Notes under the pieces: generated by a model
The model's database searches: none
What the model was told of the DNA's origin: nothing
Seen by the model: the letters and a program-made list of their open reading frames with translations, nothing else
Position numbers and translations under genes: made by a program
Shown: piece by piece, positions 1 to 64,000 of the stretch
How positions within the stretch are numbered: the stretch's first letter is position 1
Layout of the letters: the number at the start of each line of letters is the position of its first letter
Assembly: GCF_019308285.1 (NCBI RefSeq)
Contig: NZ_WWEM01000039.1
Span: 248,001-312,000, forward strand
Source of the DNA: Flavobacterium quisquiliarum
Lineage (GTDB): Bacteria; Bacteroidota; Bacteroidia; Flavobacteriales; Flavobacteriaceae
DNA length: 64,000 nt
Direction of reading: 5' to 3'

Positions 1-226
1 TTTTTTTACTGATAAGCTGGCGCACAATTTCAACACCATTTATTTCGTCGCCATGAATTCCTGCCGAAAATAAAACAGTCGGCCCTTCATGTTTGGAACG
101 ACGGACAATAACAGGAATATTTAGTTTTGTTGTAGTATGAAGCCGAGCAATTTCGACGTTTATCGTTCTGTGTTCTCCCGGCAAAATTGATTCGCCAAAA
201 ATAACCAATGGAGTACTATTTTTCAT
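1..226 (-). CDS. Succinylglutamate desuccinylase/aspartoacylase family protein (partial, N-terminus)
   Basis: Only the first 75 codons are in the window; the gene continues past the left edge. Translation starts with MKNSTPLVIFGESI and contains GIHGDEINGVEIVRQL. The H-x-x-E arrangement in that stretch (GxHGDE) is the zinc-ligand signature of the AstE/aspartoacylase branch of M14-like carboxypeptidases, which remove acyl groups from amino acids. The ATG at 226 is the only start that keeps the preceding beta-strand region. It is divergent from uvrC, with a 138-bp shared upstream region. The family call is good; the substrate cannot be told from this fragment. Confidence 0.75.
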   Translation of the reverse strand, partial: MKNSTPLVIFGESILPGEHRTINVEIARLHTTTKLNIPVIVRRSKHEGPTVLFSAGIHGDEINGVEIVRQLISKK

Positions 227-322
227 TTGGAATTATAAAATCTAAATATAGAAATTATTCTTTTGATTTCGTAAATTTGAAACTAATTCAATGTTAAGCT
301 TCATTTTCAAATCGGAATGGTT

Positions 323-343
323 TTTGAAAAAAGCTTTTTCAAA
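323..343. promoter_or_regulatory. Perfect 9-bp-arm palindrome in the uvrC leader
   Basis: TTTGAAAAA, a 3-base spacer AGC, then TTTTTCAAA. It lies 21 bases before the uvrC start codon. It could be a repressor dyad or a leader hairpin. A TAAATTTG (-7-like) match lies upstream at 272-279, without a clear TTG partner. No factor can be named. Confidence 0.25.
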
Positions 344-364
344 TATCTTCAGAAATAAAATAGA

Positions 365-2164
365 ATGCAAAAACCAGCCTTAGATCTTCAAATTTTAACT
401 TTGCCAGACAATCCGGGCGTTTATCAATATTATGATAAGGACGGGAAAATTTTATATGTCGGCAAAGCCAAAAATTTAAAAAAAAGGGTTTCTTCCTATT
501 TCAATAAAATTCACGATACAGCGAAAACCAATGTATTGGTAAAGAAAATTGTAACTATAAAACACATCGTAGTTCCAACCGAAACCGATGCGCTTTTATT
601 GGAAAACAATTTAATAAAAACACTTCAGCCGAGATATAATGTATTGCTTCGTGATGACAAAAGTTATCCGTGGATCTGCATTAAAAAAGAACCTTTTTCG
701 AGAATATTTTTGACAAGAAGAATGGTCAAAGACGGCTCAGAATATTTTGGCCCGTACACGAATTTCAAAATGGTTTATACGATTCTGGACTTGATTAAAG
801 AATTGTATCCGCTTAGAACTTGTAATTATGATTTGAGCGAATCCAATATTAATTCCGGTAAATTCAAAGTTTGTCTGGAATATCATATTGGTAATTGCAA
901 AGGCCCGTGCGAAGGTTTGGAACCTTTGGAAGAATACCAAAGACAAGTCAATGCGATTCGCGAAATCCTGAAAGGAAACTTCAAAGAAAGTTTAAAAGAT
1001 TTCAAGAAATTGATGAACACTTATGCGCAGAATCTTCAGTTTGAAGAAGCACAGAAAATCAAGGAAAAGATTGAAGTTCTAGAGAATTATCAATCCAGAT
1101 CTACGATCATCAATCCTAAAATTACCAATATTGATGTTTTCTCTATTGTGTCTGACGAAAGTGCGGCTTATGTCAATTTCCTTCAGATTTCTCACGGTTC
1201 GATTATTCGTTCTCATACTTTAGACATCAAGAAAAAATTGGATGAAAGCGATGAAGAATTATTAGAATTAGCGATTGTAGAATTGCGTGAACGCTTTCAG
1301 TTATTATCCAAAGAAATCATAGTTCCTTTCGAATTGGATTTAGGCGAAAACATAAAAGTAACCGTTCCGCAGCTTGGCGACAAAAAACAAATTCTGGATT
1401 TATCGATTCGAAATGCCAAATTCTATCGCATCGAGCAATTGAAACAATTACAAATTGTTGATCCAGATCGACACGTTAACCGAATTATGGCACAAATGCA
1501 GAAAGATTTACGTCTTCCTGTTGAGCCTCGACATATCGAATGTTTTGACAACTCGAATATTCAGGGAACAAATCCAGTTGCGGCCTGTGTCGTATTTAAA
1601 GACGGAAAACCAAGCAAAAAAGATTATCGCCATTTTAACGTCAAAACCGTTGAAGGCCCAGACGATTTTGCTTCGATGACCGAAATTGTGTACCGCCGTT
1701 ACAAAAGATTATTAGACGAAAACGAACCACTTCCACAGTTAATCATTATTGACGGTGGAAAAGGGCAACTTTCTTCGGCTTTAAAAAGTATTGATGAATT
1801 AGGATTACGAGGTAAAATTGCCATAATCGGAATTGCAAAACGTTTAGAAGAACTTTTTTATCCGGGCGATTCTATTCCGTTATATCTCGACAAAAAATCA
1901 GAAACTTTGAAAGTAATCCAACAGTTGCGAAACGAAGCGCATAGATTCGGAATCACTTTTCACAGAGACAAACGAAGCAAAGCCGCATTGAATTCTTCTG
2001 TAGAAAGCATTCCGGGAATTGGAGAAAAAACCATGACAACCTTAATTCAGCATTTTAAAAGTGTTAAAAGATTAAAACTGGCTACAGAACAAGAAATTGC
2101 AACCGTTATAGGTGTTTCTAAAGCCAAAAAAATTGTCGATTTTTATCATCCAAAAGAAAACTAA
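365..2164 (+). CDS. uvrC: Excinuclease ABC subunit C
   Basis: UvrC makes both incisions around bulky DNA lesions in nucleotide excision repair, after UvrA and UvrB have found the damage. The 599-residue protein has the full family order: an N-terminal GIY-YIG nuclease (GVYQYY and ILYVGKAKNLKKR, about residues 15-95) for the 3' cut; a UVR motif that contacts UvrB (about 205-240, FEEAQKIKEKIEVLE); an RNase H-like endonuclease for the 5' cut (IECFDNSNIQG near 391, IIIDGGKGQ near 459); and C-terminal helix-hairpin-helix motifs (SIPGIGEKT, then IGVSKAKKI). Length is normal for the family. The gene stands alone in function; its 3' end is 6 bases from the next ORF, which may be co-transcribed. Confidence 0.97.
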   Translation: MQKPALDLQILTLPDNPGVYQYYDKDGKILYVGKAKNLKKRVSSYFNKIHDTAKTNVLVKKIVTIKHIVVPTETDALLLENNLIKTLQPRYNVLLRDDKSYPWICIKKEPFSRIFLTRRMVKDGSEYFGPYTNFKMVYTILDLIKELYPLRTCNYDLSESNINSGKFKVCLEYHIGNCKGPCEGLEPLEEYQRQVNAIREILKGNFKESLKDFKKLMNTYAQNLQFEEAQKIKEKIEVLENYQSRSTIINPKITNIDVFSIVSDESAAYVNFLQISHGSIIRSHTLDIKKKLDESDEELLELAIVELRERFQLLSKEIIVPFELDLGENIKVTVPQLGDKKQILDLSIRNAKFYRIEQLKQLQIVDPDRHVNRIMAQMQKDLRLPVEPRHIECFDNSNIQGTNPVAACVVFKDGKPSKKDYRHFNVKTVEGPDDFASMTEIVYRRYKRLLDENEPLPQLIIIDGGKGQLSSALKSIDELGLRGKIAIIGIAKRLEELFYPGDSIPLYLDKKSETLKVIQQLRNEAHRFGITFHRDKRSKAALNSSVESIPGIGEKTMTTLIQHFKSVKRLKLATEQEIATVIGVSKAKKIVDFYHPKEN

Positions 2165-2170
2165 TTCACT

Positions 2171-2707
2171 TTGAAAAAAAACTTTTTACATATCATCCTG
2201 TGTTTGTTTTTTTCTATTTCGTATAGTCAAAGCGATATTTCATTTGTACAAAAAGACAAAAGTAAAATCGAAATAAGCTTTAAAAATAAAATTGGCACTA
2301 GCGACGAAGAATATGAGCAAGCAGCAGAAATAAAAAATATTCGAACCGGAAAAACTCAAATTATCAATAACATTGAAGTTTCGATCACAGGAAAACCATC
2401 GCATTTAGAAATAAACGATTATAATTTTGATGGTTTTACTGATTTCGCTTCTTATCATACTGATGACGGAATGGGAGTTTATACCATTTATCAGATTTTT
2501 GTCTTTAATCCGATAACAAAACAATTCGAAAGCTTGCAATTTCCGTCGAACTTTAGTCCAAAATGTGATATGTTTTGCGATGTGAAAGTTGATAAAATCA
2601 AAAAGACATTAACCTCGAGTTGCAGAGGCGGTGCAAGAACTCATTCTGATGTCTGGAAGTACGATAAAAACAAAAAGTTAATACTTTCAAAAACAGAATC
2701 ATTTTAA
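2171..2707 (+). CDS. Secreted protein, XAC2610/FG-GAP-like, TTG start
   Basis: A 178-residue protein with a signal peptide (MKKNFLHIILCLFFSISYSQ, cleavage after YSQ). The middle has DYNFDGFTDF, an acidic calcium-loop-like motif of FG-GAP/VCBS type, and the C-terminal half resembles XAC2610-type proteins (DGMGVYTIYQIFVFN, then a conserved Cys pair near CDMFCDV). Function is unknown; it is probably periplasmic or outer-membrane associated. The start is TTG at 2171, six bases after uvrC ends; no ATG precedes the signal peptide. The family assignment is from memory of its motif pattern and is moderate. Confidence 0.65.
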   Translation: MKKNFLHIILCLFFSISYSQSDISFVQKDKSKIEISFKNKIGTSDEEYEQAAEIKNIRTGKTQIINNIEVSITGKPSHLEINDYNFDGFTDFASYHTDDGMGVYTIYQIFVFNPITKQFESLQFPSNFSPKCDMFCDVKVDKIKKTLTSSCRGGARTHSDVWKYDKNKKLILSKTESF

Positions 2708-2759
2708 GAATAAACCAAAAAAAATTGCCGACTTTTACAAAACTAACTTGCAAATTTTT

Positions 2760-5042
2760 ATGCGCCAAAATCAGCTGTCTTTTTTAAATATCTCATCAAA
2801 AGAACTTCTTTCAAATACCATTTGGAAAGCGGTTTCTGTGATGTTTGCCTTGTTAGTACTTTTTTCACAAAACTCCTTTTCGCAGGAAGTGAAAAAAGAC
2901 AGTGTAAAAAGACCTAAAATTGGATTGGTTTTAAGTGGTGGTGGCGCCAAAGGTTTTGCGCACATCGGAGTTCTTAAAGTTTTGGAAGAAGCAGGAATCA
3001 AAATCGATTACATCGGCGGAACAAGTATGGGATCTGTAATTGGTGGATTGTATGCTTCTGGTTACAATGCCTCACAAATTGATTCTATTTTCAAAAAAAC
3101 CAATTTTGATGAGCTGATAAGCGATTATATTCCGCGTTCCTCCAAAAACTTTTATGGTAAAAAGAATGACGAATTGTATGCGATTGTTTTACCGTTCAGT
3201 AATTTCAGGGTCGGCATTCCGGAAGCACTTTCTAAAGGAATGTACAATTACAATTTATTGAGCAGTCTAACTCGAAATGTTCGTCATGTTCGTGATTTCA
3301 ATCAATTGCCAACTCCTTTTTTATGTATTGGAACAAACATCGAAACAGGCGAAGAAGTTTTATTGAATAAAGGAAATCTAGTTCAGGCTATGATGGCGAG
3401 TGCGGCTTTTCCTTCCCTGTTTACTCCCGTAGAAATTGATGGAAATTTATTAGTCGACGGTGGTGTTGTAAACAATTATCCAATTAATGAAGTTCGTAAA
3501 ATGGGTGCCGATATTATTATTGGTGTCGATGTTCAAGACGATTTAATGAAGAGGAAAAACCTAAAAAACGCCACTCGTATTTTGGTTCAGATTACCAATC
3601 TGCAGTCTATTGACAAAATGAAAAACAAAATAAAAGACACTGATGTTTACATTAAACCAGACATTCGTGATTATGGCGTAATTTCATTTGATAAAGGAGA
3701 AGAAATCATCCGAAAAGGAGAAGAAGCTGCTTTTGCCGTTTATGAAAAAATCAAATCATTGTCTAATGAAACTACTTTTTATAAAAAACCAAAACTGAAA
3801 ATTGCTTCAGATACACTTCAAATTCAGAAAATTAATACGGACCAATTAGATAATTATACCAAAGAATATATTCGCGGTAAACTTCGTTTTAAACCTGGAA
3901 GCACCATTACGTATGATAATCTAAAAACCGGAATTAACAATTTAAATGCAACGCAAAACTTTAGTACCATTTCCTATTGCTTACAGCCCGACGGCGAAAA
4001 AGATGATTTGGATTTAGTTCTTAGAGAAAACCCAACGCAAACCTATTTAAAATTGGGACTTCATTATGACGGACTTTATAAAAGCGGTATTTTATTGAAT
4101 CTTACTCATAAAAAAACATTTCTAAAAAATGATGTTACTTCTTTGGATATTATTTTAGGAGATAATTTCAGGTATGATTTAAATTATTATGTTGAAAATG
4201 GATTCAATATCAGTTTTGGTTTCCGTTCACGACTGAATCAATTTAATCGAAATGTAACTACTAGTTTGAGTAATCTTGTTTCGCAAAATCCGAATGTCAA
4301 TTTGATCAATGTCGATTTTATGGATCTGAACAATCAGGCTTATTTTCAAACTATTTTTGTACAGAAGTTCCTTATGGGCGGTGGTTTAGAATATAAATAT
4401 CTGAAAATAAATTCTCCAACTCTTTCCAATGTAGAAAACATAATAGATAAAAGCAGTTACTTTAGTGCCTTTGCCTATTTAAAATACGATTCATTTGACG
4501 ATAAATATTACCCAAGTTCTGGATTGTATTTTTCTACAGATCTGCAAACTTATCTGGCATCTTCAGATTATACCAATACTTTTAAGCCATTTTCTATGGC
4601 AAAAGCTGAAATTTCTTTTGTGGATACCTTATTTAAAAGAGCAACCTTTAAAATTGATGCCGATGCTGGTTTTACTTTTGGGAACACCAGTGTCCCTTTC
4701 TTTAATTATATATTAGGAGGTTACGGTTACAGCAAAATCAACAACTTCAATTATTTTTATGGATATGATTTCTTAAGTATTGCCGGAAACAGTTTTATCA
4801 AAACCGGGATTACGTTAGACTACGAAATTTTAAGAAAAAATCATATTAACCTTTCTGCCAATTTTGCTAATTTAGGAAATGATATTTTCAGCGGTGTCGA
4901 TTGGATTTCGATGCCAAAATACACCGGTTATGCTATAGGCTACGGATTAGAAACGATTATTGGCCCAATTGAGATTAAACAATCCTGGTCTCCAGAAATG
5001 TCAAGAGGTTTCACCTGGTTCAGCATTGGATTTTTGTTTTAG
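2760..5042 (+). CDS. Patatin-like phospholipase with C-terminal outer-membrane barrel
   Basis: This 760-residue protein couples a patatin lipase to a BamA/surface-antigen-like barrel, the arrangement known from PlpD-type proteins. Order: signal-anchor region with a hydrophobic core (AVSVMFALLVLF) ending at NSFSQ; patatin domain with the oxyanion motif GGGAKG (about residue 60), nucleophile box GTSMGS (about 88) and the DGG catalytic Asp (about 234, LLVDGGVVNNYP); a POTRA-like linker (about 330-400); then alternating aromatic strands to a terminal F (FSIGFLF) typical of beta-barrels. The lipase is predicted to hydrolyse phospholipid at the cell surface or periplasmic face. I chose the ATG at 2760; an in-frame TTG at 2748 would add four residues. 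A strong terminator follows. Confidence 0.88.
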   Translation: MRQNQLSFLNISSKELLSNTIWKAVSVMFALLVLFSQNSFSQEVKKDSVKRPKIGLVLSGGGAKGFAHIGVLKVLEEAGIKIDYIGGTSMGSVIGGLYASGYNASQIDSIFKKTNFDELISDYIPRSSKNFYGKKNDELYAIVLPFSNFRVGIPEALSKGMYNYNLLSSLTRNVRHVRDFNQLPTPFLCIGTNIETGEEVLLNKGNLVQAMMASAAFPSLFTPVEIDGNLLVDGGVVNNYPINEVRKMGADIIIGVDVQDDLMKRKNLKNATRILVQITNLQSIDKMKNKIKDTDVYIKPDIRDYGVISFDKGEEIIRKGEEAAFAVYEKIKSLSNETTFYKKPKLKIASDTLQIQKINTDQLDNYTKEYIRGKLRFKPGSTITYDNLKTGINNLNATQNFSTISYCLQPDGEKDDLDLVLRENPTQTYLKLGLHYDGLYKSGILLNLTHKKTFLKNDVTSLDIILGDNFRYDLNYYVENGFNISFGFRSRLNQFNRNVTTSLSNLVSQNPNVNLINVDFMDLNNQAYFQTIFVQKFLMGGGLEYKYLKINSPTLSNVENIIDKSSYFSAFAYLKYDSFDDKYYPSSGLYFSTDLQTYLASSDYTNTFKPFSMAKAEISFVDTLFKRATFKIDADAGFTFGNTSVPFFNYILGGYGYSKINNFNYFYGYDFLSIAGNSFIKTGITLDYEILRKNHINLSANFANLGNDIFSGVDWISMPKYTGYAIGYGLETIIGPIEIKQSWSPEMSRGFTWFSIGFLF

Positions 5043-5085
5043 GATTTTATTGAGGAATAGTTCAATAAAATCGTGCTATTTTTTT
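5043..5085 (+). terminator. Rho-independent terminator after the patatin gene
   Basis: An 11-bp perfect stem (GATTTTATTGA at 5043-5053, TCAATAAAATC at 5062-5072) with an 8-base loop, then a T-run at 5079-5085. Confidence 0.7.
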
Positions 5086-5262
5086 ACTATGTAAAAATTA
5101 TATCAAAAAAAATTACAATATCTTATAGTTATAAATAATATAATTTCTATTTTTACTCGCGAAAATTTACGACATTTGTTATAATGAAAACAAAATGGAC
5201 AGGTTTATTAGAGTATCTTCAATTCCTCATCAAGAGAAATCCTGAATGAAGCTATCGAATTG

Positions 5263-5354
5263 AGATAATTAGTCAATACTAAAATTGACTTGATTATCTG
5301 TTCACACAATTCAAATTTTTCGAATTATCTAATTAATTTAAAAATTATCTAATT
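5263..5354 (+). promoter_or_regulatory. Dyad and direct repeats upstream of hmgA
   Basis: The 320-bp gap 5043-5362 holds no gene. A long imperfect dyad at 5263-5299 pairs AGATAAT..GTCAAT with ATTGAC..ATTATCT. It is followed by two copies of AATTATCTAATT (5323-5334 and 5343-5354), the second just before the hmgA ATG. The repeated ATTATCT word suggests a regulator site for tyrosine breakdown or a structured leader. No regulator gene is adjacent. Confidence 0.35.
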
Positions 5355-5362
5355 GAAAAGCC

Positions 5363-6520
5363 ATGCCATTATATCATAAACTTGGAGATTTTCCTCAAAA
5401 GAGACACACCCAATTTGAAAAACCAAACGGAGGTTTTTACTACGAACAATTATTTGGAACCGAAGGTTTTCACGGACATTCGTCATTATCTTATCATGTT
5501 CATAGACCTACACAGGTTAAAGAAATTTTAAACTCTTATTCGGTTGAACCAAAAATTGCAATCGGAAAAAATATAAAATCATTACTTTTTAAAGGTTTTG
5601 AATTAAAACCAGAAAACGACTTTTTAGACAGCCGAAAAGCCATGTTAGTCAATAAAGACTGTATTATTGGTTTAGCAGCACCAAAAGAATCGCTTCGAAA
5701 TTATTTCTACAAAAATGCCGATGCCGATGAAATGCTTTTCATCCATAAAGGAAAAGGAAAATTAAGAACCATGTTAGGAAATATTCCGTTTGAATATGGC
5801 GATTATTTGATTATTCCGCGCGGTATTATTTATCAAATCGAATTTGAAACAGAAGAAAACAGACTATTTTATGTAGAATCGTATTCTCCATTTTATACTC
5901 CAAAACGATACAAAAATCAATCAGGTCAGCATTTAGAACATTCTCCTTTTTGTGAGCGTGATTTTATTCTGCCAACTGAATTGGAAACACACGACGAAAA
6001 AGGCGATTTTTTAATTAAAATCAAAAAAGAAGGCATGATGCATGAAGTTATTTATGCCACACATCCTTTCGACGTTGTAGGCTGGGACGGCTATAATTTT
6101 CCTTACGGATTTTCAATTCACAATTTCGAACCTATAACGGGGCGTGTCCACCAACCGCCACCGGTACATCAAACTTTTGAAACGGCCACTTTTGTCGTTT
6201 GTTCATTCTGCCCAAGACTTTACGATTATCATCCAAAAGCCATTCCGGCGCCATACAATCACAGCAATATAGATTCTGACGAAGTACTCTATTATGTTGA
6301 TGGCGATTTTATGAGCCGTAATAATATTGAACAGGGTCATATCACTTTACACCCAAAAGGAATTCCGCACGGACCAGCGCCAGGCGCAATGGAACGTAGT
6401 ATTGGTCATAAAGAAACTTTAGAATTAGCTGTTATGGTGGATACGTTCAGACCATTAATGGTTACTGAGGAAGCTATGGGGCTTGATGACGGGCAATATT
6501 ACAAATCCTGGACGGAGTAA
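5363..6520 (+). CDS. hmgA: Homogentisate 1,2-dioxygenase
   Basis: This non-haem iron enzyme opens the ring of homogentisate to maleylacetoacetate in phenylalanine/tyrosine degradation. The 385-residue cupin-fold protein has the family's C-terminal iron-binding stretch: YNHSNIDSDEVLYYVDGDF supplies a His and Glu, and LHPKGIPHGP supplies the second His region. Bacteroidota members are shorter than the roughly 440-residue animal enzyme, and this length fits them. hppD, which makes homogentisate, follows 221 bp downstream, so the two catalyse consecutive steps. A repeat element separates them, so co-transcription is uncertain. Confidence 0.93.
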   Translation: MPLYHKLGDFPQKRHTQFEKPNGGFYYEQLFGTEGFHGHSSLSYHVHRPTQVKEILNSYSVEPKIAIGKNIKSLLFKGFELKPENDFLDSRKAMLVNKDCIIGLAAPKESLRNYFYKNADADEMLFIHKGKGKLRTMLGNIPFEYGDYLIIPRGIIYQIEFETEENRLFYVESYSPFYTPKRYKNQSGQHLEHSPFCERDFILPTELETHDEKGDFLIKIKKEGMMHEVIYATHPFDVVGWDGYNFPYGFSIHNFEPITGRVHQPPPVHQTFETATFVVCSFCPRLYDYHPKAIPAPYNHSNIDSDEVLYYVDGDFMSRNNIEQGHITLHPKGIPHGPAPGAMERSIGHKETLELAVMVDTFRPLMVTEEAMGLDDGQYYKSWTE

Positions 6521-6530
6521 CTGATCGAAT

Positions 6531-6674
6531 TTAACCGCAAAGTTCGCAAAGGATTTTTCGCAAAGTTCACAAAGACTTTAATGACGTTTTACTCGAATGA
6601 GTTCGCAAAGCTTTGCGTTCTTAGCAATTTTACAAAATCATTCTCAAAAAAAATCTTTGTGCACTTTGCGTTAA
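6531..6674. repeat. CGCAAAG-type palindromic intergenic repeat
   Basis: The hmgA-hppD gap holds an inverted-repeat element: TTAACCGCAAAGTTCGCAAA at the left and the near-complement ending CACTTTGCGTTAA at the right, with more CGCAAAG/CTTTGCG words inside (6603-6618). A related element lies after gmk (21930-22022). Confidence 0.6.
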
Positions 6675-6741
6675 AAAAAAATTAAACACAACATTTCGGT
6701 TTTTACAAATAAGCAATTAACCGATTAAACAAATAAACATC

Positions 6742-7902
6742 ATGAGTAAAGAAGTAAAATCAGTAGAATACGGATTAGAGAAAATATTTGAAGGAGCACA
6801 AGATTTCCTTCCATTATTAGGAACAGATTATGTAGAATTTTATGTAGGCAATGCAAAACAATCGGCACATTATTACAAAACAGCTTTCGGATATCAGTCC
6901 TTGGCTTATGCCGGATTGGAAACTGGAGTAAAAGACAAAGCTTCTTATGTTTTGAAGCAAGACAAAATCAGAATTGTTTTGACGACGCCATTAACAGCTG
7001 ATTCTCCAATCAACGAACATTTGAAAAAACACGGCGACGGTGTAAAAGTTGCTGCACTTTGGGTTGAAGACGCTACAAAATCTTACGAAGAAACAATGAA
7101 ACGTGGCGCACGTTCTTTCATGGAACCAACTGTTGAAGAAGATGAATTCGGTCAAGTGATCCGTTCTGGAATTTACACTTACGGAGAGACGGTTCACATT
7201 TTTGTAGAAAGAAAAAACTACAATGGTGTTTTCTTGCCAGGTTATAAAGAATGGAAATCAGATTACAATCCAGAACCAACAGGATTAAAATACATTGATC
7301 ACATGGTTGGAAATGTGGGTTGGAACGAAATGAATACTTGGGTAAAATTCTACGAAGACGTTATGGGATTTGTGAACTTTTTATCTTTTGATGACAAACA
7401 AATCACTACAGAATACTCTGCGTTGATGAGTAAAGTAATGTCAAATGGAAACGGAAGAATAAAATTCCCAATCAACGAACCAGCAGAAGGAAAGAAAAAA
7501 TCACAAATTGAAGAATATTTAGATTTTTATGGTGGCCCTGGAATTCAGCACATCGCTATTGCTACAGATGATATTATCAAAACGGTATCTCAGTTAAGAG
7601 CACGCGGCGTGGAATTTTTATCAGCTCCTCCTCATACTTATTATGAAGCAATCCCTGAAAGATTAGGTGTCCACATGGATATGATGAAAGAAGACATCAA
7701 TGAAATTGAAAAATTAGCAATTATGGTGGATGCCGATGAAGATGGCTACCTTTTACAAATATTTACCAAACCTGTTCAGGACAGACCAACGCTTTTCTTC
7801 GAAATTATTCAAAGAATGGGTGCAAAAGGGTTTGGTGCAGGTAACTTTAAAGCGTTGTTTGAATCAATTGAAAGAGAACAAGAATTAAGAGGAACTTTGT
7901 AA
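6742..7902 (+). CDS. hppD: 4-hydroxyphenylpyruvate dioxygenase
   Basis: Converts 4-hydroxyphenylpyruvate to homogentisate using Fe(II) and O2, the step before HmgA. The 386-residue protein has two vicinal-oxygen-chelate domains. The C-terminal active domain supplies the iron ligands: His in IDHMVGNV (about residue 184), His in GIQHIAIATDD (about 271) and Glu in LFFEIIQRMG (about 353). The terminal FGAGNFKALFESIEREQ stretch matches the gating helix of the family. Length and motifs are normal. It is preceded by hmgA and followed by a candidate small RNA gene. Confidence 0.96.
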   Translation: MSKEVKSVEYGLEKIFEGAQDFLPLLGTDYVEFYVGNAKQSAHYYKTAFGYQSLAYAGLETGVKDKASYVLKQDKIRIVLTTPLTADSPINEHLKKHGDGVKVAALWVEDATKSYEETMKRGARSFMEPTVEEDEFGQVIRSGIYTYGETVHIFVERKNYNGVFLPGYKEWKSDYNPEPTGLKYIDHMVGNVGWNEMNTWVKFYEDVMGFVNFLSFDDKQITTEYSALMSKVMSNGNGRIKFPINEPAEGKKKSQIEEYLDFYGGPGIQHIAIATDDIIKTVSQLRARGVEFLSAPPHTYYEAIPERLGVHMDMMKEDINEIEKLAIMVDADEDGYLLQIFTKPVQDRPTLFFEIIQRMGAKGFGAGNFKALFESIEREQELRGTL

Positions 7903-7990
7903 AAACGCATTTTTTTTGCATTTAAACGAGGATTTCACCAAAAAACCATGCTTTTTTTGCAAATGTTATGTTAAACTTGACTTTGGCTAT

Positions 7991-8019
7991 TTGAAATCTG
8001 AACTTTCTATCTATCTTTG
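7991..8019 (+). promoter_or_regulatory. Bacteroidota-type promoter for the candidate small RNA
   Basis: TTG at 7991-7993, an 18-base spacer, then TATCTTTG at 8012-8019, an excellent match to the TTG...TAnnTTTG consensus. It points to a transcript starting near 8025. No ORF starts within 150 bases downstream. Confidence 0.65.
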
Positions 8020-8024
8020 CACTC

Positions 8025-8136
8025 GCAAATCAGGAAGGGGTGGTTTCCTTCCGAATTGATATAAATTTCATAATTTATAGTTTTTTGGTTAGTTAATAGC
8101 ATAAAAACTCAGTCATCCTTGACTGAGTTTTTTTGT
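8025..8136 (+). ncRNA. Candidate small RNA between hppD and the DUF3108 gene
   Basis: About 110 nt framed by its own promoter (7991-8019) and a strong terminator (8103-8138), with no convincing ORF. Near the 5' end GGAAGG (8033-8038) pairs with CCTTCC (8047-8052) to give a hairpin whose loop is GGTGGTTT. The middle is AT-rich. I do not recognise a known RNA family. It could instead be a long untranslated leader, but the terminator precedes the next gene. Confidence 0.5.
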
Positions 8137-8138
8137 TT
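8103..8138 (+). terminator. Rho-independent terminator of the candidate small RNA
   Basis: A 13-bp stem: AAAAACTCAGTCA at 8103-8115, loop TCCT, TGACTGAGTTTTT at 8120-8132, then more T. Confidence 0.8.
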
Positions 8139-8200
8139 TGGTACATTTGGAATAGAATTTGCATTTATTTATCTTTATAATAGAATGTAAAAAATGTACT

Positions 8201-8974
8201 ATGAAAAAACTCATATTCACTATATTAGCCCTCACTTGTTTAGCTTTCGATTCTCAAAAAGGAGATTCATTTGACACGGGAGAATTCTTTAAATTCCGAA
8301 TTCACTATGGAATTGTAAACGCCGGTTACGCTACACTAGAAATAAAAGATGCCACAATCAGCAATAAAAAAGTTTATCATGCGGTTGGCAAAGGTTATAC
8401 AACCGGGATGTCTAAATTCTTTTTTAAAGTAGAAGATTTATATGAAAGTTACTTTGACAAAGAAACCGGAAGCCCTTATAGATATGTTCGAAAAATTGAC
8501 GAAGGAGGTTATACCAAAAATCAGGAAGGCTTTTTCAATCAAAATGAAAATAAAGTTTTAGTAAAAGATTATAAGCGAAAGTCCGAAAAAACAATCGTAG
8601 TCACTGATAATGTGCAGGATATTGTTTCGTCTTTTTATTTTTTGAGAAACCATCCCAGTATTGACAAATTGAAATCTGGTGAGGCCATTACAATTGATAT
8701 GTTTTTTGATGATGAAATCACAAAATTTAAGTTAAAATTTATAGGTCGTGAAGATATTACAACTAAATTTGGCAAGGTTTCCTGCATGATTTTCAGACCT
8801 CTTGTTCAAACCGGAAGAGTCTTTAAAGAAAAGGAAAGTTTAACACTTTGGATTACAGACGACGACAACAAAGTTCCAATTAGAATTAAGGCAGATCTGG
8901 CAGTTGGTTCCCTAAAAGCTGATCTCGATGAATATAAAGGATTAAAAAGTCCGCTTAAAGTAAAAAACAAATGA
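8201..8974 (+). CDS. DUF3108 domain protein, secreted
   Basis: A 257-residue protein with a short signal sequence (MKKLIFTILALTCLAFDSQ). The rest fits DUF3108, a periplasmic beta-rich domain of unknown function: GEFFKFRIHYGIVNAGYATLEI at the start, VEDLYESYFDKETGSPYRY in the middle, and LTLWITDDDNKVPIRIKADLAVGSLKADL near the end. I place the start at the ATG at 8201, directly before the signal peptide, rather than an upstream TTG at 8159. A TATCTTTA -7-like element at 8170-8177 precedes it. Its last codon overlaps the ATG of the tryptophan dioxygenase gene (ATGA), so the two are translationally coupled. Confidence 0.85.
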   Translation: MKKLIFTILALTCLAFDSQKGDSFDTGEFFKFRIHYGIVNAGYATLEIKDATISNKKVYHAVGKGYTTGMSKFFFKVEDLYESYFDKETGSPYRYVRKIDEGGYTKNQEGFFNQNENKVLVKDYKRKSEKTIVVTDNVQDIVSSFYFLRNHPSIDKLKSGEAITIDMFFDDEITKFKLKFIGREDITTKFGKVSCMIFRPLVQTGRVFKEKESLTLWITDDDNKVPIRIKADLAVGSLKADLDEYKGLKSPLKVKNK

Positions 8975-9912
8975 ATTTAACTGATAATTCAGAAGCAATT
9001 TTAAAAGAAATTGATCTTAAATTTCAAGCCATAAATCAAAAAACTGATGTACAGTTAGAAGGATTGCTTTGGGCTAAACCAATCACCTATTGGGATTACA
9101 TTCAAACCGATGCTTTATTAAATTTACAAATTCAACGTACCACACTTCCTGACGAAATGGTTTTTATTATGTACCATCAGGTAAACGAATTAATCTTTAA
9201 AATGATTTTGTGGGAAATTGACCAGATCGCCGAAAAAGAAAATATTCAGGTTGATTTTTTCAGCGAAAGACTTTCAAGAATTACCCGTTATTTTGACATG
9301 CTTACCAATTCGTTCAGCATTATGGAAAACGGAATGGAAGTAGATCAATATATGAAGTTCAGAAATACGCTTACACCTGCAAGTGGTTTTCAAAGTGCAC
9401 AATATAGAATGATTGAATTTGCCTCTACAGATGTGATCAATTTAACAGACCGCAGATACAAAGCTAACTTTGACGAAAACACTGATCTTGAAACCAGTTT
9501 CGAACATTTATATTGGCAAGCCGCAGGAAAAGATTATCACACTGGCGAGAAATCTTATTTACTTCAAGAATTCGAAAACAAATACAAAGTTCAATTCTTG
9601 AGACAAATGTCAACTTTTAAGACAAAAAATATCTGGCAAAAGTTTTCCCAACTTCCAGACACGGATCAGCAAAATCCTGAATTAATTTCGGCTATGCGCC
9701 ATTACGATAAAACGGTGAATATCACTTGGGTTATGCAGCATCTTAATACTGCTAGAAAGTATATTTTGGAAAGCGGAAAAGGTAATGGGGAAGCTACAGG
9801 AGGAAGTGACTGGCAAAAATATATGCATCCAAAATACCAAAGACGCATCTTTTTTCCTAAATTGTGGACCGAAGAAGAATTGTCCAATTGGGGAAATGAA
9901 ACCGAGGTTTAA
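8971..9912 (+). CDS. kynA: Tryptophan 2,3-dioxygenase
   Basis: A haem enzyme that oxidises L-tryptophan to N-formylkynurenine, the first step of the kynurenine route (toward NAD+ or catabolism). The 313-residue sequence has the family's substrate helix HQVNELIFKMILWEID (about residues 70-85) and the C-terminal region with the proximal haem His in WVMQHLNTARKYI, followed by GNGEATGGSDW, which matches the GTGGS loop. It overlaps the DUF3108 gene by four bases. No other kynurenine-pathway gene is in the window. Confidence 0.9.
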   Translation: MNLTDNSEAILKEIDLKFQAINQKTDVQLEGLLWAKPITYWDYIQTDALLNLQIQRTTLPDEMVFIMYHQVNELIFKMILWEIDQIAEKENIQVDFFSERLSRITRYFDMLTNSFSIMENGMEVDQYMKFRNTLTPASGFQSAQYRMIEFASTDVINLTDRRYKANFDENTDLETSFEHLYWQAAGKDYHTGEKSYLLQEFENKYKVQFLRQMSTFKTKNIWQKFSQLPDTDQQNPELISAMRHYDKTVNITWVMQHLNTARKYILESGKGNGEATGGSDWQKYMHPKYQRRIFFPKLWTEEELSNWGNETEV

Positions 9913-9936
9913 TTTCGCCGCAAAAATCCCAAAAGT

Positions 9937-11157
9937 TTGAAAAAAGCAGTCGTAATTTTAATTGTCTTGTTTTCTATTTTTTCATGTAAAAAAGCTGAAG
10001 AAAAAGTAGAAACGAAAATTACTAAACCAACAACCAAAAAAATAGAATTCGGTTTTAATTACGCAGATTTCAATGTTGTTAATGATACAATTTCTAAGGG
10101 AGATTCTTTCGGATCGATTTTACAAAGCCAAAATATTGGAAACAAAAAAGTACATGACATTGTAGAACAAGTTAAAGATTCTTTCAACGTAAGATCCATT
10201 CGTTACAACAAACCTTTCACATTGCTTCGATCAAAAAACAAAACCAACAATCTTCAGGTTTTTATTTACCAGCCCGACGCTTTAAGTTATTATGTAATTG
10301 ATTTACGAGATAGTATTGCCAAAGCTTATAAAAAAATAAAACCTGTTACTTTTAAAAGAAAAATGATTGGCGGGGTTTTAAAAAGTTCTTTATCTGAAAC
10401 TTTAGGCAACGAAAGTGTAGAAACCGCTTTGGCCAGCAGAATCACAAAAGTATTTTCCTGGTCTATTGACTTCTTCAAACTTAAAAAAGGAGATCGTTAC
10501 GGATTGATTTTCACAGAACGATTTATCAACGGAAAAACCTATGACGGTGTTGAAGATCTTGAAGCTGCATTCTTTGAATATAAAGGTAAAATCGTTTATG
10601 CTTTTCCATTCGAAAAAGATACTACTTCTGGAAAAATTGAATATTATGATGACGAAGGAAAAACGCTTAAAAACTTCTTCTTAAAAACACCAATTAAGTT
10701 CAGCCGAATCACTTCAAGATTCACCATGAATAGATTTCACCCTGTACAGCACACTTGGAAAGCACATAAAGGAACTGATTATGCGGCTCCAACTGGAACA
10801 CCAATTTCCACTACAGCATCTGGAGTTGTTGAAACTACAGGATATACAGCAGGAAACGGAAACTTTGTAAAAGTAAAACACAACGGAACCTACTCTACTC
10901 AATATTTACACATGTCAAAAATCCTAGTTCGCCGTGGTCAGCGTGTAACACAAGGACAGACTATTGGTTTGGTTGGAAGTACAGGTTTAGCTTCCGGACC
11001 TCATGTTTGTTACCGTTTCTGGAAAAATGGTGTTCAGGTAGATGCACTTCGTTTGAATCTCCCAACAGGAGAATCTTTAACAGGAAGTGACAGAACCCGT
11101 TTCATGCAACAAATTGAACCTTTGAAAAGAGAATTGGACAGCATTGGTAATTTGTAA
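9937..11157 (+). CDS. M23-like peptidoglycan peptidase, lipoprotein
   Basis: A 406-residue predicted lipoprotein (MKKAVVILIVLFSIFSCKK, lipobox FSC) with a C-terminal LytM/M23 domain (about residues 270-375). HKGTDYAAPTGTPI (about 276) holds the first zinc His and Asp. The second motif is GPHVCYRFWKNG (about 354), where the usual H-x-H is H-x-C, so the third zinc ligand is Cys instead of His. Either the metal site is altered or the protein is a non-catalytic regulator of cell-wall hydrolysis. The start is TTG at 9937, 24 bases after the dioxygenase gene. It acts at the outer membrane or periplasm. Confidence 0.85.
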   Translation: MKKAVVILIVLFSIFSCKKAEEKVETKITKPTTKKIEFGFNYADFNVVNDTISKGDSFGSILQSQNIGNKKVHDIVEQVKDSFNVRSIRYNKPFTLLRSKNKTNNLQVFIYQPDALSYYVIDLRDSIAKAYKKIKPVTFKRKMIGGVLKSSLSETLGNESVETALASRITKVFSWSIDFFKLKKGDRYGLIFTERFINGKTYDGVEDLEAAFFEYKGKIVYAFPFEKDTTSGKIEYYDDEGKTLKNFFLKTPIKFSRITSRFTMNRFHPVQHTWKAHKGTDYAAPTGTPISTTASGVVETTGYTAGNGNFVKVKHNGTYSTQYLHMSKILVRRGQRVTQGQTIGLVGSTGLASGPHVCYRFWKNGVQVDALRLNLPTGESLTGSDRTRFMQQIEPLKRELDSIGNL

Positions 11158-11195
11158 TTAATTTCTTTTTTGAAATCTTTTTAAACTAAAAAGTC

Positions 11196-11816
11196 ATGAA
11201 AAATGAACGTCTTAGAACTATTTACCATGAGACTTTTTCTGGCTTAAGATTATTTTACAGAGATACCAGTCTTGTTGAAAATCTAATTTTAAATTATAAA
11301 GTCGGACAGATTATTCAAGAAAAAGGGTTTACTGACATGAGCTCGATTGGCGGAGGACTTTCTGGAAATCTGAGATATTTAATTGCGAGTTCCCATCCAA
11401 AAGATTTGTCAAAATTTAATCCTGATTCGGCAAAAATTGGTCATTATCTTTTAGATTCAATTGCCTATTTTAAAGTATTAGACATTCAGAAAATCGGCAA
11501 CAAAACTCAGGTTTTTCTTTTGAATATTCCTGATATTTCTATTTCACTTTTCAAAAATTCCTCTTCTAATTTAGAAGAAGAAATTATAGAAAAAGCACAA
11601 AAACGCTTTCGCGAAAAAATCGATTTGCCTTTAATTTCAGAATTACAAACCAAAAATTGGAAAGAAAGAACTAGACTTCCTCTTGGAATGGACGAAAATG
11701 GATTATTGTTTTTTGATGACTCTAAAATTAAAGCAGAATCTCCAAAAAGAATTGATGTTGATATTACTAAGAAAGTTATAGAAATTAATAAAAAACCTTG
11801 GTGGAAGTTTTGGTAA
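11196..11816 (+). CDS. Hypothetical protein, Flavobacterium-type
   Basis: A 206-residue protein without signal peptide or membrane segment. I do not recognise a family. It has a glycine-rich turn (SSIGGGLSGNLRYLIASSH), a lysine-rich C-terminal half and ends in KKPWWKFW. It begins 38 bases after the M23-like gene, and the next ORF begins 4 bases after its end, so these three may form one transcript. Coding is supported by length, normal codon use and an ATG with an A-rich leader. Confidence 0.65.
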   Translation: MKNERLRTIYHETFSGLRLFYRDTSLVENLILNYKVGQIIQEKGFTDMSSIGGGLSGNLRYLIASSHPKDLSKFNPDSAKIGHYLLDSIAYFKVLDIQKIGNKTQVFLLNIPDISISLFKNSSSNLEEEIIEKAQKRFREKIDLPLISELQTKNWKERTRLPLGMDENGLLFFDDSKIKAESPKRIDVDITKKVIEINKKPWWKFW

Positions 11817-11820
11817 TTAT

Positions 11821-12267
11821 ATGAAAAACGGGATTTTATATTTTACATTTCTAATTTTATTTTCCTGTGGAAATCAACCATATGAATTGCGATTTGATAA
11901 GTATGAAGATTTAAAAGAGACAACAAATCCAAGAATTAAAGGATGGTTTCCCAATATTATCAATTCTGATTCTTATGATTTGAGAAGCGATTCACATCTT
12001 AATATTTGTGATTTTGTCAAATTCAGTTATTCTGAAAACCAGAGTTATGATTCTATTTTCTTAAAAAATCCAAAAGTTACAGTCGTTTCATTTCAACAAA
12101 AAATAAAAGAAAACGAAAATTTCAAACCAAAATGGTTTCCCAATTCTGAAGAAATAAATCTAAATGATTTTGAAATTGTTTTAGCAGATGGATTTGATGT
12201 TGCAAGAAAAAAATCAGCAAAAGAAATATTTTGTATTTGTAATCCTAATCATTTTCCAATTCGATAA
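11821..12267 (+). CDS. Hypothetical lipoprotein
   Basis: A 148-residue protein with a lipoprotein signal (MKNGILYFTFLILFSCGNQ; lipobox LFSC). The mature part has no recognised domain; two Cys sit close together near the C-terminus (FCIC). It follows the previous gene by 4 bases. Function unknown. Confidence 0.6.
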   Translation: MKNGILYFTFLILFSCGNQPYELRFDKYEDLKETTNPRIKGWFPNIINSDSYDLRSDSHLNICDFVKFSYSENQSYDSIFLKNPKVTVVSFQQKIKENENFKPKWFPNSEEINLNDFEIVLADGFDVARKKSAKEIFCICNPNHFPIR

Positions 12268-12339
12268 TTTATCATAAAACGTTTTCGTAACTAATTGTTA
12301 TATAATCGCGAACCTCTCCTCTTTTAAAAGTTAATTCAG

Positions 12340-12347
12340 TATTTTTG
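12340..12347 (+). promoter_or_regulatory. Candidate -7 element of pgi
   Basis: TATTTTTG matches the TAnnTTTG consensus, 33 bases before the pgi ATG. There is no clear TTG at the expected distance upstream, so this is a weak call. Confidence 0.35.
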
Positions 12348-12380
12348 TGTTTCATAGAACAAACTCAATTATAGATAAAA

Positions 12381-14024
12381 ATGGCTTTAAACACAACAAA
12401 CCCAACTGGGACTGAAGCGTGGAAAAATCTGCAAAACCACTATAACGCAATTCACGAAACCACCATACAAGAATTGTTTCAACAAGATAGTGCACGTGCT
12501 GAAAAATTTCATTTACAATGGAATGACTTTTTAGTAGATTATTCAAAAAATAACATCAGTCAGGAAACTGTTTCTCTTTTATTAGAATTAGCAAATTCTA
12601 TCGGATTAAAAGATGCAATTTCTCAATATTTTGGAGGAGAATTAATCAACCAAACTGAAAATCGTGCTGTGTTACATACCGCTTTACGTGCTCCAGAATC
12701 AGCAGTTATTACTGTTGATGGAGAAAATGTAATTCCGGAAGTTTACGAAGTAAAAAACAAAATCAAACAATTTACAGAAGAAGTTATTTCTGGCCAGAGA
12801 AAAGGATACACAGGAAAAGCTTTTACTGATGTTGTAAATATTGGAATCGGTGGTTCTGATCTTGGCCCTGTAATGGCAGTTGAAGCTTTACAGTTTTACA
12901 AAAACCATTTAAATACTCATTTCGTTTCCAACGTTGATGGTGATCACGTAAACGAAATCATCAAAAAATTAAATCCTGAAACTACTTTATTTGTAATTGT
13001 TTCTAAAACTTTTACGACTCAAGAAACACTTTCGAATTCAGTAACTATTAAAGAATGGTTCTTAAAGTCGGCAAAGCAGGAAGATATTGCTAAACATTTC
13101 GTAGCAGTTTCGACAAACATTCAGAAAGTAACAGAATTCGGAATTAATCCAGACAATGTTTTCCCAATGTGGGACTGGGTTGGAGGAAGATTTTCTTTAT
13201 GGAGTGCAGTTGGTCTAAGTATCGCTTTGGCTGTTGGTTTTGACAATTATAATGATTTATTGAAAGGAGCCAATGAAATGGACGAGCATTTCAAATCAGC
13301 AGAATTTGATGAAAACATTCCAACAATTTTGGCTCTTTTAAGCATTTGGTACAATAATTTCTTTGGAGCAGAAAGTGAAGCTTTGATTCCGTACACACAA
13401 TATTTATCAAAATTAGCTCCGTATTTACAGCAAGCCTTTATGGAAAGCAACGGAAAAAGTGTTGGTCGTGACGGCAAACCTGTTAACTACCAAACGGGAA
13501 CTATTATCTGGGGAGAACCGGGAACAAACTCGCAGCATGCTTTCTTCCAATTGATTCACCAAGGAACAAAAAGAATCCCAACAGATTTCGTTGGATTCGT
13601 ACAACCACTTTATGGAAACGAAGATCATCACGATAAATTAATGTCAAACTTCTTCGCTCAGACTGAGGCTTTAATGAATGGAAAAACAGAAGCTCAGGTT
13701 CAGGCAGAATTTGACAAACAAGGTCTTTCTGCAGACAAAGCTTCTTACTTGTTACCATTTAAAGTTTTCACAGGCAACAAACCAACTAACACTATTTTAA
13801 TTCAAAAACTTACACCAAAAAGTCTAGGTTCTTTAATAGCATTGTACGAGCATAAAATTTTTGTCCAGGGAGTTATCTGGAACATTTTTAGTTTTGATCA
13901 ATGGGGAGTTGAATTAGGAAAACAATTAGCCAATTCTATTTTAGATGAAATCAATTCTAAGACTGTTAAAAGTCATGATAGTTCAACTTCATTTTTGTTG
14001 AATCACTTCTTAAAGAATAAGTAA
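12381..14024 (+). CDS. pgi: Glucose-6-phosphate isomerase
   Basis: Interconverts glucose-6-phosphate and fructose-6-phosphate in glycolysis and gluconeogenesis. The 547-residue protein has the expected SIS-fold motifs: [16 protein letters not shown] (about 154) for phosphate binding, [15 protein letters not shown] (about 255), [19 protein letters not shown] with the catalytic Glu and His (about 376-393), and [13 protein letters not shown] near the C-terminus with the catalytic Lys. Length is typical of the long bacterial form. It is monocistronic here, with a perfect terminator behind it. Confidence 0.97.
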
Positions 14025-14057
14025 AAAGTAAAATTTAAAAATTTCATAACATTTTGG

Positions 14058-14092
14058 AACGCCTTAATTTAACCTAAATTAAGGCGTTTTTT
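14058..14092 (+). terminator. Rho-independent terminator after pgi
   Basis: A 13-bp stem AACGCCTTAATTT / AAATTAAGGCGTT (14058-14070 and 14076-14088), loop AACCT, then T-rich tail. The rest of the 320-bp gap to the next gene (to 14344) is AT-rich leader with a TAATTTTG -7-like match at 14314-14321 and no ORF I can support. Confidence 0.85.
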
Positions 14093-14344
14093 CGCATAAA
14101 ACACCGACAAAAGACATCGAAAATTCGTCAATTTGCACGATATAGATTACAACTCAATTAGAATAATTGCATTTTTAACAAAAAACCAGTATCAAAATTC
14201 AATAAACCAATATTTTTATTATCAAAAAGAGAAAAATTCATTTTAATGCGCAACACAAAAGACAAAAGTTATTTTTCTTAACATTTCGATAACATTATCT
14301 GAGTTAATTGTTATAATTTTGCCAAAAACAAATAACAAAAACAA

Positions 14345-17300
14345 ATGAAGAAAATGAAAAGAATTATTTTTATTTTAATTATTTTTCTATCAGCCTTAGG
14401 CCATGCCCAAGTTACAGGCTCGGCAATGTCAGGAACTGTTAGATCAAGCAAAGGGGAGGCACTTCCTGGGGCAACTGTTGAAATTGTTCACAAGCCAACA
14501 GGAACAAAGTACTTCTCCACAACTGATTTTGACGGTGGATATGCTGCACAAGGTTTAAGACCAGGAGGTCCTTACACCGTTAAGGTAACTTATATTGGTT
14601 ACAAAACAACAGAAATTACAGATATTAACGTTGGTTTGGGTAACAACCTAACCGTAAACGTAAAAATTGACGAAGAATCTAATGCTCTTCAAGAAGTTGT
14701 TGTTTCTACAAAATCAAAAGGAAATTTCAACAAAGGAAGAACTGGTGCTTCTCAACAATTCACAAACAGAGAAATTACTGCAGTTCCTGTTACAGGAGCT
14801 CGTTCAATAAACGCTGTTACAAAATATAATGCAAATGCTGGTGCAAATGGAACTTTTGGTGGTCAGGATTCAAGACTAAACAATTTCACAATTGACGGTT
14901 CTGTTTTCAACAATGGTTTTGGACTTGGAAACGAGTCTCAAGCTGGAGGTAGAACTGGTTCTACAGCTATTTCGCTTGATGCAATCGAACAATTACAAGT
15001 AAACATTGCTCCTTTTGACATTCGTCAATCTGGATTCTTAGGATCAGGAATTAACGCTGTAACAAGAAGTGGAACAAATGAAATCGAAGGATCTGTTTAT
15101 AATTCTTTCAGAAGCAACAAATCTAGTTTCATTGGAACTCACGCAGGAGCTGTAGATATTGTGCCTGGGAAATTTAACGAAAAAATCTGGGGAGCACGTA
15201 TTGGAGCGCCAATCATCAAAGATAAATTATTCTTTTTTGGTAACTTCGAAACTATTGACAACGTAAGTCCTGCAACAACATGGACATCTACTGGATCTCC
15301 ACAAGGTGGTGCTCAAATTTCAGCTCCAACTTATACTGAAATGCAGACTCTTTCTAACTACATGAGAGATAACTTCAATTATATTACTGGTCCTTGGGAA
15401 AATTATGATGCTGCAAAAACATCTAAAAAATTCTTAGCGAGAGTTGACTGGAATATTAATGACAACCACAAACTTACAGCTCGTTACGTACACCACGATT
15501 CTTCTTCTGATGAGTTAACTTCTAACTCAAACTCATTAGGTTTTGGAAACAGAAGAACAAGTGCTTTAGCAATGTCTTTCAAAAATAGTGGATACACAAT
15601 TTTAGATAATACTAGATCTATCGTAGTTGAATTAAACAGTAAATTTAGCAACTCTTGGTACAACAACTTCATTGCTGGTTACGATAAGCAAATTGAAGAT
15701 AGAGGTTTACAAGGTGGTGGATTATTCCCAACTATCGATATTAAAAATGGTACTGCTAACTACATTTCTGTTGGTTTAGATCCTTTTACACAAGGTAACA
15801 AACTTTCATATTCAACATTACACTTTACAAATAACTTAACTAAAACTATTGGAAAACATTCTATTGTTTTAGGAGCAAACTTTGAATACTTTAAATCGAG
15901 TAACTTATTCTTCTCAGGATCAAACGGAGTGTATGTATTTAACTCATTAGCTGATTTTTATGCTGCTGCTGATCAATCATTGGCTAATGGTGGTGCTCCA
16001 TCAACTGCTACAATAACTTCTCCAGCACGTTTTCAATATAGATATTCAGCTTTACCAGGCGGTGAAGAGCCATTACAGATCTTGAAAAGTAACAAGTTAG
16101 ATTTATATGCACAGGATGAAATCAAACTAAGCGACAAATTTAAATTATCTGTTGGTCTTAGAGCATCTAGAGTTTGGTTTGCTGACACTGCTTTAGAAAA
16201 TCCAGCAGTTACTGCAATGACTTTTGCTAATGGTGAAAAATTCAATACTGGTGAAATGCCAGATGCACAATATTTGTTTGAGCCTAGAGTAGGATTCAAC
16301 TTAGACTTAAATGGAGATGCTTCAACTATCGTAAGAGGGGGATCAGGAGTATTCACAGGAAGAGCTCCATCTGTATACTTATCAAACCAAATTGGTAACA
16401 ATGGTGTACTTACAGGTTTCATCGACGTAAGTGGTGCTGCTTTAGCGGCTGGAGGTTACGGTTTTACACCAAGACCAGCTGAGTATTTTACTCCGACAAC
16501 TCCTACATTACCAACTACTTTTGATTTAGCTTTTACAGATAAAAAATTCAAATACCCACAAGTTTGGAAAACAACTATGGCAGTTGACCAAAAACTTCCA
16601 TTTGGTTTTGTAGGTACTGTTGAAGGTATTATACAGAAAAACATCAATGCAATCGATTATTACAATGCTAACTTCGCTGCTCCAGTTGGAACATTTGCAG
16701 GTAATGATAACAGACCTAGATATTCTCGTACTGATGCTGGAACAAGAGTAAATAACAACGTTTCAAATGGAATTGTTTTAACTAACTCTGATGAAGGATA
16801 TTTCTACTCTACAACTTTCAAATTAGAATATCCTTACCAAAATGGTCTTTGGGGATCGTTCGCATACACGCACTCTAAAGCTACTGATTTAATTTCTCCG
16901 GGTTCTATTGCTTCTGGTTCATGGACTGGTGCTAGATCTATCAACGGAAACAACGATTTACAAGTTTCTAATTCAAATAACAATACACCTCATCGTTTAG
17001 TGGGAGTAATTGGATACAAAATTGAATATGGAAAAGGTTTAATTGGTGGAGCAACATCTATCAACTTAGGATATATCGGAGAAGTTGCAAGCCCTTTCAC
17101 ATACGCTTACAGCGGAGATATGAATGGTGATAGAGTAAATGGAAATGATTTAATTTATGTACCAAACAGTGCTAATGAATTACGTTTTGCTCCTCTTACA
17201 GTGTCAAGCACTGTTGGTGGTGTAACAACATCTAGAACTTATACTGAAGACGAACAAAGAACTGCATTTGATGCTTACATCAATCAGGACAAATATCTTC

Positions 17301-17671
17301 GTACAAGAAGAGGTCAATATGCTGAAAGAAATGGAGCTATTTTACCAATGTTACACAGATTGGATTTATCTGTAACTCAAGACCTTAATATTAACATCCG
17401 TGGTAAAAGAAACAGTTTCCAATTTAGAGCTGATATCTTGAACTTTACAAATATGTTAAACAGAGATTGGGGTGTTACACAAAGACCAACTAATGCAAAC
17501 GTATTAGCTTACAATTCAACTACTGCAGGTAACGTTCCTGTTTACCAATTGGCTACTCAAACAGACCCAAATGGAAACAGATACTTAATCAAAGACACTT
17601 TCCAAAAAAATGCGTCTACATTTGATGTTTGGCAGGCTCAATTTACAATCAGATATATCTTTGGTAAATAA
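14345..17671 (+). CDS. Oar-like TonB-dependent outer-membrane receptor
   Basis: A 1108-residue protein with a signal peptide (MKKMKRIIFILIIFLSALGHAQ). A carboxypeptidase-regulatory-like domain follows (about 25-115; SGTVRSSKGEALPGATVEI, then TVKVTYIGYKTTEI), then a TonB plug (about 130-240; NAVTKYNANAGANGTFGGQD, IDGSVFNNGFGL) and a long barrel ending in FTIRYIFGK. This order matches the Oar subgroup, named from a Myxococcus protein needed for development and adventurous motility, and common in Flavobacteriia. The transported ligand is unknown. An internal ATG at 14354 could be the start; it would shorten the signal peptide by three residues. It is flanked by terminators, so it is a single-gene unit. 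Confidence 0.9.
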   Translation: MKKMKRIIFILIIFLSALGHAQVTGSAMSGTVRSSKGEALPGATVEIVHKPTGTKYFSTTDFDGGYAAQGLRPGGPYTVKVTYIGYKTTEITDINVGLGNNLTVNVKIDEESNALQEVVVSTKSKGNFNKGRTGASQQFTNREITAVPVTGARSINAVTKYNANAGANGTFGGQDSRLNNFTIDGSVFNNGFGLGNESQAGGRTGSTAISLDAIEQLQVNIAPFDIRQSGFLGSGINAVTRSGTNEIEGSVYNSFRSNKSSFIGTHAGAVDIVPGKFNEKIWGARIGAPIIKDKLFFFGNFETIDNVSPATTWTSTGSPQGGAQISAPTYTEMQTLSNYMRDNFNYITGPWENYDAAKTSKKFLARVDWNINDNHKLTARYVHHDSSSDELTSNSNSLGFGNRRTSALAMSFKNSGYTILDNTRSIVVELNSKFSNSWYNNFIAGYDKQIEDRGLQGGGLFPTIDIKNGTANYISVGLDPFTQGNKLSYSTLHFTNNLTKTIGKHSIVLGANFEYFKSSNLFFSGSNGVYVFNSLADFYAAADQSLANGGAPSTATITSPARFQYRYSALPGGEEPLQILKSNKLDLYAQDEIKLSDKFKLSVGLRASRVWFADTALENPAVTAMTFANGEKFNTGEMPDAQYLFEPRVGFNLDLNGDASTIVRGGSGVFTGRAPSVYLSNQIGNNGVLTGFIDVSGAALAAGGYGFTPRPAEYFTPTTPTLPTTFDLAFTDKKFKYPQVWKTTMAVDQKLPFGFVGTVEGIIQKNINAIDYYNANFAAPVGTFAGNDNRPRYSRTDAGTRVNNNVSNGIVLTNSDEGYFYSTTFKLEYPYQNGLWGSFAYTHSKATDLISPGSIASGSWTGARSINGNNDLQVSNSNNNTPHRLVGVIGYKIEYGKGLIGGATSINLGYIGEVASPFTYAYSGDMNGDRVNGNDLIYVPNSANELRFAPLTVSSTVGGVTTSRTYTEDEQRTAFDAYINQDKYLRTRRGQYAERNGAILPMLHRLDLSVTQDLNINIRGKRNSFQFRADILNFTNMLNRDWGVTQRPTNANVLAYNSTTAGNVPVYQLATQTDPNGNRYLIKDTFQKNASTFDVWQAQFTIRYIFGK

Positions 17672-17703
17672 TTTGATTTCTAAATAGAACCATCCTAAAT
17701 AAT

Positions 17704-17744
17704 AAAAACGGCATTGACTTTTAAGTTTAATGCCGTTTTTTTTT
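17704..17744 (+). terminator. Rho-independent terminator after the Oar-like receptor
   Basis: AAAAACGGCATT pairs with AATGCCGTTTTT across a 13-base loop, followed by a T-run. Confidence 0.85.
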
Positions 17745-17786
17745 AGTCATTTTTGTTATATTTGTTTCAAACAAAAAACAAGGTTT

Positions 17787-18209
17787 ATGTATAATTTTCT
17801 ACAAAAATTTCACTCTGGCTGGGCATACTTAGCATTGCTTCTTTTGCTTGTTGCAGTGGTAAATGCCATCATCGGAGTTACTTCAAAAAAAGAGTTTACT
17901 GCTAAAGATCGTAAAATTGCTTTATTTGCTTTAATTGGTACTCATACCCAATTATTGATTGGCCTAATACTATATTTTGTTTCTCCTCTTGGAAAAGCAG
18001 CTTTTGGACAAATGTCTAATGCAGAACTTAGATTAACATCATTAGAACACCCACTAATTAATCTTATTGCTATCATCCTAATTACAATTGGATGGTCTAA
18101 ACATAAAAAGCTAATCAATAGCGAAGCTAAATTTAAAACCTTTGCTATTTTTTACGGATTAGGATTATTGCTTATTTTAAGTAGAATTCCTTGGAATCTT
18201 TGGTTCTAG
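17787..18209 (+). CDS. Four-helix integral membrane protein
   Basis: A 140-residue protein with four predicted transmembrane helices (WAYLALLLLLVAVVNAIIGV; FALIGTHTQLLIGLILYFV; PLINLIAIILITIGW; FAIFYGLGLLLILSRIPW). His residues lie at helix starts (FHSGWAY, GTHTQ, LEHPL), an arrangement reminiscent of small haem-binding or cytochrome b-like membrane proteins, but no family is certain. I chose the ATG at 17787, because the longer reading frame from 17730 overlaps the preceding terminator. A TATATTTG -7-like element at 17757-17764 supports this start. Confidence 0.75.
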   Translation: MYNFLQKFHSGWAYLALLLLLVAVVNAIIGVTSKKEFTAKDRKIALFALIGTHTQLLIGLILYFVSPLGKAAFGQMSNAELRLTSLEHPLINLIAIILITIGWSKHKKLINSEAKFKTFAIFYGLGLLLILSRIPWNLWF

Positions 18210-18221
18210 AAAATACCAATT

Positions 18222-18247
18222 AAAAGCCCTTTTTCAGGGCTTTTTTT
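18222..18247 (+). terminator. Rho-independent terminator after the membrane protein
   Basis: AAAAGCCC and GGGCTTTT arms around TTTTTCA, with a T-run. Confidence 0.75.
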
Positions 18248-18300
18248 ATCTCGGCATATTATTTGTACAAACTCCCCCCAAGTCTGAAAAACAATAACCC

Positions 18301-18792
18301 ATGAGAAATAAAAAAAATATTTTATTCGCCACAATCGCTCTGACTTTAATTAGCGGCTTTACTTATGTGATAAGTCAAACCAAACCTACAACAGAACCCA
18401 AAATCATTCAAGACACGGTTAAAAATGCAAGACCAAACATTATTGCATTACCTGTAGATTCTGTCTTTATAGACAAAGGCTTAAAACTTAAACCATACAA
18501 AAAAAACGCTCATGCCTCCTACTACGCAGATCGTTTTAATGGAAAAAGAACCGCAAGTGGAGCCCGATTCAACAACAACCAATACACAGCTGCTCATAAA
18601 AAAATTCCTTTTGGGACAAGAGTAAAAGTAACAAACGAAGCCAACGGAAAATTCGTTATTGTAAAAATTACAGATCGCGGTCCTTTTGTAAAAACTCGCG
18701 AAATAGATTTATCTAAAAGAGCTTTTATGGATATTACCAAAAATAAAGGTGCAGGTGCCATGAAAGTCACCATTGAGACTATAGTAGAATAA
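18301..18792 (+). CDS. rlpA: RlpA-like double-psi beta-barrel protein
   Basis: A 163-residue exported protein (N-terminal hydrophobic segment about residues 6-25) with a C-terminal double-psi beta-barrel of RlpA type: HASYYADRFNGKRTASGARF (about 71-90), PFGTRVKVTNEANGKFV, then ITDRGPF, the conserved catalytic-Asp region of septal lytic transglycosylases that act on stem-less peptidoglycan. No SPOR domain is present, so targeting to the septum through denuded glycans is unlikely to work as in E. coli. It is a single-gene unit. Confidence 0.88.
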   Translation: MRNKKNILFATIALTLISGFTYVISQTKPTTEPKIIQDTVKNARPNIIALPVDSVFIDKGLKLKPYKKNAHASYYADRFNGKRTASGARFNNNQYTAAHKKIPFGTRVKVTNEANGKFVIVKITDRGPFVKTREIDLSKRAFMDITKNKGAGAMKVTIETIVE

Positions 18793-18793
18793 A

Positions 18794-18819
18794 AAAATCC
18801 CGCTTTTAGCGGGATTTTC
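18794..18819. terminator. Bidirectional terminator between rlpA-like and DinB-like genes
   Basis: AAAATCCCGC/GCGGGATTTT stem with loop TTTTA between convergent genes; A-run on one side and T-run on the other fit use in both directions. Confidence 0.8.
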
Positions 18820-18822
18820 TAT

Positions 18823-19278
18823 TTAAACTAATTTTCTTAAAGTCATTGCCATTCCAGTATGAATTCCTTCGTGATAATTATTAAAATCTAATGCATCTTG
18901 GACATTACTCAATGTAAATCCCATACTGGTAGTATATTCATGATAATCTACGAAAAGACCGCTGGCAAAATCATTTTTAGTTTTTTCTAAAGTCGAAGAA
19001 AGGAACACTTTAATCTCATCAACCTCTGCTTGTGAAACATCACCTTCTGGTTTAGTTCCTTTTTTGTATTTCTGAATAAATTCTTCTGAAACCATAGTTG
19101 GAAGACCTGATAATTTGTAAACTAAAACCTGTTGTGAAGAAACACAATGTCCGATGTTCCAAATAATATTATTATTAAAACCCTGCGGAATTTTGTTTAG
19201 CTGTTCTAATGAATGACTTTCTAAAATTTTTAAAAGAATTTCTCTTATTGTTTTTTGCACCTCAAAAACTGAACTCAT
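18823..19278 (-). CDS. DinB-like four-helix-bundle protein
   Basis: A 151-residue protein of the DinB/YfiT type, a metal-binding four-helix bundle; some relatives are thiol S-transferases, most are uncharacterised. Likely metal His residues: IWNIGHCVSSQQVLVY (about 45-60), DYHEYTTSMG (about 109), and NNYHEGIHTGMAMTL near the C-terminus. I chose the ATG at 19278 (MSSVFEVQKTI); the longer frame from 19308 adds a poor leader. It is divergent from the ArsC-like gene. Confidence 0.82.
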   Translation of the reverse strand: MSSVFEVQKTIREILLKILESHSLEQLNKIPQGFNNNIIWNIGHCVSSQQVLVYKLSGLPTMVSEEFIQKYKKGTKPEGDVSQAEVDEIKVFLSSTLEKTKNDFASGLFVDYHEYTTSMGFTLSNVQDALDFNNYHEGIHTGMAMTLRKLV

Positions 19279-19359
19279 ATAATTATTTTTTTTTCTAAAA
19301 TTAGGCATTTTTAAGTTTCAAATGAATTTTCTTTGCAGTCTAATAAAATTCAAAAAGTC

Positions 19360-19707
19360 ATGAACAAAATATATTACTTAGCCTCTTGCGATACCTGTAG
19401 AAAAATCATCAAAAGTTTACCAGAAAATGATTTAGTTTTTCAAGATATTAGACAAGATCCAATTACTGAAGAACAGCTTGAAGAAATGTATAAACTTTCA
19501 GGCAGTTATGAAGCGTTATTTAGCAAAAAAGCACAATTGTATAAGTCTATGGATTTAAAGAACAAATCTTTAACCGAATCTGATTTTAAAAAATACATTT
19601 TAGAACATTACACTTTTTTAAGTCGTCCGGTTTTTATAATTGATGGTAAAATTTATATCGGAAACAGCCAGAAAAATGTTGCTGAAGTAATAAAGGCTTT
19701 GAGTTAG
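19360..19707 (+). CDS. ArsC/Spx-family thioredoxin-fold protein
   Basis: A 115-residue protein of the arsenate-reductase-like ArsC/Spx/YffB family. The N-terminal CDTCRKI is the CxxC redox motif, and SRPVFIIDGKIYIGN carries the conserved Arg-Pro loop. No arsenic-resistance genes are nearby, so a general thiol or regulatory role is as likely as arsenate reduction. I start at the ATG at 19360 (MNKIYYLASCDTC). Confidence 0.85.
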   Translation: MNKIYYLASCDTCRKIIKSLPENDLVFQDIRQDPITEEQLEEMYKLSGSYEALFSKKAQLYKSMDLKNKSLTESDFKKYILEHYTFLSRPVFIIDGKIYIGNSQKNVAEVIKALS

Positions 19708-19731
19708 ATAAATACTCTTTTAAATACGATT

Positions 19732-19850
19732 GCCCGCGTGAGGGATAGAAGGAAGCTACCGAAGTAGCCCGGATAGCCCGACCTTGTTGCAATAAAAGGG
19801 CGAATACTCACAAAGTAAGTTTGCCCTTTTATTGCAACAAGGTCACGCCC
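19732..19850 (+). ncRNA. Structured dispersed element with strong hairpins, possible Flavo-1-like RNA
   Basis: The 274-bp gap before yicC holds a GC-richer block starting GCCCGCGTGAGGGATAGAAG and containing TAGCCCGACC, words I recall as recurrent in Flavobacteriia intergenic regions. Seen directly: a hairpin GCTAC-CGAA-GTAGC (19755-19768), a perfect 21-bp stem (19781-19801 with 19823-19843), and closing bases GCGTG with CACGC. The conserved core with a variable long hairpin fits a structured RNA or mobile repeat. Linking it to the Rfam Flavo-1 motif is a guess; strand is assigned from the core as read. Confidence 0.5.
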
Positions 19851-19954
19851 AAATCACCTTTGAAAATTGATAAAATTTTAGAAAAAAAGACATTAAACGG
19901 CTTTTCTCTTTTACAGAATAGTATTTTACGTCATAAACAGAGCAAACTTTTAAT

Positions 19955-19962
19955 TATCTTTG
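19955..19962 (+). promoter_or_regulatory. -7 element upstream of yicC
   Basis: TATCTTTG, a perfect TAnnTTTG match followed by CG, 20 bases before the yicC ATG; no TTG at the usual distance. Confidence 0.5.
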
Positions 19963-19981
19963 CGCCTTTATACTCAATTAT

Positions 19982-20842
19982 ATGATACAATCTATGACAG
20001 GGTTTGGCAAAGCTTCTTTGCAATTGCCTACAAAAAAAATTACGGTTGAAGTAAAATCTTTAAATAGTAAAGGGTTAGATTTAAATGTAAGAATGCCATC
20101 GCTTTATCGTGAAATGGAATTAGGCTTACGAACTCAGATTTCAACAAAACTGGAAAGAGGAAAAATCGATTTTGCTATTTATGTAGAAAGTACTGCCGAA
20201 CAGACTTCGACTAAAGTAAATGTTCCTGTTGTAAAGAATTATATTGCGCAATTGAGAGAGGTTTATCAAGATGCCGATGAAACGGAACTAATGAAAATGG
20301 CAGTTCGTATGCCAGACACCTTAAAAACAGAACGCGAAGAAATTGATGAAAATGACTGGGAGCAAATTCAGGTAATTATTGACGAAGCTTTACAAAACAT
20401 CTTAAGTTTTAGAAAAGACGAAGGAGAATCTCTTGAAAAAGAATTCAATCTTCGAATTGGAAATATCCGTCAATATATGAATGATGCTTTGGCGCTTGAT
20501 CCAGAACGTGTTCAGGCAATCAAAGATCGTCTGCAAACTGCAATCTCAGAATTACAAGTAAATGTTGATGAAAACCGTTTTGAGCAGGAATTAATTTATT
20601 ATTTAGAGAAATTAGATATTACGGAAGAAAAAGTTCGCTTAACCAATCATTTAGACTACTTTTTAGAAACCTTAAACGGTTCTGAAGCCAATGGTAGAAA
20701 ATTAGGTTTTATTACTCAAGAAATGGGTCGTGAAATCAATACTATGGGTTCCAAATCGAATCATGCTCAAATGCAGAAATTGGTTGTCATGATGAAGGAT
20801 GAATTGGAGAAGATTAAAGAACAAGTGTTGAACGTTCTTTAA
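19982..20842 (+). CDS. yicC: YicC family endoribonuclease
   Basis: A 286-residue protein with the highly conserved YicC start MIQSMTGFGKA and the central LNSKGLDLNVRMP, plus the C-terminal DUF1732 region ending NTMGSKSNHAQMQKLVVMMKDELEKIKEQ. E. coli YicC has been reported as an endoribonuclease acting on small RNA, which is family knowledge and not visible here. It lies upstream of gmk and nadD, a common order in Flavobacteriia. Confidence 0.93.
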   Translation: MIQSMTGFGKASLQLPTKKITVEVKSLNSKGLDLNVRMPSLYREMELGLRTQISTKLERGKIDFAIYVESTAEQTSTKVNVPVVKNYIAQLREVYQDADETELMKMAVRMPDTLKTEREEIDENDWEQIQVIIDEALQNILSFRKDEGESLEKEFNLRIGNIRQYMNDALALDPERVQAIKDRLQTAISELQVNVDENRFEQELIYYLEKLDITEEKVRLTNHLDYFLETLNGSEANGRKLGFITQEMGREINTMGSKSNHAQMQKLVVMMKDELEKIKEQVLNVL

Positions 20843-20875
20843 ATTAAAAAAATCCCTTATTACTCTTTCTTAGGC

Positions 20876-21280
20876 ATGAAAACTATTTTTAAAATCATGG
20901 AGAAAGTTTTCCTGCTAATCTGCATAACGATTCTAGCAGATCGCTGTAATATTCCTCCTAAAGAATTTACTCTTATAGGAAAATGGAAAGCAATAGAATC
21001 AAGCGGACTTGATGTATCCAAAATGTTTTATATTGATATTGAAGATGGGGAAGAAATAACTTTTGAGAAAGGAAACATTGCAATTGATCATCTAAAAAAT
21101 AAGGGTACATATGAAGTTTTTGAAAATAATCTTCATATTGTCTTTCCAAAAGACGAATACTATTACATTATCAGTCGTCATGAAACTGACCCTGATAAAA
21201 TGTATTTAACACCAACAGATGAATATTATAGCATTCTTTGTGATGAAGGTTGCGCTTTTTTATACAAAAAAATACAATAA
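20876..21280 (+). CDS. Small hypothetical protein, lipocalin-like
   Basis: A 134-residue protein with an N-terminal hydrophobic stretch (VFLLICITILADRC) and FTLIGKWKAIES, which resembles the GxW opening of lipocalin-like domains. The Cys after the hydrophobic stretch is preceded by Arg, so it is not a good lipobox. The start could be ATG 20876 or ATG 20897. It is inserted between yicC and gmk. Function unknown. Confidence 0.55.
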   Translation: MKTIFKIMEKVFLLICITILADRCNIPPKEFTLIGKWKAIESSGLDVSKMFYIDIEDGEEITFEKGNIAIDHLKNKGTYEVFENNLHIVFPKDEYYYIISRHETDPDKMYLTPTDEYYSILCDEGCAFLYKKIQ

Positions 21281-21349
21281 ACAATTTCAATATAAATAAA
21301 ATATTGAATTAAGGCTTAAGCTCAAAAGCCTAAAATAAAAGCACATATA

Positions 21350-21922
21350 ATGAACAAAGGAAAATTAATTGTTTTTTCGGCACCATCAGGATCAGGAAAA
21401 ACAACTATCGTAAAACATTTACTAGGGAAAGAAGATTTAAACTTAGAATTTTCGATCTCGGCAGCATCTCGTGATCCACGCGGAGAGGAAGAACACGGAA
21501 AAGATTATTATTTTATTTCGTTGGAACAATTCAAAAAACACATTAAAGCCGAAGAATTCTTAGAATGGGAAGAAGTGTACCGTGATAATTTCTACGGAAC
21601 CTTAAAAGCCGAAATCGAAAGAATCTGGGCAATGGGAAAAAATGTAATTTTTGATATTGATGTTGCAGGTGGATTACGTATCAAACATAAATTTCCTGAA
21701 CAAACTTTAGCTGTTTTCGTAAAACCGCCAAGCGTTGACGAACTAAAACGCAGATTAAAACAACGTTCTACAGAAAGTGAAGATAAAATCAATATGCGTA
21801 TTGCAAAAGCTTCTGTGGAATTGGCCACTGCTCCTCAATTTGATACTATTATAAAAAACTACGATTTAGATACAGCTAAAGAAGAAGCTTATCAACTTGT
21901 AAAGGATTTCGTAAATAAATAA
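21350..21922 (+). CDS. gmk: Guanylate kinase
   Basis: Phosphorylates GMP to GDP with ATP in purine nucleotide synthesis. The 190-residue protein has the P-loop SAPSGSGKTTI (about residues 9-19), the GMP-binding region SRDPRGEEEHGKDYYF (about 40-55) and FLEWEEVYRDNFYGT, and the lid RLKQRSTESEDKINMRI. All expected motifs are intact. It is followed by a palindromic repeat and then nadD. Confidence 0.96.
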   Translation: MNKGKLIVFSAPSGSGKTTIVKHLLGKEDLNLEFSISAASRDPRGEEEHGKDYYFISLEQFKKHIKAEEFLEWEEVYRDNFYGTLKAEIERIWAMGKNVIFDIDVAGGLRIKHKFPEQTLAVFVKPPSVDELKRRLKQRSTESEDKINMRIAKASVELATAPQFDTIIKNYDLDTAKEEAYQLVKDFVNK

Positions 21923-21929
21923 TTTTATT

Positions 21930-22022
21930 CCGCAGAGATACACAAAGAAAAAACACAGAGATTCGCAAAGCTATTTTAAAACTTTGCGAATCTTTGTGCT
22001 ATCTTAGCGAATCTCTGTGAAA
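21930..22022. repeat. CGCAAAG-type palindromic repeat between gmk and nadD
   Basis: Contains a perfect 12-bp stem AGATTCGCAAAG / CTTTGCGAATCT (21959-21970 and 21982-21993) nested in a larger dyad built of ACACAAAG/CTTTGTG and CAGAGAT/ATCTCTG words. Same word family as the element at 6531-6674. Confidence 0.65.
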
Positions 22023-22031
22023 CTTTAAAAA

Positions 22032-22613
22032 ATGAAAATAGGCCTTTATTTCGGAACATATAATCCCATTCATGTTGGGCATTTGATCATTGCCAATCAT
22101 ATGGCTGAGTTTGCCGATTTAGATCAGATTTGGATGGTCGTTACACCTCATAATCCGTTGAAGAAAAAAGCAACTTTATTAGACGACCAACAGCGCCTTC
22201 AAATGGTTTTTCTGGCAACAGAAGATTACCCAAAGATAAAACCGTCGGATATTGAGTTTAAATTACCGCAGCCGAGTTATACTGTAATTACTCTCGAGCA
22301 TTTAAAAGAGAAATATTCAAATCATGAATTTTCTTTGATTATGGGAGAAGATAATCTGAAAACGCTTCATAAATGGAGAAACTATGAAGTCATCCTCGAA
22401 AATCATGATATTTATGTGTATCCGAGAATTTCGGACGAACCCGAAAATGTCGAATTAAAATCGCATCCAAAAATTCATGTTATTGATGCACCGATTGTAG
22501 AGATTTCTTCTACTTTTATTCGAAACAGTATTAAAGAGGGGAAAAATATTCAGCCTTTACTTCCTCCAAAAGTTTGGGAATATATTGATCATAATAATTT
22601 CTATAAGAAGTAA
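22032..22613 (+). CDS. nadD: Nicotinate-nucleotide adenylyltransferase
   Basis: Adenylates nicotinate mononucleotide to deamido-NAD+, the shared step of de novo and Preiss-Handler NAD+ synthesis. The 193-residue protein has the nucleotidyltransferase HxGH motif in FGTYNPIHVGHLIIANHM (about 8-25) and the C-terminal ISSTFIRNSI (SxxxR-type motif). It ends one base before the next ORF. The NAMPT-containing island starts under 1 kb downstream on the other strand, giving the region two NAD+ entry points. Confidence 0.94.
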   Translation: MKIGLYFGTYNPIHVGHLIIANHMAEFADLDQIWMVVTPHNPLKKKATLLDDQQRLQMVFLATEDYPKIKPSDIEFKLPQPSYTVITLEHLKEKYSNHEFSLIMGEDNLKTLHKWRNYEVILENHDIYVYPRISDEPENVELKSHPKIHVIDAPIVEISSTFIRNSIKEGKNIQPLLPPKVWEYIDHNNFYKK

Positions 22614-23315
22614 ATGCTTTTTTCTGCTTCAATTTTTATTCCTGAAAAACCTAAATTTTTCAATTTAACCCGATCCGAAAAATTATCATATATCTCTCTT
22701 GGGCTAATATTCGCGTATGCTTTAATTCTATTGTTAATTGAACGTTTTCTAGATTATAAACTACCCCAATATTTTTATTATCCAGTGATAATTCCTTTAA
22801 TATTACAGATAGTAAGTTCTATTATTAGGTTAACTGAATTTGAAAACCTTAATGGATATTTCGAAGGAAAAATTTCATTTGAAGAAAACTTTTTAACGAT
22901 AAATGAAATAGAATATAAATACTCTGATTTAGAAAATCTAGTTATTTATGGAAATTCATTTTCTGGAGAAAAAACAAAAAACTATAGATATGGCCCAATG
23001 TATGGGAATGGTGTCGAAAATTTAATCTCATTTACTTATAACGAAATTAAAATAGAAAAACACTTTCAATTAATATCAGAACGACATCTTGATCAATTAC
23101 AAAATGCTTTAGTCCATATTATCACAACAGAAAAACTTCCTTATAAAAGAGAACACCTTAATTTCATCAATAAAGAATATAGATCATTTATCCTCTTCGA
23201 ATTATTCATTGGAAAATTGATTAAAGAAAAAAGAATGGAATGTCATGAGGGAATCCATCTTATTGGACTTAAATCAAAAAAAGCTAAAGAATTTGAAGCA
23301 AAATACTGCAATTAA
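22614..23315 (+). CDS. Hypothetical membrane protein
   Basis: A 233-residue protein whose ATG follows the nadD stop with no gap, so it is probably co-translated. Two hydrophobic helices lie near the N-terminus (LGLIFAYALILLLIERF and YFYYPVIIPLILQIVSSII), followed by a cytosolic part rich in Lys/Glu. No family recognised. A terminator overlaps its stop codon. Confidence 0.65.
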   Translation: MLFSASIFIPEKPKFFNLTRSEKLSYISLGLIFAYALILLLIERFLDYKLPQYFYYPVIIPLILQIVSSIIRLTEFENLNGYFEGKISFEENFLTINEIEYKYSDLENLVIYGNSFSGEKTKNYRYGPMYGNGVENLISFTYNEIKIEKHFQLISERHLDQLQNALVHIITTEKLPYKREHLNFINKEYRSFILFELFIGKLIKEKRMECHEGIHLIGLKSKKAKEFEAKYCN

Positions 23316-23348
23316 AAAAGCCTGAACTTACATTCAGGCTTTCGTTTT
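23314..23348. terminator. Bidirectional terminator between the nadD operon and the NAMPT gene
   Basis: AAAGCCTGAA / TTCAGGCTTT stem with loop CTTACA between convergent genes, with an A-run to the left and T-rich sequence to the right. Confidence 0.75.
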
Positions 23349-23353
23349 TAAAA

Positions 23354-24823
23354 TTAAGCTTCGATACTTACTTCACTTTTTACTCTAGTTCTAATCTCAC
23401 TCAGCGATTGATCCACTAAAAGTTTTCCATCTCTGAAAACCTCTTTCAATTCGCCTTGTTTTTCTTCTTCCCAAGACACATTATCACTTAAATGATACTT
23501 CCCGTCGATTAAATCAATTTTCATCAATCCTTTGGCTGATTTTTTCGTTCCGTCATCCGTAATCGGATCTTTGAAGATCGCTCTTCCTTCTCCGTTTACT
23601 TCTCCGTAAGTCGCTTTCATCGCGAATCCGAAAGTATCTCTGGTATTGTATTGATACGTGAAAGATCCAATTCCTAAAACGACATTGGTAGAAGCAAATC
23701 CTTTTTCTTTTAATCTTTCACAGATTTGAGTGGCTCTTGCTACCGTAATACTGTCTCCATAAATAGCACCAATCTGTGGCACCAATTCTTTGAATCCTTT
23801 AGCATTTGTTGTACCGCCAAAAACATCCCAAAGCAATTCGATTACGCCTTTCTTTTCTTGTTCTGTTTTTCCATCAGGATTTCCGCAGATAATTAGAATT
23901 GGGTCACCACTGTCAGGACGAATTACGACTTTACCTTCTCTTGAAACGATATCTTCTCTCAACCTTGGAAGATAATCCGTTAAAACTTTCCATAAATCCC
24001 AAGTATCAGAAACGATAGAAACAATTCCTTTTGGATATACTTCTGTAATTAATCTTTTGAACGTTTCATACTCCCCTTCTGTGGTTCCCATACACATTAC
24101 AGAATGTTCTGTTGCGGCAACTGAACCTGCTACTAATTCCTGATCTGAATTGGCTTTGTAATATTCTTCTAAGAAATCAATAGCCGGAATGGTATCTGAT
24201 CCTGTAAAGCTTAATAAATGTCCTGCCGCAGAGGTTAAAGAAGCTTCGATACCGCCCATTCCTCTCATTGAGAAATCATGCGCCTGCCAATCTACAAATT
24301 CTGGGACAGATGAAGTTTCTGAAGCATATTTATCCAATACTTTTCTGTACTCTTTTGCAATGGTTGCTGAGTTACAAGGAAGCCAGATTACGGCTGAAAG
24401 CAAAGTTTCAAAATAATTGGTCAGCCAGAAAAATTCCGGAATGGTATTGTACATCGTAAACATTGGCACTCGCAACGGAACGCTTGCTCCTTCTGGCAAA
24501 GCTTTAAAGACCATCGGAATATATCCTAAATCGTGTAAATCTTCGATATGTTTTGTACCGACTTGGTTTTCGCCCAAATAATTATTGATTCTACGAGAAT
24601 ATTTTTTAATTACTTCTTCTTTTGGCTGTTTGAAGAAATACTCTTCAAAATCATGAATAATGTATTTTTTAATGAAATACTGCAATCCGAAAAAGATTAC
24701 CTCATCAACTTCTTCAAGTCTTGATTTTCTTGGTGTCCAGTTAGAATATACTAAACTTGTTCCATCTGGGTATTGTCTTCTGTGGTCAACTTTGTAACCA
24801 TCGGTTAATAATAGTGGGTTCAT
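23354..24823 (-). CDS. nadV: Nicotinamide phosphoribosyltransferase family protein (NadV/NAMPT; possible Namat-type)
   Basis: A 489-residue homologue of NAMPT, which joins nicotinamide to PRPP to make NMN. Visible family marks: LLTDGYKVDHRRQYPDGT at the N-terminus, WQAHDFSMRGMGG (about 175), the DTWD/IVSREGKVVIRPDSGDP region (about 275-310), and GSFTYQYNTRDTFGFAMKAT (about 390). It is the last gene of the minus-strand island, 13 bases after the ADP-ribosylglycohydrolase gene, and the operon begins with a PRPP-synthetase homologue. That pairing is also the layout of phage NARP1, where the NAMPT homologue uses ADP-ribose pyrophosphate and makes NAD+ directly. Sequence alone does not decide between the two substrates. 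Confidence 0.88.
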   Translation of the reverse strand: MNPLLLTDGYKVDHRRQYPDGTSLVYSNWTPRKSRLEEVDEVIFFGLQYFIKKYIIHDFEEYFFKQPKEEVIKKYSRRINNYLGENQVGTKHIEDLHDLGYIPMVFKALPEGASVPLRVPMFTMYNTIPEFFWLTNYFETLLSAVIWLPCNSATIAKEYRKVLDKYASETSSVPEFVDWQAHDFSMRGMGGIEASLTSAAGHLLSFTGSDTIPAIDFLEEYYKANSDQELVAGSVAATEHSVMCMGTTEGEYETFKRLITEVYPKGIVSIVSDTWDLWKVLTDYLPRLREDIVSREGKVVIRPDSGDPILIICGNPDGKTEQEKKGVIELLWDVFGGTTNAKGFKELVPQIGAIYGDSITVARATQICERLKEKGFASTNVVLGIGSFTYQYNTRDTFGFAMKATYGEVNGEGRAIFKDPITDDGTKKSAKGLMKIDLIDGKYHLSDNVSWEEEKQGELKEVFRDGKLLVDQSLSEIRTRVKSEVSIEA

Positions 24824-24836
24824 ATATTTTTTCTAT

Positions 24837-25772
24837 TTATATTTTTTGTGATAATCGGTATGCTAAATCTTCAATATCATTGGATCTTGCCAAATTGTCA
24901 ATCCACTTTTCTGGAATATTTTCAATTCCGTAATAAATTCCTGCCAATCCTCCAGCAATTGCACCCGTTGTATCGGTATCTTCTCCTAAGTTAACTGCTT
25001 TTAAAACTGTTTTTTTATACGAATCAGAATTTAAAAAACACCAAAAACTGGCTTCTAAACTATGCAGTACATACCCAGATGCCCGAATTTCATTTTCAGG
25101 AAATGTCCAGATATCATTTTTCAATAGCTTTTCAAATAGTTGAATTTCGACAGGATTATATTTTTTATCTTCTAAAAACTTCGAAAGAACGTTTTGCATT
25201 TCTTTATAAGCTTCGAATTTATCTTTATCTTTTAAAATCTCCAAACAATATACAACATAAATAAAGCAGGCAAACCCTGAACGAAAATGAGCGTGTGTAA
25301 TTGATGAAACTTCTTTTACCTTTTTATAGATAACTTCAATATCATTCTCTTTCTGAAGATAAAAAACTAATGGCAAAATACGCATTAAAGAACCATTGCC
25401 ATTATCTTCTTCAAAAAAATTACCCGAATTTCTAGCTGATTCTCCTTTTACAACTCTTGCCAAAGAATGTTTTGTAGTGCCGCCAATATCAAATACTTTG
25501 TTATGCGCTCCCCAATATCCTTCCTGCATCCATTTTACAAAAGTCAGAGCCATATCTTCTATATCGTAACCTTTGCACAGACTTTCGGCAGTACAAAAAG
25601 CTAATGAACTATCGTCGCTAAATGTTCCAGGCGGCTGATTCCAGGACATAAACCCCATCATATCGACAACTGGATCCTGTTTTAATTTTTCTCTTGATTT
25701 AAATTCAACCGGAACGCCTAAAGCGTCGCCAATTGCCAAACCAAATAAACCTGATTCTATTTTATTTTTCAT
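24837..25772 (-). CDS. ADP-ribosylglycohydrolase family protein (DraG/ARH-like)
   Basis: A 311-residue all-helical ADP-ribosyl hydrolase. Metal-binding motifs are present: GDALGVPVEFKSRE (about 16), GTFSDDSSLAFCTAESL (about 50-66), and the C-terminal GEDTDTTGAIAGGLAGIYYG (about 258-277), whose two Asp and Thr hold the dimetal centre. Relatives remove ADP-ribose from Arg, Ser, nucleic acid or small molecules. It lies 13 bases before nadV and 17 after the deoxyribosyltransferase-like gene. Here it probably releases ADP-ribose for reuse or reverses a modification. Confidence 0.9.
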   Translation of the reverse strand: MKNKIESGLFGLAIGDALGVPVEFKSREKLKQDPVVDMMGFMSWNQPPGTFSDDSSLAFCTAESLCKGYDIEDMALTFVKWMQEGYWGAHNKVFDIGGTTKHSLARVVKGESARNSGNFFEEDNGNGSLMRILPLVFYLQKENDIEVIYKKVKEVSSITHAHFRSGFACFIYVVYCLEILKDKDKFEAYKEMQNVLSKFLEDKKYNPVEIQLFEKLLKNDIWTFPENEIRASGYVLHSLEASFWCFLNSDSYKKTVLKAVNLGEDTDTTGAIAGGLAGIYYGIENIPEKWIDNLARSNDIEDLAYRLSQKI

Positions 25773-25789
25773 GATTTTTTCCCTTCCTA

Positions 25790-26242
25790 TTAGTCAAGCA
25801 GATTTTGAATTAATTCGTCTAAAGTTTTAAACTGCTCCACTCCATATCTTTCGCAAACAATATCAATGTTTCCTTTACGCCAAAAATCTTCTTCCACAAC
25901 CACTTTCATCTTTTTAGATTGTGCATAAAGCCCAAATTCCAGTAAAGAAATAGGTGACATGGTATTGGCTACAAAATACATGATAATGATGTCGGCTTTT
26001 TCTAATGCATTAAGTTCCCAATTAACCTGCTCTTTAAAATTAGGATTTTCTATCGTTTGTGACCAACTGCTGTCCCATTCCTTTCTTCTGGGATTAAAAA
26101 TAATGTATTTGTCTTGCAACTGTTCTTCGCAATGTAATTGCCAGTTAATCGCTTTATCCATTTCTATAGAACCAGCTAAAAAAATGGTTTTGACATCATT
26201 CTGAAATGGTATTTCTTCGGGTGATCTAAAAATTCTTTTCAT
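25790..26242 (-). CDS. Nucleoside 2-deoxyribosyltransferase-like protein
   Basis: A 150-residue Rossmann-like protein: KTIFLAGSIEMDKAINWQ at the N-terminus, ADIIIMYFVANTMSPISLLEFGLYA in the middle, which contains the family's conserved Glu in an SxxxLxE-like helix. Such proteins cleave or exchange N-glycosidic bonds of (deoxy)nucleosides or of NAD/ADP-ribose-like molecules. It starts 2 bases after the phosphoesterase gene ends. Substrate unknown; a role in handling base-ribose bonds fits the island. Confidence 0.75.
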   Translation of the reverse strand: MKRIFRSPEEIPFQNDVKTIFLAGSIEMDKAINWQLHCEEQLQDKYIIFNPRRKEWDSSWSQTIENPNFKEQVNWELNALEKADIIIMYFVANTMSPISLLEFGLYAQSKKMKVVVEEDFWRKGNIDIVCERYGVEQFKTLDELIQNLLD

Positions 26243-26244
26243 GA

Positions 26245-26976
26245 CTATTTATTTCTTCCTTTTTCATTTGGATAAAATGTCTGCACAGCATCACTTTGCC
26301 AAAATTGCTTCGTTTCGACATCTATACAGCTCAACTTTCCATAAAAACCTGCTCCGGTATCTATGTTCCAAACATTGCATCCCTGCATTGGAATTTCGAC
26401 ATCATAATTTAATGTTGGCGTATGACCAATATAAATTTCATTAAAAAGCAATAATCTTTTTGGGTATAAAATGGAATTTTTCTGAATTCTTTTATCCATT
26501 GTCAGAGCCATTTCCCACAAAGTTCTATCCCATGAATAATTGGTTTTGTAATGTTCTTTTTCTGGCCCATGCATAGATGAAAATCCAGCATGAATAAACA
26601 AATTGTTGTTTTCGTCTACAAAATAATCTTTCATTGAATTGAAGAAATCACGATGTTTTTGTTTTTCTGAAAGTTCAATAGCATCATAACTTTCTATCGT
26701 TGATTTTCCTCCGTGCAGAAACCAAATATCGTTTATAACATCATTCTCTAACCATTCCTGACACCAGACATCATGATTTCCTTTGATAAAAATGCATTCT
26801 TGTTTTTGAGACAATTCAATGAGAAAATCAATCAGTTGTTTGGATTCGCTCCAACCGTCAACATAATCACCCAAAAAAACAAACTGGTCATTTTCTGAAT
26901 AATTGATTCTTTCTAATAACTGAATTAAGGCTTTTAATCCACCGTGAATATCTCCAAAAACTAGGGTTCTTTTCAT
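26245..26976 (-). CDS. PPP-type metallophosphoesterase
   Basis: A 243-residue calcineurin-like phosphoesterase with all core motifs: FGDIHGG (about 7), GDYVDGW (about 37), GNHD (about 63) and LFIHAGFSS (about 127), plus a late YIGHTPT His. The arrangement is closest to small PPP phosphatases such as the phage lambda and PrpA type, which act on phosphoproteins, but nucleotide or ADP-ribose phosphates are possible. It is separated by 2 bases from each neighbour, so it is firmly in the operon. Confidence 0.85.
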   Translation of the reverse strand: MKRTLVFGDIHGGLKALIQLLERINYSENDQFVFLGDYVDGWSESKQLIDFLIELSQKQECIFIKGNHDVWCQEWLENDVINDIWFLHGGKSTIESYDAIELSEKQKHRDFFNSMKDYFVDENNNLFIHAGFSSMHGPEKEHYKTNYSWDRTLWEMALTMDKRIQKNSILYPKRLLLFNEIYIGHTPTLNYDVEIPMQGCNVWNIDTGAGFYGKLSCIDVETKQFWQSDAVQTFYPNEKGRNK

Positions 26977-26978
26977 TT

Positions 26979-27521
26979 TTAAAACTCAATATATTTTGCC
27001 GGAACTTCATCTGTCAACCAGACATTGTTTTCGGATAAATAAAATTTAAATCCGTCTCTAAACATTTCCCCGCTTCTAACAGTTAAAATCTGAGGAATTC
27101 CTCTTCTGCTTCCTACTTTTGTTGCCGTTTCTTTGTCTTTGGAAAGATGAACATGCTGACGGCTCATTTTTTTCAAACCTTCATTTCTGATATTTTCCAT
27201 AAATTTTCCGACTGTTCCGTGGTACAAATATTCTGAAGGTTCTGTTTCTGCTAAGTCTAATTCAACCGAAATAGAATGTCCCTGACTTGCTCTAATTTTC
27301 GTTTTATCTTCGTTATAAGCGAAACGCTTTTTATCATTATTTTCTACAACATAATCCAAAAGTGCAGCATCGAGACGATTTCCTTTTTTAGTACATTTTG
27401 CTATTAATTCATTGACATCTGCCCAGCCATTCTCGTCTAATTTTAATCCGATTTTTTCTGGCGAATGTCTGAGCACCAGACTCAAAAACTTGCTGACGCT
27501 CTTTGCTATATTTTCATTCAT
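26979..27521 (-). CDS. kptA: RNA 2'-phosphotransferase (Tpt1/KptA)
   Basis: KptA moves a 2'-phosphate from RNA to NAD+, giving ADP-ribose 1'',2''-cyclic phosphate and nicotinamide; bacterial members can also act on ADP-ribosylated ends. The 180-residue protein keeps the known catalytic set: Arg-His in LVLRHSPEKIGL (about 15), Arg in IRASQGHS (about 74), and Arg in KVGSRRGIPQ (about 135). I start at the ATG at 27521 (MNENIAKSVSKFLS), the usual family start; an ATG at 27563, directly after the macrodomain stop, would add 14 residues. 2 bases separate it from the phosphoesterase gene. Confidence 0.92.
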   Translation of the reverse strand: MNENIAKSVSKFLSLVLRHSPEKIGLKLDENGWADVNELIAKCTKKGNRLDAALLDYVVENNDKKRFAYNEDKTKIRASQGHSISVELDLAETEPSEYLYHGTVGKFMENIRNEGLKKMSRQHVHLSKDKETATKVGSRRGIPQILTVRSGEMFRDGFKFYLSENNVWLTDEVPAKYIEF

Positions 27522-27563
27522 TTTAATTTTTTTTTCTACCTGTGAAATGTTCCGACGGAACAT

Positions 27564-28070
27564 CTACAAAAGTTTTTTGTAAATCTTGTAATTTTCATCA
27601 TCGAAGCAGACAAATATTACCTTTTCTATTTTTTCTGATTTATCGAAATCTTTTATCGTGTTTACTGCAATTTCTGCTGCTTTATCTTTTGGAAAATGAT
27701 AAATTCCAGTACTAATATTCGGAAAAGCAATAGATTTTATTCCATTTTGAATAGCCAGATTCAAACTATTTTTGTAACAGTCTGCTAACAATTTAGATTT
27801 CTCCTCTTTATCGCCATTCCAAACTGGGCCAACTGTATGAATAACATATTTAGATGGTAAATTTCCTGCCGTTGTGATAACCGCTTCACCTGTTTTACAA
27901 CCGCCCTGTTTATTTCGAATTTGAACACATTCTTCTAAAATTGCTTTTCCTCCTTTTCTATGAATTGCACCATCAACTCCGCCGCCGCCCAGTAAAGAAG
28001 TATTTGCAGCATTTACAATGGCATCAACATTAAGTTCAGTTATATCTGCTTTTAGAAGTTCTAAAATCAT
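27564..28070 (-). CDS. Macrodomain protein (O-acetyl-ADP-ribose deacetylase-like)
   Basis: A single 168-residue macrodomain of the MacroD/YmdB type. [20 protein letters not shown] (about 16-35) holds the Asn and Asp that bind the distal ribose, and [14 protein letters not shown] (about 118) forms the phosphate loop. Such enzymes remove O-acetyl or ADP-ribosyl esters and bind free ADP-ribose. Its ATG overlaps the previous gene by 4 bases, showing translational coupling. Confidence 0.93.
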
Positions 28071-28486
28071 TTTTTAAATTCATTTAATTTGTCCATTAGT
28101 CCAACATTTGAACTTACTTCTGAACGATCTGTGAAATGTACTTTTACTACTTCAATTTCACCAATAATATTAGAATTGAAATCATTTAAATCTTCAGACG
28201 GAATCCAAAGTTCATTGTGATTTTTATCGCCAACATTTTGGATTTCATACTTTTCTAGAAAAGAAGTTTTAACTTCAAAAGCAGTAATAATTCCAATAAA
28301 TCCTGAAAATTCATCAACGGTATTCCATTCAAAAGCAATTTGTTCTGCATATTGCTGATTCATTACCGGATAAAAAATAGGCTGCCATTCTAATCTCGGA
28401 GGAAAGGACTTGTAACCTAAATCTGCTATCAGTTCCATTTCTTTTAATCCAACAGGTCGATATAATCTTGTTGTATCCATAATCAT
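28067..28486 (-). CDS. Small protein of the family often named ADP-ribosylation/crystallin J1
   Basis: A 139-residue cytosolic protein. [34 protein letters not shown], and [20 protein letters not shown] are the conserved blocks of a small family that databases label ADP-ribosylation/crystallin J1, though it lacks the DraG fold motifs. Function is unproven. Its start directly abuts the NADAR stop and its end overlaps the macrodomain gene, so it is embedded in the ADP-ribose operon. An internal ATG two codons in (MDTT) is an alternative start. Confidence 0.75.
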
Positions 28487-29014
28487 TTATCTCAATTCAT
28501 CTCTAACTTCCATCAAAGCAAAACCCAACAAATTCAAACCTTTCCATTTTTCAGGATTTAGCGCCTGAGTATGATCGCTTGCCATTCCAATTCCCCAAAT
28601 TGGATCAACTGGACTTGCTTCTACAATAACTCTCTCGTTAGTGTTTAAAAGAAAGGTTTTCAAATCAGGATTTTGATTGAATTTGTGATAGTTTCCCTCT
28701 TTTACAATTTCAAATCGGTTTTCTAACCAAATTTTATCGTCGTAATTTCTCACTTTACGACCTAACTTTTTGGCTTCGGCTGGAGAATTGCATTTTATGA
28801 TTTTATCTAAAATTTCTTGGTCTTTGAATAATTCGGCTTTCTTTGCCATCATCCAGTGTTCCGCTGTCTTGTAGGTCACACCATTTTCTTGAAATGAACT
28901 TAACCACCATTGACTAAAGCAAGTTTTAGTAATCGTTCCGTCTTTACTTGGTTGATGTCCCCAGAAAAATAAAAACTTACTTTCCGGAGCTATAGTGTCT
29001 ATATTGTATTTCAT
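28487..29014 (-). CDS. NADAR family ADP-ribose glycosidase
   Basis: A 175-residue NADAR (YbiA-like) domain: FLFFWGHQPSKDGTITK, FSQWWLSSFQENGVTYKTAEHWMMAKKA (about 30-57) with the conserved Glu-His-Trp, and DPIWGIGMASDHTQALNPEKWKGLNLLG at the end. Recent work on the family reports removal of ADP-ribose from guanine bases in nucleic acids, and the related plant and bacterial domains act in riboflavin repair. It lies 9 bases after the PurA-like gene. In this operon, removal of ADP-ribose from DNA or RNA is the likeliest role. Confidence 0.9.
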   Translation of the reverse strand: MKYNIDTIAPESKFLFFWGHQPSKDGTITKTCFSQWWLSSFQENGVTYKTAEHWMMAKKAELFKDQEILDKIIKCNSPAEAKKLGRKVRNYDDKIWLENRFEIVKEGNYHKFNQNPDLKTFLLNTNERVIVEASPVDPIWGIGMASDHTQALNPEKWKGLNLLGFALMEVRDELR

Positions 29015-29023
29015 TTTTTCTAT

Positions 29024-30112
29024 TTATTGAAACAAAGAAGTAATTTCTTTAAAATCTTTTGAATCGGGCGAAAATGATCCGTAAATAGAATTAAAATCCG
29101 TTGTCAGTTTTTCAAATTCATACTCTTTTTCAAGCTGATCCATGCAGGTTACTACCAAATTTCTTTTTACCATTGGACTATAAGCCGCATCTAATTTTAA
29201 AGCATAATTCAACAAATCGTAATCCAGATCCCCAAATCTGAGCTGTTTTTGATATTCGTTGAAAACACAGGTTTCTTCTTCGTTATTTTTTAATTGTATT
29301 TCTCTTTCATTCGGCATCCAGCCATGTCCGTGCCTTGTGGTGTAACTTCTGGTTATATAATAAATTTCTACTGCTTCGACCTTCAGTTTATTGCAGATTT
29401 CAACTGCATTTTTTGAAGTTGTACTGGCATAGGTCACATTTGGAAAAACGCCGTGATCCATGTCAAGCAGTATTCCCTGGCTTCCTTCAAAAATTAAATT
29501 ATCGTATTTTGATAGGAAAGTATAATCGGCAATATTCCAATTTATGTTATCAACTGCCTCTAGATAAGCCTGAATTTCTTCGTCGATTCCACTTTCATTT
29601 AAAAATCCATAGTAGTATGCGATTTGGTTTAACTTTTCTAAAAGCATTTCTCGGGGCGCAATCAAGTCTATGGCAAACAATTTATATGGCCCTTCGTTTC
29701 TTTTCATGGTTGAACCAATGCCTTTTCCACAGGTTCCGTGATCAATATTTCTCACATTTCCTCGATTGTGCCAAACATCAAAAGGAGTAGTGACTTTTGC
29801 TAAGGGATGAATGTATAAATCCAGATTAGCGTTTTTTTCTTTCAATTCTTCTCTTTCATTAAATAAAAAAAGCGGATGAATTGTACAGTGTTCACTGTAA
29901 TAAGAGGGAAGTCCTCGTAACGCACCACTGGCAAAACTAGAATGAACGTGTTTTTGATTGCCAATCATAACCGTATGCGCCGCCTGCTGTCCTCCCGAAA
30001 ACCGAATAACTATAGATTCAGGATTTTGTTTTGCCAGAAAATCTGTTGTTATTCCTTTTCCTTCATCACCAAATCCTAAACCTATAACTATTTGTGCTGT
30101 TTTCATTTTCAC
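29024..30112 (-). CDS. Short adenylosuccinate synthetase paralogue (PurA-like)
   Basis: A 362-residue protein, about 70 residues shorter than usual PurA. The P-loop region VIGLGFGDEGKGITTDFLA keeps the catalytic Asp, and GGQQAAHTVMIG keeps the catalytic His, although canonical GGNNAGH has changed to GGQQAAH. DHGTCGKGIGSTMKR and LIFEGSQGILLDMDHG match later PurA motifs. PurA joins aspartate to IMP using GTP; the altered pocket and shortened C-terminus suggest another nucleotide substrate. It is not PurZ-like at the catalytic Asp. ATG 30112 or 30106 could start it. A repeat element lies upstream. Confidence 0.8.
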   Translation of the reverse strand: MKMKTAQIVIGLGFGDEGKGITTDFLAKQNPESIVIRFSGGQQAAHTVMIGNQKHVHSSFASGALRGLPSYYSEHCTIHPLFLFNEREELKEKNANLDLYIHPLAKVTTPFDVWHNRGNVRNIDHGTCGKGIGSTMKRNEGPYKLFAIDLIAPREMLLEKLNQIAYYYGFLNESGIDEEIQAYLEAVDNINWNIADYTFLSKYDNLIFEGSQGILLDMDHGVFPNVTYASTTSKNAVEICNKLKVEAVEIYYITRSYTTRHGHGWMPNEREIQLKNNEEETCVFNEYQKQLRFGDLDYDLLNYALKLDAAYSPMVKRNLVVTCMDQLEKEYEFEKLTTDFNSIYGSFSPDSKDFKEITSLFQ

Positions 30113-30132
30113 TTAATTGTTGCGTAATTATT

Positions 30133-30278
30133 TTTAAACACATAGAATCATAGACTTTCGAAACTAAAAAAAGGCATTTCACTTGCATTAATTCACATAG
30201 TTGCTATGTGTTAGAAACTAGTTTCTTTCTTTAATCTTTCAAATTCAAAATAAAAATCTATGTCTCTATGTGTTTAAA
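30133..30278. repeat. CATAG-type palindromic element, copy 1
   Basis: A 146-bp element with ends TTTAAACACATAG and CTATGTGTTTAAA and a core containing AAAGGCATTTCACTTG and GTGTTAGAAACTAGTTTC. It sits inside the island operon, between the vWA stop and the PurA-like start. Copies 2 and 3 are at 59520-59660 and 61443-61593 (copy 3 has its core inverted). Confidence 0.75.
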
Positions 30279-30282
30279 AAAT

Positions 30283-31158
30283 TTAAAGCATTTCTATACT
30301 ATCTAAACCTGTGTCGTTTGTATCAGAAACTGGTATAGTCCCTAAACCTGAACCTGAATTTTTATGTTTATCGCAGATGATTTTCTTGATTACATTTGGA
30401 ATTTCCCTGTGATCTTCTATTGATAAACAGTTTTGTCCTAACAATTCTTTCCATTCCACATCGGCATTAATCGCTTGTCCTGAATGCAAGACACTGATAT
30501 GATATACATCGTATCTTTTTTGCGCTTCTGCCAATAATTCAAGATGTGTATAAGTCTGCTGTCCCTGACCCATAATTTCTTTAATTGCTGATGCAGGAAG
30601 TGTTTTTAAACCTGGCTCATCACCTACTGTAAACAACAATCCTTTTTGCCCTCTTTTTTCGAAAGCATCTGTTTTGGTATGAAAGGCTGCGAAATACCAC
30701 GCTAAAAGATAACTTTCGCCGGCATTTCCTCCTCCTCCACCTTCAATATAAGTTCTTGTCAACCACATATCCAGCTCTTCGTCACCAGATTCAAATTGCC
30801 CTACTTGCAAAGGATATCTGTCACATTCGTGATCTCCGATTCCTAAGAATAAAAGTGCCGGATCCGGAACTCCGCCTTGAATAATTCCTCCCATTAATTT
30901 TGGAAGTCCTTCTTTTATCAGTTCATGCGGAATATGCCCCATACTTCCTGTAACGTCCAGTCCTAAAATAATTGGAACTGTATTGGGATGAACTTCTGAA
31001 TCTCTCGCTTCTCTAAAAACCACTCCATTCGGATTCATAGATTCATGCGCCATTCTTAGTGCATTCTGTGTAAATATCTCGCTAGCTGATTTGCTGGCAT
31101 ATCCTACTTTTTTTGCTCTGTCTTCACGAGCCCCGAAATCATATCTTGTACCTCCCAT
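30283..31158 (-). CDS. von Willebrand factor A domain protein
   Basis: A 291-residue cytosolic protein with a vWA fold: IILGLDVTGSMGHIPHEL (about 67-84) holds a variant MIDAS (DxTGS), and GLLFTVGDEPGLK (about 181) the acidic loop. A glycine run (GGGGGNAGE) precedes helix 4. vWA proteins build metal-dependent complexes and often partner kinases, phosphatases or ATPases. The N-terminus has REDRAKKVG, nearly the same as REDRAKTIG in the upstream partner gene, which ends 2 bases before this start. Confidence 0.8.
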   Translation of the reverse strand: MGGTRYDFGAREDRAKKVGYASKSASEIFTQNALRMAHESMNPNGVVFREARDSEVHPNTVPIILGLDVTGSMGHIPHELIKEGLPKLMGGIIQGGVPDPALLFLGIGDHECDRYPLQVGQFESGDEELDMWLTRTYIEGGGGGNAGESYLLAWYFAAFHTKTDAFEKRGQKGLLFTVGDEPGLKTLPASAIKEIMGQGQQTYTHLELLAEAQKRYDVYHISVLHSGQAINADVEWKELLGQNCLSIEDHREIPNVIKKIICDKHKNSGSGLGTIPVSDTNDTGLDSIEML

Positions 31159-31160
31159 GA

Positions 31161-31493
31161 CTAAAATGTTTTACCAAATAAATACTCAAATCTCTTTTTT
31201 GTTACTTCAAACTGGATATTCAAATTTCTGATGGTCAGCGCAAGCTCCATATCTTTTTGTACAAAAGCTTCTGGCTGAAAATCGGCAAAGGTTAAACTGT
31301 TTTTATCCAGCGGACTAATATCGATCAATCCTTCTTGTTCTCTTTCGAGTCTTTTTATTTTTAATTCGATATCTTCGACTCTTCGTCTGTATATTAATTC
31401 TGAATCCTCACCAATTGTTTTGGCTCTGTCTTCTCTAATCTGATCATTGTTTCTTCTTAAAGATTCAATAAATCTTGGTTTTAAATCGCTCAT
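31161..31493 (-). CDS. Small coiled-coil protein partnered with the vWA protein
   Basis: A 110-residue protein with a strongly charged helical N-terminal half (RRNNDQIREDRAKTIGEDSE, then RRRVEDIELKIKRLEREQE), probably a coiled coil, and a C-terminal helical segment. No family recognised. The gap to the vWA start is 2 bases, and the two share a nine-residue motif, so they are likely to act together. Confidence 0.65.
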   Translation of the reverse strand: MSDLKPRFIESLRRNNDQIREDRAKTIGEDSELIYRRRVEDIELKIKRLEREQEGLIDISPLDKNSLTFADFQPEAFVQKDMELALTIRNLNIQFEVTKKRFEYLFGKTF

Positions 31494-31641
31494 TGTTTTG
31501 TGGTTTTTGTTTCAGGTTTTTCTTGTTTCAAGTTGTGCACTGAACTTAAAATTTGGGTTTTAAACCGGAAACAGTTAATAGTATTTTTTTGTTTCAGGTT
31601 TCAGGTTTAAAATTTCACGTTCCTAAAAGCAAGATGAAACT
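31494..31641. repeat. GTTTCAGGTTT word-repeat spacer inside the island operon
   Basis: The 148-bp gap between the PRPP-synthetase homologue and the coiled-coil gene repeats words such as GTTTCAGGTTT and TTGTTTCA (31510-31540, 31590-31610). I see no promoter matching TAnnTTTG on the minus strand and no strong terminator. Confidence 0.4.
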
Positions 31642-32475
31642 TTAAACTAATTGATCCAATCCGATCACTTGAACACTTTCGCCTTCAAAGTCTTTAAAAG
31701 AGTTCGTTGTAAAAATGCCGTCAAAGCAATTTAAAACTTCGAAACCTTTATTGAAAATTCCGTGGCTTACGGCTAAGTACAGTTTTCCTGCATTTTTCTT
31801 TTTCAATTCTTCGGCAAGACCAACAAAGGTTCCGCCTCCGTCACATATATCATCTACAATTAAGCAATCCATTCCCTGTAAATCCTCTTCGTACACTTTA
31901 AATCCAGATAATTTTCCTGTTTTTACATCTCGGCTTTTACTGCATTCTACAACCTCAACACCGCCTAAAAATTCAGAAACTTTGTAGATTTTCTTTAAAG
32001 CGCCTCCATCCGGAGAAATCAATTTTACGTTCTGACCAATTTTATTTAGCACTTCTTTGATAAAAGTATAGTTCGGGATTACAGTACTATTATTCAATAA
32101 AGCCGGAGTTACTTCAGAGTGTGCATCAAAAACAAACACTTTATTCAATTTCATGGCATTGATAATGTCTGCGTACACCTTTACAGATAAAGGTTCTCCA
32201 GGAATCATAACACGATCTTGTCTCGCAGCAGGGAAGTACGGAATAAAAAGATCGATGATCTTAACGTCCATTCTGCGTAACGCATCAACTGTGATACACA
32301 ACAAACCTAAATCGTTGAATGAATTCAATCGGTGTGTAATCGTTACTTTCTGATTCACATCAAAATCCGGATTGATTTTAATGTGCGGTTCTCCGCCAGA
32401 AAATGTAAAACTTTGAAATTTGATTTCTTCCTGATTTTGAATCGGAGCGAATTTTGGGTCGAGATTTAGTATCAT
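31642..32475 (-). CDS. Ribose-phosphate pyrophosphokinase homologue (PRPP synthetase-like; possible ADP-ribose pyrophosphate synthetase)
   Basis: A 277-residue protein, shorter than housekeeping Prs (about 310). LFIPYFPAARQDRV (about 78) matches the canonical IPYxxYARQDR block, VFDAHSEVTPAL (about 115) the metal-binding DxH, and LIVDDICDGGGTFVGLAEEL (about 210) the PRPP loop. In true Prs the loop is DDxxDT(A/G)GT; here the Thr that holds ribose 5-phosphate is Gly (DGGGT). Phage Adps enzymes are annotated the same way but pyrophosphorylate ADP-ribose. Paired with the NAMPT homologue in this operon, an Adps role is a serious option. An NrtR-type operator and promoter sit immediately upstream. 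Confidence 0.85.
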   Translation of the reverse strand: MILNLDPKFAPIQNQEEIKFQSFTFSGGEPHIKINPDFDVNQKVTITHRLNSFNDLGLLCITVDALRRMDVKIIDLFIPYFPAARQDRVMIPGEPLSVKVYADIINAMKLNKVFVFDAHSEVTPALLNNSTVIPNYTFIKEVLNKIGQNVKLISPDGGALKKIYKVSEFLGGVEVVECSKSRDVKTGKLSGFKVYEEDLQGMDCLIVDDICDGGGTFVGLAEELKKKNAGKLYLAVSHGIFNKGFEVLNCFDGIFTTNSFKDFEGESVQVIGLDQLV

Positions 32476-32486
32476 AGTTTTTTTAG

Positions 32487-32507
32487 TTTGCGTTAATTAT
32501 ACGCAAA
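32487..32507. promoter_or_regulatory. Putative NrtR operator 1
   Basis: A 21-bp dyad with arms TTTGCGT and ACGCAAA around TAATTAT. It overlaps the -7 element and predicted start site of the minus-strand promoter, an arrangement for repression. The regulator gene lies 6.7 kb upstream in the same direction. Confidence 0.65.
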
Positions 32508-32533
32508 TGTAGAATTAAATTTTGAATAAACAA
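32504..32533 (-). promoter_or_regulatory. Promoter of the NAD/ADP-ribose operon
   Basis: Read on the minus strand: TTG (32533-32531), a 19-base spacer, then TACATTTG (32511-32504), a full match to the Bacteroidota consensus. Transcription should begin near 32498, 23 bases before the start codon at 32475. Confidence 0.7.
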
Positions 32534-32538
32534 TTTAT

Positions 32539-32559
32539 TTTGTGTAAAAATTACGCAAA
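32539..32559. promoter_or_regulatory. Putative NrtR operator 2
   Basis: A second 21-bp dyad with arms TTTGTGTAA and TTACGCAAA, centred 52 bp (about five helical turns) from operator 1 and just upstream of the -33 element. The shared consensus is TTTGYGTW...TACGCAAA. Confidence 0.6.
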
Positions 32560-32567
32560 GTTATAAT

Positions 32568-35500
32568 TTAAGATTCTTTAAAATATTCTTTTGCCAGTTT
32601 TTGGGCTATTAATTTTCGTTTTTCTTTTATCGCATTATCCTCACTATCAAAAGTTTTAACCATTTTTTGTCCTTTGGTTCCTATTCTTCCGTACTGCACA
32701 ATAATATTTTTATCCTGTTGGCTTATTTCCCAAAATTTATTACTTCCGTTTGAAGTATTAAGGTATCTTTCAAAAACAACATTTCCGTTTAAATCCTGAT
32801 TTTGGTTTTCTACTTCAATGGTTTCAATGTCTGTATTTAAACTTTCTATTTCTTCTTCTTCAAAGAAATATTCGTTTTTAAGTGCCGCACCGATCATTTT
32901 TAAAACTCTTGGTTTGTTTTCTATCCAGTCTTTGATGTAAATCTGACAGACATTCCAGCCGTTGTTTTTTAGAATTTCTGGTCTCAAAAGATATTGCTCC
33001 AAAATATCGTCATTGGCATAATGAACATGGTCATCAATCATAATTCCTAAAACAAATTCTTCGTCTTCGTCTGTTTTTTTGATTCCCAAATGGCATTTAA
33101 ATTTACTCTGACCTACATTTTTAACTGTAGAATAGCCCATTTTAGAAATCTCATCCTGAATTTGATCGGCAATGATGCTCGAAGTTGCAGTGTTATTTTT
33201 ATTGTTAATAGAATTCAGAACATTATTAGCGGCTTCTACTTGTCCTAAACTAACCAATTCGGCATATTGAAGATATTTTCTAAAATAATTAGCCCCTTCA
33301 TTGTATTCGTTTTTAATGTCAAAATATTTGATCGAACTTACAACGCACATGCTTTTCTTTGCTCTGGAAAAAATAACATTCAAACGTTTTTCCCCGCCGC
33401 GTTTGTTGATCGGACCAAAATTCATCAGCATTTTGCCATTAGGATTATAACCAAAACAGGTACTCATAATAATAATGTCACGTTCATCACCTTGTACATT
33501 TTCCAGATTTTTGACAAAAAGCCCCACAAATTGATTGTTTTCAATTCGTTTATATTCTTCTTCCAATAAGTTTTCAAAAACTTTATCATCTATACAAAGT
33601 GCTTCAATAGCAGTTTCAATTTCGTTTTGCTGTTCCATTGAAAAAGCGACAATTCCTATACTCTGTTCTTTATTCTGCATTAAAATTTCGCGAACTATAT
33701 TGGCAATATACTGTGCTTCTAATGTATTTGAACGATTATTATAAACACCATTTTTAATATAATGATACGATATCGGTTTAGAAAAAAGCTGTTCTAAATT
33801 AGCTTTCGCATCTTGTACCTTTTCAACAATAATAGGTTCAGAAAATTTACTATGATCTTTTAAATCTGGAATTGTAAGCAGCTTACTATCATAAAAAGAA
33901 GCATTTGAGAAACCAATTAGCGCCTCATGTTTACTGCGATAATGCCATCCTAGCATAATAGACGGAAATTTTCGCGCGCCTTGTGTCAGGAAACTATCGG
34001 CATCCAAAGAAAAATAATCATCATCTTCTTCTGTAGCATCTTTCCATAAATCATCTTGATTTCCTGATGAACTGCCAAAGAAATTACTTGGAGGCATCTG
34101 CATTTCATCACCTACAATAATGGTTTGTTTGGCTCTATAAATCGGCACAAGTCCTTCTTCAAGTGTAATCTGGCTCGCTTCATCAAAAATTACGACATCA
34201 AAATAGTTTTCGTTTACAGGTAAAGTATCCGAAACGCTCAATGGACTCATTAACCAAACGGGTTTTATTTCTCGGATAATTTGTCCTGAATCTGAAGAAG
34301 CTAAATCACGTATTGATTTAAATCTGATGCTCTTGCTGAATTCATTTTCCAGAATTTTTCTTCCTTCGGTTATTGATTTTTTTGCTTCTTTTTGATCTGC
34401 CGTCATTCCGGAAACAGACATCTCTGAAGTTAAAATCAGTTCTTTAAGATTACTGATTTGTTTCGCAACAATATATTTCCCATTCAATTCTAATAAATCG
34501 GCATACCTTTTTTTTATCCTTTGAATGGAAGTATGCAGCATATCCATGTTGAATTTTTTATGCGTATAATTTATAGCATAATACTTTTCTAATGATCTTT
34601 CCGCCAAAGTAATTTTGAGATGTTCAAGCGGGATTTTCTTTGTCTTTAACAACTGAATTACAGACGGATTTAAATCTTGAATTTCATCAAAAAAAGAAGC
34701 ATATAAATCAAAATAAATCTTTTTGGAATTGATCGCAGTTATCTCATTTTCTATCTCTGATAAACTTAAATTTTCATAATTTTCGATGCTGTTAACTAAA
34801 GAAGAACTTACTTTTAAAAATAAATTCTTGAGCTCTACAACTTCTTTTCTTTCTGATTTCTCTAATTTTTCGCCAAACTTTAAAATCGTTTCATCCAGTT
34901 CTTTCTTAATCGTTTCGGTATGGTATTTCAATTCAAATAAATCACCCAGATTATATTTGCCTTCGAAATCAGTTTTTAAAGTATTGAACTTTTCTTCCTG
35001 TTCAAACTGAGCACAATAATTCTCTAGAACAACAACCAAACTCGGTTTTACAGCATGTTTATTGATATCGTAAACAGCAAGAATCTCATTTTTTGCTTTT
35101 TTATAATCTGAATTTATAAAATTAAAAAAACTGTTTTCGTTCTTTCTGATTATTTCTAAAGCGTTTTTAGCATCGGTTTCAGATATATTCGTTTTCCAAT
35201 ACGGATATTGTTTGGCAGACTTTTCGATGTCATTTCTTAATTTTAATAACGTCTGAACATCGTTTTCCAGCGATCTGAAAATACTGCTGTTCGGCTCTAA
35301 TAATTCGGCCATATTAGCGTCAAAATAGACAAAAGTTGCCATTGCTCTGCGCAAGAATTTCTGAAGCTCAAAAAAGGTATCTATTTCTGGTGGAATGGAA
35401 ATAAAATCTAATCGTTCTGAAATATTTTCTAATATCTCCTGACTGTTTTCGAGATCATTTTTTAAGTCAGATATGTTCTTGTAATTATGGAATACATTTG

Positions 35501-37973
35501 TTTTAAAAAAACGGAAAGGATGCACAGAAAAAAACTCAGATTGATTGGTTTCCAGATTTATCGCATACCATTTCTGTAAAACTTCCTGATTTCTATTCCA
35601 GTCCTGCAAACCAGCTTTATCATCCAGGGTATTAAGATTATCTAATAAAGCTTTGTGTGTACTAGAAACTAAAACATCAAAAAGAGATTTAATGGTCAGA
35701 TTGTTTTCGGCATCAATTTCTGCATTCATAAAATCATGAAAAGATGCTACTTTATTAATTTCATTATCAATTTCGCGAACCAGTTTTACGCGGTTATCTG
35801 CTATTGCTTGAAATTTGTTTTTAGAAGCCGTAAAATCGTTGAATGTCTTTTTTAAATCTAAAATGAACTCTTTTTTATCGGCTTGAGAATCGTGAATCAA
35901 ACAGCATAAATCGTCTAATCCCTGATTTTTTAAGCGATAAAAAACCACATCGAGCGCGGCACGTTTCTCGCAGACAAACAGTACTTTTTTCCCTCGGGCA
36001 ACATAATTAGCAATTAAATTGGCAATAGTTTGCGATTTTCCGGTTCCTGGCGGTCCTTGAATAATATAACTTTCGCCGGTTTCAGAATATTTTACCGCAT
36101 TGTTTTGTGTCGGGTCACTCGCCACAACATTAAACGTTTTGGTAAAACTATTTCCTGATTCCAGTTCGTTTTTAAAATTTTTCTGCGCTAGAGAATCAAA
36201 CAGATTTTTGAAAACATTACTTTCTATATCGCTCTCAATAACCTGATTGTAATCGCGCACAAGAGACATTTTTTTATAATTAAAATTACCCAGAATCAAA
36301 TTACAGGTATCAAACTCCCAGCGAAAAGGATTTATATCACCTTCGTCAAGTTGGTAAAACTCTCTTTCTATCGTTTTGTTTTCATTAAAAAAATGCGCAT
36401 TTCTTTTTATATCACTATTTATCAAATATTCTAAAGAAGAAGCATGTGTAAAAACATAATTACGAAATAACTCTAACCCATACGGCTGAAAATTTTCCTG
36501 CTGATACGAATAACTCAAACTGCGCTGATCCTGAATTGCTTGTTTCTTTTTTGAGCGTTTATTAAACTGTGTCAGAATTTGTTTGGCCTGAGAATAGATT
36601 AGTTTAATTTTGGGTTTGTCAATATAATCCAAAACAATTCCTGAATTGTTTTTTTCAACCTGCACACGCAATAATTCATAAACCGATTCGATTTTAGTTT
36701 CAGAAAGCTGAATTCTTTCTGGAAGTCGAATGTCGTATAATTCTTTGAGGACATTTGCCAGAACTGGATTTACCTCAACTTCAGAATCCAGAAATTCTAA
36801 AGAATATTGATCTTTCAAGCCTTTTTTCTTTGTAAGTGTTACAGAGGCCAAAAGCAAAGGCGAAACTATTTTCTCTGAACTATTTTCTTTTGTGTTAAAC
36901 CAGTTCAGATTACAAATAACCAATTTTAACTGGCTGAAACCATATTCATTAATATCTTTATTGGCTTCTAAACGTATTTTATCGAGAGTGGGCACAATAT
37001 ACGTATTGTCTCCAATTTCTAAATATTTATTAAGCGAAATAGTACTGGTTTTGCTTATTTTATTTGATATTTCCTCATTCCAGTAGAAAATAGAATTCGG
37101 ATCGATATTTTTATAATCTAAAGCTTGCGGTACGGAAGAAACCGTAAGATTTAAGAATTTTAAATTGGGCTGAAAGTATAAAAGTCTGTTGCGTTTGCTG
37201 TTATCAAATAATCTATTACGGAGTTTTTCGTGAATAAACTGTTTTTTATTCTGAACTTTAGAATCAATCAGACTCGATAAATCGTATTCATTTTCAGGAT
37301 CGTAATCTCTGTAATTTTTAAGTTTTTCGATTACTTCATTAACATCTTTCCATCTTTTATTTCGGTTTAATTCGGTCATTCCGAGAATAATATTCGCAAT
37401 TGCAGGATTTATTTTACTGTTAAGAAAATACATTTTCTTGCGGTATTCTACAAAACGCTTTACATCGTCAAGAACTGTAAAATCAAATTGAAGCGTGATA
37501 CTGGCCAAAATCATTCCCAAAACAAAAATATCCGTTACAGGATCATGATGCCCAAATTCAAATTCAAAACAGCCGTAATCTTTTACATAAATAGCTTTTT
37601 TAGTATTTGTTTCTTCGTTTTCCGAAACACTTTTATCACCAAATTCACTTACTACATTCTCGCCTATCTCAGTTGTATTATAATGAAGTCCTGAAATTTC
37701 GAATGCCTTGCTTTTACTAGTAAACAATTCCTGAATTGGTTTCAAATTTTGTTTTACTTCAAATGCATTATCGGCAATATGAAGGTGTCCGTTTTCGATA
37801 TAAATCGAAGAAATATTGTCTAGCGAGGCTACTTTTCCCTGATTATGGATAGCAGAAACTGTTTTTAGTAAAGGCAGTATTATCGCAATAATATCATCGC
37901 TTGAAAATGTCCCTTTTTGAAAATTTTCGGAAATGAATTCGTAAAAAGCTGATTCTTTTATTGGTGCAGCCAT
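32568..37973 (-). CDS. Kinase-like / COG1112-type SF1 helicase / nuclease-like / WGR fusion protein
   Basis: An 1801-residue protein. The first 235 residues look like a protein-kinase C-lobe (TVSAIHNQGKVASLDNISSI, DPVTDIFVLGMILASITL, ELNRNKRWKDVNEVIEKL) without a Gly-rich loop and with no HRD, so probably a pseudokinase. A DUF4011-like region follows. The helicase has Walker A QGPPGTGKSQT (about 635), Walker B VIFDEASQIT (about 1263), QGDERDIIIMST (about 1496) and RLNVIFSRAKKS (about 1534). Residues about 1600-1700 resemble the MTES_1575/DUF559 nuclease, but the first catalytic Asp position reads FKCHLGI. A WGR domain (about 1735-1800), typical of PARPs, ends the protein. Kinase plus COG1112 helicase recalls Mokosh MkoA. 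The gene is 1 base from the upstream protease gene. Confidence 0.85.
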   Translation of the reverse strand: MAAPIKESAFYEFISENFQKGTFSSDDIIAIILPLLKTVSAIHNQGKVASLDNISSIYIENGHLHIADNAFEVKQNLKPIQELFTSKSKAFEISGLHYNTTEIGENVVSEFGDKSVSENEETNTKKAIYVKDYGCFEFEFGHHDPVTDIFVLGMILASITLQFDFTVLDDVKRFVEYRKKMYFLNSKINPAIANIILGMTELNRNKRWKDVNEVIEKLKNYRDYDPENEYDLSSLIDSKVQNKKQFIHEKLRNRLFDNSKRNRLLYFQPNLKFLNLTVSSVPQALDYKNIDPNSIFYWNEEISNKISKTSTISLNKYLEIGDNTYIVPTLDKIRLEANKDINEYGFSQLKLVICNLNWFNTKENSSEKIVSPLLLASVTLTKKKGLKDQYSLEFLDSEVEVNPVLANVLKELYDIRLPERIQLSETKIESVYELLRVQVEKNNSGIVLDYIDKPKIKLIYSQAKQILTQFNKRSKKKQAIQDQRSLSYSYQQENFQPYGLELFRNYVFTHASSLEYLINSDIKRNAHFFNENKTIEREFYQLDEGDINPFRWEFDTCNLILGNFNYKKMSLVRDYNQVIESDIESNVFKNLFDSLAQKNFKNELESGNSFTKTFNVVASDPTQNNAVKYSETGESYIIQGPPGTGKSQTIANLIANYVARGKKVLFVCEKRAALDVVFYRLKNQGLDDLCCLIHDSQADKKEFILDLKKTFNDFTASKNKFQAIADNRVKLVREIDNEINKVASFHDFMNAEIDAENNLTIKSLFDVLVSSTHKALLDNLNTLDDKAGLQDWNRNQEVLQKWYAINLETNQSEFFSVHPFRFFKTNVFHNYKNISDLKNDLENSQEILENISERLDFISIPPEIDTFFELQKFLRRAMATFVYFDANMAELLEPNSSIFRSLENDVQTLLKLRNDIEKSAKQYPYWKTNISETDAKNALEIIRKNENSFFNFINSDYKKAKNEILAVYDINKHAVKPSLVVVLENYCAQFEQEEKFNTLKTDFEGKYNLGDLFELKYHTETIKKELDETILKFGEKLEKSERKEVVELKNLFLKVSSSLVNSIENYENLSLSEIENEITAINSKKIYFDLYASFFDEIQDLNPSVIQLLKTKKIPLEHLKITLAERSLEKYYAINYTHKKFNMDMLHTSIQRIKKRYADLLELNGKYIVAKQISNLKELILTSEMSVSGMTADQKEAKKSITEGRKILENEFSKSIRFKSIRDLASSDSGQIIREIKPVWLMSPLSVSDTLPVNENYFDVVIFDEASQITLEEGLVPIYRAKQTIIVGDEMQMPPSNFFGSSSGNQDDLWKDATEEDDDYFSLDADSFLTQGARKFPSIMLGWHYRSKHEALIGFSNASFYDSKLLTIPDLKDHSKFSEPIIVEKVQDAKANLEQLFSKPISYHYIKNGVYNNRSNTLEAQYIANIVREILMQNKEQSIGIVAFSMEQQNEIETAIEALCIDDKVFENLLEEEYKRIENNQFVGLFVKNLENVQGDERDIIIMSTCFGYNPNGKMLMNFGPINKRGGEKRLNVIFSRAKKSMCVVSSIKYFDIKNEYNEGANYFRKYLQYAELVSLGQVEAANNVLNSINNKNNTATSSIIADQIQDEISKMGYSTVKNVGQSKFKCHLGIKKTDEDEEFVLGIMIDDHVHYANDDILEQYLLRPEILKNNGWNVCQIYIKDWIENKPRVLKMIGAALKNEYFFEEEEIESLNTDIETIEVENQNQDLNGNVVFERYLNTSNGSNKFWEISQQDKNIIVQYGRIGTKGQKMVKTFDSEDNAIKEKRKLIAQKLAKEYFKES

Positions 37974-37974
37974 C

Positions 37975-39177
37975 TTAATAAGTATTTTCGAGATCAGATT
38001 GTAAAATAGTGTTTAATGTCGCAGTACACTTTTGACTAAAAGTTTTATACGTCTTGTCAGTGAGATTTAATTCCTTTTTCAAAATCACCTTTATCTCCTC
38101 TTCAAGTCCTAATTGTTCAGAAATATCCAAAATATGCCCTATAAATGCTTCCTTGAGATCAGGATCGCATAGTGCAAAATCCAGCATTACATAACCATAG
38201 TACTCTTTTAGATTTTTCCTGCTGTTTTCTATTTTTAGTTTGAATGTCTCATCAATAATAATATCATTTTTTCTGTCTGCATTAGAAAAATACTGTTTGT
38301 ACATCGCAATACAATATTCAGATTGTGCCCATTTTGGTTTTAAAATAATCGATATTAATTCTTTTGTTACATCAAAAACCAATTTTTTGGTAAATAAATT
38401 TAATTGATGAAGATCGATTTTGCCTGAAATAATTTTCTCTGTTTTAGAATAAAAATTGGCATTATCATTTTGAAAAATTTCTAATGACTTAGCACGAATA
38501 AAATTTTCGGGATGTGTTTCGCCTTCTGAACCTTTTTGGATTCTTTCGAGAATTTCGTCGGCTTGTTTTAAATAACTTTGGGCAGAAACTTTTTCTAAAC
38601 CTGTATTCAATTTAACCAAAGTTTCAATTGTAGTTTCCAGACTTCCGCTCACTTTTAGCGCGCCGAGATCACAAAATAATTCAGTATAAAGCTGATATAA
38701 TCTGGATGTTTCGTAATAAAACAATTCACTTTTAGGATCGCTGGCAATAGTATTTATGATTCTGTTTGTGATTTCAAAATCGCCATTTTCTAAATTAAAA
38801 AGCAAAATATGCGACAATTCATGCCCGAATAAAACCAGTAATTCCTCCTCATTCAGCAATTTTAAAATAGTTCCGGAAAGAATAATATGTGCTTCTTTTT
38901 CAAAAAAAACAACTCCTGCATTATTGCCATCCATAGATTGCGACTGATAAATCGTAATCGGAATAATAATCCCCAATTTATCTTTTGCAACTTGTAAAAT
39001 TTCATACACTTTTGGTTCCGTCTGCGGATCTATGCGATAGGAATTTTTTAGTAAATCGGTTTTGTATGCTTCTTGTTGTTCTACTTTTACTTTTTCTTCA
39101 GAGAACCAAGACCATGTTTTATCTTGTTTCTTGAAATAATCTCTTAAATCAGAATGAAACGGAAATGGTTTAATCAT
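37975..39177 (-). CDS. Soluble M48-like HExxH metalloprotease
   Basis: A 400-residue protein without signal or membrane segments. LFGHELSHILLFN (about residue 118) is the HExxH zinc site, and the downstream ELFCDLGALKVSG (about 167) supplies the Glu/Asp helix of M48 peptidases. The C-terminal 200 residues are helical with no recognised domain. M48 enzymes usually cleave membrane-associated proteins; a soluble one next to a large helicase looks more like a switch or effector protease. It starts 9 bases after the nrtR stop and ends 1 base before the helicase start. Confidence 0.8.
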   Translation of the reverse strand: MIKPFPFHSDLRDYFKKQDKTWSWFSEEKVKVEQQEAYKTDLLKNSYRIDPQTEPKVYEILQVAKDKLGIIIPITIYQSQSMDGNNAGVVFFEKEAHIILSGTILKLLNEEELLVLFGHELSHILLFNLENGDFEITNRIINTIASDPKSELFYYETSRLYQLYTELFCDLGALKVSGSLETTIETLVKLNTGLEKVSAQSYLKQADEILERIQKGSEGETHPENFIRAKSLEIFQNDNANFYSKTEKIISGKIDLHQLNLFTKKLVFDVTKELISIILKPKWAQSEYCIAMYKQYFSNADRKNDIIIDETFKLKIENSRKNLKEYYGYVMLDFALCDPDLKEAFIGHILDISEQLGLEEEIKVILKKELNLTDKTYKTFSQKCTATLNTILQSDLENTY

Positions 39178-39186
39178 AATGTTATT

Positions 39187-39879
39187 TTAAGCAAATTTTA
39201 TTTCGAAATGAAAGCCGTCTTTTGCCAAATCATTATATTTCTTCTTATTAAATCGAAATAATTTGGCAGGACGTCCTGTTTTTATTGGCGAATAATTTTC
39301 TGTTTCTTCTACAATTCCAAAACTGAGTATTTTTTTTCGGAAATTACGACGTTCTATTTCTTTTTCTAAAATGGTACAATAAAGATTCTCAAGATCTGAA
39401 AAAAGGAATTCTTCCGGTAATAAATCGAAGCCAATTGGTTCGTAAGTCAATTTTGCTTTCAATCTTTCAATTCCTTTTTGAAGTATACTATTATGATCGA
39501 ATGCCAAAGGTGGAATTTCATCAATCTTAAACCATTGTACTCTTTCAGCATCTGTATCTGCTTTGATTTCTAAATTGGAAGCATCTACTAAAGCATAATA
39601 AGCAACAGAAATTACACGGTTTCTGGAATCTCTGTAAATATCATCTCCAAAAGTATATAACTGTTCCATAAACGTAAGCTGTACATTGGTTTCTTCGTGC
39701 AGTTCCCGAATAACCGCATCACTCAGAGATTCTGAATTCTGAACTAAACCGCCCGGTAAAGCCCAATATTTTTCTGAAGTTCCAAATTGCTGTTCAATCA
39801 ATAACGCATACAAATCATTGTTTTTATAACCAAAAACAATCGCATCAACCGCAATTCTAATATTTTGCAAATTTTCCAT
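39187..39879 (-). CDS. nrtR: NrtR-type Nudix transcriptional regulator
   Basis: A 230-residue protein: an N-terminal Nudix domain (about 8-140) and a C-terminal winged helix (about 155-230). The Nudix box GGLVQNSESLSDAVIRELHE, followed by ETNV, keeps G-x5-E-x7-REUxEE with Asn in place of the last Gly. ILSFGIVEETENYSPIKTGR and PAKLFRFNKKKYNDL match the DNA-binding part of NrtR. NrtR proteins repress NAD+ salvage genes and let go when ADP-ribose binds. Here it is the first gene of the island and probably controls the operators at 32487-32559. Its own -7 element may be TATATTTG on the minus strand (39906-39899). Confidence 0.88.
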   Translation of the reverse strand: MENLQNIRIAVDAIVFGYKNNDLYALLIEQQFGTSEKYWALPGGLVQNSESLSDAVIRELHEETNVQLTFMEQLYTFGDDIYRDSRNRVISVAYYALVDASNLEIKADTDAERVQWFKIDEIPPLAFDHNSILQKGIERLKAKLTYEPIGFDLLPEEFLFSDLENLYCTILEKEIERRNFRKKILSFGIVEETENYSPIKTGRPAKLFRFNKKKYNDLAKDGFHFEIKFA

Positions 39880-39912
39880 AATCTAAAATCGTATCAAACA
39901 AATATAACGAAT

Positions 39913-39965
39913 GAGAGTCAATTTTATAATCTAATGCAAAAGCATAAATTATAAAACTGACTCTC
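39913..39965 (-). terminator. Long hairpin between the PKD lipoprotein gene and nrtR
   Basis: An 18-bp near-perfect stem (39913-39930 with 39948-39965, one mismatch) topped by TAATGC/GCATAA. It lies 28 bases after the PKD gene stop on the minus strand. There is no strong T-run, so termination is probable but not certain. Confidence 0.45.
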
Positions 39966-39993
39966 ACTAAATATCTTTTTCTTTTTCGGTTAT

Positions 39994-40365
39994 CTAATTT
40001 ACCGTAACATTTTTCTTTGGGCTTACAGTACAACTTCCTCCGTCTTTGGAAAGTGTTACATCTGCTTTTACTTCAAATGTTCCAGTCGCACTGTAAGTAT
40101 GCGATACAGCTCCGGTAGTTCCAGTTATAGTTTGCGCAGGAGTTCCGTCTCCAAAAGTCCATTTTACAGAAGTTACGGTATTGCTGCCGCTATATTGAAT
40201 AGAGTAATTAATTATTTTCGAATTTGTTCCATCTGGCGAATGTTTTAATTCGGTTAAAATAGAATCACCAAAACAGTCTACAATTGCCGCATCATCGCTC
40301 TTACTGCAAGAATTGATCATAAAAAACACCATGGTAAACATTAAAACTGTTGCAATCTTTTTCAT
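39994..40365 (-). CDS. PKD-domain lipoprotein
   Basis: A 123-residue lipoprotein (MKKIATVLMFTMVFFMINSCSK; lipobox NSC) with one PKD-like Ig fold: VTSVKWTFGDGTPAQT, then VSHTYSATGTFEVKADVT, the classic WxFGDG and HTY signatures. PKD domains bind glycans or other proteins at the cell surface. Single gene, function unknown. Confidence 0.85.
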   Translation of the reverse strand: MKKIATVLMFTMVFFMINSCSKSDDAAIVDCFGDSILTELKHSPDGTNSKIINYSIQYSGSNTVTSVKWTFGDGTPAQTITGTTGAVSHTYSATGTFEVKADVTLSKDGGSCTVSPKKNVTVN

Positions 40366-40480
40366 AATTGGAAATTTTAGTGGTTTGTATTCTCAAATTT
40401 ATTCTTTTTAAAAGACATATTCAAAAGAATAAGAAAGAATTTTCACTCGAAAGACAAGGGTAATCAATTGATAAAGTGCA

Positions 40481-41386
40481 TCATAAACGATTTCCAAAAA
40501 ACAACTTCAGTTCTTTTTCAATGATATCAAAAAACGATTTTAAGTTGTTATTCTTCGGAGCCAATAAATACACGAATTCTTCTGGCACATGAAAACTGTT
40601 CCACAATAACTGTAGTTTATTCTTTTTAATAAATTCTCTCGCGTTACAATTCCATGTAGCCGCAACTCCTTCATTTTTGCCTAAAAGACGAAGCATTTCT
40701 GATTCTGAAGGAATAATATAATTAGGAACCATCGAAGGTCTTTTTTTATTGAAAGCATGAAGCCAAAACACTTTTATATGCGGAATTCTCGCATCATGGC
40801 TGTACCACTTTTGTGCATTGAGCCACTGTTCGATTTCAGTAAAATTATCTGATTTTAATTTCTGACGGAATTCAGTTATATCCAAAGAAGTTGGAGCAAC
40901 TAATATCAATTTGATTTTTCCAACAACTTCGTAAGTTGTATCAAACGTATCAAATCGTTTTGTGGTAATGGCAAAATCTAATTTTTTAGCATCAACTAAT
41001 GCAAAGAGTTCATCGTTTTCTGCGAAAGTAAAATCGATTAAATCAAATTTTGAAATCAGGAGATTTCCAACACACTCAAAAAGATGTTTCGAAATGCCGA
41101 CAGATATTAAACGATTCGCATCTTCTGCTTTAGCTCTGAAACTAGTTTCGACACTTTCGAGACGATCAAGCGCATCTATTATCAAATTATTCAGTAACTT
41201 AGCGTATTCTGTTGGTTCAACGCCTTTTGATTTTCGGTTGAATAATTTATTACCAACATGCGCTTCTAACATAGAAATTTGCTGACTAACCGCAGGCTGA
41301 CTCATAAACAACTCTTTGGCGGCTACTGAAAAATTACCATTTTTATAAACCGCCTTAAATGTTCTGTACCATTCAAGATTTACCAT
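40481..41386 (-). CDS. LysR-family transcriptional regulator
   Basis: A 301-residue LysR regulator. The N-terminal winged helix is clear: FKAVYKNGNFSVAAKELFMS, followed by QPAVSQQISMLE (about 10-43). The C-terminal part is a periplasmic-binding-like sensor. I start at the ATG at 41386 (MVNLEWYRTF); the longer frame to 41521 would run through the divergent promoter. It is transcribed away from a DJ-1/PfpI gene 85 bp off, the usual layout for a LysR regulator and its target. Confidence 0.9.
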   Translation of the reverse strand: MVNLEWYRTFKAVYKNGNFSVAAKELFMSQPAVSQQISMLEAHVGNKLFNRKSKGVEPTEYAKLLNNLIIDALDRLESVETSFRAKAEDANRLISVGISKHLFECVGNLLISKFDLIDFTFAENDELFALVDAKKLDFAITTKRFDTFDTTYEVVGKIKLILVAPTSLDITEFRQKLKSDNFTEIEQWLNAQKWYSHDARIPHIKVFWLHAFNKKRPSMVPNYIIPSESEMLRLLGKNEGVAATWNCNAREFIKKNKLQLLWNSFHVPEEFVYLLAPKNNNLKSFFDIIEKELKLFFGNRL

Positions 41387-41394
41387 GATATAAA

Positions 41395-41409
41395 TTTGTT
41401 TATAACAAA
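41395..41409. promoter_or_regulatory. Candidate LysR-type operator in the divergent region
   Basis: TTTGTT-TAT-AACAAA, a perfect 15-bp dyad with the T-N11-A shape, 9 bases before the lysR start codon, suited to autoregulation and control of the divergent gene. A TAAATTTG -7 element for that gene lies at 41448-41455. Confidence 0.45.
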
Positions 41410-41471
41410 CATAGTTTATTTTATTTTTACTGATATCACATAAGCCGTAAATTTGTTCAAAATTTAATCTT

Positions 41472-42233
41472 ATGAAGAAAATAGCATTACTCGCAATAAT
41501 TGCATTTACAGCTGTAAGCACATCTGCTTTGGCTCAAAAATCAAATAAAAAAAGAATGAAAAAAGTATTATTTGTTGTAACCAGCAACGATAAGCTGGGC
41601 AATACAGGAGAAAAAACGGGATTCTGGTCTGAAGAATTTGCTGCTCCTTATTATGAATTATTAGATCAAGGTGTTGAAATTACAATTGCGTCTCCCCTTG
41701 GAGGACAACCGCCAATTGACCCAAAAAGTGCTGATCCTGCTTCGGCAACAGAAGACACCAAACGTTTTGACGCTGATAAAGTTTTACAAGAAAAATTAAA
41801 AAACACTTTAAAACTATCCACTGTTAATCAAAAAGATTATGACGCTGTATTTTATCCAGGAGGACATGGTCCGCTTTGGGATTTGGTGCAGGATCAAAAC
41901 TCTATTGCTTTAATTGAATCCTTCTATACGCACAATAAACCAGTAGCTTTTGTTTGCCACGCTCCTGCTGTTTTGAAAAACGTAAAAGTAAAAGGGGAAT
42001 ATTTAGTAAAAGGTAAAAAAGTAACCGGATTTACTAATGATGAAGAAGAAGCGGTTGGTTTAACAAAAGTGGTTCCGTTTTTATTAGAAGACGCTTTAGC
42101 CTCAAACGGAGGTATTTTTTCTAAAGGACCAAACTGGCAGCCATATGCAGTAGAAGACGGACTTTTAATTACAGGTCAAAACCCGGCATCATCTAAATTG
42201 GTAGCTGGAAAATTATTACAGAAATTGAACTAA
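41472..42233 (+). CDS. DJ-1/PfpI family protein, exported
   Basis: A 253-residue class I glutamine-amidotransferase-like protein with a signal peptide (MKKIALLAIIAFTAVSTSALAQ). The nucleophile elbow is VAFVCHAPAVLKNV (Cys about residue 159, with His next to it), and DAVFYPGGHGPLWDL (about 130) is the upstream oxyanion/Glu region of the Hsp31/YhbO-like group. Relatives are glyoxalases, chaperones or peptidases; export is less common. It is probably controlled by the divergent LysR protein. Confidence 0.85.
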   Translation: MKKIALLAIIAFTAVSTSALAQKSNKKRMKKVLFVVTSNDKLGNTGEKTGFWSEEFAAPYYELLDQGVEITIASPLGGQPPIDPKSADPASATEDTKRFDADKVLQEKLKNTLKLSTVNQKDYDAVFYPGGHGPLWDLVQDQNSIALIESFYTHNKPVAFVCHAPAVLKNVKVKGEYLVKGKKVTGFTNDEEEAVGLTKVVPFLLEDALASNGGIFSKGPNWQPYAVEDGLLITGQNPASSKLVAGKLLQKLN

Positions 42234-42234
42234 A

Positions 42235-42363
42235 GATTCTGAGATACTAAGTTGCTAAGGTTCTAAGATTTTAGCAACTTGGCTTTTTATCAAAAATTAA
42301 AAGAATAAAATTAACCCGATGCTAAAAAAACTTAGAATCTCAGTTTCTTAGCATCTTAGAAAC
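42235..42363. repeat. CTAAG-type palindromic repeat with embedded terminator
   Basis: The gap to the next gene is an inverted repeat of GATTCTGAGATACTAAG and CTTAGAATCTCAG/GCATCTTAGAAAC words. Inside it, AAGTTGCTAA (42249-42258) pairs perfectly with TTAGCAACTT (42271-42280), then GGCTTTTT, which can terminate the DJ-1 gene. Confidence 0.6.
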
Positions 42364-42376
42364 TCTAAAAAAAATC

Positions 42377-43534
42377 ATGTTAAACTTTGAATTATACAAT
42401 CCAACAAACTTAGTTTTCGGGAAAGGACAAATTGAAAAACTTTCAACTCTAGTTCCAAAAGAAGCTAAAATTCTTTTGGCTTATGGCGGTGGAAGTATTT
42501 TTAAAAACGGAATTTACGATCAGGTAATTGCCAACTTAAAAGGTTTTGAAATTGTGGAATTTGGCGGAATCGAACCGAATCCAAGATTTGAAACTTTAAT
42601 GAAAGCGGTTGATGTTATTAAAGCCGAAAAAATCGACTTTATTTTGGCTGTCGGCGGTGGATCTGTGATTGATGGTGTGAAATTTATTTCGGGTGCTGTG
42701 AATTTTGAAGGAAATCCGATTGACATTTTACAGAAACGCATTTTGATTAAAGAAAATGCAGTGCCATTTGGAACAGTTTTAACACTTCCAGCAACGGGAA
42801 GTGAAATGAATTCAGGTTATGTGGTAACGATTGAAGCAACTCAGGAAAAATTATCTTCCGGCGGAAGCGCTTTGTTCCCACAATTCTCTATTTGTGACCC
42901 GACAGTAATTGCTTCTTTACCAAAAAGACAACTTGAAAACGGTGTTGTAGATGCTTTTACGCACGTAATGGAACAATATTTAACGTATCCAACTGATGCT
43001 TTTTTACAAGATAGAATTGCCGAAGGAATTTTACAGACTTTAATTGAAGTTGGCCCTGGTGTTGTTAAAAACCCAACCGATTATACTTTGGCTTCTAATT
43101 TTATGTGGAGTTGTACAATGGCTTTAAATGGATTAATCCAAAAAGGTGTTCCGAGTGATTGGGCCACACACATGATTGGTCACGAATTAACAGCTTTATA
43201 TGAAATTGATCATGCCAGAACTTTGGCAATTATTGGCCCAAGTTTGTATACTGTAATGTTCGAAACTAAAAAAGGAAAACTGGCGCAATACGGAAGACGT
43301 ATTTTCAACTTAACTGGTTCTGATGAAGAAGTAGCAAAAGAAGCGATCAACCAAACAGTTGAGTTTTTCCATACTATGGGAATGGACACAAAACTTTCTC
43401 AATATACAGAAGACTACAGTAAAACAGCCGATTTTATCGTAAATCGTTTTGATGAAAGAGGCTGGAAAGGTCTTGGCGAAAAGCAATTAGTGACTTTAGA
43501 TAAAGTGAAATCTATTGTCGAGCTTTCTTATTAA
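42377..43534 (+). CDS. Iron-containing alcohol dehydrogenase (YqhD/BDH-like)
   Basis: A 385-residue group III alcohol dehydrogenase. AVGGGSVIDGVKFI (about 95) is the NAD(P)-binding GGGS motif, LPATGSEMNSG (about 138) the phosphate-binding part, and the iron ligands come from DAFTHVMEQYLTYP (about 193-205), HMIGHELTALYEIDHART (about 259-276). The N-terminus NFELYNPTNLVFGKGQI is typical of the YqhD/butanol dehydrogenase branch, which reduces aldehydes with NADPH. Next to a DJ-1 protein, a role in aldehyde detoxification is plausible. Confidence 0.93.
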   Translation: MLNFELYNPTNLVFGKGQIEKLSTLVPKEAKILLAYGGGSIFKNGIYDQVIANLKGFEIVEFGGIEPNPRFETLMKAVDVIKAEKIDFILAVGGGSVIDGVKFISGAVNFEGNPIDILQKRILIKENAVPFGTVLTLPATGSEMNSGYVVTIEATQEKLSSGGSALFPQFSICDPTVIASLPKRQLENGVVDAFTHVMEQYLTYPTDAFLQDRIAEGILQTLIEVGPGVVKNPTDYTLASNFMWSCTMALNGLIQKGVPSDWATHMIGHELTALYEIDHARTLAIIGPSLYTVMFETKKGKLAQYGRRIFNLTGSDEEVAKEAINQTVEFFHTMGMDTKLSQYTEDYSKTADFIVNRFDERGWKGLGEKQLVTLDKVKSIVELSY

Positions 43535-43555
43535 TAGATAAATTCCAAATTTTTT

Positions 43556-43603
43556 AAATTCCAAATTCCAATCTTAATCTGATTGGAATTTGGAATTTTT
43601 TTT
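43556..43603 (+). terminator. Terminator after the alcohol dehydrogenase
   Basis: A perfect 18-bp stem (43556-43573 with 43581-43598; arms of AATTCC/GGAATT words), 7-base loop, T-run. Confidence 0.85.
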
Positions 43604-43616
43604 ATTGAAAATTAAT

Positions 43617-43653
43617 AAAAAAGGCGTTCTAACTTGCTCGTGAACGCCTTTTT
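43617..43653. terminator. Second, bidirectional terminator
   Basis: AAAAAGGCGTTC / GAACGCCTTTTT stem between convergent genes; on the minus strand it lies about 115 bases after the MORN-like gene. Confidence 0.7.
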
Positions 43654-43768
43654 AAAATACTAAAACAAAACTAACTAACTCAAATCTTTTTAAATTCATT
43701 AAAATTCTAATTTATAAAGACTTACAACGTAGCGTTAATTATTTTATTGTGTAAGGTTAAAATATTTT

Positions 43769-46243
43769 TTATTTAAAATCTTGATTCATTTTCTGTTCCA
43801 ATAGTTTAGTCAGATTTTCGATCTCTGTTTTAACATTTTTCAGCTCAACACTATCCTTTTCCATTAGTTTTTTTTCCTTTAAAAACAATTTCAAATCATA
43901 GGAATTATTGCTGTTTTTCAATATTAGAGTTCCTATTTCAGGCTTTTTAGCTTCATTAATTCTTAAACCAGCAATTAAACCGCCTTTTAGTTCGTTTCCG
44001 AATAATAGCTCAACATCTTTTTCCGAAGAAATTTTGTCGGCAATCAAATTGAAATTTTCTTCGATCGTTTTATTGTGGTTTAAATAAGAGCTAAATACTG
44101 TACTAAAAATTTCGGCATCTCTTCTCTCTTCATCATTATCTTCTTCTAACGTAGTAAACAACTTTGCTTCGATTGTATTATTTATTTCATAATACAAAAC
44201 GCTTCCAGGTTCTGTTGGTATTGCACTATTAACTTCTACTGATGAACTAGTCACGAGCAATTTGTTATTAATACTGAACTTCCCAATTGTTTTACCATTT
44301 ATCTTTTCGAGAACTATTTTTCCTTTTACTTTCTTATTAAACTCTTCCAGTTCAATAGCTTTATTTTTTAATTCAAAATGGTATCGGTTAAAATAATGCA
44401 TTGCAAAAATATCAAAGTCAAAACTTTGCAGAATTCCATTTTTCCAATATTTAGAAACAAACTGGCGGTCTAGTTTGATGTATTCTGGGCCGTCAACTAT
44501 TTTACCGTCTTTGTAAGTAGATTTGATGTTATAATTTGGATATTGATACTTCTCCAAATTCTCCAAATAATTGTTCGAATATTGATATTTGACAATCCCA
44601 TTTTCATAATAATCAACATGATTAAATTCGTTAAAATTTGTAGCAAAATAACCAGAAAAAGGTTTGTCATTTTTATAAGTTCCAACATAAGAATCCTGTC
44701 TGTCCGAAGTAATTAAAAAAGATTTATTAACGATTTTGGTTCTTTTCCCATTTTCAAAATAGATCGTTTTCTGAATATTGTTTTCGTCTTTTTTATCGTA
44801 TTCGCTTCTATAAAAAATCTCCTCTGTTATATTTCCTTTTTTATAAATCGTTCTGTTTTTAGCTGTTACTAAATCCCCGTCATAAGGCAGATCATTTTTA
44901 TATTCCAGTTTTCCTGTTATCTCCCGATTATCATAAAAAACTGTTTCTCCGTTTTTAATATCGTTTACAACTGTGTACGTTTTGATTGGATCGTCGAGAT
45001 AATAATCAAAGATTTTCTGTACGCCATTTTTTTTGTAATCAGCAACGTTGATTAATTCGTTTTGTTCATTTTCATTTTTGATGACAAATGTTCCGTTAAA
45101 TGGTTTTCCATCCTTGTAAATTCCTTTTGCTACAATAGATCCAGACTCATCTTTTACAATGGCTTCGCCTTCTTTTAAGCCTTTGCTGTAGTTTTGATTG
45201 ATGAATAAATCGCTTGCAAATCTTTCATCAAAATTACCTTCAAAAGGCTGTCCGTTTTTATAAATTCGTTTGGCTTTTATCGTTCCATCGGAGTTGTATT
45301 CTATCTGATCGCCTTGTGCTTCTCCTTGAGCATATTTTACCATTTTTAAAACTTTACCATTTGGATAATACAGGGTTTCTTCGCCATTTTTTTGTCCGTT
45401 CTTATAAGTAATTTTGGATTTAAGAGCAACTACAAATTTGTTTTGAAAGTAATAGTCGTACACAATTCCATTTGAAATTTCTCGTCCGTATTTTTCAAAA
45501 TCATTTTCATTGATGGTCTGCAACATTTTCCCGGATTTATCGTAATTGATCTGTTTAAAAGGCTCTGTAGTACCACTTGCAATATCGTACCAGATTTCCT
45601 GAGCCAACTGTTTTGAGTTGATCCAGAATATTTTCTTTTTTATGACTTCTCTCTTTTTCGCATTTCCAATTTCATCCCGAATAATTACACCTTCCATCAT
45701 TCGAATCGGTTCTTCTTTTTGTGCTTCATTATCAGCTTTGTTCAATCGGTAATCTTCCCAATTTAAAACCTCTTCAAAATCGCCATTTTTGGGTTTTCCA
45801 CCTTCGTATTTTCCTTTCATCAAAACCGTTCCATCTTCATGGTAAAGGATTGTTTCGCCGTCTTTTCTTCCATTTTTGTACTGAACAGTTTTAAATTTTT
45901 TTCCATTTGGATAATAATAGGTCAAATTAGAAACCGGAGAAAAATTATAAAATTGATAAAAAGAAGCATCGAAACCATCCTGATCAAACCATACAACATC
46001 TCCAACATAATTATCTTCATTATCCTGAAAAGCATATCCTTGAAACTGCGGTGTTTTATTGATGTAGAAATCTTCTACTAAAATCAGATTTCCTAATTTC
46101 TTGAAAGGCTGCATTCTATAAAAAGAGGCATTTTCTTTGGATGTAGTTTTCCAATTGGCATCGAAATAAAGTGTTTCCATATTTTGGGAGAAAGAAAATA
46201 ATGTAGTGAAAACTAAAATAAGGGTCAAAAATTTATTTGTCAT
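43769..46243 (-). CDS. Large exported MORN-like (YwqK-type) repeat protein
   Basis: An 824-residue protein with a signal peptide (MTNKFLTLILVFTTLFSFSQ). Many repeats of the type YYPNGKKFKTVQYKNGRKDG and IYKNGQPFEGNF run through about residues 100-620, with variations (EGGKPKNGDFEEV, IYKDGKPFNGTF, NDKPFSGYF). This is the MORN/YwqK toxin-antitoxin-like repeat, a beta-hairpin array of unclear function, common in exported Bacteroidota proteins. The last 200 residues are not repetitive and end in a charged helix (ENLTKLLEQKMNQ). A TAAATTTG -7 element lies upstream on the minus strand (46288-46281). Confidence 0.8.
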   Translation of the reverse strand: MTNKFLTLILVFTTLFSFSQNMETLYFDANWKTTSKENASFYRMQPFKKLGNLILVEDFYINKTPQFQGYAFQDNEDNYVGDVVWFDQDGFDASFYQFYNFSPVSNLTYYYPNGKKFKTVQYKNGRKDGETILYHEDGTVLMKGKYEGGKPKNGDFEEVLNWEDYRLNKADNEAQKEEPIRMMEGVIIRDEIGNAKKREVIKKKIFWINSKQLAQEIWYDIASGTTEPFKQINYDKSGKMLQTINENDFEKYGREISNGIVYDYYFQNKFVVALKSKITYKNGQKNGEETLYYPNGKVLKMVKYAQGEAQGDQIEYNSDGTIKAKRIYKNGQPFEGNFDERFASDLFINQNYSKGLKEGEAIVKDESGSIVAKGIYKDGKPFNGTFVIKNENEQNELINVADYKKNGVQKIFDYYLDDPIKTYTVVNDIKNGETVFYDNREITGKLEYKNDLPYDGDLVTAKNRTIYKKGNITEEIFYRSEYDKKDENNIQKTIYFENGKRTKIVNKSFLITSDRQDSYVGTYKNDKPFSGYFATNFNEFNHVDYYENGIVKYQYSNNYLENLEKYQYPNYNIKSTYKDGKIVDGPEYIKLDRQFVSKYWKNGILQSFDFDIFAMHYFNRYHFELKNKAIELEEFNKKVKGKIVLEKINGKTIGKFSINNKLLVTSSSVEVNSAIPTEPGSVLYYEINNTIEAKLFTTLEEDNDEERRDAEIFSTVFSSYLNHNKTIEENFNLIADKISSEKDVELLFGNELKGGLIAGLRINEAKKPEIGTLILKNSNNSYDLKLFLKEKKLMEKDSVELKNVKTEIENLTKLLEQKMNQDFK

Positions 46244-46433
46244 AATTGAACGAAATTTCTCTAATATACCATTTTTTACACAAATTTAGTTTTTAAAGCT
46301 GAAAAATATATTCTGAAATTCAGCTAGTTTTTATTTAAAGAAAACACAGCAGAAGGCCTTTGTCAAATTTCTTAAATCAGATTTTGCTTTATTAGCACAT
46401 TATTAAGTACTTTTGTTTCAAATTAATAAAATA

Positions 46434-47429
46434 ATGAGCGAAAAGTTAAAATTTGCAGTAATTGGAGGAGGAAGCTGGGCCACGGCAATTGCAAAAATGT
46501 TATGCGTTAATCTTTCAGAAATTGCCTGGTACATGCGTAATGATTCTGCAATCGAGCATATTCAGAAATACAAACACAATCCGAATTATTTAAGTTCTGT
46601 TGAATTTGATACCAACAAACTCAAATTAACTAATAATATAAATGAAGCAATAGAATATGCAGATTATATCATTTTTGCTATTCCTTCTGCTTTCCTGGAT
46701 GCCGAATTGAAAAACATGACGGTTTCTTTGGCTGATAAAATTATTTTCTCTGCCATTAAAGGGATTGTTCCAGAAACGAGTTTAATCGTTGGCGAACATT
46801 TCCATATTCAATACGATATTCCATACTACAATATTGGTGTAATTACAGGGCCTTGCCACGCAGAAGAAGTAGCATTAGAAAGACTTTCGTACTTAACAAT
46901 TGCCTGCGGAGATCCTGATAAAGCAAAAACGGTTGCCAAATCACTTTCTGGAAATTACATTAAGGCTAAAATCTCTGATGACATCATCGGAACTGAATAT
47001 GCCGCAATGTTGAAAAACATCTATTCAATCGCTGCCGGAATCGCTCACGGTTTAGGTTATGGCGATAACTTCCAGTCGGTTTTGATGAGTAATGCGATTC
47101 GCGAAATGAAAAAGTTCATTAGAAAAGTACATAAAATGAAACGTAACATTAATGATTCGGCTTATTTGGGCGATTTATTGGTTACCGGTTATTCAGTTTT
47201 CTCGAGAAATAGAATGTTCGGAAATATGATTGGTAAAGGGTATACTGTAAAAAGCGCCATGATGGAAATGAGCATGGTTGCAGAAGGTTATTATGCAACA
47301 AAAAGTGCTTATAAACTAAATCAGGGTTACGGGGCTAAAACACCAATTATCGATGCGGTTTATGCGGTTTTATATGAAGGAAAAGATGCGAAATCTGTCT
47401 TTAGAAAACTGACTGAATCTTTGGATTAG
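46434..47429 (+). CDS. gpsA: Glycerol-3-phosphate dehydrogenase [NAD(P)+]
   Basis: Reduces dihydroxyacetone phosphate to glycerol-3-phosphate for phospholipid synthesis. The 331-residue protein has the Rossmann motif AVIGGGSWATAIAKML (about 7-22), GVITGPCHAEEVALERLSYL (about 139) and the catalytic Lys region YAAMLKNIYSIAAGIAHGLG (about 190-209). I start at the ATG at 46434, after a TACTTTTG -7 element (46408-46415) with a TTG 21 bases further up; the in-frame TTG at 46413 overlaps that element. Confidence 0.95.
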   Translation: MSEKLKFAVIGGGSWATAIAKMLCVNLSEIAWYMRNDSAIEHIQKYKHNPNYLSSVEFDTNKLKLTNNINEAIEYADYIIFAIPSAFLDAELKNMTVSLADKIIFSAIKGIVPETSLIVGEHFHIQYDIPYYNIGVITGPCHAEEVALERLSYLTIACGDPDKAKTVAKSLSGNYIKAKISDDIIGTEYAAMLKNIYSIAAGIAHGLGYGDNFQSVLMSNAIREMKKFIRKVHKMKRNINDSAYLGDLLVTGYSVFSRNRMFGNMIGKGYTVKSAMMEMSMVAEGYYATKSAYKLNQGYGAKTPIIDAVYAVLYEGKDAKSVFRKLTESLD

Positions 47430-47482
47430 ATTTTTTTTAGAGGATAGAATATAGAGCAAAGAAAATAGAATATAGAGAATAG

Positions 47483-47520
47483 AAAAGAGCTGGAAGAATT
47501 AATCTTTCGGCTCTTTTTTT
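47483..47520 (+). terminator. Terminator after gpsA
   Basis: AAAAGAGCTGGAAGA pairs with TCTTTCGGCTCTTTT, loop ATTAA, then T. Just before it (47437-47480) is low-complexity GAATATAGAG sequence. The rest of the 402-bp gap to the TonB receptor is AT-rich with no supported gene. Confidence 0.75.
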
Positions 47521-47767
47521 ATTGTATAAATCTAAAAAAACTAGAACTAAGTTAAAAGAATCAGCCTTAATTAACAGGAAATAACTTGATTCAGAATACA
47601 TCAAACCTACATCGTCTCTAAAAAATATTCGCATCTTATTCTTACAAAAAAATAAAAACACTACCTAACTGTTTATCAGACACATAAATCTAGAATTTAA
47701 AAACTCATTATTTGCTATTTTCTCACAAATTGAGTGATGCACAATTTTACAATTCCCTTATTTTTCA

Positions 47768-47797
47768 TTGCTTCACAAAGAAATATCGGTAGATTTG
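47768..47797 (+). promoter_or_regulatory. Promoter of the TonB receptor-peroxidase operon
   Basis: TTG at 47768-47770, 19-base spacer, TAGATTTG at 47790-47797, a full consensus match. The start codon is 34 bases further on. Confidence 0.65.
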
Positions 47798-47831
47798 CAT
47801 CATTATTTTTATTTGTTCTAATTAAGCATAG

Positions 47832-50513
47832 ATGCGTTTCATTGCCATTCTTTTATTGTTCAGTCAAGTTATTTTTTCACAGAAGACAATTTCTGGTCAA
47901 GTTTTTTCCAAAGAAACTTCGACCGCTTTAGCAGGTGTGTTTGTTCGCGATACCAAAACCGAAAACTGGACGATTTCTGATAAAGATGGAAAATTCAGTA
48001 TGATCATTCCTTACTTTCAGGATATTGAATTGAACTTTTCCATTCTTGGAAAAAAAGATATTAATCAGACTTTAAAAAACGGACAAAACTCAATTACGGT
48101 TTATTTGGAAGATAATACGCTTCATTTGAAAGAAGTAATGGTTACAGCCAATAAAGAACGTAAATACTCTGAGTTGACTCTTGGAACAAATGCTATAAAT
48201 AATGTTCAGGCTTTTACGCTTGATGATGTTTTAGAACAGCTTCCTGGACAGACTACTTCCTCTTTTAATCTGAATTCTTATAAAAATATTATTTTCAGGA
48301 CAGCATCTGAAGTGGGTTCTTTTAAAAGCAATAAAGCTTTTGGAACTGCATTTATGATCAATGATATTCCGATTTCCAACAACGAAAACATGCAGGCTTT
48401 AAGTCCAAACACACCTACTTCAGCCGGCAATGATTATGGCGTTAATACAATACCTTTCAATAATCCAAATGTTGGTGTTGATCTTAGAGAAATTTCAACT
48501 AATAATATCGAAGAGATAAAAATCATTCAGGGAATTCCTTCTGCAAAATATGGGGATTTGACTTCTGGACTGGTTTTGATCACTACTAAAGTCGGAAATA
48601 GTCCTTACAGAGTTTCGGCTTCCCTTAGAGATGGTACAAGCGAATTGAACTTGACAAAAGGAATTCAATTAAACTCCAATAATTCCATGAATTTTGGAAT
48701 TAACTTTTTGGATTCTAATTCCGATCCCAGAAATAATTTATTGAGTTATCAGCGTATCAGCGGGAGTTTAGCATGGAAAACTACCGATAAACATTCTAAA
48801 ATAAAAAATACTGTAAACCTATCTATAAGATCAACTCTTGATGATGCCAAACGTGATCCTGATAAAATTGCGGCAGATATCATAAAAAATGAAAAACAAG
48901 GGTTTTCTATCTCTAATAATTTCATGTGGAAACCTTCTAATTTATGGTTAGATGGTATCAATGTAAACAGTGGTTTCTCTTATGACAGGCAGTTTTCTAG
49001 AAAAGAGAGATGGATAAACAGAGCTTTAACGGCTGCAACTGATTCTAAAGAAGAAGGTATTCATGATGCTTTTGTTCTTCCATCGCAATATACCAGTATC
49101 AGTACGGTTGAAGGTATTCCGATTTCAACTTTCGTAAATCTTGAAGCCACAAAAACGATTACCAATAAAGCCAACTGGATTCACAGCTTATCATTTGGGT
49201 TATCAGGAAGATCAAGTTCCAACAAAGGAGACGGAAGAAAAAGCAGTGCAATTGGCTTAATCAATTATTATGTTTTGGATGACGGAGGCGACACCAGACT
49301 AGGTTATCGAGATTATGATTTTAACAGAACCCGAACAGAAAATCAATTTTCTGCTTATCTGGAAGACAGAGTCTATAAAAAATTTGAAGAAGATAAAATC
49401 CTAAATATTGATTATGGTGTACGATATGAAAATCAGTCTGGAAATGTATCGTTACAGCCACGTATTAATTCATCCTATTCTTTAAATAAAACTTTCAGAA
49501 TTCGAGGCGGATTTGGATTATCATCCAAAGCGCCTTCGCTTAATCAATTGTACACTGGAGAGCGTTATATAGACCGTTTATTAGGCAACGGAATTTATGT
49601 AAATCCGGGAGTGTATCAAAAAGCATGGATTTTGACTGTAGTAACTTCTGGAGATAATTTGAATTTAAAACCTTCGAAATCATACAAAACAGAAGGCGGA
49701 TTAGATGTTAATCTTCCTTTTGCCAATATTAATTTAACGGGGTACTACAACAAACTTAAGAATGGTTTTACGGGACAGATGGTTCCTATCTCAAAAGAAA
49801 TTCCAAAAGTAAATATAACTACAAACGGAACGGAAATACCAACGTATGAAGTTATGGGAACAGATAACTTGTATTATCTAACAAACAGCATTCAAAACAA
49901 TGCCAATTCGGAAGATATGGGTATTGAAACCATAATAAATTTTCAAAAAATCAAGGCATTGAACCTTGATGTGAGCATGAATGCAGCTTATGTGAGATCT
50001 AAAGATTTAAGTGAAACGATAACCTATTATGCGTCCACAGATCTTTTATCGGCAGAAAGATATGGAGTCTATCCTTCGATGCCTATGACAAATGAGAATT
50101 TTACAGCAAGTTTTAACTTCAGTTATCATATTCCAAAAGCTGGTTTATTATTGTCACTAAGAAGTGAGCACATCATTTTACGCACTTCCTACCTTACTAA
50201 CAGTAATTATCCAAATGGCTATTTAGATAATCAATTGGCCTATCATGAAATTCCAGAAGCAGATCGTACAAATTCACAAAAATACGGACATATTATCCGC
50301 AGTACGCTAAATGACTCTCAAAACAAGCTTGAAAACATGCTTCATAATTTTCATCTGCGTCTTTCCAAAGATTTTCTAAACGGATTTAGTGTTTCATTTT
50401 ATTCGACTAATTTTTTAAATCTGAAGCCTTATTACGAGAAAAACGGCATTAGGAGTCCGTACGATTATTTCGCAAAATTCTCTTTTGGAACCCGACTTAA
50501 TTATCAATTCTAA
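47832..50513 (+). CDS. TonB-dependent receptor
   Basis: An 893-residue outer-membrane receptor: signal peptide (MRFIAILLLFSQVIFSQ), carboxypeptidase-regulatory-like domain (about 20-105; ISGQVFSKETSTALAGVFV), plug (about 110-240; KEVMVTANKERKYS is TonB-box-like, IEEIKIIQGIPSAKYGDLTS ends the plug) and barrel ending YFAKFSFGTRLNYQF. The substrate is unknown. It is first in a four-gene unit with a DUF4876 lipoprotein (12 bases on), a DUF6850 barrel and a cytochrome c peroxidase, which suggests uptake or handling of a metal or haem compound. Confidence 0.9.
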   Translation: MRFIAILLLFSQVIFSQKTISGQVFSKETSTALAGVFVRDTKTENWTISDKDGKFSMIIPYFQDIELNFSILGKKDINQTLKNGQNSITVYLEDNTLHLKEVMVTANKERKYSELTLGTNAINNVQAFTLDDVLEQLPGQTTSSFNLNSYKNIIFRTASEVGSFKSNKAFGTAFMINDIPISNNENMQALSPNTPTSAGNDYGVNTIPFNNPNVGVDLREISTNNIEEIKIIQGIPSAKYGDLTSGLVLITTKVGNSPYRVSASLRDGTSELNLTKGIQLNSNNSMNFGINFLDSNSDPRNNLLSYQRISGSLAWKTTDKHSKIKNTVNLSIRSTLDDAKRDPDKIAADIIKNEKQGFSISNNFMWKPSNLWLDGINVNSGFSYDRQFSRKERWINRALTAATDSKEEGIHDAFVLPSQYTSISTVEGIPISTFVNLEATKTITNKANWIHSLSFGLSGRSSSNKGDGRKSSAIGLINYYVLDDGGDTRLGYRDYDFNRTRTENQFSAYLEDRVYKKFEEDKILNIDYGVRYENQSGNVSLQPRINSSYSLNKTFRIRGGFGLSSKAPSLNQLYTGERYIDRLLGNGIYVNPGVYQKAWILTVVTSGDNLNLKPSKSYKTEGGLDVNLPFANINLTGYYNKLKNGFTGQMVPISKEIPKVNITTNGTEIPTYEVMGTDNLYYLTNSIQNNANSEDMGIETIINFQKIKALNLDVSMNAAYVRSKDLSETITYYASTDLLSAERYGVYPSMPMTNENFTASFNFSYHIPKAGLLLSLRSEHIILRTSYLTNSNYPNGYLDNQLAYHEIPEADRTNSQKYGHIIRSTLNDSQNKLENMLHNFHLRLSKDFLNGFSVSFYSTNFLNLKPYYEKNGIRSPYDYFAKFSFGTRLNYQF

Positions 50514-50525
50514 ATATATACACCT

Positions 50526-51836
50526 ATGAAAAAAACACTCTCTATTTTTATATTGCTTTTTGCATTAATAATTCAATCTTGTAGCAATGATGATAACGAA
50601 AACGAAGCCTTAAAACCAGTTGATTTTAGTGTTTCGCTTAAATATGATGTCACTTTTAACAGTCAGGTTGTTAAGAAAGCCAGTGTTACAATTGTGAATA
50701 CAGAAACAGCCAATAAATATACCGTAGAATCTGATGAAAGCGGTGTGGCTACTTTCAAACAGATTTTACCAGGAACTTATACAATTACGGCAACCAAAGT
50801 GATTGCTTCTGCTGAATTTACAGAGACTTTTGGTTACACGCCAACAGAAACTGAAATTAACTTTAATGGTGCCGAAAGCAGTGTTATTGTAAATGCAACA
50901 ACACCTACAAGCAACATCGAAATGAAAACTTCTAAAGTAGGCGATTTCGTAATTAAGCAAATTTACTACGCTGGATCTGACACTAAAAAAGGAGCTATTT
51001 TTAGAGATCAGTTTATAGAAATCTACAACAATTCTAATACTGTTCAGTATGCAGATGGTTTATACATGGCGTTGTTAACTGGATCTACTTCAACTACTGT
51101 TTTAGCTTACTCATTACCAAACGGACAGTTTGATTGGAGCAAATCAGAAGGCATGACTGAGGGTAGTACTGCAAATACCGATTATGTTTATGCATTAAAT
51201 ATCATTAAAATTCCAGGAAGCGGCACACAATATCCAGTACAACCCGGAACAAGTATTGTAATTGCACAAAATGGTATTAACCACAAAGCAAATTATGTAG
51301 ACAACAAAGGTAAAGCCGTTAGTATTCTAAGCCCGGAATTAACGGTAGATTTAAGTACAGCAGATTTCGAATCATTTTTAGGAGACTATTCTGGTGATTT
51401 GTATCAATATGACATCCAGAATCCTAATGTTCCAGATGTAAACATTGCTTATTGGGGAAACAGCAACAATGACATGATATTAGACTCAAACGGAAGACAT
51501 GCCTATGTTATTTTCAAAATGACGGATGCAGAATTTACAGCATTGAAAAAATATAAAAACCCTAAAGGAGATGCCAACCTAGCGCTTCAAATTCCTGTTA
51601 GTGTTCTTATTGATGGTGTTGACACTACAAAAGATTTAGGTTCAAACTTAGTTCCTAAAAAACTGCCTTCTCAAATTGATGGAGGAAATACGTATGTTCC
51701 TTCAGGAGCTTATTCTTCAAAATCGGTAATGAGAAAAACTAAAACTACAATTGCCGGTAGAATTGTTCTTCAGGACACAAATAATTCTACAAATGATTTC
51801 GTAGAAGTAACAGCAAATCCAAGAGGATTCAACTAA
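50526..51836 (+). CDS. DUF4876 lipoprotein
   Basis: A 436-residue surface lipoprotein (MKKTLSIFILLFALIIQSCS; lipobox QSC). Residues about 35-125 form an Ig/carboxypeptidase-regulatory-like domain (VEYTVESDESGVATF-type strands, GTYTITATK). From about 140, FVIKQIYYAGSDTKKGAIF, followed by RDQFIEIYNNS, resembles the opening of lamin-tail-like beta domains. Overall it fits DUF4876, which is usually found next to a TonB receptor; it may be the surface substrate-binding partner, as SusD is to SusC. Confidence 0.8.
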   Translation: MKKTLSIFILLFALIIQSCSNDDNENEALKPVDFSVSLKYDVTFNSQVVKKASVTIVNTETANKYTVESDESGVATFKQILPGTYTITATKVIASAEFTETFGYTPTETEINFNGAESSVIVNATTPTSNIEMKTSKVGDFVIKQIYYAGSDTKKGAIFRDQFIEIYNNSNTVQYADGLYMALLTGSTSTTVLAYSLPNGQFDWSKSEGMTEGSTANTDYVYALNIIKIPGSGTQYPVQPGTSIVIAQNGINHKANYVDNKGKAVSILSPELTVDLSTADFESFLGDYSGDLYQYDIQNPNVPDVNIAYWGNSNNDMILDSNGRHAYVIFKMTDAEFTALKKYKNPKGDANLALQIPVSVLIDGVDTTKDLGSNLVPKKLPSQIDGGNTYVPSGAYSSKSVMRKTKTTIAGRIVLQDTNNSTNDFVEVTANPRGFN

Positions 51837-51847
51837 AATTTTCTTTA

Positions 51848-53443
51848 ATGAAAATCAATAAAATTAAAATATATTACAATAAAAGTAATGCCTGGAAATC
51901 CTGGGCATTGCTTCTTTTATTGTTTTCTTTCGTTTTTACAGTGAATGCACAAGACACTATAAAAGTGCAGAATCACATTATTGATAATCAGATCAAAAAT
52001 CAAATTTTTAAATACCCTATCGCGTTTACTAATCCTGATATTAAAGATTTCACCTTTACCGAAGTTTCATATGAACATCAGCAAAATGAATTTGCAAGAA
52101 AACAGATTGCCAACGAAATCAATACGTATCAATTTTTAGCGCAGGGCTATTTTACAACAAAATCGAAATGGAAGTTGTTTGGCGATTTAGCCATCAAAAA
52201 AATACTGGAAAAAAATCTTGGCTGGGTACTTTCCGATGATCGTGCAGAAGGCCAGGAAGTGATTAACCCGCATTACTTTTATGTTCCCAGAAAAGCCGAT
52301 TGGGACAATCAGGTTTATGCTTTGAGCGGTGGATTTTCTAAGGACATTACCAATCATTTATCTGTGGCTGTTAAAGCTAATTATGGTACCGAAAAATTCA
52401 GCAGAACTTTAGATGCCAGATCACAAATCATAAACAGAAATTTGGGTGGAGAAATGCAGATTGGCTATCAGTTAACTAAAAATCATAAAGCCTTTGCTTT
52501 TGGCAGTTATGCCGAAAATCAAAAAGATTTCAATTATACATACAATAATGCCAATTTAAATCTGGAAATCTATCCGGAAACTTATCTTCGTTTTAATGCT
52601 GGTTATGGTAGAATTCTAAATTCTTTTAGAAATAATGAAGGAGGCTTTACTTATACCTATATTGACCAAATAAATAAACTGGGACTAGGCTATACTTTTT
52701 CAAATAAGAAAACAATTATAACAGCTTTATATCACAAACAAAACTCAAACAATATTTTTTATTCCAGTTCCTACACGCTTAAATCAAACGAACGGTTAAA
52801 ACTTAAAACAAACTCCAATCATGCCGAAATATTCGCTATGCACAAATGGAATAAAAAAGAAATTCAATCTACTTTGCAATACGATCAAAGCGATTCAAAA
52901 AATTTTGACACAAAAAGTAATGGTTACAATTATACTAATTCCTTGAGCAAAGTTAATTGGACAGCCTCATTGGCCCAAAAAACAGGTTCCAAAATTGATT
53001 ATTTAGTGGGTTTGAATCTGCTTTATCAGCAAAACGAATACGATGATGTTTTGGCCACAACGCATATTGAATTAAATTCATTAAACACGGGAATTTATAC
53101 GAGTAAAGATTTTGCTTTCGCTAAAAGTAAATTGAATGCAACGGCAAGTTTCAATATGTATTTCCCGCTTCCATCGAAACTGGACTATTACGATACTTCG
53201 GGAGGAACGAATATTAGATTTTTTGACGAAGTGATTCTTTACGATTACGCTGTCAATACGACGAATTATTTTGCTCCAGCATTACGTTTGCAATATAGTT
53301 ATCCCACAAAAAACAACAAAACAGTTGTTTTCTTTACCAATCTAAAAGAGAAAATCGCACTTAAAAAACAAACTGATTATCCAGTCAGTATTAATACGAA
53401 TACCACCTATTGGGTTCAAATGGGTGTACAATTAAATTATTAA
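51848..53443 (+). CDS. DUF6850-type outer-membrane beta-barrel protein
   Basis: A 531-residue predicted outer-membrane barrel with an N-terminal signal anchor (WALLLLLFSFVFTVNAQ). From about residue 60 to the end it alternates aromatic and polar residues in strands and ends in TYWVQMGVQLNY. It matches in length and context the DUF6850 barrel that accompanies DUF4876 genes. Role unknown; export or uptake with the TonB receptor is likely. Next gene starts 3 bases later. Confidence 0.75.
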   Translation: MKINKIKIYYNKSNAWKSWALLLLLFSFVFTVNAQDTIKVQNHIIDNQIKNQIFKYPIAFTNPDIKDFTFTEVSYEHQQNEFARKQIANEINTYQFLAQGYFTTKSKWKLFGDLAIKKILEKNLGWVLSDDRAEGQEVINPHYFYVPRKADWDNQVYALSGGFSKDITNHLSVAVKANYGTEKFSRTLDARSQIINRNLGGEMQIGYQLTKNHKAFAFGSYAENQKDFNYTYNNANLNLEIYPETYLRFNAGYGRILNSFRNNEGGFTYTYIDQINKLGLGYTFSNKKTIITALYHKQNSNNIFYSSSYTLKSNERLKLKTNSNHAEIFAMHKWNKKEIQSTLQYDQSDSKNFDTKSNGYNYTNSLSKVNWTASLAQKTGSKIDYLVGLNLLYQQNEYDDVLATTHIELNSLNTGIYTSKDFAFAKSKLNATASFNMYFPLPSKLDYYDTSGGTNIRFFDEVILYDYAVNTTNYFAPALRLQYSYPTKNNKTVVFFTNLKEKIALKKQTDYPVSINTNTTYWVQMGVQLNY

Positions 53444-53446
53444 AGA

Positions 53447-54586
53447 ATGAAAACGAAATTAATTAGTATAGGAACAATGATCCTTTCACTCATCATGCTT
53501 TCTTATGCTAAGATTGAACCAAACTTATCTATTGCCGAATTAAAAAGATTATACAGCAGCGGCGATTATCAAAAATGGCCAAAGCCTGAAGTAGACTCTA
53601 TAGTTTATACTCAAGGTTTTGAAGACATCGGAACTTTAGGCAAACCCGAATTTCCAGAAAACAATCCGTATACAGAAGAAAAAGCAGAATTAGGCAAAGT
53701 ACTCTTCTTTGACCCAAGATTATCCAAATCCGGACAGATTTCGTGTGCCAACTGCCACGATCCTGAATTAAACTGGGGCGATGCTAGAAAAGTATCCTAC
53801 GGAGAAGACAGACAACAAGGAACAAGAAATGCACCGAGCTTAATGAATATCGCGTATTCTAAAGTTTTCTTTTGGGATGGAAGAGCGAAATCTCTCGAAG
53901 ATCAAGCCAGTTTTCCGATACAAGATGCTAAAGAAATGAATTTTCATATCGATTTAGCCACAAAACGTTTAAACAAAATAAAAGGTTATAAACCGTACTT
54001 TAAAAAAGCTTTCGGAAAAGAAAAACTGACTCAGGAAGAAATTTTAAAAGCCATCGCCACTTTCGAAAGAACTTTAATTAGTCCGAAAAGTAAATTTGAT
54101 AGATTCATTGAAGGAGATTCTACTCAATTAACCAACAGACAAGTTCTAGGTTTACATTTATTCCGTACCAAAGCACGTTGTATCAACTGTCACAATACAG
54201 CCAATTTCGCCGATAATAAATTTCATAATGTTGGTCTAACGTATTACGGCAGACAATACGAAGATTTAGGAAGATACAATGTAACAGGAAAAGCTGAAAA
54301 TGTAGGCGAATTTAAAACGCAGTCTTTACGTGGAGCGGCTCAAAATGCACCATACATGCACAACGGTTTATTTCCTAATTTAAGAGGTGTTTTAAATATT
54401 TACAACGCCGGAATGCCTCAGCCCAAACGAAAAGAGAATCAGCTAAATGATACTTTGTTTCCAACAACTTCTAAACTGATAAAAAAATTAGATTTAAGCC
54501 AGTCAGAACTGGTTGCTTTGGAGGATTTTATTATGAGTTTATCAAGTACTGCTTACAGAATGAAACAGCCTGTTTTACCACAGTAA
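53447..54586 (+). CDS. Di-haem cytochrome c peroxidase family protein
   Basis: A 379-residue periplasmic protein (signal MKTKLISIGTMILSLIMLSYA) with two CxxCH haem c sites: ISCANCHDPELNWGD (about residue 103) and ARCINCHNTANFAD (about 245). NAPSLMNIAYSKVFFWDGRA between them and NAPYMHNGLFPNLRGVL near the end are typical of the CcpA/MauG family. It could reduce H2O2 or, like MauG relatives, oxidise a protein or metal ligand. Its tight link to the receptor and barrel genes favours a specific oxidative step in the same process. Confidence 0.92.
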   Translation: MKTKLISIGTMILSLIMLSYAKIEPNLSIAELKRLYSSGDYQKWPKPEVDSIVYTQGFEDIGTLGKPEFPENNPYTEEKAELGKVLFFDPRLSKSGQISCANCHDPELNWGDARKVSYGEDRQQGTRNAPSLMNIAYSKVFFWDGRAKSLEDQASFPIQDAKEMNFHIDLATKRLNKIKGYKPYFKKAFGKEKLTQEEILKAIATFERTLISPKSKFDRFIEGDSTQLTNRQVLGLHLFRTKARCINCHNTANFADNKFHNVGLTYYGRQYEDLGRYNVTGKAENVGEFKTQSLRGAAQNAPYMHNGLFPNLRGVLNIYNAGMPQPKRKENQLNDTLFPTTSKLIKKLDLSQSELVALEDFIMSLSSTAYRMKQPVLPQ

Positions 54587-54590
54587 TTTT

Positions 54591-54727
54591 AGTGATCAGT
54601 GGTCAGGTTTTTAGTATTCAGTGTAGTTACTTAAAAAACAAAAAGTCAGGAGAAAAATAATCTTCCTGACTTTTTGTTTATGTGTAACGTCTGTAACTGA
54701 TCACTAAGATCCTGACCACTGACCACT
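54591..54727. repeat. GTGGTCAG-type inverted repeat with central terminator
   Basis: Arms AGTGATCAGTGGTCAGG (54591-54607) and CCTGACCACTGACCACT (54711-54727) match at 16 of 17 positions. The centre is a terminator: AAAAAGTCAGGA (54640-54651) with TCCTGACTTTTT (54664-54675). The right arm overlaps the stop codon of the minus-strand gene at 54726. Confidence 0.7.
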
Positions 54728-55133
54728 ACTTTACCATGATTCCTTCAACAAACAAAATCGGTACTTCTTCCGTTTTATTTTCGTCAAGCGAATTGGCTTT
54801 AAAGATAAATTTCTTATCGTATAATGTATTTCCGATAAAGAAAGTTACCATGAATTCGTTATTTAGTACTAAAAGGCTCTTCTCTACTAATTCTATTTTT
54901 ACAACAGAAACCGACGGCACCTCAACAAAAGCATGGCGCAGAATTGAAGTTTTTTTCATTTCGCCGTCAATAGTTCCAAAAGCTTTTGAAACTACCATTA
55001 CGCTGTCTAAGTTAAAATCACTGTCGTTAACCAGATAAGCGTACCAAACTTTTTCCATAAAATCGTCGCTCCATTCCTGCACTGCGGCAAGAAATACGTT
55101 TTCGACTTCTGGAATTATTATATCTTTTTTCAT
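54726..55133 (-). CDS. Conserved hypothetical protein downstream of pheS
   Basis: A 135-residue cytosolic protein without recognised domain (starts MKKDIIIPEVENVFLAAVQEW). It has alternating beta-rich segments (VWYAYLVNDSDFNLDSVMVV). It lies 113 bases after pheS on the same strand, beyond a terminator-like hairpin. Its stop codon lies in the edge of a palindromic repeat. Confidence 0.65.
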   Translation of the reverse strand: MKKDIIIPEVENVFLAAVQEWSDDFMEKVWYAYLVNDSDFNLDSVMVVSKAFGTIDGEMKKTSILRHAFVEVPSVSVVKIELVEKSLLVLNNEFMVTFFIGNTLYDKKFIFKANSLDENKTEEVPILFVEGIMVK

Positions 55134-55147
55134 GTATTAAATTTTAA

Positions 55148-55184
55148 AAACCTTTGTCAAAGTTTGAAACTTCAACAAAGGTTT
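55148..55184 (-). terminator. Terminator after pheS
   Basis: AAACCTTTGT (55148-55157) pairs with ACAAAGGTTT (55175-55184); on the minus strand a T-rich tail follows. Nearby 55200-55246 is AATCTAAA word-repeat sequence. Confidence 0.6.
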
Positions 55185-55246
55185 GCTGTTATAAGTGTGA
55201 TTCAGATTTCAGAATCAATCTAAAATCTAAAATCAGAAATCTAAAA

Positions 55247-56266
55247 TTAAATATTCGATTTAAACTGTTCTAAGAAACGAACATCATTTTCGTAGAACAT
55301 ACGGATATCGCCAATTTGGTATAAAAGCATTGCAATACGCTCTACTCCCATTCCGAAAGCAAATCCGTTGTATTCGTCTGGGTTGATATCACAATTTTTC
55401 AAAACGTTTGGATCTACCATTCCGCAGCCTCCAATTTCCAACCAGCCTGTTCCTTTTGTAATACGATAATCGGTTTCTGTTTTTAGTCCCCAATAAATAT
55501 CAATTTCTGCACTTGGCTCTGTAAATGGGAAATAAGACGGACGAAGACGAATCTTAGATTTTCCGAACATTTCTTTTGTGAAATACAATAACGTCTGTTT
55601 CAAATCGGCGAAAGACACATCTTTGTCAATGTAAAGTCCTTCAACCTGATGGAAAATACAGTGCGAACGAGATGAAATCGCTTCGTTACGGAAAACACGT
55701 CCCGGAGAAATGGTACGAATTGGCGGTTTATGATTTTCCATATAACGCACCTGAACAGATGATGTATGGGTACGCAACAACACATCAGGATTGGTCTGAA
55801 TAAAAAACGTATCCTGCATATCTCTTGCTGGATGATATTCTGGCAAGTTCAATGCGGTAAAGTTATGCCAGTCGTCTTCAATTTCCGGCCCTTCGGAAAC
55901 GTTGAATCCGATGTTGGCAAAAATATCTATAATCTGATTTTTTACGATAGAAATTGGATGACGAGAACCAATAATTACTGGTTCTGCAGCACGTGTTAAA
56001 TCGCCAAAAATTCCTTTTGATTCTTCTTTGCTTTCCAGTTCTTCCTGAATCTGCTTTACTTTTTCTTCAGCAACAGCTTTTAAAGTGTTGATTACCTGTC
56101 CAAAATCTTTTTTCTGGTCATTTGGAATATTTTTAAACTCATTAAAAAGTTCTTTCAATAATCCTTTACTACCTAAATATTTAATACGGAATTGTTCTAA
56201 AGATTCTTTGTTTTTTTCATTAAAGGCCTTCGCTTCCTCTATATGTTGTTTTATCTTATCTATCAT
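55247..56266 (-). CDS. pheS: Phenylalanine-tRNA ligase alpha subunit
   Basis: Class II aminoacyl-tRNA synthetase subunit that, with PheT, charges tRNA-Phe. The 339-residue protein has the N-terminal coiled coil (about 1-85), motif 1 region (HPISIVKNQIIDIF), motif 2 FRNEAISSRSHCIFHQVEG (about 187-205) and motif 3 GFAFGMGVERIAMLLY (about 306-321). Complete and standard length. pheT is not adjacent. A CAAATTTA (minus TAAATTTG) -7 element lies at 56288-56295. Confidence 0.97.
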   Translation of the reverse strand: MIDKIKQHIEEAKAFNEKNKESLEQFRIKYLGSKGLLKELFNEFKNIPNDQKKDFGQVINTLKAVAEEKVKQIQEELESKEESKGIFGDLTRAAEPVIIGSRHPISIVKNQIIDIFANIGFNVSEGPEIEDDWHNFTALNLPEYHPARDMQDTFFIQTNPDVLLRTHTSSVQVRYMENHKPPIRTISPGRVFRNEAISSRSHCIFHQVEGLYIDKDVSFADLKQTLLYFTKEMFGKSKIRLRPSYFPFTEPSAEIDIYWGLKTETDYRITKGTGWLEIGGCGMVDPNVLKNCDINPDEYNGFAFGMGVERIAMLLYQIGDIRMFYENDVRFLEQFKSNI

Positions 56267-56380
56267 TTTCCTTCAATAATTGAAATACAAATTTAGTGTT
56301 TTTAGTTTAAAATGTGCGGTCACAGTCGCAGTTTTAAGAATTTTACAACTGGACTAAAAAATCAGGGGGAAAATTTCCAA

Positions 56381-56908
56381 TTACTTTATCAGTTCTATTT
56401 TATTTTCAATTTCCTTGACTTTTTTCAGCCAGTAATCAATTCCTTCCTGATTTTTAACAATTTCTTTTCTGTTTTTGGATGCTACTTTTCCCAGTTCAGC
56501 CCAATTTTTATTCCAGTCTTTATCTCTTTCGATATTAGTTGAAGGCTCAATTCTGGCGCGCCAAAAGTCTAGATTTTTAAAATAACCTTCTTTCAGCTTA
56601 TCAAAATATTCTATCAATTTTTCTTTTGAATTCGGTATATAACCCGGCCCACTGCAACCACAGGAATGAAATGTAATTCCGACCGAGTATAAACTTTTAA
56701 GATGTTCCCATTTTTTGACATCGTCTTTTTTAAGCGACTCAAAATCGAGTCCCATATTTGCCATTAGGTCGCCACATTCCGGACATTTGGCTTCAAAAAC
56801 CGATTTTTCTCCTTTTTTAATATCGCCCATTAATCTTCTTTTAAATGTCTTTCGACAATTAAAACAAGCATAATGAGGCTTATAGGAAGTCATGGCGTAT
56901 CTACACAT
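56381..56908 (-). CDS. Zinc-ribbon hypothetical protein
   Basis: A 175-residue protein with two CxxC pairs forming a probable zinc ribbon (YACFNCRKTFKRR and AKCPECGDLMANMG, about 14-53), a later Cys-rich turn (HSCGCSGPGYIP) and a charged helical C-terminus. An in-frame Met at residue 6 is an alternative start. Function unknown. Confidence 0.65.
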   Translation of the reverse strand: MCRYAMTSYKPHYACFNCRKTFKRRLMGDIKKGEKSVFEAKCPECGDLMANMGLDFESLKKDDVKKWEHLKSLYSVGITFHSCGCSGPGYIPNSKEKLIEYFDKLKEGYFKNLDFWRARIEPSTNIERDKDWNKNWAELGKVASKNRKEIVKNQEGIDYWLKKVKEIENKIELIK

Positions 56909-56995
56909 TTTTTAGTATATAGTGGTCAGTGGCTTACTTAGTTCCTGTTTACAACACTGAACACTAAGCAACTGAATACTGAACACTAAAAAAAT
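56909..56995. repeat. GTGGTCAG/CTGAACAC word-repeat spacer
   Basis: Short spacer made of ACTGAACACTAAG and GTGGTCAGTGG words, related to the element at 54591-54727. No gene seen. Confidence 0.4.
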
Positions 56996-57352
56996 CTAAT
57001 CAATCAATTTTCTTTCTAAAAAGTAATTCACGATCGCTTCCTTCATTAAAACAGATTGTTCTCCCGCTTTCAAGGCAGGCAATTGTTCTTTTACTTTATA
57101 ATGTGGCCAGCCTTCGGCATCAAAAAAATCGAATTCATAAAATCCGTAAGGTTCCAGCAATCTACAGATGGCAATATGCATTAGATTTAGCTTTTCATCT
57201 TTTTTAAATTCACGGTGCACTTTTCCGAGTTCCTGCACTCCAATTAGGTAAATTATGGCATCCAAATCTAAATCTTCGCCTTGCGAAAATTGATTGGAAA
57301 GTATATCAACGAGCTTTTCCCAACGCTCTTTTAATTGTGTATCTCTAGACAT
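56996..57352 (-). CDS. Conserved hypothetical protein
   Basis: A 118-residue cytosolic, mostly helical protein. DLDAIIYLIGVQELGKVHREFKKDEKLNLMHIAICRLLEPYGFYEF is its most characteristic region and looks like a small family conserved in Bacteroidota, but I cannot name a function. The 254-bp gap that follows on its 5' side (57353-57606) holds TTTTAGAT/ATCTAAAA words and the cvpA promoter. Confidence 0.65.
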   Translation of the reverse strand: MSRDTQLKERWEKLVDILSNQFSQGEDLDLDAIIYLIGVQELGKVHREFKKDEKLNLMHIAICRLLEPYGFYEFDFFDAEGWPHYKVKEQLPALKAGEQSVLMKEAIVNYFLERKLID

Positions 57353-57573
57353 TATATGATTTTAGATTGTTGATTTTAGATGTTAGATTGCGAAGTGATT
57401 TAATGATTATTATCTATTCCGAATCATCGGAACTGCAATCTGAAGTCTAAAATATGAATTGACAAAGATACATACTCTTTACATAAAATGCATTATAGAA
57501 GCTTTGTAGTTGTATTTAAGTTCAAAACCTTTGTCACTTTGTCTCTCTGTTCCTCTGAACCTTAAAAAAACCA

Positions 57574-57581
57574 TATATTTG
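57574..57581 (+). promoter_or_regulatory. -7 element of cvpA
   Basis: TATATTTG followed by CG, 25 bases before the cvpA ATG; the -33 partner is not clear. Confidence 0.45.
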
Positions 57582-57606
57582 CGCCATTATAAAACACCCG
57601 CAAAAC

Positions 57607-58152
57607 ATGAGTTTTTTTGATATTATTGTAGCTGCACTTCTGGCTTTTAGTTTGTATAAAGGCATTAAAAATGGCCTTTTTGTTGAAGTTGCTTCTTTTA
57701 TTTCTTTGCTGCTAGGAATTTATCTTGCCATTAAATTTTCTTCTATAATGACTGGAATGATTTCAAAACATGTTTCATGGAATCCTACCAATATTCAGAT
57801 TACAGCTTTTATCCTGACTTTTATTTTAGTTGTAATTGGAGTTTATTTCCTGGCAAAAATATTAACTGGAATTGCAGATTTTGCCATGTTAGGCTGGATG
57901 AATAAACTCGGAGGCGGATTTTTCAGGGTTTTAAAAACTATTTTGATTCTGAGTATTTTTATTGCTCTTTTTGAGAAAATCAATTTCAATAATACATTCG
58001 CAAAAAAGGAAACGCTCGATAATTATATTTTTTATAATCCAGTAAAAAAAGTGGCTGCTTTTGTTTATCCGTCGATTGAGAAATGGTACGAAACATTTAA
58101 AAAAGAACATTCTGAGAAACCAGAAGAAGAAAAAGAACAGACAGACAAATAA
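57607..58152 (+). CDS. CvpA family membrane protein
   Basis: A 181-residue integral membrane protein with four hydrophobic helices and the family opening SFFDIIVAALLAFSLYKGIKNGL; GWMNKLGGGFFRVLKTILILSI matches the conserved LGxxxGxxKG-like segment. CvpA is needed for colicin V production in E. coli and for bile and envelope-stress tolerance in enterics. The C-terminal tail is highly charged (Lys/Glu-rich). Single gene followed by a terminator. Confidence 0.88.
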   Translation: MSFFDIIVAALLAFSLYKGIKNGLFVEVASFISLLLGIYLAIKFSSIMTGMISKHVSWNPTNIQITAFILTFILVVIGVYFLAKILTGIADFAMLGWMNKLGGGFFRVLKTILILSIFIALFEKINFNNTFAKKETLDNYIFYNPVKKVAAFVYPSIEKWYETFKKEHSEKPEEEKEQTDK

Positions 58153-58172
58153 TAGTTACATCGTCTAGAATT

Positions 58173-58205
58173 AAACCCGACAGGTTTCAAAAACCTGTCG
58201 GGTTT
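58173..58205. terminator. AAACCCGACAGG-type palindromic terminator, copy 1
   Basis: Perfect 15-bp arms AAACCCGACAGGTTT / AAACCTGTCGGGTTT with loop CAA, just after cvpA. A second copy is at 61610-61642. Confidence 0.75.
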
Positions 58206-58212
58206 GTTATTT

Positions 58213-58310
58213 AAAAGCTTCAGAGAAGCGACATATTTATAGAAATTAAATCGTTCGAATGTAAAGGAGCTCCAGAGGAGCGAAATATATGTCGCTTCTC
58301 TGAAGCTTTT
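58213..58310. repeat. Long palindromic element with GAGCTCCAGAGGAGC core
   Basis: Perfect 24-bp arms: 58213-58236 (AAAAGCTTCAGAGAAGCGAC...) and 58287-58310. The loop carries GGAGCTCCAGAGGAGCGAAA. No gene in the 259-bp gap 58153-58411. Confidence 0.7.
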
Positions 58311-58411
58311 TTTAATAACCTACAGAAAACACCACGCATTCAAATATTTACGAGAAATATTTTATCTTGCTCCGTATTTCCAACAACCGATTTTAACCAA
58401 AAATCTAAACC

Positions 58412-59515
58412 ATGTTGTACTTAACGGGTATTAAAATTACGTTTTTTCTGGTTGTGATTCTCGCCAGCAAAAAGAACAAAAGTGAAGCCGATAAAATTCT
58501 GGCGCTTTGGCTGTTTTTTACGGGTTTTCATTTGTTTTTATATTATCTGCATTACCAAAATGATTTTTCCTCTTTTCCTTTTCTTTTAGGTTTAGAGCTT
58601 CCAATGCCTTTATTGCAAGGGCCGTTTTTGTATTTGTACACTTCGGCTTTGACCAATCAAAATCAGAAAAAGAAATATAATGTAGTACACTTTCTGCCTT
58701 TTCTGATTGCGGTTTTAATTCTGACTCCTTTTTATTCGCTTTCTTTTCAGGAGAAATTAAAGATTTTTCAGAATGATGGAAAAGGATACGAAAACCTGAT
58801 TCTGATTTTGTACAGCGCTATTTTAATTTCCGGAATTGCCTATGCATTACTTTCACTTCGGAAACTTTCGAAACATCGAAAAAACATTTCAAATCAATTC
58901 TCTTTTACTGAAAAGATTAATCTGCGTTGGCTTCAATATTTGATTTTTGGGTCAAGTATAATCTGGCTCGTAGTTATTTTTTATGAAGACAAACATATCT
59001 TTTCTGTTGTCGTTTTTTATCTAATGTTTATTGGTTATTTCGGAATCAAGCAAGTTGGAATTTTTACGAATCAGCCTATTTCACAAAATGATAATTTTCA
59101 AAACCTAGTTTTAGAAACGGGTTTTGTTGAAGAAAATCAAACTGAAAAAGTCAAATACGAAAAATCCAGTTTGAGTTCAGAAGAGCTTCAGTCCATTCAT
59201 CAAAATTTGACTGAGATTATGCAGACTGAAAAACTCTATAAAAATCCTGATTTAACTTTAACCGAATTGTCTCAAAAACTAAATGTTCATCCTAACATTT
59301 TATCTCAAGTTATTAATTCTGCTGAAGGCAAAAACTTTTACGACTACATCAATTTACAGCGCATAGAGGAATTTAAAAAACTTATTCTTTTACCCGAAAA
59401 TCAAAAGTTTACTTTACTTTCTATTGCTTTTGAATGCGGTTTTAATTCGAAAACGGCTTTTAACCGAAATTTCAAAAAAGCAACCGGACTTTCTCCTTCT
59501 GAATTTTTGAAGTGA
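58412..59515 (+). CDS. AraC-family regulator with N-terminal membrane domain
   Basis: A 367-residue protein. The first 230 residues form about six or seven membrane helices (ITFFLVVILASK, ALWLFFTGFHLFLYYLHY, LGLELPMPLLQGPFLYLY, VVHFLPFLIAVLILTPFY, LILILYSAILISGIAYALL, WLQYLIFGSSIIWLVVIF). The C-terminal 100 residues are an AraC-type double helix-turn-helix (LTELSQKLNVHPNILSQVIN; FTLLSIAFECGFNSKTAFNR; ending KKATGLSPSEFLK). Such proteins sense a membrane signal and control nearby genes. The alpha/beta-hydrolase operon 250 bp downstream is the obvious target. Confidence 0.88.
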   Translation: MLYLTGIKITFFLVVILASKKNKSEADKILALWLFFTGFHLFLYYLHYQNDFSSFPFLLGLELPMPLLQGPFLYLYTSALTNQNQKKKYNVVHFLPFLIAVLILTPFYSLSFQEKLKIFQNDGKGYENLILILYSAILISGIAYALLSLRKLSKHRKNISNQFSFTEKINLRWLQYLIFGSSIIWLVVIFYEDKHIFSVVVFYLMFIGYFGIKQVGIFTNQPISQNDNFQNLVLETGFVEENQTEKVKYEKSSLSSEELQSIHQNLTEIMQTEKLYKNPDLTLTELSQKLNVHPNILSQVINSAEGKNFYDYINLQRIEEFKKLILLPENQKFTLLSIAFECGFNSKTAFNRNFKKATGLSPSEFLK

Positions 59516-59519
59516 TTTT

Positions 59520-59660
59520 TTTAAACACATAGAAACATAGTTATTCTGTGCGTTGAAAGGTATTCCATTTGTAATAAAAAACATAGCTATGTGTGAGAAA
59601 CTAGTTTCTTTTAGTTTACTTTTTTACTCAAACAAAAAACTATGTTTCTATGTGTTTAAA
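59520..59660. repeat. CATAG-type palindromic element, copy 2
   Basis: A 141-bp element with perfect 21-bp inverted ends (59520-59540 and 59640-59660; TTTAAACACATAGAAACATA...). Core: ACATAGCTATGTGTGAGAAA then CTAGTTTC. Lies between the AraC-type regulator and the hydrolase gene. Confidence 0.85.
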
Positions 59661-59762
59661 ATTTTAATCTCAAAGCATATAAAACTAGAACCACCTTACA
59701 AGTTGGGGCGACCAGCATAATATTGGAACACATCTTTGCAGAAATTTTAATCAATTCTTGCA

Positions 59763-60755
59763 ATGAAAACCAAAACACTTTACTCAGCCGTAATCGCAGT
59801 TTCCATTTTCTTTTTTATGGGATGCGAAAACGAAAATGACATTAATGAATCCGGATATTTAGTTCCGAAAACGGTCGATGAAGATCCGTCGATTCCATCC
59901 ATTTTTGTAAACGGAACACAATTACATTCCGAAACTTTTGGAAATCCTACCAATCCAATGTTGATCTTTTTACACGGAGGCCCAGGTTCTGATTACCGAA
60001 ACGGATTAAACGTACAGCAATTAGCCAAAGAAGGTTTTTATGTTGTTTTTTACGATCAGCGAGGTTCAGGATTATCTAAAAGACATGACAAAAAAAGTTA
60101 TTCCATTCAATTAGTTTTGGATGATTTGACGGAAGTAATCAAATATTATAAAACTTCTCCTAGTCAAAAAGTATTCTTATTTGGTCATTCCTGGGGCGCG
60201 ATGCTGGCGTCTGCTTATGTCAATCAATATCCAAATTCCATAAACGGAGTAATTCTCGCAGAACCAGGCGGACTCAACAAAAAACTCCTTGACGAATATG
60301 GCGAGATGAGCCGGAAAATCAACATCTTTTCTGAAGTAACAAGCAATCTTTTATACGTCGATCAGTTTATAACGGGAAAAGAAAATCAGCATGCCATTTT
60401 AGACTATAAATACGGCATTTCTTCGAGTTTTACTTATGCGAAAGGAAATGATGAAGGCATTCCCGGGCCGTCACCGTTTTGGAGAATTGGCACAACTGTT
60501 TTGGAAAGCTTTGTTGCTATTTCTGAAAATGAAGGATTCGATTTTACGACCAACTTAGATCAATATCAAACGAAAGTTTTGTTTTTATACGGCGAATTGA
60601 ATAAATCATACGGACTGACTTTCGCGCAAAAAGAAGCTTCTTATTTTCCGGTTTCAGAAATTGCAGAAGTAAAAGGAACTGGTCACGAAATGATTTATTT
60701 TAAATGGGAAAATGTCGAGCCTTTAGTATTGAATTATTTAAATAACCTAAAATAA
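59763..60755 (+). CDS. Alpha/beta-hydrolase lipoprotein (proline iminopeptidase-like)
   Basis: A 330-residue lipoprotein (lipobox region FFFMGCEN). The fold is the S33 alpha/beta hydrolase: oxyanion HGGPGSDYRNGL (about 71), YDQRGSGLSKRHD (about 96), nucleophile elbow FGHSWGAMLAS (Ser about 142), and catalytic His in GTGHEMIYF (about 307). S33 members cleave N-terminal proline or related amides and esters. The following gene is 7 bases away, forming a two-gene unit. Confidence 0.88.
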   Translation: MKTKTLYSAVIAVSIFFFMGCENENDINESGYLVPKTVDEDPSIPSIFVNGTQLHSETFGNPTNPMLIFLHGGPGSDYRNGLNVQQLAKEGFYVVFYDQRGSGLSKRHDKKSYSIQLVLDDLTEVIKYYKTSPSQKVFLFGHSWGAMLASAYVNQYPNSINGVILAEPGGLNKKLLDEYGEMSRKINIFSEVTSNLLYVDQFITGKENQHAILDYKYGISSSFTYAKGNDEGIPGPSPFWRIGTTVLESFVAISENEGFDFTTNLDQYQTKVLFLYGELNKSYGLTFAQKEASYFPVSEIAEVKGTGHEMIYFKWENVEPLVLNYLNNLK

Positions 60756-60762
60756 TTCGGTC

Positions 60763-61437
60763 ATGAAAGCAATAATAGCCTTAATCGTATTTCTTATTTC
60801 TCTTCTAACAACTCACATTTCACAAGCACAAACCATTAACTGGGAAAGTCTCGAGAAAAATCAAAAACATATTTTAAACCTAAATGCCGGTTGGGATTAT
60901 AGTTTTGTTTACGGATTGAGTTATGGTTATCATTTAAAAACCGAACTGCCAATTATTCTAGAAAGTTCGATTTCTTTAGCTTCAGGCGAAGTTATTTTTG
61001 ATGATTTTAAAACCAAAATTGGCGGACAAATACATGTTTATCAAATAAAAAATTTCCGTTTCAATGCTTCGCTACATGGAATTTACAGACGTTACGAAAA
61101 TCCGCTAGTAACATTGCAGAATTTTGGTGTAGATGCTGGAGTTGTTATCGGTTATTATGAACCAAAATGGTTTGCTTCAGGAGAATTTGGTTTTGATAAA
61201 GCAATTGTAACGCATTTTAAACATTCTGATATTTACAAAGATGTCTATCCCGATGTAAAAAATGGCTGGTATGAACCTTCAACAGGCGGAAATTTCAATT
61301 TCGGAGTTCAGGGCGGTTATTCTTTTGATCGAAGTGATATTACGTTACGGGCAGGAAAAGTGATGACGCAGGATTTTAAAACAACACCGTTGATTCCTTT
61401 TTATGTACAGTTGGGATATAATTATAAATTGGATTGA
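60763..61437 (+). CDS. Small outer-membrane-like hypothetical protein
   Basis: A 224-residue exported protein (MKAIIALIVFLISLLTTHIS, cleavage after QAQ). The mature part has alternating beta strands (YSFVYGLSYGYHLKTELP, FNFGVQGGYSFDRSDITL) and ends FYVQLGYNYKLD, like a small outer-membrane barrel. Likely the partner of the upstream hydrolase. Function unknown. Confidence 0.7.
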   Translation: MKAIIALIVFLISLLTTHISQAQTINWESLEKNQKHILNLNAGWDYSFVYGLSYGYHLKTELPIILESSISLASGEVIFDDFKTKIGGQIHVYQIKNFRFNASLHGIYRRYENPLVTLQNFGVDAGVVIGYYEPKWFASGEFGFDKAIVTHFKHSDIYKDVYPDVKNGWYEPSTGGNFNFGVQGGYSFDRSDITLRAGKVMTQDFKTTPLIPFYVQLGYNYKLD

Positions 61438-61442
61438 TTTAT

Positions 61443-61593
61443 TTTAAACACATAGAAACATAGATTTTTTTTCAAACTAAGAAAAGGATAATTTAAAAAG
61501 CTAGCTTTCACACATAGAGCTATATCTATGTTTGTTTATACAAGTGAAACGCCTTTTTGACGTGTAGAATCACTATGTTTCTATGTGTTTAAA
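61443..61593. repeat. CATAG-type palindromic element, copy 3 (core inverted)
   Basis: A 151-bp element with the same 21-bp inverted ends as copy 2 (61443-61463 and 61573-61593). Its core is in the opposite orientation: the reverse complement reads AAAAAGGCGTTTCACTTG ... CTATGTGTGAAAGC. Confidence 0.85.
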
Positions 61594-61609
61594 ATTATTC
61601 ACAATAAGC

Positions 61610-61642
61610 AAACCCGACAGGCTATAAAAACCTGTCGGGTTT
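61610..61642. terminator. AAACCCGACAGG-type palindromic terminator, copy 2
   Basis: AAACCCGACAGG (61610-61621) and CCTGTCGGGTTT (61631-61642) between convergent genes; serves both. Confidence 0.75.
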
Positions 61643-61665
61643 AACTCTAAAATTAGATATAGAAT

Positions 61666-64000
61666 TTAAATATCGATTTCTATACTTTCTCCTTTTTTCA
61701 ATATAATTTCTTTTTTATAATTACCGAAAACCAAAGTTGTTTTTCCTCCTGTTTTAGAAGAAATTACAGCATGAGATAGATTTTTATTGTTCCAAGTCAT
61801 TTCGATTTCAAATCCTCCTCTAGCACAGATTCCTTTTACCGAACCTTCTGACCAGGCGTCTGGCAAAGCAGGTAATAATCGGATTTCGTTTTCGTCTGAT
61901 TGAACCAGCATTTCAGCAACTGCTGCTGCGCCTCCAAAATTCCCATCAATCTGAAATGGCGGATGCGCGTCGAATAAATTCGGGTACGTTCCTCCTCCTC
62001 TTCTTGGTTTTTCTGTTTTCTTTCCGTCAGGATCTACATAACGAAGTAATTCACGGAACATTTTATAAGCACGATTTCCATCCCAAAGTCTTGCCCAAAG
62101 ATTAATTCTCCATCCTTTTGACCAGCCTGTGGTTTCGTCGCCTTTTATTTCTAATGTTTTCTTTGAAGCTTCGGCTAAATCTGGCGTTTTTAAAGGCGTA
62201 ATATGGTCGCCTGGGAAAAGTCCGAATAACTGTGATTGATGACGGTGTTTTGGGTCATTATCATCCCAATCAAAATACCATTCCTGAAGGTTTCCTTTTT
62301 TACCTATTTGATAGGGATACAGTCTTGAAAGTGCTGTTTCCAGTTTTTTTCTAAAATCGGCATCTGTATTTAATATTTTTGAAGCTTTTATAGTTTTATC
62401 AAAACATTCGCGAATCATAGCCAAATCAGCTGTTCCTCCGTAGAATGTTGCACCTACAAAACCATCTGCCAGTTTATATTGATTTTCTGGTGAAGTCGAT
62501 GGCGAAGTAATTAAGTTTCCATTTTTATCGTTAACCAACCAGCCCAAACAAAATTCTGCAGCACCTTTCATTAACGGATAACCTTCTTTTTTCAAATAAG
62601 TTACATCTTGACTAAAAGTATAATGCTCCCAAACATGGGTACTCAACCACGCTCCCGCCATCGGCCAGCATGCCCACATTGGGTCTTCTTTTCCAAACTG
62701 TCCAACCGGATTGGTCATGGCCCAGATATCTGAATTGTGCGCCGCAGCCCAACCTTTATCAACACCATAAAAAGTTTTGGCTGTAACTTTTCCTGTTACC
62801 GAAAGGTTTTTAATAAAACTCAAAAGTGACGAATGCATTTCGGAAAGATTGGTGTTTTCTGCCAGCCAGTAATTTTCTTCCAGATTGATATTCATCGTAT
62901 AATTACTGCTCCAAGGCGGACTTAAATGCGGATTCCAAAGTCCTTGCAAATTGGCTGGAACGCCCAAAGTTCTTGAAGAACTGATTAACAGATAACGTCC
63001 ATAATTGAAATACAAGACTTCTAGGTTTTTATCTTCTTTTCCGTCAGCATAACGCAATAAACGTTCATCTGTTGGTAAATCCGGAGCGGTTGTTTTTCCT
63101 AAATCTAAGTTGACACGATTAAAGAATTTTTGATAATCGGCAATATGAGATTCTTTTAGTTTGTCGAATGCTTTTGCGTAAGCTTTATTCAGATTTTCTA
63201 ATGCAATTGATATGTCGTCTAAACCTTCTGATGCCGGATTTTTGTCAAAACCGTTAAAGCTTGTTGCAACAGAAACAAAAATTATGGCTTCAGTCGCATC
63301 TTTTAAGGTTAAGGTTTCTCTGGAACTTGTAATCGTTCCGTCTGTTTTTTTAATTTGAACTAAACCTGTAAATCTTGTTCCTCTATCTTTTAAATTCAGA
63401 TATTTTGGGAGAACACTATATCCTGCGTTTTCATGAATTGGCGCAACGCCTCTTAGTACCATAATATTGTTTCGCACTTCTACATTTGATTTTAAAAGGC
63501 TTTTTAGATTAATATCAAAATTTAAAGCTCCTTTTTGATCTGCTGTTAATTTGATAATCATAACTTTATCTGGAGCCGACACGAAATATTCTCGCGTATA
63601 TTTGATACCCGCCATTTCGTAACTTACTTTAGAAATAGCATTCGAAAGATCCAATTCGCGATGGTAATTTACTGCTTTTCCTTTTTCGGAATTATTGATT
63701 TCTAATGTTCCTAAAGGTGCATACGATTCGGAATTTTTTCCCTGAACTTTTTTGTTGAGTTCTTCTGCCAGTTTGTAGTTTTCGTTTTGTAAAGCTTCAC
63801 GAATTGCGGGAATGTTTTTGTAAGCTTCTGGGCTCATATTGGCATTTACGGGTTCGCCCGACCAAAGCGTAATGTCATTCAGATAAATTTTATCTGAATT
63901 GGCGCCTCCAAAAACGGTTGCTCCCATTTTTCCGTTTCCTAAAACTAAGCTTTCTTCAAAGAATTCTGCGGGTTGTTTGTACCATAAAACATCTTTGGAT
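61666..64000 (-). CDS. Glycoside hydrolase family 95 (alpha-L-fucosidase-like), partial
   Basis: The gene enters from the right edge; at least 777 residues are visible, without the signal peptide. The frame stays open upstream of the Met at 63927 (SKDVLWYKQPAEFFEESLVL), so that Met is not the start. GH95 marks: WSGEPVNANMSPEAYKNIPA, TMNINLEENYWLAE (the N-x-N catalytic pair), NDPKHRHQSQLFGLFPGDHI, and PPFQIDGNFGGAAAVAEML with the late Asp. GH95 enzymes remove terminal alpha-1,2-linked L-fucose or galactose with inversion. No SusC/SusD pair lies to its left, so any utilisation locus would be to the right. Confidence 0.9.
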   Translation of the reverse strand, partial: SKDVLWYKQPAEFFEESLVLGNGKMGATVFGGANSDKIYLNDITLWSGEPVNANMSPEAYKNIPAIREALQNENYKLAEELNKKVQGKNSESYAPLGTLEINNSEKGKAVNYHRELDLSNAISKVSYEMAGIKYTREYFVSAPDKVMIIKLTADQKGALNFDINLKSLLKSNVEVRNNIMVLRGVAPIHENAGYSVLPKYLNLKDRGTRFTGLVQIKKTDGTITSSRETLTLKDATEAIIFVSVATSFNGFDKNPASEGLDDISIALENLNKAYAKAFDKLKESHIADYQKFFNRVNLDLGKTTAPDLPTDERLLRYADGKEDKNLEVLYFNYGRYLLISSSRTLGVPANLQGLWNPHLSPPWSSNYTMNINLEENYWLAENTNLSEMHSSLLSFIKNLSVTGKVTAKTFYGVDKGWAAAHNSDIWAMTNPVGQFGKEDPMWACWPMAGAWLSTHVWEHYTFSQDVTYLKKEGYPLMKGAAEFCLGWLVNDKNGNLITSPSTSPENQYKLADGFVGATFYGGTADLAMIRECFDKTIKASKILNTDADFRKKLETALSRLYPYQIGKKGNLQEWYFDWDDNDPKHRHQSQLFGLFPGDHITPLKTPDLAEASKKTLEIKGDETTGWSKGWRINLWARLWDGNRAYKMFRELLRYVDPDGKKTEKPRRGGGTYPNLFDAHPPFQIDGNFGGAAAVAEMLVQSDENEIRLLPALPDAWSEGSVKGICARGGFEIEMTWNNKNLSHAVISSKTGGKTTLVFGNYKKEIILKKGESIEIDI

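Follow-up and report, generated by a model that had tools for sequence, protein, structure and literature searches.

A candidate host-owned NARP1 pathway under predicted NrtR control, with a variable ADP-ribose cassette, in Flavobacterium quisquiliarum

Described systems and the layout of the locus

NARP1, the pathway formed by Adps and Namat, has been described from phage SPbetaL1 and is already known in a bacterial form, that of Paenibacillus foliorum, for which activity has been shown in vitro as well as in E. coli. The accessible text of that 2026 paper states that the physiological role of bacterial NARP1 needs more study and uses as its criterion that adps lies within 10 genes of namat, with the counting method left unstated there (PMC12774641). 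In the accessible part of a 2026 preprint, a phage NARP1 operon carries an inserted gene, RyDEP, which produces ADP-ribose and is shown to feed NARP1 (PMC13232231). On the host side, Iyer et al. 2022 predicted ARG-centric systems with Nudix- or WYL-type regulators, in which variable modules surround a core; in the text of section 3.8, which names actinobacteria, planctomycetes and proteobacteria, neither a Prs nor a NAMPT homologue comes up, and phosphatases are the proposed next step for ADP-ribose once it is released (PMC9503650).

We analyzed a 64,000-nt stretch of Flavobacterium quisquiliarum contig NZ_WWEM01000039.1, hereafter the window. In it, the genes from 39879 down to 23354 follow one another on the minus strand, a run that we read as one predicted operon. 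Intergenic gaps within the run measure 92, 148, and 170 bp, all others being at most 17 bp, and further promoters may lie in those of 148 and 170 bp. The features are as follows, in the order of the run.

39187-39879, minus strand: nrtR, putative regulator (Nudix domain and NrtR winged helix)
37975-39177, minus strand: M48-type peptidase, accompanying the helicase gene
32568-37973, minus strand: 1801-aa protein with DUF4011, SF1 helicase, MTES_1575 nuclease and WGR parts, related to Hhe/ProA/PDC-S37
32539-32559, no strand: distal 21-bp palindrome TTTGTGTAAAAATTACGCAAA (plus-strand reading), candidate NrtR operator, 52 bp from the proximal one
32487-32507, no strand: proximal 21-bp palindrome TTTGCGTTAATTATACGCAAA (plus-strand reading), candidate NrtR operator near the adps start
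31642-32475, minus strand: adps, Adps-type (ADP-ribose pyrophosphate synthetase) member of the Prs fold, 277 aa, assigned by tree, residues and AlphaFold2 model
31161-31493, minus strand: 110-aa protein, family not assigned, trio member
30283-31158, minus strand: 291-aa protein, vWA-like by eye only (DVTGSMG), trio member (PHROG 2971)
29024-30112, minus strand: adenylosuccinate synthetase-like protein, member of the fixed trio (PF00709)
28487-29014, minus strand: NADAR domain (PF08719)
28067-28486, minus strand: 139-aa protein, predicted ADP-ribosyltransferase fold, without Pfam, NCBIfam or PHROG match
27564-28070, minus strand: macro domain (PF01661)
26979-27563, minus strand: KptA/Tpt1 RNA 2'-phosphotransferase (PF01885)
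26245-26976, minus strand: calcineurin-like phosphoesterase (PF00149)
25790-26242, minus strand: nucleoside 2-deoxyribosyltransferase-like protein (PF15891)
24837-25772, minus strand: ADP-ribosylglycohydrolase (PF03747)
23354-24823, minus strand: namat, Namat-type nicotinamide ADP-ribose transferase, 489 aa (clamp GSFTYQYNTRD from residue 386; 625 bits to 9W5X/9W5W)

The first-pass annotation had placed a 277-residue Prs homologue at 31642-32475, in one operon with the NAMPT homologue. The coordinates are right, the gene lying on the minus strand, and both genes fall within the predicted operon. That annotation did not include nrtR, the palindromes, the variation of the cassette or the published activity of a bacterial NARP1. 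Between the upstream PKD-domain gene and nrtR lies an imperfect long inverted repeat (approximately 39915-39967), perhaps a terminator, which is also present at a number of Flavobacterium loci.

The window resembles the NARP1 of SPbetaL1 and P. foliorum in both genes, their signature residues, and their direction; it differs in adding a variable ADP-ribose cassette between the genes, an NrtR gene, and twin palindromes (compared with PMC12774641, as far as its accessible text goes). With the systems of section 3.8 of PMC9503650 it has in common a Nudix-HTH regulator, ADP-ribosylglycohydrolase, phosphoesterase, macro, NADAR, and helicase/nuclease proteins, and perhaps vWA, whereas its conserved pair would make NAD+ from ADP-ribose rather than leave it to phosphatases. 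The RyDEP operon, as its preprint describes it, also has an ADP-ribose-producing gene within NARP1, but it belongs to a phage, inserts one gene, and concerns cyclic ADP-ribose signals, whereas the window carries several host eraser families. In the open-licence PMC literature we found no paper that joins NARP1, NrtR, and an eraser cassette, parts of which may be covered by the NARP1 discovery paper, by Rodionov 2008 on NrtR, and by de Souza and Aravind 2012 on NAD networks. What appears to be new here is regulated, host-owned NAD+ recycling.

Family placement of Adps and Namat

The protein encoded at 31642-32475 matches Prs in Pfam, NCBIfam, and the PDB, with a stronger match to PHROG 619 (265 bits). 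E. coli Prs is the top fold match of its AlphaFold2 model (pLDDT 93.2), and all of the best 50 of 1383 fold matches are Prs. PADLOC found no match on namat and, on adps, no more than a weak overlap with PsyrT (43 residues).

The first-pass annotation had drawn attention to an altered PRPP loop, VDDICDGGGT (residues 207-216), and proposed that the Thr lost from it normally contacts ribose 5-phosphate (R5P). The first point holds and the second is supported. We aligned 31 housekeeping Prs with 54 Adps-type proteins (27 viral and 27 others), and the column of E. coli Prs T225 is Thr in 31/31 of the former and 0/54 of the latter, a difference beyond chance, with the 27 viral rows circular for the loop because the search pattern contained it. 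We therefore discarded the viral loop counts as evidence; in the 27 non-viral rows the column reads Gly 23, Arg 2, Phe 1, and Tyr 1. T225 and T228 are listed among the R5P contacts of E. coli Prs (PMC9232217, accessible text). The search for relatives was not seeded with the loop, and DGGGTF stands at this place in 80/80 Flavobacteriaceae loci and 9/9 distant loci. Elsewhere in the alignment, E. coli A132 is replaced by Ser and L229 by Phe in all 54 Adps-type proteins, Phe at 229 also occurring in one of the 31 housekeeping Prs. The equivalents of E. coli R96, R99, H131, D170, K194, R196, D220, and D221 are kept in Adps. The window protein thus retains the catalytic residues of the Prs type and has lost the R5P-loop Thr, a combination that is a pattern derived here and not a published definition, and it has neither the DT(A/G)G(T/S) loop nor the Prs-clade placement of housekeeping Prs. 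The gene is under purifying selection (median dN/dS 0.051, 64 pairs).

In a careful tree of 50 rows, which include E. coli, Mycoplasmopsis, Bacteroidota and one archaeal Prs, the window protein and SPbetaL1 Adps fall into one clade (support 100/99), outside the housekeeping Prs clade (98/95), as the first-pass annotation had suspected. The bacterial Adps sequences form their own group, and a topology joining them with Prs is rejected (p-AU 0.00018), the group for this test having been chosen after the tree was seen. When the loop columns are removed, the split between the 54 Adps-type and 31 Prs sequences stays at 100. The Adps branches are long, and long-branch joins are flagged in the trees. 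The stretch KxRDxxTGE was ruled out as Adps-specific, as it is present in the archaeal Prs 4twb; archaeal Prs are sampled in the tree by one sequence, which has this stretch in common with Adps. We also dropped pairwise identity as an argument, since 30% to SPbetaL1 Adps barely differs from 28% to the genome's own Prs, and the case for Adps therefore rests on the tree, the residues, and the partner. Together these support an Adps-type protein, set apart from housekeeping Prs.

Among NAMPT structures, the partner encoded at 23354-24823 scores 625 bits against 9W5X/9W5W, 470 bits against 9ke8, and approximately 243 bits against entries such as 2gvg, which we take to be human NAMPT. The top-scoring 9W5X/9W5W are SPbetaL1 Namat, whose adenine clamp is described as R40, F392, Y396, T398, and D400, with the consensus GSX(phi)X(phi)X(phi)TRD (PMC12774641, accessible text). 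All five residues are identical in the window protein, and its stretch GSFTYQYNTRD agrees with the published consensus. The 86 bacterial Namat rows read GSFTYQYNTRD in 82 cases and GSYTYQYNTRD in two, and two are cut there. Ordinary NAMPTs carry GG(A/G)LLQ...RD at the clamp (8/8 from Bacteroidota and 3/3 distant phage NAMPTs fetched), a motif absent from the window protein. The Arg at the column of the SCL stacking residue (Arg40 in SPbetaL1) is a weak indicator, being Arg in 4/11 ordinary NAMPTs also, and the D400 column is Asp in 11/11, so F392, Y396, and T398 bear the distinction (the T398 column is Thr in 1/11). The Adps clade and the clamp in the partner support the NARP1-type pairing that the first-pass annotation had suggested. 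Namat retains PRPP activity in vitro according to the accessible text of PMC12774641, so that NMN could still be formed.

The two proteins occur together. Adps (E ≤ 1e-25) was found in 15 of 296 Bacteroidota genomes and Namat (78-100% identity) in the same 15; eight other genomes have an ordinary NAMPT (36-37% identity), none of them with Adps. A survey of the order, which overlaps with the first and, like it, is rich in genomes of one genus, found Adps in 30 of 395 genomes and a Namat-type NAMPT (52-100% identity) in all 30; a 31st Adps match (G673) is only a fragment at a contig end. Five of these 30 pairs are distant, with Adps at 35-39% and Namat at 52-58% identity. Housekeeping Prs is present in 61/61 sampled genomes. 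As the F. quisquiliarum genome itself has one separate housekeeping Prs, one further NAPRTase, and two NadA matches, Namat is probably dispensable for basic NAD+ supply.

A conserved frame, its cassette and the candidate operator

We compared 90 loci: 80 named ones, all from Flavobacteriaceae (the best 80 of 125 relatives), nine distant genomes, and a Persicobacter plasmid. Their shared frame runs from NrtR through adps and the cassette to namat. NrtR precedes adps in 90/90, although these are not 90 independent cases, as the 80 named loci all come from close relatives within the Flavobacteriaceae. Downstream of adps, a same-strand Namat gene is reached in 82/90; in the other eight the fetched stretch stops before a complete Namat, with a partial Namat at its end (L012, L047, L059, and L083), Namat further on (L112 and L114), or the end ahead of any Namat (L041 and L043). 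In one of the 82 runs, that of L057, a 91-codon ORF lies on the opposite strand. Each run was taken only as far as its first Namat, and a terminal position of Namat is not part of the claimed frame.

What lies inside the frame is variable. Ten genes separate adps from namat in the window, over approximately 7 kb, a distance that reaches approximately 16 kb among relatives (G490), whereas three minimal loci (L117, L120, and L264) consist of NrtR, Adps, and Namat with no gene in between. The 82 complete loci show 72 distinct arrangements, or 48 if the comparison is limited to the kinds of gene present in the window; a previous tally of 73, based on gene length, was superseded when families were lumped. 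At least one of NADAR, KptA, ADP-ribosylglycohydrolase, macro, and the 139-aa protein is present in 74/82 and none in 8/82, with NADAR in 70 loci, KptA in 63, ADP-ribosylglycohydrolase in 41, macro in 27, and the 139-aa protein in 12. Further clusters, scanned by one representative each, with several small ones outside the scan or without a match, include a second ADP-ribosylglycohydrolase (24 loci), DUF4291 (18), microbial PARG (16), and another macro protein (six); a macro-like protein under the Pfam cut-off occurs in 18. Single cassettes hold genes of NAD+-consuming enzyme families, namely RES domain genes (L067 and L082) and Sir2 (L113). A 2OG-Fe(II) oxygenase of approximately 186 aa, with no obvious ADP-ribose role, is found in nine cassettes (L029 and eight others).

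Some genes move as units. The trio of 110-aa, 291-aa vWA-like, and adenylosuccinate synthetase-like proteins is complete in 37/82 loci and entirely absent from 45/82, and PHROG matches for two of its proteins point to phage relatives. The M48 peptidase and the 1801-aa protein are present or absent together; 11/82 complete loci have them, placed between nrtR and adps. Against NCBIfam cut-offs the 1801-aa protein reaches 639 of 1500 bits for ProA and 441 of 2000 bits for Hhe, which marks it as a relative, rather than a member, of these anti-phage families. The model of the 139-aa protein (pLDDT 86.3) resembles RhsP2 (Z 8.6), with Tpt1, ParT, RES, and PARP at Z of at most 7; the best Foldseek E value is 5e-3, none being below 0.001. 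Its gene adjoins the macro gene in 12/12 complete loci that have it, but not in all incomplete loci, and by its modeled fold the protein may form a writer-eraser pair with the macro protein.

The window NrtR, adjacent to NAD genes, combines Nudix and NrtR winged-helix domains and scores 77 bits to the NrtR winged helix versus 57 bits to AraR_C. NrtR of M. smegmatis binds its site and is released by ADP-ribose (PMC6800001), while NrtR-family proteins can sense other ligands, arabinose among them (PMC4666351), according to the accessible texts. Counting inverted repeats blindly in the regions upstream of nrtR gave nothing clear at first; the motif TGYGTA-N5-TACRCA, a 17-bp core, was derived from these regions. 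It matches the 6.17-Mb genome exactly at one place, ahead of adps. Its reversed control pattern likewise has one place, so the argument for the palindromes is their position and not their rarity. With up to one mismatch, the window holds two matches, both before adps, where 0.24 are expected; 3/100 shuffles reach two.

We extended the core to a 21-bp form, TTTGYGT-N7-ACRCAAA. Allowing at most two mismatches of 14 within 130 nt of adps, exactly two sites stand before adps in 91/91 regions, compared to at least one site in 61/5000 random stretches of the same loci. Both window palindromes are perfect matches. At no more than one mismatch, 86/90 loci keep both sites and 4/90 one, and 176 of the 184 sites in the 90 loci stand before adps. 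Among 87 phage-type loci (80 viral, six phage, and one Paenibacillus plasmid), no 21-bp site lies near adps at up to two mismatches; 12/87 have one somewhere at that threshold and 0/87 at up to one mismatch. NrtR probably binds the twin palindromes before adps. An operator upstream of nrtR was dropped for the window: the strict motif occurs no more than 60 nt from nrtR in 16/91 upstream regions, and at the window nrtR promoter, which carries another sequence, it was not found. Autoregulation is therefore not claimed for the window.

The eight ordinary NAMPT genes of Bacteroidota offer a comparison. NrtR neighbors 6/8 of them, as it does the window pair, and NadM is present at 6/8 loci (two being the queries' own), whereas a search for NadM in the 90 fetched Adps stretches gave only two weak partial matches (L264 and L116), both overlapping nrtR. 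This lack fits the Adps/Namat chemistry, because a direct NAD+ route needs no NadM. The order at L263 is NrtR, palindromes, NadM-Nudix, NAMPT, and a canonical Prs (DTAGT); L262 has two palindromes, NadM-Nudix, NAMPT, and then relatives of the 139-aa protein and KptA. The palindromes are perfect at only 3/8 loci (L261, L262 with its two, and L263), have one mismatch at L258 and two at L257, and were not found at up to two mismatches in L256, L259, and L260 (3/8). Judged by gene content, a PRPP route is naturally swapped for the predicted ADP-ribose route at NrtR-linked loci.

Proposed pathway, alternatives and implications

We consider it highly probable that the locus is a host-owned NARP1 pathway under NrtR control. 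Behind this reading stand the family placement of the two proteins, their active-site and clamp residues, the order and co-occurrence of the genes, the paired palindromes, and fetched stretches free of NadM. Adps would transfer pyrophosphate from ATP to ADP-ribose, and Namat would join the resulting ADP-ribose pyrophosphate to nicotinamide, yielding NAD+ in a single step that would need no NMN adenylyltransferase; the pair should thus rebuild NAD+ directly from ADP-ribose and nicotinamide. ADP-ribosylglycohydrolase, macro, NADAR, and KptA with the phosphoesterase would act on proteins, nucleic acids, and small derivatives to free or process their ADP-ribose, thereby supplying Adps with substrate. 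The first-pass annotation had proposed such a source within the operon, and the gene context of the 74 cassettes with ADP-ribose enzymes fits it. NrtR on the two palindromes would repress the operon until ADP-ribose, or a close derivative, rises; as Adps would use up the inducer, a negative feedback loop would be closed.

A more conventional account is that Adps is a diverged PRPP synthetase and its partner an ordinary nicotinamide phosphoribosyltransferase, forming a PRPP-based salvage unit that ends in NMN. It would suit the Prs fold and the retained catalytic residues, the annotation of the phage homologues as Prs and NAMPT, and L263, where a true PRPP version, complete with ordinary Prs, NAMPT, and NadM, adjoins an NrtR gene. 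We regard it as very unlikely, given the loss of the R5P-contacting Thr from 54/54 Adps-type rows (the viral half circular, as above), the separate Adps clade, the Namat clamp in the partner, fetched stretches with nothing beyond two weak partial NadM matches, and a housekeeping Prs already in the genome. Phage origin must also be weighed, as 1489 phage records match Adps at E ≤ 1e-5 and 75/80 viral loci have a Namat-family frame in the fetched stretch; the locus would then be a prophage remnant in the chromosome, a phage-derived NARP1 serving phage anti-defence rather than the host. The NrtR gene and the palindrome pair, which is absent near adps in the 87 phage-type loci, the retention of adps under purifying selection across many Flavobacterium species and other families, and the separate bacterial Adps group in the tree disfavor this origin and make it least probable of all.

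A third account, which we think doubtful, lets the pair use both ADP-ribose and R5P/PRPP and makes the cassette the main function, a clean-up against toxins or phage transferases with NAD+ return as a by-product. The PRPP activity of Namat in vitro (PMC12774641) and the clean-up systems with Nudix regulators proposed by Iyer 2022 (PMC9503650), each as given in the accessible text, speak for it. The clean-up genes vary, however, and are absent from the three minimal loci, where nrtR, adps, and namat stay. NAD+ return therefore looks like the core, a view biased by the gathering of loci via adps.

For the host-owned pathway that we favor, the physiological use would be to restore NAD+ spent in ADP-ribosylation, in RNA 2'-phosphate repair, or in NADase-based immunity. 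More speculatively, and with considerable doubt on our part, the operon might be a self-contained, ADP-ribose-induced ADP-ribosylation cycle, with NAD+-consuming transferases (KptA and the predicted one at 28067-28486), erasers, an ADP-ribose sensor, and a recycler. Such a cycle would help the cell to withstand NAD+-cleaving or ADP-ribosylating attacks, whether its own or foreign, and host operons of this kind might be the ancestors of phage NARP1.

The operon offers a concrete role for bacterial NARP1, that of regulated recycling of ADP-ribose freed by erasers. It amounts to a testable circuit of one sensor, two sites, and two enzymes, of which the minimal loci are natural versions and for which the NrtR-linked operons with PRPP, NAMPT, and NadM are a natural control. 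Our analysis suggests that the gene names "Prs" and "NAMPT" are misnomers at such Flavobacterium loci, and renaming would matter for NAD+ models of Flavobacterium and for scans in which NARP1 is taken as a sign of phage anti-defence.
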